Under the pieces are notes generated by a model that worked only from the letters and a program-made list of their open reading frames with translations, was not told the DNA's origin and did not search any database. DNA of 25,250 nucleotides, taken from a virus. Of this stretch, positions 1 to 25,250 are shown piece after piece; the stretch's first letter is position 1; each line of letters begins with the position of its first letter. The translations under genes were made by a program, and so were the position numbers. The DNA lies in IMG/VR virus record IMGVR_UViG_3300003702_000016, positions 1 through 25,250 of that record; one strand, written 5' to 3'.

Positions 1-1701
1 TTTTATGAAGATACATTAAGTAAAGCTATTAACGAAATGACTCTCTATGGAACGGGAGTTAGTAAGTCTATAGTATTAAAGAAAGTTGATTATCCTCTTT
101 ATCAGACAGTTGATCGAGATCCGATGCTGGAAATGATTGAGGAGCAAGTGGAGTCTGAAATGGTTCCACATATTGAATGGATATCAATTTGGGATATATT
201 CCCATCTCCAGGTGCAACAGGTAAATCTGATCTTGATTGGGTAATACAAAGAAGGTTTTTATCTGCACAGGAACTAAGGATGATGGCTATTAAAAGTAAT
301 GGAGCCATTGATCCAGTATTAATTGAAAGCTGTATTGAGACGGGAGAAGGCCAGACAGTTGCGGATACTGGTGGGATATCACCACGAAGGTTTAATCAGG
401 GTGTAGCACAGACAAAGAATTTTACTGTACTGGAGCTTTGGCACAGGGGATTAGGTAAGGAAGATATTGAGCCTTATATGGAGATCCCTACTAAGAAAGA
501 GAATGAACCAATTCATATGCCTGTAGTTATTACAGTCCTTGGTTCTAAGGTTTTACGTGCAATCCCGAATCCTTTTGATGGTCGTTTGCCATACGACTTT
601 TGTTATTGGCAGGAGCAGGAAGATAGCATCTGGGGTAGTGGAATATATGAAGCTATTCGTGATGACCAGGATATGATGAATTTCGTCTACGGGATGATCG
701 TAGAGGGAAAAACAATGGCATCTCTCCCGATGGTTGCACTTAACCCGAATGCTTTTGATGCAAAGAGTGATGATTTTTATCAGATGTATGCTGGTAAAAT
801 CTGGAGACTAAAGGCTGGTGAGAGTGTTAATGATGCATTTAAATCTGTAATTATACCAGATGTTACTGGTGGTTTGGTAGAACTGCTAAAGATTATTGAA
901 CGTAATACAGATTTAGCATCAGGTCAAGTCCCGATTGGAATGGGAGCAGGTGCACAGTACCAGACTAAGACTGCGACTGGTATGCAGATCCTGAATGAAA
1001 ATGCTAATAAGCTTACTTCAGGAGTTGTACGTTCACTTAATAATATGATAACTGCAAACGTCCAAGCTGTTTACCATTGGTTGATGGCTGATTCCAAGGA
1101 TGTATCTATTAAAGGAGACTTCCTTTGTCTGGCAAAAAGCTATGATACGTTCATGGCAAAAGAAGTTACTATCAATCAGGTGCTTCAACTAATACAGGTG
1201 GTTGGTCAAGTTCCTGAGATGAGAGATAGATTTAATTTTGAGAAGCTGGCAGTACCTTTAAAAGCAGGTTTGGGTTTGGAGATTGATGGACTTATTAAGT
1301 CTGAGGAAGAGTCTGCACTAGATATACAACAGGCACAAGCTCAAATGCAAGAACAACAGCAGCAGGCAGCAAAGTTGGAATCAGATGTATATGAAACAAA
1401 AGCAGTAGTTGATGAAAAGAAATTAGTTGCAGCAGATATTCGTAAGGGTATCATACAGGAGAGACTGGCAAAAATAAAAGAGGGTGATCCAAATTTGCAA
1501 ACAATAGATTTGCCAAAACTTCTGGGAGAAACATCAATACTCTTACAAGAACAAATGGCATTAATGCAACAACAGAATGAATCTATTCAACAAGAACAAC
1601 AGCAACAACAGGCTGCAGAACAAGAACAGCAGTCTGGACAGGGAGAAGCTGGAATACCTCTTGAGTCTTCAGGAAGACCCGAGATGGATACAGCTCTCTG
1701 A
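1..1701 (+). CDS. Portal protein (5' end outside window)
   Basis: Probable phage portal protein, the dodecameric ring at one head vertex through which DNA is packaged and ejected. The frame is open from base 1 and the first ATG at 37 is preceded by 12 in-frame sense codons, so the gene very likely begins upstream; 566 residues are visible. Supporting features are the early stretch YGTGVSK and a central segment with WGSGIYEAIRDDQDMMN, which resembles the 'wG.G.p..l.d.Q...N' region of P22-type portals. The C-terminal 130 residues are Gln/Glu-rich with coiled-coil character (for example MQEQQQQAAKLESD), as in portal tails. It is followed by scaffold-like and capsid genes, the expected order. Its last 125 bases overlap the next gene in another frame. 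The assignment is by motif and context, without a database search. Confidence 0.85.
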   Translation, partial: FYEDTLSKAINEMTLYGTGVSKSIVLKKVDYPLYQTVDRDPMLEMIEEQVESEMVPHIEWISIWDIFPSPGATGKSDLDWVIQRRFLSAQELRMMAIKSNGAIDPVLIESCIETGEGQTVADTGGISPRRFNQGVAQTKNFTVLELWHRGLGKEDIEPYMEIPTKKENEPIHMPVVITVLGSKVLRAIPNPFDGRLPYDFCYWQEQEDSIWGSGIYEAIRDDQDMMNFVYGMIVEGKTMASLPMVALNPNAFDAKSDDFYQMYAGKIWRLKAGESVNDAFKSVIIPDVTGGLVELLKIIERNTDLASGQVPIGMGAGAQYQTKTATGMQILNENANKLTSGVVRSLNNMITANVQAVYHWLMADSKDVSIKGDFLCLAKSYDTFMAKEVTINQVLQLIQVVGQVPEMRDRFNFEKLAVPLKAGLGLEIDGLIKSEEESALDIQQAQAQMQEQQQQAAKLESDVYETKAVVDEKKLVAADIRKGIIQERLAKIKEGDPNLQTIDLPKLLGETSILLQEQMALMQQQNESIQQEQQQQQAAEQEQQSGQGEAGIPLESSGRPEMDTAL

Positions 1702-1873
1702 CATTTTACTGGCTCGGCTTAAACGGAAAGAGGAAAGACTCTCAGAGAAGCCCCTCTATGACGAAAAGGATGTAGCCTCCTTTAATATGCTCATTGGAGA
1801 GATCAGAGAAATCAAGAATGTACTTGACCTTGATCGTTTGATCCGTGAGACATTAACCCATGATGACGAGTGA
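1577..1873 (+). CDS. Small phage protein overlapping portal end
   Basis: Unrecognised 98-residue protein. The first 20 residues are Asn-rich and are simply the other frame of the portal's CAA/CAG repeats. The rest looks like a genuine soluble helical protein: REKLEYLLSLQEDPRWIQL, then a basic helix and an acidic C-terminus. Small helical proteins of this type are commonly found just after portal genes. The ATG at 1577 has no good ribosome binding site. Alternatives such as the TTG at 1661, with GGGAGAAG about 13 bases upstream, would cut into the helical core, so the start is uncertain. The stop lies three bases before the next ATG, which suggests coupled translation. The function is unknown; an accessory head-assembly role is only a guess from position. 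Confidence 0.6.
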   Translation: MNLFNKNNSNNRLQNKNSSLDREKLEYLLSLQEDPRWIQLSDILLARLKRKEERLSEKPLYDEKDVASFNMLIGEIREIKNVLDLDRLIRETLTHDDE

Positions 1874-1876
1874 CCT

Positions 1877-2668
1877 ATGCTAGAAGCACCTCCCGTTGGA
1901 GAAATGCCTGAGCAAGAGCCAACAAATACAGGGGCAGAAGAAGAAGTAGCTGAGTTAAAAAAACAATTAGCTTCAGTTACTAAAAGCTATGATGATATTC
2001 GACCTCATGCTGATCGTGCATATAGTGCTCAGCAGAAGAAAGAGGGAGAGAATCAGGAGTTGAGAGCTAGGCTTGCGGTGATAGAACGTGAGAACGAACT
2101 AAATACCCAGGCTAATATGAATAAGGATGATGATGAATTGTCGGAAGATGACTTACGAGTGATCGAAGATTTCCCTGAAGTCATGAGAACTTCAGAAAGA
2201 ATTGCAGATCGTTTAGTAAGGAAACAGATGGCAGAATTCAGATCCCAAGAACAAGAATCGTTTGATGACAAGGTAAGTCGGTTTGTTGAAGAAAAATATG
2301 ATGCGCCTATCAATGAGTTGAACCAAAAGTTTGATTCAATGTCAAGGCAAACATACTTTGACGGGCAGCTTGGGCATGGTGTTTGGCCTAGTATTGAAGA
2401 CGACCAGTCTTTTATAGAGTGGGTTAATAAGGATTCAATGTATAGGACGGCTATGACTCAGGGTGATAATGAGGCAAAAGTACAGGTTATTAAGATGTAT
2501 ATGGAACAAAACGGAAGTGGTGGGCAGATGTACCAAGGCCAAGATCCGCAGGATCTTAGAAGGTATCAAGCTTCACAACTGATGGGAGGTTCCCAGTCTC
2601 AATCCGCAACAGCAGATCCGACTCAAGGCTTAACCGGCGAAGCATTATTTGATGCTATAGACGAGTAA
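1877..2668 (+). CDS. Putative scaffolding protein
   Basis: A 263-residue acidic, Gln/Glu-rich protein immediately before the major capsid gene, the usual place for a scaffolding protein that directs procapsid assembly and leaves before DNA fills the head. A coiled coil is predicted by eye at residues 22-75 (VAELKKQLASVTKSYDD onward), followed by an acidic patch (NKDDDELSEDDLRVIED) and a second helical region at about 105-155. Residues 160-200 hold aromatic residues (GHGVWPSIEDD, SFIEWVNKDS) and could be the capsid-binding part. The Gly/Gln/Ser-rich tail ends in TGEALFDAIDE. The family was not recognised from a specific motif. The call rests on composition, length and position; a head-maturation protein is an alternative. 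Confidence 0.65.
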   Translation: MLEAPPVGEMPEQEPTNTGAEEEVAELKKQLASVTKSYDDIRPHADRAYSAQQKKEGENQELRARLAVIERENELNTQANMNKDDDELSEDDLRVIEDFPEVMRTSERIADRLVRKQMAEFRSQEQESFDDKVSRFVEEKYDAPINELNQKFDSMSRQTYFDGQLGHGVWPSIEDDQSFIEWVNKDSMYRTAMTQGDNEAKVQVIKMYMEQNGSGGQMYQGQDPQDLRRYQASQLMGGSQSQSATADPTQGLTGEALFDAIDE

Positions 2669-2678
2669 GTTTTTAGTA

Positions 2679-2728
2679 TCTTGTCCTCTTACTTATTACT
2701 TATAATTTAAATCTTTAATAGGACAAGA
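2679..2728 (+). promoter_or_regulatory. Inverted repeat covering capsid gene RBS
   Basis: TCTTGTCCT (2679-2687) is perfectly complementary to AGGACAAGA (2720-2728), separated by 32 bases. The right arm contains the AGGA ribosome binding site, seven bases before the capsid ATG at 2731. In mRNA the nine base pairs would hide this site. The loop contains TATAAT at 2701-2706, which resembles a -10 box. The best -35-like match is TTGTCC at 2681-2686, but its 14-base spacer is too short for an ordinary sigma-70 promoter. It could be an RNA switch on capsid translation, an operator or a late promoter; none of these is demonstrated. Confidence 0.4.
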
Positions 2729-2730
2729 CA

Positions 2731-4008
2731 ATGGCTACTACATGGGTAGGTGGTTCTCCAACAACCGCACATACTAGGGGCGGAACCGGACAGGTAACTG
2801 TAGCAGGAACCATGAAATATGGTTCTCTGGATGAAACGGAGGCCATTAAAATACAGAAAAAGTTTCTGTCTATTGCAAAGAGGAGCATGATATTTGCTCG
2901 TTTTGCACAGAAAGAAACGAAGGAACGACAAGGCGGACTTGAAGTTCGTTGGAAACGGTTTGAGAAGTTTGGTCTCCCGTTGGTTCCGTTGGCTGAGGGC
3001 GTAAAGCCTCCTGCCGACAGTTTGCTCCAGACCATCATAAAGGTGAAGTTGAATCAATTTGGTTCATACGTTGCCACAACTGATGTTCTTGTAGCAGCAG
3101 CACAAGATCCAATCATTCAGCAGATTACTGAACGACAATCAATTCAGGCTGCAGAATTAATGGATTTTCTCACCTATTTACATGCACGTTCTGGTACTCA
3201 GGCAGCTTTTGCCGGAGGTTCAGCCAGAGCATCTGTTCAAAAAACTCTCGGGAACCAGATTGGCGTTAACGCAGGAACTCCTGGGACAGCAAATACAAAC
3301 CTTCTCGATGTTGCAGTTCGTACACTGGAATATCAGGAAGCACGTAAGATTGCTAAGCAGATGACCCCATCTCCTAAGTATAATACTGAGCCAGTACCTG
3401 AAGCATATGTTGCTGTAGGTCATACTGATCTTCGTAAGGATATTGAAGGGCTTCCCGGATTTATTCCTTATGCGAAGTACAGTAATAATGGTCAGCAAAT
3501 GCTACCTGGAGAAATCGGGGCAGTGGGTGTGATTCGTTTTATTCTTACAACCCAAGCAGCACCATTCGGGAAAGATCCGTCTGGTACTGAATACCTAAAC
3601 TTGAGTATAGATAGTACACAGGGATCAAGTTATGTCCCCGGTCATACTGGACAATCGTTTGGTTCGACTGCAGGTACTGTTGCTGATACTAATAGTTATG
3701 GTAAAGCAGGAGCAACCGGGCAAGGTGGTAATGCCGTCAGTGGCGTAAGTGGTCATGCGATGGTAACGACTGTTGCTGGGACAAAGTTCCAGGTTTATCC
3801 TGTACTTATATTTTCTGCAGAATCTCTGGGGTGTGTAACACTCTCTGGTTATGATGCAGTTATACCTAAGGTTGTGATGCCACAACCTGCAGTAACTGAT
3901 CCTCTGGGTCAGTCTGGTTCAGTGGGCTGGAAAAGCTGGTATGCTTGCCAGATCCTGAATGAAGACTGGATCTATCGGATCGAAGTTGCATGTTCTACTC
4001 TAAGCTAA
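2731..4008 (+). CDS. Major capsid protein, N4-gp56 family
   Basis: Major head shell protein, 425 residues, in the usual length range for the N4-gp56 family of HK97-fold capsid proteins. Supporting segments are YVATTDVLVAAAQDPIIQQ at about 113-131, the helix ERQSIQAAELMDFLTYL at 134-150, and AYVAVGHTDLRKDIEG with the following GFIPYAKYS at about 225-251. Next come MLPGEIGAVGVIRFILT at 257-273 and the late strand FQVYPVLIFSAESLG. The family typically has the motif VGHTDLR.DI and a GE.G strand after it. Residues about 283-350 form a Gly/Ser/Thr-rich stretch between the last conserved strands, perhaps a surface loop or insertion. AGGA at 2720-2723 supports the ATG at 2731, and this site lies in an inverted repeat. 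The gene directly follows the scaffold-like gene. Confidence 0.9.
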   Translation: MATTWVGGSPTTAHTRGGTGQVTVAGTMKYGSLDETEAIKIQKKFLSIAKRSMIFARFAQKETKERQGGLEVRWKRFEKFGLPLVPLAEGVKPPADSLLQTIIKVKLNQFGSYVATTDVLVAAAQDPIIQQITERQSIQAAELMDFLTYLHARSGTQAAFAGGSARASVQKTLGNQIGVNAGTPGTANTNLLDVAVRTLEYQEARKIAKQMTPSPKYNTEPVPEAYVAVGHTDLRKDIEGLPGFIPYAKYSNNGQQMLPGEIGAVGVIRFILTTQAAPFGKDPSGTEYLNLSIDSTQGSSYVPGHTGQSFGSTAGTVADTNSYGKAGATGQGGNAVSGVSGHAMVTTVAGTKFQVYPVLIFSAESLGCVTLSGYDAVIPKVVMPQPAVTDPLGQSGSVGWKSWYACQILNEDWIYRIEVACSTLS

Positions 4009-4016
4009 GAGTGTGA

Positions 4017-4451
4017 ATGTCTAAAGGGTTTCAGGGGTGGGAACCACCTGCCCCTGTTTCAGAGCAGTTGTTTGAAAGTTCTATTATGGAGATTACATCT
4101 GATAGTCTCACTAATGAAGAGCTAGTTATAACGAATGCTCGTTTTGACCATCGTCTTTCTCCAAAGACACTGCCGGAGAGGATCTCTGTTGTTATGACAG
4201 AACCATTCCTGGGTATAGATGCAAAGATATGTGTTGGCAGGGTTAATCAGGCTAAAGAAGATGAGTTATATTTAAACTGGACGGAGCTGCCGGATGTCCC
4301 TTATTCCTTTCAGCAAAAGCCAGAATCTATTTTTATTCCACCGGACGAATCAAATCATATAATTCGTCTAAGTTTCAGGCTGCGGGGGGATGATCCTCCT
4401 AAGTCTGGACGAATCCTTTTCTTTATAAAACACAGGTTAATATGGCATTAG
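4017..4451 (+). CDS. Unknown structural-type protein after capsid gene
   Basis: Unrecognised 144-residue protein, eight bases after the capsid stop and overlapping the next gene by ten bases. No signal peptide or membrane segment is visible. The sequence is probably mostly beta strands, with alternating hydrophobic residues in ERISVVMTEPFLGIDAKI and HIIRLSFRLRG, and ends SGRILFFIKHRLIWH. The ribosome binding site is weak (AAGAG about six bases before the ATG), so translation may depend on ribosomes finishing the capsid gene. Its position between capsid and adaptor suggests a head decoration or head-completion part, but nothing in the sequence proves it. Confidence 0.65.
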   Translation: MSKGFQGWEPPAPVSEQLFESSIMEITSDSLTNEELVITNARFDHRLSPKTLPERISVVMTEPFLGIDAKICVGRVNQAKEDELYLNWTELPDVPYSFQQKPESIFIPPDESNHIIRLSFRLRGDDPPKSGRILFFIKHRLIWH

Positions 4452-4897
4452 CAGGCGGAATGATCCCAGCAGGTGAATATGGGGATACACTTAATAATCC
4501 AATGTATGATTCAGGTCGTAAGAAGACAGTCTCGGTACATCATCAATTCGGGCAGGATATAGCTCAAGAAGTTGGGAAAGATCTTAAAGTTCCTGAAGGC
4601 TGGGGTTGTGTAGTTATTGGGTTTGGTGATGATCCATCACAGATGGGTCCGGTAACAGTAACACATAATGATTGGGTACTAAGGTTCCCAAGAAATTCCA
4701 GGCGTGCAATTCCTCCTGGGCATTTTGATATATTAATGAATTGTGTTGAGAGACGATATATTCAGCCAAGTGAAGGTGCTCCTCTTACAGGGTACGATGC
4801 AAACAGATATAATGTACAGGTTCTAAAATTCCCAAAAGAATCTACACTTAATCAGGAGCAGATCCAAAGTGATATGCAAGAGGTAGAAGTTGCATGA
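4442..4897 (+). CDS. Unknown head-region protein
   Basis: Unrecognised 151-residue soluble protein. It overlaps the previous gene by ten bases and the adaptor gene by four (ATGA), so it is probably translated as part of one coupled chain. The N-terminus is Gly/Asn-rich (AGGMIPAGEYGDTLNNPM). A central stretch VPEGWGCVVIGFGDDPSQM leads to a basic, Pro-containing segment (RFPRNSRRAIPPGHFD), and the last 20 residues are acidic and Gln-rich. No catalytic motif, signal peptide or membrane segment is seen. From position, a minor head or connector protein is plausible; confidence is in the gene being real, not in its role. Confidence 0.65.
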   Translation: MALAGGMIPAGEYGDTLNNPMYDSGRKKTVSVHHQFGQDIAQEVGKDLKVPEGWGCVVIGFGDDPSQMGPVTVTHNDWVLRFPRNSRRAIPPGHFDILMNCVERRYIQPSEGAPLTGYDANRYNVQVLKFPKESTLNQEQIQSDMQEVEVA

Positions 4898-5814
4898 TTG
4901 AGTTACTCGATATTAGATCACGAGTAGTAAATATTCTACAGGATGCCAGCTTTATAAGATGGACAAAGACTGAATTGAATAATTATATTCATGATTCTTT
5001 GCTTGATCTTGTTAGGGCGATCAGGCTGCCTGTAACAGATATAAGTGTTTCAATTGGTTCCACTGCATATTTAGTTCCTCTGCCAACTGGGTTAATGGAC
5101 ATTAATGGTGGGTCTATAGATGGTCGTGAGTTACCTGTTGTTACTACATCTGAGATGAAAAAGTTGCATTCTGAAGGTAATTTGCCAACTGTGATTAAAG
5201 ATGGAGAATATTCTATTACTCAGATATTCGGCAATTCCTTATGGTCATCAAGTGAGGATTGGAAGGCAACTTCAGGGAAGACACAAGCCTTAGTCTTAGA
5301 TCAGAGATCATCAGAGACAGTGAGGGTCTGGCCTATTCCATCATCAGATGAAACCTTATTACTTACTGGGACATTAAGGCCAACAAGGATGAGTGATGAA
5401 GTACCTTATATTTATAATGATGTTAGTGATCCAGATAATACAGTATTCAGGTATATAGTAACTCCACTTAATGGTTGGGTTACAGGGACTGATCTCATTG
5501 ATGATGCCGGTCAATCTCTTATATTTAATGAAACAGATCAGACATTATCATTAGATGATAGTAATGTTTTTTCTTTAGATGATATTAATTATCAGACTAC
5601 ATGTTCTATTGATGCAGTATGGGTTGATGCTTTAACATTTGGAACTTTGGAAAGAGCATATCTTAAGGAGCATGATCTACGGAATGTAGAAAAAAGTGAG
5701 TATTTTAGAAATAAGAAGATGGGAATGATTGCAGATGCTGACAGAGTGGAACCTATAAATCCAGCTAGTATAATAGGCGGAGTTAATTTTAACAGATTGG
5801 TCGTGAGGAGATAA
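4894..5814 (+). CDS. Head-tail adaptor-like protein
   Basis: A 306-residue protein that resembles phage adaptor proteins (DUF6682-like; analogous in place to P22 gp4), which sit under the portal and join it to the tail. The N-terminus has the pattern of these proteins: IRSRVVNILQDASFIRWTK followed by ELNNYIHDSLLDLVRAIRLP, i.e. a helix, 'RWT..EL..yi.d', and a second helix. The C-terminal helical part is CSIDAVWVDALTFGTLERAY with LKEHDLRNVEKSEYFRNKKM, matching the family's all-helical end. The middle (about 160-230) is beta-rich and acidic. The family assignment is from recognised motifs, without a profile search. The start ATG overlaps the previous stop as ATGA. Confidence 0.75.
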   Translation: MIELLDIRSRVVNILQDASFIRWTKTELNNYIHDSLLDLVRAIRLPVTDISVSIGSTAYLVPLPTGLMDINGGSIDGRELPVVTTSEMKKLHSEGNLPTVIKDGEYSITQIFGNSLWSSSEDWKATSGKTQALVLDQRSSETVRVWPIPSSDETLLLTGTLRPTRMSDEVPYIYNDVSDPDNTVFRYIVTPLNGWVTGTDLIDDAGQSLIFNETDQTLSLDDSNVFSLDDINYQTTCSIDAVWVDALTFGTLERAYLKEHDLRNVEKSEYFRNKKMGMIADADRVEPINPASIIGGVNFNRLVVRR

Positions 5815-6206
5815 TGGGTGTAGCTATTAAATTTAGGAAAGGTACTGCTGCTGAACATGCTGATTTTGATGGAGCAGAAGCAGAAGTTACTGTTCAAACA
5901 AATACGTCAACGAACCCTTGGAGTCTTCGTGTACATGATGGTTCTGGTGCTGAAGGTTATTGGGTTGCTGGAGTAGACGATGTAGCTACTCTTACTAATA
6001 AAACATTAGATGATGTAGTTCTTTCAGGGACAATTAAGGATACTTCTGGTAATCTTCTTGGCACTATATCAGGTGGTAAGATTGTGTTTGGGGCAGGTGC
6101 TCTTACTTTAGATGCACCTTTTATAATAGATCAGGGCACTACAAAAGCTTTGGAAATAATGATTGCTCGTGTAGCAAGAAAAAATCAAATGATATTGGGA
6201 GATTAA
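5814..6206 (+). CDS. Short tail fibre, tropism-determinant-like N-terminus
   Basis: A 130-residue fibre-type protein. Residues 4-48 follow the pattern 'ikfRrGTaaeHa.f.gaeaEvtv.tdt..lrvHDG', here IKFRKGTAAEHADFDGAEAE and LRVHDGSG, known from the N-terminal domains of phage fibres and major tropism determinant-like proteins, where it mediates trimerisation or attachment. A fibre motif follows, VATLTNKTLDD (about 56-66), of the 'a-LtNKTl' repeat type. The end is short and lacks a receptor-binding domain, so it may be a base piece onto which other fibre parts assemble. The ATG overlaps the adaptor stop by one base (TAATG), with GAGGAG upstream. It is the first gene of the fibre block. Confidence 0.7.
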   Translation: MGVAIKFRKGTAAEHADFDGAEAEVTVQTNTSTNPWSLRVHDGSGAEGYWVAGVDDVATLTNKTLDDVVLSGTIKDTSGNLLGTISGGKIVFGAGALTLDAPFIIDQGTTKALEIMIARVARKNQMILGD

Positions 6207-6207
6207 T

Positions 6208-6597
6208 ATGGCTGAAAGATATATGCGTTATGTAACAGAAGTTGCTGCTGGTGCATCGGCACAACAAGTTTACGAAGCACCAAATGATGGAGCTGCTGGT
6301 GCAGCAGATTCTGTCATAATAGGATTTCTTATATGTAGCAGATCAACATCTGCTGGTACTGTAACTGTTGAAATTAAAGATTATGCTACCAATGGAACTG
6401 GATTAACTCAAAAAACAATAGGAATTGCAGATACAATACCACTTCCAGCAGACACATCAATAGATCTTATTCCCGGTAAATTGGTGTTGCAACATGCAGG
6501 CAATAATGAAGCTACCCCGGTACTTACAGGAGATACAATAAATATAACGTCAACACAAGAATGTGATATAACTATTTCAGTAGTAGAGAGGGTCTGA
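6208..6597 (+). CDS. Small beta-rich fibre-accessory protein
   Basis: A 129-residue protein without signal peptide or membrane helices, rich in Thr, Ala and Ile in alternating patterns typical of a beta sandwich. Its core (SVIIGFLICSRSTSAGTVTV, then LPADTSIDLIPGKLVLQ and LTGDTINITSTQECDITIS) aligns by eye with the 109-residue gene at 8004-8333. The two are probably paralogues of one small virion domain. It starts one base after the previous stop, and its stop overlaps the next ATG (TGATG). Because it is placed between fibre genes, it is likely a fibre-associated or decoration protein. The family role is not established, so this is inference. Confidence 0.6.
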   Translation: MAERYMRYVTEVAAGASAQQVYEAPNDGAAGAADSVIIGFLICSRSTSAGTVTVEIKDYATNGTGLTQKTIGIADTIPLPADTSIDLIPGKLVLQHAGNNEATPVLTGDTINITSTQECDITISVVERV

Positions 6598-7982
6598 TGT
6601 CAAAGAGTCCAGTATATATAGGTGCAGGAAGTCAGGAGTTAGCAGTTACATCTGCACTAAATATTATTGATAATGCAAATGATATATCACTTCAGCTCCA
6701 GACAGTTGTAGAATGGGTTTCATTAACAGATGGTACTACTGTTTTTGATTTTGTAGGCAATTCCCAGACTACTGAATATTCTGCAAAGGAATATGCACAG
6801 GGTACTGCTGCTACAGGTGGTACTGCAAAGCAATGGGCTTTGGGTGGAGGTTCCCATGTAGAGGCTACAGCAGTTACAGGAAGTAGTTATTCTGCAAGGA
6901 AATATGCAACTAATGCTGCTGCTTCAGCATCTACGGCTGAGGGTTATGTAGATGCATTTGATGATAAATATTTAGGTTCGCATACTACTGCTGTTAGGGA
7001 GGTAGGAGCAAATGTAGGAAAAGATAATGATGGGGATGCCTTAGATGACGGAGCATTATATTATGATACAACATTAGAGGTAATGAAAGTATGGGATGAT
7101 ACTGGTTCTGCATGGAAACAACTTACTCCAACATCAGGTCAACAAACAAATATTGATGCTGCTGTTGCAGATGCAGTAGATATTGGGAAAGTAGCTGCCA
7201 TAGATACTGAAATAGGACAATTAGCTGTTCTTGGTTCTGCTGGAGTTGATATAACTACTGTCTCAAATATAGGAACTGATGGTGCTGATGTATCAACTGT
7301 TGCTGGTATAACAGCAGGAGATGTATCTAAAGTAGCTGCTATTACGACTGGTGATGTATCAAAAGTAGCCGTTATAACTACTGGAGATGTTAGTAAGGTT
7401 GCAGCAATTACTACTGGAGATGTAGGCAAGGTTGCGGTAATTACAACCGGAGATGTCAGTAAAGTAGCTGCAATAACTACTGGTGATGTAACTAAGGTTG
7501 CTAGTATTACAACTGGAGATGTAACTAAAGTAGCAGATGTTGATGGGGAAGTAGCCCTTGTAGCAGCAGTAGATGGTGAAATTGTATTGCTTGGTACAGC
7601 TAATATGACACATCCGACTACAGGTCATTTAGCATATTTGGGTACAAGTGCTATGGCTAACACCACAAATGGTTATCTAAAGGTACTTGGTAATGCCACA
7701 GTAACAGATGATATGGCTTTATTAGGAGCTACTGGAGTAATAGGTGATATAGAAACAGTTGCAGATAATATAAGTAGTGTTAATGACTTTGCAGATAAGT
7801 ACAGAATCGCAAGTTCTGCTCCTGGTTCAGATAATGATGAAGGAGACTTGTATTATAATACTGCGACTAATTCACTAAATTTTTATACCGGATCTGCATG
7901 GGAATCGTTTGGACTTAGTTTATCACAAACTCAAGCAGAAGCAAGTAACGCAGCCGTGGCTATGTCAATAGCCCTCGGATGA
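6597..7982 (+). CDS. Tail fibre with 11-residue repeats
   Basis: A 461-residue fibre-like protein. An Ala-rich, probably helical region at about 60-125 contains repeated YSAKEYA/YSARKYA units, a pattern often seen in tail fibre shafts. Residues 150-175 and 412-437 each hold a module of the form 'G.LYY.t.....k.w..sgsaW' (GALYYDTTLEVMKVWDD; GDLYYNTATNSLNFYTG) that is shared with other fibres in the window. Between them, residues 235-311 are seven consecutive copies of VAxITTGDVSK-type repeats, then degenerate copies, probably a trimeric coiled or beta-helical shaft. No catalytic motif is seen. The ATG overlaps the previous stop. A tail fibre shaft is the best reading; receptor specificity cannot be told. 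Confidence 0.75.
   Translation: MSKSPVYIGAGSQELAVTSALNIIDNANDISLQLQTVVEWVSLTDGTTVFDFVGNSQTTEYSAKEYAQGTAATGGTAKQWALGGGSHVEATAVTGSSYSARKYATNAAASASTAEGYVDAFDDKYLGSHTTAVREVGANVGKDNDGDALDDGALYYDTTLEVMKVWDDTGSAWKQLTPTSGQQTNIDAAVADAVDIGKVAAIDTEIGQLAVLGSAGVDITTVSNIGTDGADVSTVAGITAGDVSKVAAITTGDVSKVAVITTGDVSKVAAITTGDVGKVAVITTGDVSKVAAITTGDVTKVASITTGDVTKVADVDGEVALVAAVDGEIVLLGTANMTHPTTGHLAYLGTSAMANTTNGYLKVLGNATVTDDMALLGATGVIGDIETVADNISSVNDFADKYRIASSAPGSDNDEGDLYYNTATNSLNFYTGSAWESFGLSLSQTQAEASNAAVAMSIALG
7299..7529 (+). repeat. Seven in-frame 33-bp repeats in fibre gene
   Basis: Seven tandem 33-base units encode VAGITAGDVSK, VAAITTGDVSK, VAVITTGDVSK, VAAITTGDVGK, VAVITTGDVSK, VAAITTGDVTK and VASITTGDVTK. 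The amino-acid pattern is strongly kept, but the third codon positions differ between copies (for example GTAGCTGCT, GTAGCCGTT and GTTGCAGCA). This implies an old array held by protein-level selection rather than a recent DNA expansion. Two shorter degenerate units follow (VADVDGEVAL, VAAVDGEIVL). Confidence 0.9.
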
Positions 7983-8003
7983 CACTGATATTAAAGGATA
8001 AAT

Positions 8004-8333
8004 ATGGCAAATGCATTTAAGAATAGAACACTCAGGGCAGTAGGGACAAGTCCGGTGGATGTTGGAGCAGTAGTAGGCGGCAGCACCGAGACTACTCTTA
8101 TAGGGATGACTCTGGCTAATATAACTTCTGGGGTTATATCAGTTACTGCCACTCTGAATGATGGTTCTAACACTACGCATATAGTAAAAGATGCCCCGGT
8201 TCCAACTGGAGGTTCACTTATACTTCTCGGAGGGGATCAGAAGGTTGTGCTTATGACTGGGGATAAAGTAATAATAACCTCAAATACTGCATCAAGTGTG
8301 GATGTGATAATGAGTTTCTTGGAGATTACCTAA
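8004..8333 (+). CDS. Small beta-rich virion protein
   Basis: A 109-residue protein of a type I recognise from marine phage structural regions, with no firm named role. The start MANAFKNRTLRAVGT is followed by TTLIGMTLANITSGVISV, VKDAPVPTGGSLILLGGDQ and VVLMTGDKVIITSN, and it ends in VDVIMSFLEIT. The alternating hydrophobic pattern suggests a compact beta sandwich. It aligns with the 129-residue protein at 6208-6597. AAAGGA lies a few bases upstream of the ATG, and the stop overlaps the next ATG by one base. A fibre-associated or tail decoration protein is likely. Confidence 0.65.
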   Translation: MANAFKNRTLRAVGTSPVDVGAVVGGSTETTLIGMTLANITSGVISVTATLNDGSNTTHIVKDAPVPTGGSLILLGGDQKVVLMTGDKVIITSNTASSVDVIMSFLEIT

Positions 8334-10288
8334 TGGCATACTTAGGACGTAAAGGGGCAGCAGCTCCAATTAATGCAAGTGATATTCCAGACGATAGCAT
8401 AACGAGTGCTAAAATTCTTGCGGATGCTGTAGGTTCATCAGACCTTGCACCTGACATAGCACTAACAGGTGGTTCCGTTGGTATTCCTTCTGTTACTACT
8501 GCAAACCGGCCCGGAGAGTCTGGAGGAACAAATGCTTCTCAGACTGCTACTGTTGGTATGTTGATTTACAATTCCACCATTGGAATGTTGCAACAGTATA
8601 ATGCATCTGGATGGGCTTCAATAGACTCTCCACCTACAGTTACTTCACTCAATTATCCCGGTGATGATACTGCATTGGATACTGTTGGTGAATATAATGA
8701 TGCAACTTGTGATTATGATGATGATGAAACTATAACACATGATACTAATACAAAAATGGCTGTAGGAATGTCCGTTTCTGGTACAGGGATTCCAGTTGGG
8801 GCAACTATTGCTTCCGTTACAAGTACCACAGCATTTGAACTTAGTGCATCAACTACAGGTGGAGCAGTTACTAATGGTACATTAACCTTTAATACACAAA
8901 CACTCATAATTTCTGGTTCTAATTTTCAAGCAAGTCTAACTGTTACTATTGATGGTACTGCTCCAAGTACAGTCTCAAGAGATAGTTCAACTCAAATTAC
9001 TGTTACTGGTACTCCTGCAAAGACAGCAGGAACTAAGGTTGATGGTTTGGTAGTAACTAATCTAAGTGGTTTGTCGGCAAGTATTGATGTTGACTATAGT
9101 CCTTTACCCGGCTGGTCTTCTCCTGCATCTGGGAATCTTTTAAGTGATTTTAATGGATTAATTACTGAGATTGCCCTAACTGGAGGAGCTGATACAGTCT
9201 CTTATGCAATAACAACTGGTCAATTACCTACTGGTTTAACTATAGGAACTGTTGATGGAGATATTAATGGAACTATGAACGCTAGTGCCGCAACTTATAT
9301 TTTTACTGTTGATGCAATAGATGCACAGGCACAAAGTTCTCCAAGATTATTTAATATAATATCCAAAGGTGCATTACCTACTGGTGGAATAATATCAACT
9401 TATACTGGTTTTCGTGTTCACAAATTTATATCAGCAATGTCTCAGTCCTTTGATTTTGAATGCGATGGGGATTTAACAATTGGGTATGTTATTATTGCTG
9501 GTGGTGGAGGCGGTGGATGGGGAACTGGAGGCCGAGGCGGTGGAGGAGGAGCAGGAGGAATTAGATATAATACTGGAGCTATAGTGAATTATGCATTGGC
9601 TGCGGGTAGTTACACTATTGTAGTAGGTACAGGAGGAGGTGAAGCAACTGCTAGCAACGATAGGGGAGATAGTGGTCTTAATTCTTCTTTCGATAGTATC
9701 ATAGCATCTGGTGGTGGAGGTGGAGCAAGTGTCACTTCTCCGGGGACTGGCGGTGGAGATGGTGGTTCAGGTGGTGGAGGAGGAGCTTCTTCTGTTGATA
9801 GTCCGGGTTCTGGTAATGTAGGAAATCATACACCAGTAGAAGGATATGATGGCACACACGGTCAGTCCGGTAACTGGGCTGGTGGAGCCGGAGGCGGAGC
9901 CGGGGGTATTGGTACAGTTGGAGTTAGTAATCATACTGGTGGTAATGGTGGTGTAGGAGCTTCAACATTTGTTAATGGATCAGCTTCGGACACTGCCGAT
10001 TTTTTATGGTCTGCACAAGCTGGAACAAATTCTTCAAATGCAGCCACTTCTGGTTTAGGCTCTAATCCCGGTACACTTTATATTGCTGGTGGTGGGGGTG
10101 GAAGTTGTGATGCAGCCAACAATAATGGAGGTCTTGGTGGAAACGGTGGCGGTGGTCGATCTTTAAATGATGCATCTGACTCTGTTGAACCAGTTATAAA
10201 TACTGGTTCAGGTGGGTTTGGACAACGATCTGGTCAAGGAGATGGAACTGGAGCTAATGGAATAGTAATAATCAGATACGCAGTATAA
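8333..10288 (+). CDS. Multidomain adhesin fibre with glycine-rich tip
   Basis: A 651-residue modular fibre. Residues 1-60 are a fibre N-terminus (MAYLGRKGAAAPINASDI and SITSAKILADAVGSSDL). Residues 71-97 carry the 'GMLIYNSTIGMLQQYN...W' module shared with other fibres here. Residues 100-256 look like an IPT/TIG immunoglobulin-like domain (PPTVTSL, then TLIISGSNFQ and ITVTGTPAKTAGTKVDGLVV) interrupted at 120-187 by another small domain. Residues about 262-345 resemble a putative-Ig (He_PIG) domain (YAITTGQLPTGLTI). From about 375 to the end is a glycine-rich domain starting YVIIAGGGGGGWG and closing GIVIIRYAV. In other phages such domains pack as polyglycine helices at fibre tips and bind receptors. 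The start overlaps the previous stop (TAATG). Confidence 0.8.
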   Translation: MAYLGRKGAAAPINASDIPDDSITSAKILADAVGSSDLAPDIALTGGSVGIPSVTTANRPGESGGTNASQTATVGMLIYNSTIGMLQQYNASGWASIDSPPTVTSLNYPGDDTALDTVGEYNDATCDYDDDETITHDTNTKMAVGMSVSGTGIPVGATIASVTSTTAFELSASTTGGAVTNGTLTFNTQTLIISGSNFQASLTVTIDGTAPSTVSRDSSTQITVTGTPAKTAGTKVDGLVVTNLSGLSASIDVDYSPLPGWSSPASGNLLSDFNGLITEIALTGGADTVSYAITTGQLPTGLTIGTVDGDINGTMNASAATYIFTVDAIDAQAQSSPRLFNIISKGALPTGGIISTYTGFRVHKFISAMSQSFDFECDGDLTIGYVIIAGGGGGGWGTGGRGGGGGAGGIRYNTGAIVNYALAAGSYTIVVGTGGGEATASNDRGDSGLNSSFDSIIASGGGGGASVTSPGTGGGDGGSGGGGGASSVDSPGSGNVGNHTPVEGYDGTHGQSGNWAGGAGGGAGGIGTVGVSNHTGGNGGVGASTFVNGSASDTADFLWSAQAGTNSSNAATSGLGSNPGTLYIAGGGGGSCDAANNNGGLGGNGGGGRSLNDASDSVEPVINTGSGGFGQRSGQGDGTGANGIVIIRYAV

Positions 10289-10300
10289 AAGGAAACAAAT

Positions 10301-10963
10301 ATGGCATACATAGGTCAGGAACCCGGACAAGGAGTTGCTCAACGTAGCATCTTCACGGCAGTAGCCGTTACAGATACTGTTACTGCAGACGATAATTCTT
10401 TGCCCTTGAATTACACAGTAGGACAGGTGAGTGTTTACCTGAATGGTGTGAAGCAGGTAGTGGGGGATGACGTAGTTGCAAGCAACGGATCGACTTTGGT
10501 GTTCGATGATGACTATGCAATAGGTGATGTGATTGAGGTAATAGCACTCTCTGCATTCAGTCCTGCAGACACAGTACCTGCAACAGGAGGAACCTTCTCA
10601 GGTCAAGTTACTCTGCCATCTCCAGTAATCAACACAGGAGTCTCAGGATCAGCAATCCTTGATAGTGATGCAATGTCTGGTGTTTCTGCAACAACTCTTT
10701 CATCATCTGAGTCTATTAAGGCGTATGTAGATGCTTCAGGAGGAGTAGCTGGTATTTCAACATCAGCAAATGCAACTGCAATAACTATTGCGGCAGATGA
10801 GACTGTTACTCATGCAGAGATGGCAACTTTTTCTAAACTTTTGCAGAATCCAGATACAATATCTGCAAACATAACTATAGCATCAGGTTATAGTGCAATG
10901 GCAATCGGGCCAATTAATTTTACTGGAACAGTAGCAGTAAATGGTTTTTTAAGTATAGTTTAA
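10301..10963 (+). CDS. Tail fibre protein, N-terminal type
   Basis: A 220-residue fibre protein. The start MAYIGQEPGQGVAQRSIF resembles the MAYLG start of the preceding gene and is common in marine phage fibres. Residues 37-90 contain YTVGQVSVYLNGVKQVVGDD and FDDDYAIGDVIEVIAL, a recognisable phage fibre domain of the form 'G.v.VylNGvkq..g.Dy.a..G..i.F...l..gD.ievv.f'. A linker follows (TGGTFSGQVTLPSP, SSSESIKAYVDASG), then a beta-rich end of about 60 residues. No glycine-rich tip is present. The next gene supplies one, so the two might form one fibre assembled from separate chains; that is inference. AAAAGGAAAC lies just upstream of the ATG. Confidence 0.75.
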   Translation: MAYIGQEPGQGVAQRSIFTAVAVTDTVTADDNSLPLNYTVGQVSVYLNGVKQVVGDDVVASNGSTLVFDDDYAIGDVIEVIALSAFSPADTVPATGGTFSGQVTLPSPVINTGVSGSAILDSDAMSGVSATTLSSSESIKAYVDASGGVAGISTSANATAITIAADETVTHAEMATFSKLLQNPDTISANITIASGYSAMAIGPINFTGTVAVNGFLSIV

Positions 10964-10981
10964 TAATATAAGGAGCAAATT

Positions 10982-11653
10982 ATGGCAACTTTATCGGTAG
11001 GTGGAAACTTGTACAGAGGTTTTCATGGAATGACTGTAATTACAGCAACTGGAGCAACCACATGGAATAAACCTTCAGGTGTAACTGCAATTATGGTTTA
11101 TTTAACTGGAGGTGGAGGAGGAGGAGGTTCTGGAGAGTCTACTTTTAATTCCCTTGGATCAGGAGGAGCAGGAGGAACTGCAATAAAATGGATCACCTCT
11201 GGAATTGGTACAACTGAAACTGTAACGATTGGTACTGGTGGGCCCGGTGGTGCTGCTAGTGCTGGGAATAATGGTACAAGAGGTGTTACATCTTCTTTTG
11301 GTAGCCATTTTACAGCAACTGGAGGACACTATGGAGGTACTGCTGCACAGTTTGTTGCTTTTGGAGATAGTGAAAGAGGCAACGGAATAGGTGGAGACAT
11401 TAATTTATTTGGTGGAGATGGTCTGATTTATCAGGGAGGACTTTCAAGTAGTGATGAAGCTGGAGGAGGAGTTGGTGGTGGTTCATATTGGGGTAGTGGT
11501 GGTGGTGCTGGTGAAAGTACTGGTGCTTCTGCTGGTAGACCCGGTAGAGCTTATGGAGCAGGAGGAGGTGCAGGTGATCATGATGGTGGTAGTCAATACG
11601 GTGGTGGTGGTGCTGGCAAATCTGGTATTTGTGTAATCTATATGTATGTGTAA
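10982..11653 (+). CDS. Glycine-rich tip protein
   Basis: A 223-residue protein that is almost entirely a glycine-rich domain. After a short lead, VTAIMVYLTGGGGGGGSGES begins the domain, with further GAGG, GPGG, GGGVGGGS and GGGAGKS runs, and it closes with SGICVIYMYV. This is the same architecture as the C-terminal domains at 8333-10288 and 11705-12967, but without a fibre shaft. Comparable standalone glycine-rich adhesins (gp38-type tips of T-even-like phages) attach to the end of a separate fibre and read the receptor. By analogy it could cap another fibre in this block. AAGGAG upstream of the ATG is a strong ribosome binding site. Confidence 0.7.
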   Translation: MATLSVGGNLYRGFHGMTVITATGATTWNKPSGVTAIMVYLTGGGGGGGSGESTFNSLGSGGAGGTAIKWITSGIGTTETVTIGTGGPGGAASAGNNGTRGVTSSFGSHFTATGGHYGGTAAQFVAFGDSERGNGIGGDINLFGGDGLIYQGGLSSSDEAGGGVGGGSYWGSGGGAGESTGASAGRPGRAYGAGGGAGDHDGGSQYGGGGAGKSGICVIYMYV

Positions 11654-11704
11654 TTTATATGTATAAGTAAAGGTAAAAATAATGATAACCCAAAGGAGTA
11701 ACCC

Positions 11705-12967
11705 ATGAGCAGAGCACGAATCCTAGCAGACTACGTTAGTTCAGGTGATGAACTGGCAGATAAGCTCGATCTTTCTGGTGGGGCAATGACTGGAGCAATC
11801 ACCACTAACTCAACCTTTGATGGAGTGGATGTTGCTACGAGAGATGCTACCTTAACAAGTACAACTACTCTAGCTACTGCTGCTGCACCAAAGGCTAGTC
11901 CAATATTCACAGGAGTTACAACAGCCGCATCTCTCGTCCTCACACCCGGCTCTGCTCCTGCTACAACAGAAGGAGCAATTTATTATGATTCTGCAACTGA
12001 TGCAGTTAAGATTCGTGCTTCAACAGCTTGGGAACAACTAAGTAATAAGTTTACTGCCTCTGGTGGTACTGAAACAACATATTCATCAGGTGGCATTAAT
12101 TATAAAGTTCATACATTTACGACATCAAGTTTTTTTATTCCGGTCACAGCCGGCTCTATAGATGTGCTTATAGTTGCTGGAGGAGGAGGAGGAGAACAAA
12201 AAAATTCTTCTGGTGGAGCAGGTGGAGGAGGAGTGCTTCATTATACACACATGGCAGTCTCTGCCCAATCTTATACTATAGAAATTGGTGATGGTGGAGC
12301 TGGAGGCGTTGGATTCGCAGGAGCAGCTGCAACAAATGGGGAAAATACAATTGCTTTTGGTTCAACAGCATATGGAGGTGGTGTTGGTGGTCACAGAGAT
12401 TCTGGCACAGCCCCAACAGCTGGTGGTTCAAGTGGTGGTTGTGGAGGGCCAAGTGGAAACAGCAATCAAACTTCCCCAGCAGCCACCCAAACAGACAGAA
12501 CTGCTCAAGGGGGTATTTGGTATGGCAATATTGGAGGAACCAGTGCTGCGGCCCAAAACTATGAAGCCTCTGGTGGTGGAGGAGCAGGAGCAGTAGGTCT
12601 GAATGGTGTGTATGCCACTACTGCTGGTGCCGGAGGTGCTGGAATTCAAATAAATATAGATGGTAATAATTATTATTGGGCAGGCGGTGGAGGAGGTTGT
12701 GGTTATGATGAACCAAATGGTAATGGTGGTATCGGTGGCGGTGGTGGTGGTGCTACCCACTTTGCAGGTTCCTACCAAACCAATGGAACAGGTGGTGGCA
12801 GTGCTATAAATTCGGGTACAGCAGGTAATTGGAGCTCCACATCCTCTGACTGTTATGGCGGTAGTGGAGGTGCTAATTCAGGTGGTGGTGGTGGCGGTAG
12901 TTATTACAATTCTGCTACAGGTGGTACTGGTGGATCAGGTATAGTAATTGTGAGGTATGTAGTATGA
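11705..12967 (+). CDS. Tail fibre with glycine-rich tip
   Basis: A 420-residue fibre. Residues 1-60 hold a fibre N-terminus: SRARILADYVSSGDELADKL, then LSGGAMTGAITTNSTFDGVD, a 'GG.mtG.i' fibre repeat. Residues 87-113 contain the 'G.IYYDSATDAVKIR..taW' module shared with the fibres at 6597 and 8333. From about 150 to the end is a glycine-rich tip domain that begins with IDVLIVAGGGGGEQ and closes with GIVIVRYVV, nearly the same closing strand as at 10288. AAAGGAG six bases before the ATG gives a strong start. The stop overlaps the next gene as ATGA. A receptor-binding tail fibre is the natural reading; the target is unknown. Confidence 0.8.
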   Translation: MSRARILADYVSSGDELADKLDLSGGAMTGAITTNSTFDGVDVATRDATLTSTTTLATAAAPKASPIFTGVTTAASLVLTPGSAPATTEGAIYYDSATDAVKIRASTAWEQLSNKFTASGGTETTYSSGGINYKVHTFTTSSFFIPVTAGSIDVLIVAGGGGGEQKNSSGGAGGGGVLHYTHMAVSAQSYTIEIGDGGAGGVGFAGAAATNGENTIAFGSTAYGGGVGGHRDSGTAPTAGGSSGGCGGPSGNSNQTSPAATQTDRTAQGGIWYGNIGGTSAAAQNYEASGGGGAGAVGLNGVYATTAGAGGAGIQINIDGNNYYWAGGGGGCGYDEPNGNGGIGGGGGGATHFAGSYQTNGTGGGSAINSGTAGNWSSTSSDCYGGSGGANSGGGGGGSYYNSATGGTGGSGIVIVRYVV

Positions 12968-13284
12968 GTCATTTTGCAAAAATAGATAAAGATAATATAG
13001 TCACAAGAGTAATTGTAGCAGAACAGGATTTTATTAATTCTGGTGTAGTTGGAGATTCATTTCTATGGATACAAACTAGCTACAATAATAACTTTCGTAA
13101 ACAGTATGCTGGAGTTGGATACACATACGATAAAGTAAACGATGTATTCATTTCACCAAAGCCTTATGCATCATGGGCATTGGATGCCTCATTCGATTGG
13201 CAACCTCCTACTGCAATGCCAGATGATGATAAGAGATATAGTTGGAATGAAGACACACAAGCATGGGATGAATATGAACAATAG
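12964..13284 (+). CDS. Conserved small phage protein (MSHFAKI type)
   Basis: A 106-residue protein. I recognise the overall pattern from cyanophage and other marine phage genomes: MSHFAKIDKDNIVTRVIVAE, WIQTSYNNNFRKQYAG, YTYDKVNDVFISPKPYASW and a Trp-rich acidic end (YSWNEDTQAWDEYEQ). It is usually annotated as hypothetical or structural and often lies near fibre genes. There is no signal peptide or membrane helix. The ATG overlaps the stop of the glycine-rich fibre (ATGA), so it is likely co-translated with it. A fibre accessory or virion protein is plausible. The exact role is unknown. Confidence 0.75.
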   Translation: MSHFAKIDKDNIVTRVIVAEQDFINSGVVGDSFLWIQTSYNNNFRKQYAGVGYTYDKVNDVFISPKPYASWALDASFDWQPPTAMPDDDKRYSWNEDTQAWDEYEQ

Positions 13285-13335
13285 TAGTCACATAGAACCT
13301 TGAAAATTAGAAGTACAACTACGAAATTGCAATGA

Positions 13336-13641
13336 ATGAAAGTCCACAGATCACTACTAGGCGGAGGTGGTAATGCACTTGAGAACAGAAAGCTCCTTAA
13401 TTTCTGGGCACGTTTCATTATATCGATTGCCAATGCGTTTACGTTTCTTGTTCTATTGTATCTACTGTTCTTTTCGGAGGTTAAGGAATCAAGCCGGGAC
13501 TTGGTTAATATTCTCTGCGGGGCGTATGTGGCAGTCCTTGCCAAGAGCACAGATTATTGGTTTCGTGAAAAGAAAGATCACGAACATGAAGAAGAAATGG
13601 AAGCAAGCAAGGGGAGATATAAATTAAAAAAAGGAAAGTAA
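13336..13641 (+). CDS. Two-helix membrane protein, holin candidate
   Basis: A 101-residue membrane protein that opens the lysis block. Two hydrophobic helices are visible, at about 24-47 (FWARFIISIANAFTFLVLLY) and 57-75 (LVNILCGAYVAVLAKSTDYW). A highly charged tail follows (REKKDHEHEEEMEASKG, then a Lys-rich end). Two helices and a charged cytoplasmic tail fit a class II-type holin, the protein that permeabilises the inner membrane to release or activate the endolysin. An M15 peptidase lies about 0.9 kb downstream. The start is uncertain: the ATG at 13336 has a poor ribosome binding site, while the good GGAGG at 13363-13367 precedes an ATG in another, less convincing frame. The holin function is inferred. 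Confidence 0.65.
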   Translation: MKVHRSLLGGGGNALENRKLLNFWARFIISIANAFTFLVLLYLLFFSEVKESSRDLVNILCGAYVAVLAKSTDYWFREKKDHEHEEEMEASKGRYKLKKGK

Positions 13642-13644
13642 AAC

Positions 13645-13803
13645 ATGGGACTAATGCAAAAGTTTAAGGATATGTTTTTTCAACCGGATGTTTCAGATCA
13701 GGAAAGAATAGACAGGTGGCATAGAGAAATTGATGAAGCAGACAGGTTAAAGGAACTTCATCGTCAGTCACGTAAACAAATCAGTAAAAAAAGAAAACGA
13801 TAA
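13645..13803 (+). CDS. Small basic protein, 52 residues
   Basis: A short gene with a strong ribosome binding site (AAGGAAAG at 13631-13638, inside the end of the preceding gene) and an ATG three bases after that gene's stop. The product starts MGLMQKFKDMFFQPDVSD, continues as an amphipathic charged helix (RIDRWHREIDEADRLKEL) and ends very basic (SRKQISKKRKR). No membrane segment is seen. It sits between two membrane-protein genes of the lysis block, so a regulatory or holin-associated role is possible, but the function is unknown. Confidence 0.6.
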   Translation: MGLMQKFKDMFFQPDVSDQERIDRWHREIDEADRLKELHRQSRKQISKKRKR

Positions 13804-13819
13804 CTTTTAGAGATACATT

Positions 13820-14098
13820 ATGGGATCAGTTAATGGCACAATGTCAGCAGTGGCCGAACACAGTTTAGTGAAAGCAGCCACACCATTCGTGGTGGCAGCC
13901 CTTATAGGAGTGACAGGTTGGGGTTTTTCGTCCATTATGTCCCTTCAACAAGACATGAAACTTTTAAGGGATGGGTCTATACATAACCTTGAAGAAAAAG
14001 TAGATGGGCTATCTGTAAGAATTGATGAGATGAACAAAACACTAACTGATCTAAGGGTTTCATTGGGGGGCCGTGCCCGTGCAGGTCTCGATCTTTAA
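13820..14098 (+). CDS. Membrane-anchored coiled-coil, i-spanin candidate
   Basis: A 92-residue protein with one hydrophobic helix at about 20-42 (ATPFVVAALIGVTGWGFSSI). Heptad-like helices follow (NLEEKVDGLSVRIDEMNKTL), then a short end. A single N-terminal anchor and an outward coiled coil match the plan of inner-membrane spanins (Rz type). The next gene, a small lipoprotein, starts inside its end with a 26-base overlap, recalling Rz/Rz1 pairs. It lacks the long periplasmic helix of classical Rz and is rather short, so a holin or antiholin-like protein is an alternative. An internal ATG at 13841 could also be used. The spanin call is inferred from topology and gene order. Confidence 0.5.
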   Translation: MGSVNGTMSAVAEHSLVKAATPFVVAALIGVTGWGFSSIMSLQQDMKLLRDGSIHNLEEKVDGLSVRIDEMNKTLTDLRVSLGGRARAGLDL

Positions 14099-14273
14099 GT
14101 TAATTATTCTGGTACTATTACTAACTGGTTGTTCAACAGTATCCGAGGTAAGTTTGGGATATTGGGTTGATGAAAGGCCATACAGGGGGACTTTGGAAAA
14201 GAATAAATTTCATCTAAAACCTTATTGGCAGTGTGTGGAGGTTTTTACACCATATATAAACAAGGAATGTTAA
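14073..14273 (+). CDS. Small lipoprotein, o-spanin candidate
   Basis: A 66-residue protein starting at GTG 14073, in another frame within the end of the preceding gene. The N-terminus is a lipoprotein signal: basic lead, IILVLLL, then lipobox LLTGC with Cys19 as the probable lipidated residue. The mature part is 48 residues, with VSLGYWVDERPYRGT and a CVEVFTPYINKEC end, so two further Cys could form a disulfide. Outer-membrane spanins (Rz1) are short lipoproteins encoded overlapping the inner-membrane partner, as here, but classical ones are Pro-rich and this one is not. The G-rich stretch just before the GTG may act as ribosome binding site. The lipoprotein nature is well supported; the spanin role is inference. 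Confidence 0.55.
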   Translation: MPVQVSIFKLIILVLLLTGCSTVSEVSLGYWVDERPYRGTLEKNKFHLKPYWQCVEVFTPYINKEC

Positions 14274-14285
14274 TAAAGGAGAACT

Positions 14286-14462
14286 ATGATAGGTCTATTA
14301 GCCCCATTAATTGGCGGTGCAGTTAAGACAATGTGCATGAGTATGCTCTCTGAGCAGCTTCTCAAACAGGTAATACTGATACTTCTAAGACGTTTGGTAG
14401 AGTCAACAGAGAATGATGTAGATGACAAGATACTGGCGGCTTATGAGAAAAGTATTATCTGA
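14286..14462 (+). CDS. Small helical protein, 58 residues
   Basis: A short gene with an excellent ribosome binding site (AAAGGAGA just upstream of the ATG). The product begins with a hydrophobic stretch, MIGLLAPLIGGAVKTM, then an amphipathic helix (LLKQVILILLRRLVES) and an acidic end NDVDDKILAAYEKSII. The 'VDDkil' ending is familiar from small proteins near phage lysis genes, but I cannot name the family. It may be membrane-associated, and a lysis accessory role is possible from its position just before the M15 peptidase. Confidence 0.6.
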   Translation: MIGLLAPLIGGAVKTMCMSMLSEQLLKQVILILLRRLVESTENDVDDKILAAYEKSII

Positions 14463-14531
14463 TAAAGCCCCCCCAAAGGTTTTATCCTACTCCGAAGAAC
14501 ATTCTTTAAATTTTTAATAGGGTGGATAACT

Positions 14532-14924
14532 ATGTGGAATTTTAAAAATATAATAAAATCATTTACCTTTGATGAGATGGCATGTCAGAACTGCAGGCAC
14601 TGTGGAGGTGTATCTGATATGAATGAACACTTTATGATGAAGCTTCAGAATCTTAGAGATTCATGTAAGTTTCCTTTGCCAGTTAATTCCGGGTTCCGTT
14701 GTGCCCAAAAAAATATTGATTGTAATGGACACGTGGGTAGTGCTCATCTAACAGGGGAAGGAGCAGATTTACGAGTAGATAGAGACAAGGCAAGAGTTGT
14801 TATACAGAAAGCAATTGAAATGGGGTTTTCAGTAGGTATTCAGCAGAGGGGTAATTCCAGGTTTATTCATGTTGATACTAAAATAAGAAAATCAGGTAAA
14901 GCTAACCTATGGAGCTATGCTTGA
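14532..14924 (+). CDS. M15-family peptidase, probable endolysin
   Basis: A 130-residue zinc peptidase of the M15 type (D-Ala-D-Ala carboxypeptidase or L-Ala-D-Glu endopeptidase), which cuts peptide bonds in peptidoglycan and probably acts as the phage endolysin. Residues 50-58 hold PVNSGFRC. The zinc signature is SAHLTGEGADLRV with His72 and Asp79, and FIHVDT near the end supplies His113 and acidic Asp115. This matches the family's S.H..G.A.D and H.D motifs at the expected spacing, in a short single-domain protein. The start has three close cysteines (CQNCRHC at 18-24). There is no signal peptide, so export would need the holin. AGGGTGG precedes the ATG. A virion-associated peptidase is the alternative. 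Confidence 0.85.
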   Translation: MWNFKNIIKSFTFDEMACQNCRHCGGVSDMNEHFMMKLQNLRDSCKFPLPVNSGFRCAQKNIDCNGHVGSAHLTGEGADLRVDRDKARVVIQKAIEMGFSVGIQQRGNSRFIHVDTKIRKSGKANLWSYA

Positions 14925-14944
14925 AATGGGGATGGAGATTAAAT

Positions 14945-15271
14945 TTGAACTTGAAAATTGTGATGATGAGTATATTTTTACTCCTGATTTTATCGTGTCA
15001 GCCAATTACACAGATGAAACCAAAGTTTCATGGCGACTATCAGACAACCGAGCTGAGATCGATGTGGGCGTTCTGTTTCCAGGCGTTTCAGAGGAAGACT
15101 CCATACCTTCATCCAGACCAGATAGGAAAAACTTGTGACTGTTATGTCGATGAAATGAGAATGACCCATCCGTCAAAAGACATAAATAATTTGGATGATT
15201 ATGAGACTAGGCAAATGGGTCTGCAGCTTATTAAAGTTTGTAATCCGAAAACAAAAAGTATAAAAATCTGA
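14945..15271 (+). CDS. Small lipoprotein after the peptidase
   Basis: A small lipoprotein. I prefer the TTG start at 14945, seven bases after GGAGA, which gives a clean signal peptide (basic lead, MMSIFLLLILSC) with the Cys in a lipobox LILSC. A longer ATG start at 14909 would add an unlikely hydrophilic Trp-rich lead. The mature part has AFCFQAFQRKTPYLHPDQIG then KTCDCYVDEMRMTHPSKD, a Cys-rich pattern that I recognise as recurring in small phage lipoproteins but cannot name. The stop overlaps the next ATG by one base, which supports this frame over the 73-residue frame at 14917-15138. It may be a second spanin-like or outer-membrane protein; the role is unknown. Confidence 0.6.
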   Translation: MNLKIVMMSIFLLLILSCQPITQMKPKFHGDYQTTELRSMWAFCFQAFQRKTPYLHPDQIGKTCDCYVDEMRMTHPSKDINNLDDYETRQMGLQLIKVCNPKTKSIKI

Positions 15272-15531
15272 TGAAGCTTAGTATTGCAAAACGATTTGTA
15301 TGTGAAGTGGAGGTTCCAATGGGAGACATAGTTAGTTTTTTAGACAAAAGAGAATATTCCTTTCTTGAAAGAAAAGATAGTTCAAGAAGAATGAAAGAAA
15401 GAGATGAAGCTGGAAGAGTAGAACGATATGCATATCCAATGCAAGCACCATTTAAACTGGTGGATGATCAGAGTAATATTCGTGAAATAGTTAAAAAGAA
15501 TCCATATAAGAAGGACAAGGATAATGCCTAG
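15271..15531 (+). CDS. Unknown small charged protein
   Basis: Unrecognised 86-residue protein. It is soluble by eye and highly charged: FLDKREYSFLERKDSSRRMK in the middle and a Lys-rich end IVKKNPYKKDKDN. There are no cysteines beyond residue 11, no membrane segment and no known motif. The ATG overlaps the preceding stop (TGATG), and the gene overlaps the huge tail gene by eight bases, so all three are probably translated in a chain. An assembly or chaperone role for the following tail protein is possible but is not shown. Confidence 0.55.
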   Translation: MKLSIAKRFVCEVEVPMGDIVSFLDKREYSFLERKDSSRRMKERDEAGRVERYAYPMQAPFKLVDDQSNIREIVKKNPYKKDKDNA

Positions 15532-18500
15532 AACTGTTCTCAGACAATTTACAGGTGGTTTATCTAATGAGATAGACCCACAGAACCTTCGTGAAGACCA
15601 AGGTGAAGAGGCTTTTGATATTAATCTTAAGGGTCATGCTCTTGAACCAGGTGAAAGCACAGTCCCTATTAATGCTGCTGGTCATTATTATTATCGTGGT
15701 GAATGGATTGAAGATTCTAAGGCAGTATCATTTGAAGAATCAGGTATAGGTGTTGTCAAGACCTTTGACAGCAAGAGACCTGTGTTTGAAGAGATAATAA
15801 AAGATGATGAGAATGTATCAAGAAATCTTGGCCCCCCACTTCCTCCTGCAGCAGTAATAACTGGGACAATAGTATCTGAAGGTACAAGAGGAGAACGTCC
15901 TGGGGAAGGTTCTCACTTACTTAAACTCCCTGAGACTACTCTCGGAGGAGTAGATACAACTCAATCTCTTGAATTACATCAGGCAGATGTAACAACTGCT
16001 ATAGATGATATGCACTATTATGACGGACAGCCATATTGGATTGTAAAGTCAGGAAGCAATAATGAGAATTGGGTTATTAGGACTAGGAAGTGGACACTAT
16101 CAGGTGGTGTTGTTACATGGCTTACTACATATCTTGATTCTACAACATTAACTCATAATTCCGGTGGAAGTTTCTTTAAAGATGGTTACTTTGTTTGTTG
16201 GGATGATACGTATATAGATAGTGTTGCACTTAGTTATACTGCAATGACGGCTGATGTTCAGAATACTATTCTTGATGCTGATGGAGGTGATGCAGGTACA
16301 GCATTTTCATCTAGTTTTTTATCAGGTGCAACAGGCAATAGTATAACAGGAGTTGATATTGATGGTAATGGTATAATATCTTTTTCACAAAGAATGACTA
16401 CACCCAATACCACCCCAGATAAGACACTGTATCAAAATGACAGAAGTGATCATGAAAGGTGGTTGAGAATGCCATCTGATTCATCAAATAGAGGATGCTT
16501 TGTAGTTTTCTTAAGGGATGGGATGGCTCATGCTGATTCAGAATCTACAAATGTGGTAGGAGACTATAAGACGGAAGCTCTCAGCCCACCACCTAAAGTA
16601 TTTACTACTGAAAAAGGAGGTGATACAAATATATTCCCAGGATGGGAAACTCCAACTGGTAAGATGAAAACCATAGGTCGTGAGTATGATGGGCATGGTG
16701 TAACGCCTGTCAGTGCAAAGGATAGGTTGCAGAAGGATTTAGATGGTCGTGATGATGTAGATTTTGGGATTAAGTATGCTGTAATATTTGCTAAAAATGA
16801 TACATGGGTTAGTGTGAGGTATCAAGATCCTACAGGTAAGCCTCCTGAGATGCTTGTTATTCCGAATGCATTGCAAAGAGGAGGAAAAACTGGAGAGCAG
16901 GCTGCCAAGGATGTTACGTGTACTAGAACCTTACAGTCTGATAAGGTTAAATCTACTTGGAGTGTTACTCAACATAGATTACCTACTGTATACTTTCTTG
17001 GAAGGAAGATAGGAGGAGGTGACCATCTGTTTTTCATGGGATATGGGCAGATATGGTATAAAGATACTGTGAACATTGAATTAACTTTCCCAACACTATC
17101 AATACATCATAATAAAGTTAAGTGGATATACACAGCTCCTAAAGATGGTGGATTCTCTAGTTATGCATATTATAATGTCTTTAAGTCTGAAGATTTAGGT
17201 ACTGATTATGCACGTAGGCATGGTAAATCTTGGAGAGATAGACAATTTCTGTGGGATTTTCAATCAACTCAAACTGGTAATAATGGTACTTCTCCAGATA
17301 GTAATACTGGTTCATGGAGTAGATTGGTAGGAGACGGGTCTGGCATGGGATTAAGACCAGGATGGCAGATAAAAGATCGTACAGGTGATGGTAGTTATAA
17401 GAATGGTACAGTTACATCTCCTACTGTAGCTGGGAAAATGCATAGGCTCTGTTCATTTTCACGACCAAATGGAACAGTAGTACAGCAAGAGGATTTCAGT
17501 GTATCAGAGTTATGGACATATGCTAAAATTTCAGGTGAAGATAATAGCATTTCATTTGCAGAGGCAACCAATAAGAATTTTCGTGTAGGAGATTGGATTA
17601 AGATAGGCTGGAATGGTACCAATAAAAGTATGCACCTAAATCTTGTTGGTACTGTGAGAAAAGAGATAGACGACCACTGGTCTGCCATTAAAATGGAGCA
17701 GACATTCATAACTGCTAAAATAATAGGAATAAAATCTGGCAAGCTTGAACTTTCTGATCCTGAATATGATCATAACAAAAATAAGAAGTACATAGATGAG
17801 GAATGTTATCCTTTAATAACTGGCTTCATAAAATATGATTCTAGTAGAAAAGTAACTGTGGATGAAGCAACAGGTGGCCCAGTTTGTTCTGTTATAAAAA
17901 GTGGTTTCTCTTCACATGTTTTAGTTGGTCATAGTACTGGTCGTTTATTCCTAGACACACCTCAGATAGGACTAACGGAAGATATAGTAGAAGTCAGGGG
18001 AGCTGGTGCTGAAGGAATTAATGCGGCTGGTTTTAATCAACTTGATTATACTCATAGGATTGATTGGACAGGTAATGAGGTTAGGGCTGTGGAACATGTG
18101 GTTGATTCTTATAGACCTAGAATTTTTTATACTAAAGGTGGGACACTTTATTCACAGAATGGAAGTAATAATTCAGATCCTCGTTCTGTTAACTTAAGTA
18201 TTAATGGTAAATATTATGTTGATGGAAAATATCTTACTCATATTGACAATAAAGATATTACAATTTATTCACCAAATCTTCAAGAAGAGTTTGTTAAGGC
18301 AAGACCTAAGTTACCATCAGGTTTAGGTTTGAAAGGTGAAATACAAGATGCAAGAACATTTGTCAACTCATCTAATGCAGTATTTGTATGTGTTAAGATT
18401 GGTGGTTACTGGAAGGTAGTTAGGACATCGAATATTCCTAAGGTTGGTGCAGAGACTTCTCTCTTAAATTATGACTTTAATAAACCTATAGGTTTTGATG

Positions 18501-21500
18501 GCACTAAGATATGGGGTATTGGAAGTAGTTCTACAAACGGATGGGATCTTCAAAATGCAACACCTTTTTATGAATCAGATGTAATAGGTTCTTACGTTTA
18601 TTTTGCTAGTACTTATTACGATGCTGCTTTAAGCAATGCTGCTACAGCTCTTAATCCAACTAAATCAGCATGGGGTGTAGTGACAGACACAAGGCTGGGT
18701 GACACAAGTGATACTGGAACACCAAGGTATTTATCTGTACATTGGGAAACAGATTCAGGATTATTGAATAGTACAGGTACTCCAACTATTGGACTTAATC
18801 ATGAATCAGATAAGATGGTTGGGGAACAAACATTCAAATGGTATCCGATTGATTACCCTTCTGCATTTTATTCAGGAACTCCCAATGGAACAACTCCAAT
18901 AGTAATATCTGATATTCCTGGTAATACATATATCCCAATATCATCAATAGAGATTTCTTTTAAGAGTGAATTAAAAAGGGATGTAGTATTCTTTAAGAAA
19001 TCTGAAACATTGTTACCTTCAGCAGGTGATACAGGAGGTGAAAACAGGATAACATTTTTAAACTATACAGATGCTGGTCAAGCATTTTATGTTCTTAGTG
19101 ATAGTGCATTTAGTTTAACAGATCAAGTAGGTAGGGAACCAGAGGTAGCATTTAGACTTGGTCAGGCTAACGTAGCCAATTCTGCATTTGATGCATCAAA
19201 GGTTGGCATATCCAGCTTTCTTCTTGGTGCTCCTAATATGTTTAATGCATATGGCCCTAACATAGATATTTATTATAGGGCTTCTTTTATTAATAAGTGG
19301 GGTCATGAGGGTGCACCATCACCTTTGCCAAGTAAGGGTATTGCTCCATTAAACAGTGCAGATGATTGTGTCCAGGTTAATTTTGCTGCACCTTTCTTTA
19401 AGCTTACTGATACAGACATTGAGAAGATAAGACTTTATCGTTATGGAGGAGACTCTTCAGAATTCTTATATCTCAGGGATATTGATATGCCAGTATTACC
19501 AGTGGATTCAGATGGTAATTCATACTTTCCAACCATATCAGGATTTGGTGGTAATGTTGCAAGAAAGGATAGTAATTCACCTTTTTATTTACTTAAGACT
19601 AACTACGATATAAGTATTTTAGGAGGTTTTGTTAATTCAAACTTTGATTTTACTACAACAGTTACAACTGCATCTGCCCAAACTATGAATGGTTCATGGA
19701 GAATCAATCAACTAAGTGAGAATGAGTCTCCTAGTGTGGTATATCAGAATGAATTAGATACAGAACTTACTGCCTCTGCTACTACAATAGTAACTGATTC
19801 ATCCAACGCAATAGGTGGATGGCCTAGTTCAGGAGTTGTTAAAATAGATGATGAGTATATATCTTATACGGGTATAACTCATCCCAATATAACAGGATGT
19901 ACTCGTGGAATCTATAATTCTAATGCAGTAATACATAAGATTAAACAGTTAAATGCTGCTCCTACTCAAATAACTGTAGTTGAGTGGATACTGGAGATGG
20001 AACATAGGAACCAGGATACAACTGAACTTAAGATAGAAATTGAGGGGCCTTTAACAGGCAGTGTAATTACAGTAGCAGATACAAGTGTATTTAATAATTC
20101 CGGTCAAATTTTAATAGGCAGTGATATATATAATTATACAGCCAAAACAGCAGCAGGAACAGGCAGTGCAACAGCAGATACATTTACAACAGTAACTCAT
20201 GATTCCGGGCCTAACTCTGATCATAAAACTAATTCACTTGTACGCAGTTATAATGAAGTATATAACACAACAGATATTGCAAGTACAACAATAGTAATTG
20301 ATGGATTTGGTTACAGGGACAAGGCTCGTACTCCAGTAGCATCACTGCATTCCATGCAGGTAGATAACTGGCCTCCACTTGGAATAGAATATAATGTAGG
20401 TACGAAACGTTTCTTTGAAACAGAGAGTGAGGATGATTACTTCCGTTATATAAAAGCAGTAGGATCAATGTACTTTGGAGCATTGGATGCAAGTCTAAGA
20501 TTCTCAAAGTATGGGACTCCTGAATACTGGCCTCTTGAAGCAGTAGTTACACTTGATTCAGAGATACGTTGTATAGAGGAACATGCAGGTGAAGGAATAG
20601 TCTTTACAACAAACTCAGTGTATCGTTGTAGGGGTACAGATCCTAAGGCTATGATTGCCTTCAGGGTTCCTGATGCTAAAGGATTACCGGCAGGATATGA
20701 ACATACAGTTTCTGATTATAATGGAGGTTTGATATGGTTGACTGCCAGTGATGGTATTGCAATGTATCAAAGTGGCAGGGTTACTTATTTAACTAGAGAT
20801 AAACATGATATTGGTGAACTTAAAAAACCTTATTCATGTGTAGTAGATGGAGTTTACTGGTTGTTTCAGGAACCAGGAAGTGGATCAGGTTTTAGATTGG
20901 AATTAGTTTCAGGAGAAATGCGTTTAGCACAAACCTCAATAGAAGCATACTATGCTTATTTTGCAAAGGCACTGGGTATTGGTGTTGTAGTTACAAAAGA
21001 CAATATCCTTAATCCAAATGTAGACACTGAGTTTGTGGTTGAGGAAATAGGTGGAATTAAAGCAACAAATATCTCATGGAAAAGTAAGAAGATTGATGCA
21101 GGAGAACCTGCAATACCAAAAGCTTTGGGTTCAGTAGCAATAGTATATCAAGCATTGGGTAGTGAAAGGGCAGAAACTATTGTAGATGGTATAAGGGGAC
21201 AGGCATTGGCAGCACAGCTTCTTGGGTTAGACCCTGCAGATCTTGATGCTGGAGATATTGCTGCTGTTGAATCAGAGACAAGTTCAGACTTGTATTCTAT
21301 CTTTACCAAGTACAATGAACCTCATCAGGAATTTACTGTTGACATAGGTGGTGGAAATTTAACAAGTTTAGAGAGACGTACTATTATAATGCCTATAGAC
21401 TTTGATGCTACTACTGTAATTGCAGGTGATAGAATCTGGAATGAACTACTGGCAGATAATACTACAGTTGAATCAAGTAGTACTCCCATTGAACTCATTG

Positions 21501-22810
21501 ATGAGAATTTCGTAGTTACTGCTGCAGGTACAGGTTATGGTACTCATAATGATGCATCTTTTGTATCAGGGGATATAGTAGTGGAATCGTTTGGTGTTAA
21601 CGGGTTTGCTCTTAGTGTGATGTGTGAATCTCGTTCTGGATCTCTTGGTTGGGGAGGAGGTTCTTATCCTCATGAAGGTGGATTAAAAATAGGCACCGAA
21701 GTGGTATTTTTAGAACCTGCAAGTGGTTCTAGGTTACCTGCCAGTATTATTGCAGGAACCACATATTATATTCAGGGTGTTGGTGGTCAACCTGTAGATG
21801 ATTCTTGGCAATTATCACGTACTTTAGGTGGGGGTGAGATAAGGTGGGATGGAGGAGAGTTGACTAATGTGATAGTGACCGGATGCACAGTTTCCACTTC
21901 TTCTGCAATTTGTACATGTGATACTTCTAATTTGGAGGTAGGATGGATTTCAACAAGCAGTGCTTATCCTGCTGGTACAAAGATTATTGAAATAACTAGC
22001 AGTACATCAATGATTCTTGATACTAATGGTACTGTAAATAACAGTAATCAAACTATCTCTTTTGGCGATGCAGGTGAAGGAACTAATAAGGCGTCTGCTT
22101 GTTTTATTAAAGCTACAGATGGTGGAGGTACAGGATTTTTAGCAACATATGAAGTTAATTCTTCTACAGGAGCAATAGAAACTGTGTCTATAAAAGATGC
22201 TGGTCAGGGATATACTTCAGTACCATCAGTTTTTGTTATAAGTGATCCATATAATGATACTTATGGAACAACTGCAGCATCAGGTGCAATCATTAGATTC
22301 CAAATAAATGCAGAAATAGTATTAGATAAGGAACCACTAAGAACAGGTACAGGTACTATATATTGGGGGAATCTCCCAAGGGTAGAGGTTTATCTTAATG
22401 AGGATGATGATCCTTCAAGGATTTACACACTACCTCCAGGTGATACTGATGAGACTCAGTCTATGGATCTTTACTTGAATGACCTAAAGAGATTCAGGAC
22501 TATTTCAGTTTCCATAGAGGGTAATGTAAGAGTTCAGGCACTATCTCTAAGACACTATCCTCTTCAGAGTTATCAGTCTGCAACATTGCATCATAGTGCA
22601 GATGTATTTTATAAGGGGGATGTAGATTTTAGGGTAATATTGGATGGTAATTTGATTTACAGGAAAGAGCTAACTAATGCTGGAGATGATTTTAAAGAGG
22701 AAAGAATATATCTACCTTCATCATCCTTTGGTCAGAGAGTACATTATATGAATGAAAGTCGTACAGGTATGATTGAGTCAGTTAAATTTAATGGATCAGT
22801 AGCAGCATAA
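15524..22810 (+). CDS. Giant tail protein, nozzle-like
   Basis: A 2428-residue structural protein, far longer than usual nozzle or tail-tube-B proteins (roughly 500-900 residues). The N-terminus RTVLRQFTGGLSNEIDPQNL and AFDINLKG fits the common nozzle/stabilisation start 'F.gGl...i.p..l....a....N'. Residues about 1245-1320 have IYYRASFINKWGHEGAPSPL and IRLYRYGG, a domain seen in T7-like nozzles. About 1640-1800 looks propeller-like (RFSKYGTPEYWPLE, VFTTNSVYRC, GGLIWLTASDGIAMY). Added modules include two related repeats (1415-1470, 1507-1570), residues 2055-2105, 2120-2181 (shared with the fibre at 8333), and 2200-2245 (IKDAGQGYTSVPSVFV). The last 70 residues recur in the next gene. There is no enzyme motif. 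AAGGAC precedes the ATG. Confidence 0.75.
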   Translation: MPRTVLRQFTGGLSNEIDPQNLREDQGEEAFDINLKGHALEPGESTVPINAAGHYYYRGEWIEDSKAVSFEESGIGVVKTFDSKRPVFEEIIKDDENVSRNLGPPLPPAAVITGTIVSEGTRGERPGEGSHLLKLPETTLGGVDTTQSLELHQADVTTAIDDMHYYDGQPYWIVKSGSNNENWVIRTRKWTLSGGVVTWLTTYLDSTTLTHNSGGSFFKDGYFVCWDDTYIDSVALSYTAMTADVQNTILDADGGDAGTAFSSSFLSGATGNSITGVDIDGNGIISFSQRMTTPNTTPDKTLYQNDRSDHERWLRMPSDSSNRGCFVVFLRDGMAHADSESTNVVGDYKTEALSPPPKVFTTEKGGDTNIFPGWETPTGKMKTIGREYDGHGVTPVSAKDRLQKDLDGRDDVDFGIKYAVIFAKNDTWVSVRYQDPTGKPPEMLVIPNALQRGGKTGEQAAKDVTCTRTLQSDKVKSTWSVTQHRLPTVYFLGRKIGGGDHLFFMGYGQIWYKDTVNIELTFPTLSIHHNKVKWIYTAPKDGGFSSYAYYNVFKSEDLGTDYARRHGKSWRDRQFLWDFQSTQTGNNGTSPDSNTGSWSRLVGDGSGMGLRPGWQIKDRTGDGSYKNGTVTSPTVAGKMHRLCSFSRPNGTVVQQEDFSVSELWTYAKISGEDNSISFAEATNKNFRVGDWIKIGWNGTNKSMHLNLVGTVRKEIDDHWSAIKMEQTFITAKIIGIKSGKLELSDPEYDHNKNKKYIDEECYPLITGFIKYDSSRKVTVDEATGGPVCSVIKSGFSSHVLVGHSTGRLFLDTPQIGLTEDIVEVRGAGAEGINAAGFNQLDYTHRIDWTGNEVRAVEHVVDSYRPRIFYTKGGTLYSQNGSNNSDPRSVNLSINGKYYVDGKYLTHIDNKDITIYSPNLQEEFVKARPKLPSGLGLKGEIQDARTFVNSSNAVFVCVKIGGYWKVVRTSNIPKVGAETSLLNYDFNKPIGFDGTKIWGIGSSSTNGWDLQNATPFYESDVIGSYVYFASTYYDAALSNAATALNPTKSAWGVVTDTRLGDTSDTGTPRYLSVHWETDSGLLNSTGTPTIGLNHESDKMVGEQTFKWYPIDYPSAFYSGTPNGTTPIVISDIPGNTYIPISSIEISFKSELKRDVVFFKKSETLLPSAGDTGGENRITFLNYTDAGQAFYVLSDSAFSLTDQVGREPEVAFRLGQANVANSAFDASKVGISSFLLGAPNMFNAYGPNIDIYYRASFINKWGHEGAPSPLPSKGIAPLNSADDCVQVNFAAPFFKLTDTDIEKIRLYRYGGDSSEFLYLRDIDMPVLPVDSDGNSYFPTISGFGGNVARKDSNSPFYLLKTNYDISILGGFVNSNFDFTTTVTTASAQTMNGSWRINQLSENESPSVVYQNELDTELTASATTIVTDSSNAIGGWPSSGVVKIDDEYISYTGITHPNITGCTRGIYNSNAVIHKIKQLNAAPTQITVVEWILEMEHRNQDTTELKIEIEGPLTGSVITVADTSVFNNSGQILIGSDIYNYTAKTAAGTGSATADTFTTVTHDSGPNSDHKTNSLVRSYNEVYNTTDIASTTIVIDGFGYRDKARTPVASLHSMQVDNWPPLGIEYNVGTKRFFETESEDDYFRYIKAVGSMYFGALDASLRFSKYGTPEYWPLEAVVTLDSEIRCIEEHAGEGIVFTTNSVYRCRGTDPKAMIAFRVPDAKGLPAGYEHTVSDYNGGLIWLTASDGIAMYQSGRVTYLTRDKHDIGELKKPYSCVVDGVYWLFQEPGSGSGFRLELVSGEMRLAQTSIEAYYAYFAKALGIGVVVTKDNILNPNVDTEFVVEEIGGIKATNISWKSKKIDAGEPAIPKALGSVAIVYQALGSERAETIVDGIRGQALAAQLLGLDPADLDAGDIAAVESETSSDLYSIFTKYNEPHQEFTVDIGGGNLTSLERRTIIMPIDFDATTVIAGDRIWNELLADNTTVESSSTPIELIDENFVVTAAGTGYGTHNDASFVSGDIVVESFGVNGFALSVMCESRSGSLGWGGGSYPHEGGLKIGTEVVFLEPASGSRLPASIIAGTTYYIQGVGGQPVDDSWQLSRTLGGGEIRWDGGELTNVIVTGCTVSTSSAICTCDTSNLEVGWISTSSAYPAGTKIIEITSSTSMILDTNGTVNNSNQTISFGDAGEGTNKASACFIKATDGGGTGFLATYEVNSSTGAIETVSIKDAGQGYTSVPSVFVISDPYNDTYGTTAASGAIIRFQINAEIVLDKEPLRTGTGTIYWGNLPRVEVYLNEDDDPSRIYTLPPGDTDETQSMDLYLNDLKRFRTISVSIEGNVRVQALSLRHYPLQSYQSATLHHSADVFYKGDVDFRVILDGNLIYRKELTNAGDDFKEERIYLPSSSFGQRVHYMNESRTGMIESVKFNGSVAA

Positions 22811-23367
22811 TGCCAGATTTCCAACAATATCCTGAGCCGATGGTATTCCATCAGGCATTACTTGGTGTGATACCAGGTGGTACAGATGTAGATCTTAAGT
22901 TTAATTTTGCAGCAGATGGAGAAGATGCAGGGACAGAAGAGATTAATGGAGGAGGATTAACAAAGACAGGGAAGCTTCTCCCTCTTAGAGTGTTCCCTAA
23001 TCCTTCACAAGCAGGTTCATTATTACAGCTCTCTATAATTGAAGGCTGTGAAATGGTTACATGTAATATAGTGGCAGCACCTGTTGCTTCTCATAGAGTT
23101 GTTAAGGAGTTATCAGAAGCACAGATTACATATAAGGGTGAGGTAACAATAGAGATGTATTTTGATGGCAGTATACTTGGGACAAGCAGGATATTCAGTT
23201 CTCCTTATTGGAAGACTGAGAAGTTTTATCTTCCATCAGGATCAAGGGGTTATATATTCCAATGGAAACAGATCAACAATGTTGGTACAGAACCAAGGGG
23301 TTATGTAGGTTCATTGGAAACAGATCTATTAATGGGTGATACAGAGACCCCACAAGTACCAGTATAA
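22810..23367 (+). CDS. Tail protein sharing C-terminal domain of giant
   Basis: A 185-residue protein whose second half (ITYKGEVTIEMYFDGSILG, then TEKFYLPSGSRGYIFQW) aligns by eye with the last 70 residues of the preceding giant protein (VFYKGDVDFRVILDGNLI, EERIYLPSSSFGQRVHY). The first half (about 1-90) is different and beta-rich, with GGTDVDLKFNFAADGEDAG. There is no signal peptide or membrane segment. The ATG overlaps the giant gene's stop by one base (TAATG), so the two are probably coupled. It is likely a tail component that packs with, or replaces, the end of the giant protein; the exact role is unknown. Confidence 0.65.
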   Translation: MPDFQQYPEPMVFHQALLGVIPGGTDVDLKFNFAADGEDAGTEEINGGGLTKTGKLLPLRVFPNPSQAGSLLQLSIIEGCEMVTCNIVAAPVASHRVVKELSEAQITYKGEVTIEMYFDGSILGTSRIFSSPYWKTEKFYLPSGSRGYIFQWKQINNVGTEPRGYVGSLETDLLMGDTETPQVPV

Positions 23368-23371
23368 TGTT

Positions 23372-23569
23372 ATGGCAGAAGCAGAAAGGTATGGTCTTAA
23401 TGTTGTTGCTGCTCAAGTAGATGACCCAATGACACAGGAAGCATTCAGGGATCAGGAAAGAGTTAATGCTGAATTAAGAACAAAAATTACTACCTTAACA
23501 TCACAGGTTGCTTCATTAAGGGCAATGATACTGGAGCAGGCAGAAACACTAGCACTATTAATGGACTGA
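23372..23569 (+). CDS. Short coiled-coil tail protein
   Basis: A 65-residue protein made mostly of heptad-like helix: FRDQERVNAELRTKITTLTS and QVASLRAMILEQAETLALL. I chose the ATG at 23372, four bases after the previous stop. An upstream in-frame GTG at 23336 lies inside the previous gene and adds a non-helical lead. A trimeric or dimeric coiled coil between tail genes suggests a linker or oligomerisation piece for a tail assembly. No family was recognised. Confidence 0.6.
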   Translation: MAEAERYGLNVVAAQVDDPMTQEAFRDQERVNAELRTKITTLTSQVASLRAMILEQAETLALLMD

Positions 23570-23571
23570 TA

Positions 23572-24126
23572 ATGACAGTTGAAACAATAGATACAATGCA
23601 GACCCAGCAGATTGAGGATCTTCAGGATGACATTGAAGATCTTGCAGCTAAGGTCAACCTTGCAGTTACAGATGTAAATGAACTAACAACAAAACTTAAT
23701 AGTGTTATAACTGATATTGCAAATCTTGATTCAGTATTAATGGGCAGTGATGCTAATAACCAATATTCTCCATCAGGAAGTACATCAACAGATGGGATAT
23801 TAAAAAGGATAGATGAATTGTATGCAGCATTCTGGGATCATATTCACATGCCTCCTTTTTCAGTCTCAAATCAGGGGTTTAACTCATCACATCCTCCTTT
23901 TCAGGGAGGGCAGAACGTAATGCCTACTCATGCTACACCTGTTCCAAATTCATTAGCTGCAATAAGTCAAAGTAGTGTTAGTGGATATACTGCAACAGCA
24001 GTAGCAGCCACAGTAACAGGATCGTATACACCAGAAATTACAAAGTCTGCAATTGTATTAAAAAAGAATCCTGAGAATAGGGCTAGACAAATGGCTCGTA
24101 ATAATCTTAATACTGTGAGGGGTTAG
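23572..24126 (+). CDS. Coiled-coil tail protein, tandem paralogue 1
   Basis: A 184-residue protein. Residues about 10-55 form a coiled coil (QIEDLQDDIEDLAAKVNLAV, NELTTKLNSVITDIANLDSV). Next comes NNQYSPSGSTSTDGILKRID and a short motif with His and Pro residues (FWDHIHMPPFS). The C-terminus is Ser/Thr/Ala-rich and ends with a basic helix (KKNPENRARQMARNNLNTVR). The coiled coil, the 'NN.YSP.G.TS.DG.LKR' segment and the basic end recur in the next gene, so the two probably arose by tandem duplication. It starts two bases after the previous stop. A tail fibre base or tail tip component is plausible; the function is unknown. Confidence 0.65.
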   Translation: MTVETIDTMQTQQIEDLQDDIEDLAAKVNLAVTDVNELTTKLNSVITDIANLDSVLMGSDANNQYSPSGSTSTDGILKRIDELYAAFWDHIHMPPFSVSNQGFNSSHPPFQGGQNVMPTHATPVPNSLAAISQSSVSGYTATAVAATVTGSYTPEITKSAIVLKKNPENRARQMARNNLNTVRG

Positions 24127-24133
24127 ATATATA

Positions 24134-25250
24134 ATGGCAACTAAACTTATAGATTTTATACAATCTGAACAGATAGTTAAGTTAGAAGAAGATGTAAATA
24201 TTTTAAAAGATAAACTTAACTTACTGATAGCAGATATTAATCAGTTAGCACCAAAGTTAACTCCTATTATAAGTAACTTAAATACTTTGTCTTCTTGTAT
24301 AGCTAATAATTATAGTCCTGGAGGTAATACATCTGGAGATGGATTGTTAAAACGATTAACAGATTTTGATGATGATTATACTACACATATTTCAAGGAAG
24401 TTTCCACCTGTAGTTGATATTAAGGGGGCGGTTCATGTCGGATATACTGAAAGTGGGACACCTATAAAACATGCACATCCTGAAGGTTGGACTGGTAGTA
24501 GTGGTACATGTTTAGGAGCAACAGCAAGCATTAATCCTAATTACCCTTATAGTTGGACTCCTGGTTATTGGACTAATGTTAAGTTTGTTCCACTTAGTTA
24601 CGACAGGCCAGATGTACCAACAAACCAAACTTGGGCAGGACTTAGATTATGGGATGCAATGCCTACAGCAAGATTATATATTTCGGGTTCTGGGGGTTCG
24701 GCTACTATAACCAATATAGATTTTAGACTGGATGTATTTGCAAATAATGCGGCATTAAATAAAAATTGTTCATATGGATTTGGGAAGTCTGTTAATGACC
24801 AGATGATGTCAGGTTATGGTTCTATGATTAATGGAGTATGGCAGTCTGGGTTTTTTGCGACAGTAACTTCAATTGGTACTCAGCTTGAAGCAAAACCTGC
24901 TGATAATACCCCAACTTATCGTTCACCTCATGCTCCTATAGCTGCTTATGATGTAAATGCTTATGGAGATGATGCACCGGGAGTGGGCGGCCCAACAGAG
25001 CCAGCAGATTGGGGAGAAGGTGGTTCACATAATATAATGGACCCCTCAAATCAATTAAATGAGTCAGAATATATTACTACAGTATTAAATACAGGTGTTG
25101 TACCTTCATATCTTACCCAAGCCCAGATATTATTTATGTCTGATGAAAATAAAATAAAAAGAGCTAAACAATTAGTACTGATGACAAGAAATAAGTTGCG
25201 TGATGACAGTCTATGGAAAACAGAAAATGTTTCAGATGGTGTTCTAACTG
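24134..25250 (+). CDS. Coiled-coil tail protein, paralogue 2 (3' cut off)
   Basis: The frame is open from the ATG at 24134 to the window end, giving at least 372 residues with the stop outside. The N-terminus (about 10-60) is a coiled coil (QIVKLEEDVNILKDKLNLLI, NQLAPKLTPIISNLNTLSSC) followed by NNYSPGGNTSGDGLLKRLTD, matching the preceding gene. It then carries about 200 additional beta-rich residues (for example SWTPGYWTNVKFVPLSYDRP and TITNIDFRLDVFANNA) that the paralogue lacks, before a basic helical region (DENKIKRAKQLVLMTRNKLR) like the paralogue's end. The extra part may be a binding or enzymatic domain, but no motif is recognised. A tail protein is likely from context. Confidence 0.65.
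   Translation, partial: MATKLIDFIQSEQIVKLEEDVNILKDKLNLLIADINQLAPKLTPIISNLNTLSSCIANNYSPGGNTSGDGLLKRLTDFDDDYTTHISRKFPPVVDIKGAVHVGYTESGTPIKHAHPEGWTGSSGTCLGATASINPNYPYSWTPGYWTNVKFVPLSYDRPDVPTNQTWAGLRLWDAMPTARLYISGSGGSATITNIDFRLDVFANNAALNKNCSYGFGKSVNDQMMSGYGSMINGVWQSGFFATVTSIGTQLEAKPADNTPTYRSPHAPIAAYDVNAYGDDAPGVGGPTEPADWGEGGSHNIMDPSNQLNESEYITTVLNTGVVPSYLTQAQILFMSDENKIKRAKQLVLMTRNKLRDDSLWKTENVSDGVLT

Follow-up and report, generated by a model that had tools for sequence, protein, structure and literature searches.

The window, which is the whole stretch of DNA analysed here, is a 25,250-base IMG/VR virus record. Its upstream genes follow the order connector (phrog_332), small genes, major head protein (phrog_1357) and structural protein (phrog_399), after which come an Mtd_N-domain protein, a repeat-bearing fibre (6597-7982) and the tip locus. 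A 2,428-aa protein, in part similar to an internal virion protein, is encoded 3' of the tip locus. The record probably belongs to a tailed marine phage; the marine origin is suggested by the cultured relatives of the gene at 12964, as no origin is recorded. The tip locus carries three glycine-rich genes (GLY1, GLY2 and GLY3) and a small partner gene, arranged as follows.

8333 to 10288, + strand: GLY1, 651 aa, with anchor (MAYLGRKGAAAP...), shaft and glycine-rich tip; PF21722 (9.8e-13) and PF05345 (1.5e-7).
Within the GLY1 shaft, aa 286-342: putative Ig domain He_PIG (PF05345, 1.5e-7).
9473 to 10285, + strand: Gly_rich_2 tip domain of GLY1 (Pfam), 144 bits against a window-free HMM.
10301 to 10963, + strand: fibre-like neighbour without a glycine tip, with weak PHROG tail-fibre matches; anchor/tip exchange in contig L043.
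10982 to 11653, + strand: GLY2, 223 aa, nearly shaftless; PF21722 (2e-11), phrog_863 (2.6e-35).
11705 to 12967, + strand: GLY3, 420 aa, with anchor (MSRARILADYVSSGDELA), short shaft and glycine-rich tip; PF21722 (4.1e-15), phrog_2295 (4.4e-47).
12038 to 12964, + strand: GLY3 tip domain as modelled with AlphaFold2, a predicted TNF-like sandwich with 12 glycine-rich motifs; pLDDT 91.6, pTM 0.92.
12964 to 13284, + strand: partner gene, 106 aa, phrog_7759 (2.2e-34); predicted fibre-tip chaperone.

The open reading frames of GLY1, GLY2 and GLY3 were all complete and intact. In the Pfam scan, PF21722 (Gly_rich_2) scored 49.1, 44.8 and 56.9 bits, respectively, at a curated cut-off of 24.3 bits. The domain covered aa 381-649 of GLY1 and aa 21-222 of GLY2. 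In GLY3, the best stretch was aa 140-372, with a second one over the C-terminal part. A sequence-only reading had described three genes that each end in a glycine-rich domain, with common opening and closing strands and with one tip almost devoid of a shaft, and these points were borne out. The opening strands were GYVIIAGGGGGG in GLY1, IMVYLTGGGGGGG in GLY2 and DVLIVAGGGGGE in GLY3, and the closing strands GIVIIRYAV, GICVIYMYV and GIVIVRYVV, in the same order; the almost shaftless tip is that of GLY2. The same reading had placed the three genes side by side. This is nearly so, but they are not strictly contiguous, the gene at 10301-10963 lying between GLY1 and GLY2.

Family membership was further evaluated with HMMs built from relatives only, with the window sequences excluded, and with 300 shuffles per sequence that preserved the glycine-run make-up. 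On these window-free HMMs, GLY1 and GLY3 scored 144 and 169 bits, against a shuffle maximum of -11.8 (z 25-31). GLY2 reached 175 bits on the HMM of its own subfamily (z 38) and was weak on the GLY1/3 HMM (1.1 bits, z 5.2). The best of the 300 shuffles of each sequence stayed below zero bits. GLY1 and GLY3 both belong to phrog_2295, and GLY2 to another subfamily, phrog_863, with a W-x-KP-x-GVT opening. Profile comparison joined the two subfamilies (96% probability, E 3e-9, 98 columns) and, by these profiles, GLY2 represents a separate subfamily within the kind to which GLY1 and GLY3 belong. Single-sequence phmmer searches of the three proteins against the PDB gave nothing credible. When the family profiles were compared with the PDB, the Pam3 fibre was the best match, both for the GLY1/3 type (E 0.006) and for the GLY2 type (E 1.8e-4). 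A tblastn search of GLY3 against cultured phages found no match, for which low-complexity filtering of the glycine-rich sequence is probably to blame. The GLY1 search gave a single relative, since the peptides used for it came largely from regions that vary fast.

Structure prediction covered the GLY3 tip domain and the partner protein, each as a monomer. The GLY3 tip matched best the tail tip of Bxb1 (Z 14.9) and gp24 of Pam3 (Z 14.8 and 14.3), the match at Z 14.8 spanning 192 residues with 28% identity at structurally aligned residues. Next came the glycine-rich domains of ALK and LTK (Z 8.0-6.4), and PP01 gp38 reached Z 2.0 across 62 residues. By this model, the predicted fold of the GLY3 tip is of the Pam3 gp24/Bxb1 type, a TNF-like sandwich with a glycine-rich bundle, whose segments would adopt a polyglycine conformation. 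GLY1 and GLY2 were assigned to the gp24 type by profile, as probable members.

A 50-row alignment of GLY1/GLY3-type tips contained 12 groups of at least three conserved glycine columns, separated by loops that vary in length and sequence. For comparison, the number of glycine-rich motifs is 12 in Pam3 gp24 and 10 in S16 gp38 (PMC9608196). The gp24/Bxb1 fold match, the Pam3-fibre profile matches and the 12 motifs together argue that the tips are gp24-like rather than gp38-like, and the gp38-type label of the sequence-only reading is not supported. The variable loops that it had ascribed to such domains were recovered: mean entropy in this alignment was 0.44 bits in the glycine motif columns versus 2.29 bits elsewhere. 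In three of four close pairs examined, the GG motifs were 99, 90 and 100% identical, compared with 71-77% elsewhere; the fourth pair was too similar for a comparison of motifs and loops.

The start codon of the partner gene overlaps the GLY3 stop by 4 bp (gtATGAgt), which places it directly downstream of the fibre. The gene, with its link to the tips and its fibre-chaperone-like predicted fold, was absent from the sequence-only reading. Its family, phrog_7759, is listed with the function "unknown", and the gene is called "hypothetical" in the annotated cultured-phage records examined. The protein also matched phrog_14370 at 7.6e-10. It was modelled with a pLDDT of 88.2, and its fold ranked Pam3 gp25 first (Z 6.0, which is below 8 and in the range where the tool warns of a common arrangement) and Mu Tfa second (Z 3.1), both over residues 1-65 only. 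Foldseek alone also placed gp25 first (E 0.29). The model has no helix after residue 25 and no counterpart of the helical trimerisation domain of gp25 and Tfa. The sequence profile of the partner found no relatives in the PDB or Pfam, so the assignment rests on fold and linkage. The Pfam tail assembly chaperone families PF16778 and PF02413 matched neither the window partner nor any of 60 family members. Judging from the model, we call the protein fibre-chaperone-like rather than a member of Tfa. It is well conserved among marine phages whose tips vary.

The family was closely linked to glycine-rich genes. Among 83 phrog_7759 genes that have an upstream ORF, 61 had a glycine-rich ORF directly upstream, most commonly with a 4-bp overlap. 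The linkage was also determined in loci recruited by GLY3 peptides, that is, independently of the partner. There, phrog_7759 directly followed 16 of 38 glycine-rich genes versus none of 158 other genes (p 1.8e-13). Runs of glycine-rich genes, many of them with two to three genes, ended with phrog_7759 in 34 of 44 cases (not dereplicated). Unrelated marine phages, the cultured HTVC023P and CRP-143 among them, repeatedly have arrays of two to three intact glycine-rich genes. Nine of the 12 cultured phages examined had a glycine-rich gene directly upstream of phrog_7759: CRP-207, CRP-143, Melnitz-2 (two pairs), HTVC025P, HTVC008M, HTVC023P, HTVC104P, HTVC033P and Bellamy. The other three, Greip, phiPsal1 and S-SSM5, carried the phrog_7759 gene with no glycine-rich gene directly upstream.

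GLY2-type tips showed a second pairing. Other contigs had small genes of the phrog_1787 or phrog_8716 type after them, and none of the 11 unique cases recruited by GLY2 was followed by phrog_7759. One of these small genes encodes a PF16778 tail-assembly-chaperone domain. One of the small proteins also matched phrog_14370 weakly (E 0.006). For the small protein after a GLY2-type tip in contig L084, no PDB relative was found. The phrog_14370 matches hint that these proteins and the window partner have a fibre-binding domain in common and differ in their C-termini. In the window, no small partner gene is paired with GLY2.

A head-protein search gave 74 related contigs. In the relatives whose genes were compared, the order is conserved between the connector and the small gene at 8004, but not in the locus beyond it. 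Near-identical phages lose their similarity here: the DNA of L007 is 95% identical to window positions 1-7132 and beyond that only in patches, and that of L069 is 85% identical to positions 1-6676 and drops off after. In L043, whose head protein is 75% identical to that of the window, a GLY1 relative occupies the slot after 8004, with a shaft mostly 54-90% identical and a tip 32-54% identical (per 50-aa bin). In the L043 gene that follows, a glycine-rich tip is joined to the 10301 anchor. The GLY3 anchor (MTRARILADYVSSGDELA) is also present in L043, but its tip is a different one. On the GLY1 anchor of L031 (58% over the first 50 aa) sits a tip that is not glycine-rich, and the MATLSVGG leader of GLY2 is followed by another tip in L069. 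The end of the 10301 gene was found on another anchor in L027 and L069. Pfam scans of the relatives' non-glycine tips gave nothing over the cut-off.

Larger units moved as well. An 82%-identity block at window positions 12857-13271 takes in the GLY3 end together with the partner gene; in L043, this block is joined to the end of a gene whose anchor is a different one. The GLY1 shaft is common to L043 and to contig L223; its segments are shared with the latter at 85%, while none of the other L223 genes has a match in the window. Exchange between relatives is thus seen directly for anchors, for shafts and for tip-plus-partner units, in line with the swap-able tips of the sequence-only reading. 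With regard to a diversity-generating system, the Mtd_N protein at 5814 is 130 aa long, has no detectable lectin domain and is conserved among relatives, so the tip variation looks recombinational.

We consider it likely that the locus holds a set of gp24-like tips together with a minimal fibre chaperone, and that these are exchanged as cassettes. This interpretation builds on the domain identity, the predicted folds, the gene linkage and the anchor/tip mosaicism observed above. The locus would serve as a cassette of host-recognition fibre tips, in which each glycine-rich gene yields a fibre, presumably trimeric, that is docked to the virion by its short N-terminal leader. The C-terminal domain would fold as a TNF-like beta sandwich plus a bundle of glycine-rich segments, as in Pam3 gp24, and the variable loops at its distal end may contact the host surface and bind receptors there. 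The 106-aa protein could act as a minimal tip chaperone, in the manner of the N-terminal fibre-binding domain of Pam3 gp25 and Mu Tfa. Several tips may be incorporated into the virion and used at once. Recombination at conserved flanks would swap anchors, shafts and tip-plus-chaperone units, so that a given slot holds different tips from one relative to the next.

Other explanations were weighed against this one. With glycine making up 32-35% of the domains, their similarity might be a low-complexity artefact of glycine-rich coding sequence. This was rejected, as the real scores exceeded all 300 glycine-run-preserving shuffles of each sequence; the confident fold and the specific structural matches also contradict it, and its probability is negligible. 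It is highly improbable that the tips are adhesins of the gp38 type, mounted on a long fibre of separate origin as seen in Salmonella phage S16 and E. coli phage PP01. Both kinds have glycine-rich bundles with variable distal loops, and PP01 gp38 was a weak structural match, but the Pam3 gp24 and Bxb1 matches are far higher, the motif count is that of gp24, no gp38 family appeared in the Pfam scan, and every tip is fused to its own anchor.

The same linkage and fold evidence that points to a chaperone could also fit a protein that is retained on the tip in the virion, as a structural cap or as an accessory subunit for receptor binding. Tfa-type proteins differ in this respect, Mu Tfa and S16 gp38 being reported to remain on the tip (PMC9608196, PMC7289586). 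However, Pam3 gp25, whose fold is the closest match, went undetected in virions and masks the receptor loops up to its release (PMC9608196), and the 12964 protein is well conserved while the tips vary, unlike a variable receptor contact. We regard a cap as improbable. That only one tip functions on a given host, the others being spare or decaying copies left by recombination, is unlikely, though it retains some plausibility: tip exchange is frequent, and GLY2 lacks a shaft and a partner. Against it, all three frames are intact, and intact arrays of two to three such genes are found repeatedly in marine phages that are unrelated.

Neither the tip fold nor the pairing of a fibre with a chaperone is new (PMC9608196, PMC7289586, PMC10579305). 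No description of the phrog_7759-type minimal partner or of the marine-phage arrays was found in the literature searched, which left out most subscription journals. We are evenly divided on a broader proposal, namely that phrog_7759 constitutes a new family of fibre-tip chaperones, minimal and single-domain, that lacks the Tfa/gp25 trimerisation helices, serves whole arrays of gp24/ALK-fold tips and forms one swap cassette with them among Pelagibacter, Roseobacter-type, Methylophilales and Synechococcus phages. In abundant marine phages, many receptor-binding proteins have no annotation beyond hypothetical. Where a gene ending in GIVIIRY is followed by a small MSHFAKI-type gene, the pair could mark a likely receptor-binding protein together with the protein that probably helps it fold, and such gene pairs can be taken into direct binding tests. 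In this way phrog_7759, listed as unknown, gains a testable function. The models further suggest that phages use an ALK-like glycine-rich fold as an exchangeable tip module.

Among known systems, Pam3 gp24 (7YPX, 7YFW; PMC9608196) shares the TNF-like plus glycine-rich distal domain, the motif number, the closing strand (GIIIVQY in Pam3) and the small chaperone gene as partner. Tips of the gp24 type are further characterised by an N-terminal alpha-helical domain that docks to the baseplate, and by host binding as homotrimers carried on the virion. The window differs in its anchors and shafts, and has several tips per phage with one partner per array. Pam3 gp25 and Mu Tfa (7YPX, 5YVQ) may resemble the partner in a beta-sandwich predicted for residues 1-65, and they share its gene position directly downstream of the fibre, whereas the window partner has neither the trimerisation helices nor a Pfam or profile match, and may serve several tips. 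The mycobacteriophage Bxb1 tail tip (9D93 chain Q) has the same glycine-rich tip fold; it belongs to a different phage group and tail, and was compared by fold. The ALK/LTK glycine-rich domains have a TNF-like plus glycine-rich architecture, but are part of larger animal receptor tyrosine kinases and are less similar. The gp38 proteins of S16 and PP01 share the glycine-rich distal domain with variable loops, but gp38 is a separate tip mounted on gp37. Alteromonas phages V22 (gp26/gp27) and A5 (gp8/gp9) are marine phages with a fibre and a chaperone directly downstream, and with modules common to distant phages (PMC7289586, PMC10579305); their chaperones are of the DUF4376 type, and no glycine-rich tip is described there.

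A subset of the glycine-rich tips (C-terminal Gly_rich_2 domains of fibre genes) look circularly permuted, judging by the order of their strand motifs. The strand motif ATGGT..G.YKVHTFTSSGTFTV precedes the opening strand in canonical tips and lies at the C-terminus, behind the closing GIVIIRY strand, in the permuted-looking ones. Of 132 tips, 64 were classed as canonical and 14 as permuted, with 52 assigned to neither. Permuted-looking examples by motif position, as contig and position, were L153:7034, L159:4909, L166:7121, L148:256 and L147:7084, plus others.

Outside the tip locus, the window has the following features:
5814-6206, 130-aa protein with Mtd N-terminal domain (PF18454, 6.1e-9)
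7286-7536, 33/66-base tandem repeat within fibre gene 6597-7982
14532-14924, Peptidase M15 family protein (PF08291, 3.8e-13)
15524-22810, 2,428-aa protein
23572-24126 and 24134-25249, neighbouring genes with like N-termini

Upstream, the repeat codes for TTGDVSKVAAI-like units. PF18454 takes its name from the major tropism determinant (Mtd) of a Bordetella phage, where it forms the N-terminal domain; no lectin domain was found in the 130-aa protein, which is kept among relatives. Downstream, the Peptidase M15 protein is perhaps an endolysin, and the match of the 2,428-aa protein to phrog_511, an internal virion protein family, is confined to aa 1647-1871. The likeness of the last two N-termini, compared by eye (e.g. 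DVNELTTKLNSVITDIANL and DINQLAPKLTPIISNLNTL), suggests a duplicated module.

One contig (L093:1-8731) carries three separate pairs of a glycine-rich gene and a gene of phrog_7759, the predicted tip chaperone family. This triple pairing is a stronger form of the window's array, which has three tip genes and one phrog_7759 gene. Two such pairs occur in the cultured Methylophilales phage Melnitz-2 (L226:5787-11014), the tip ending being canonical in one and apparently permuted in the other; the adjoining fibres are, with one exception, annotated as hypothetical.
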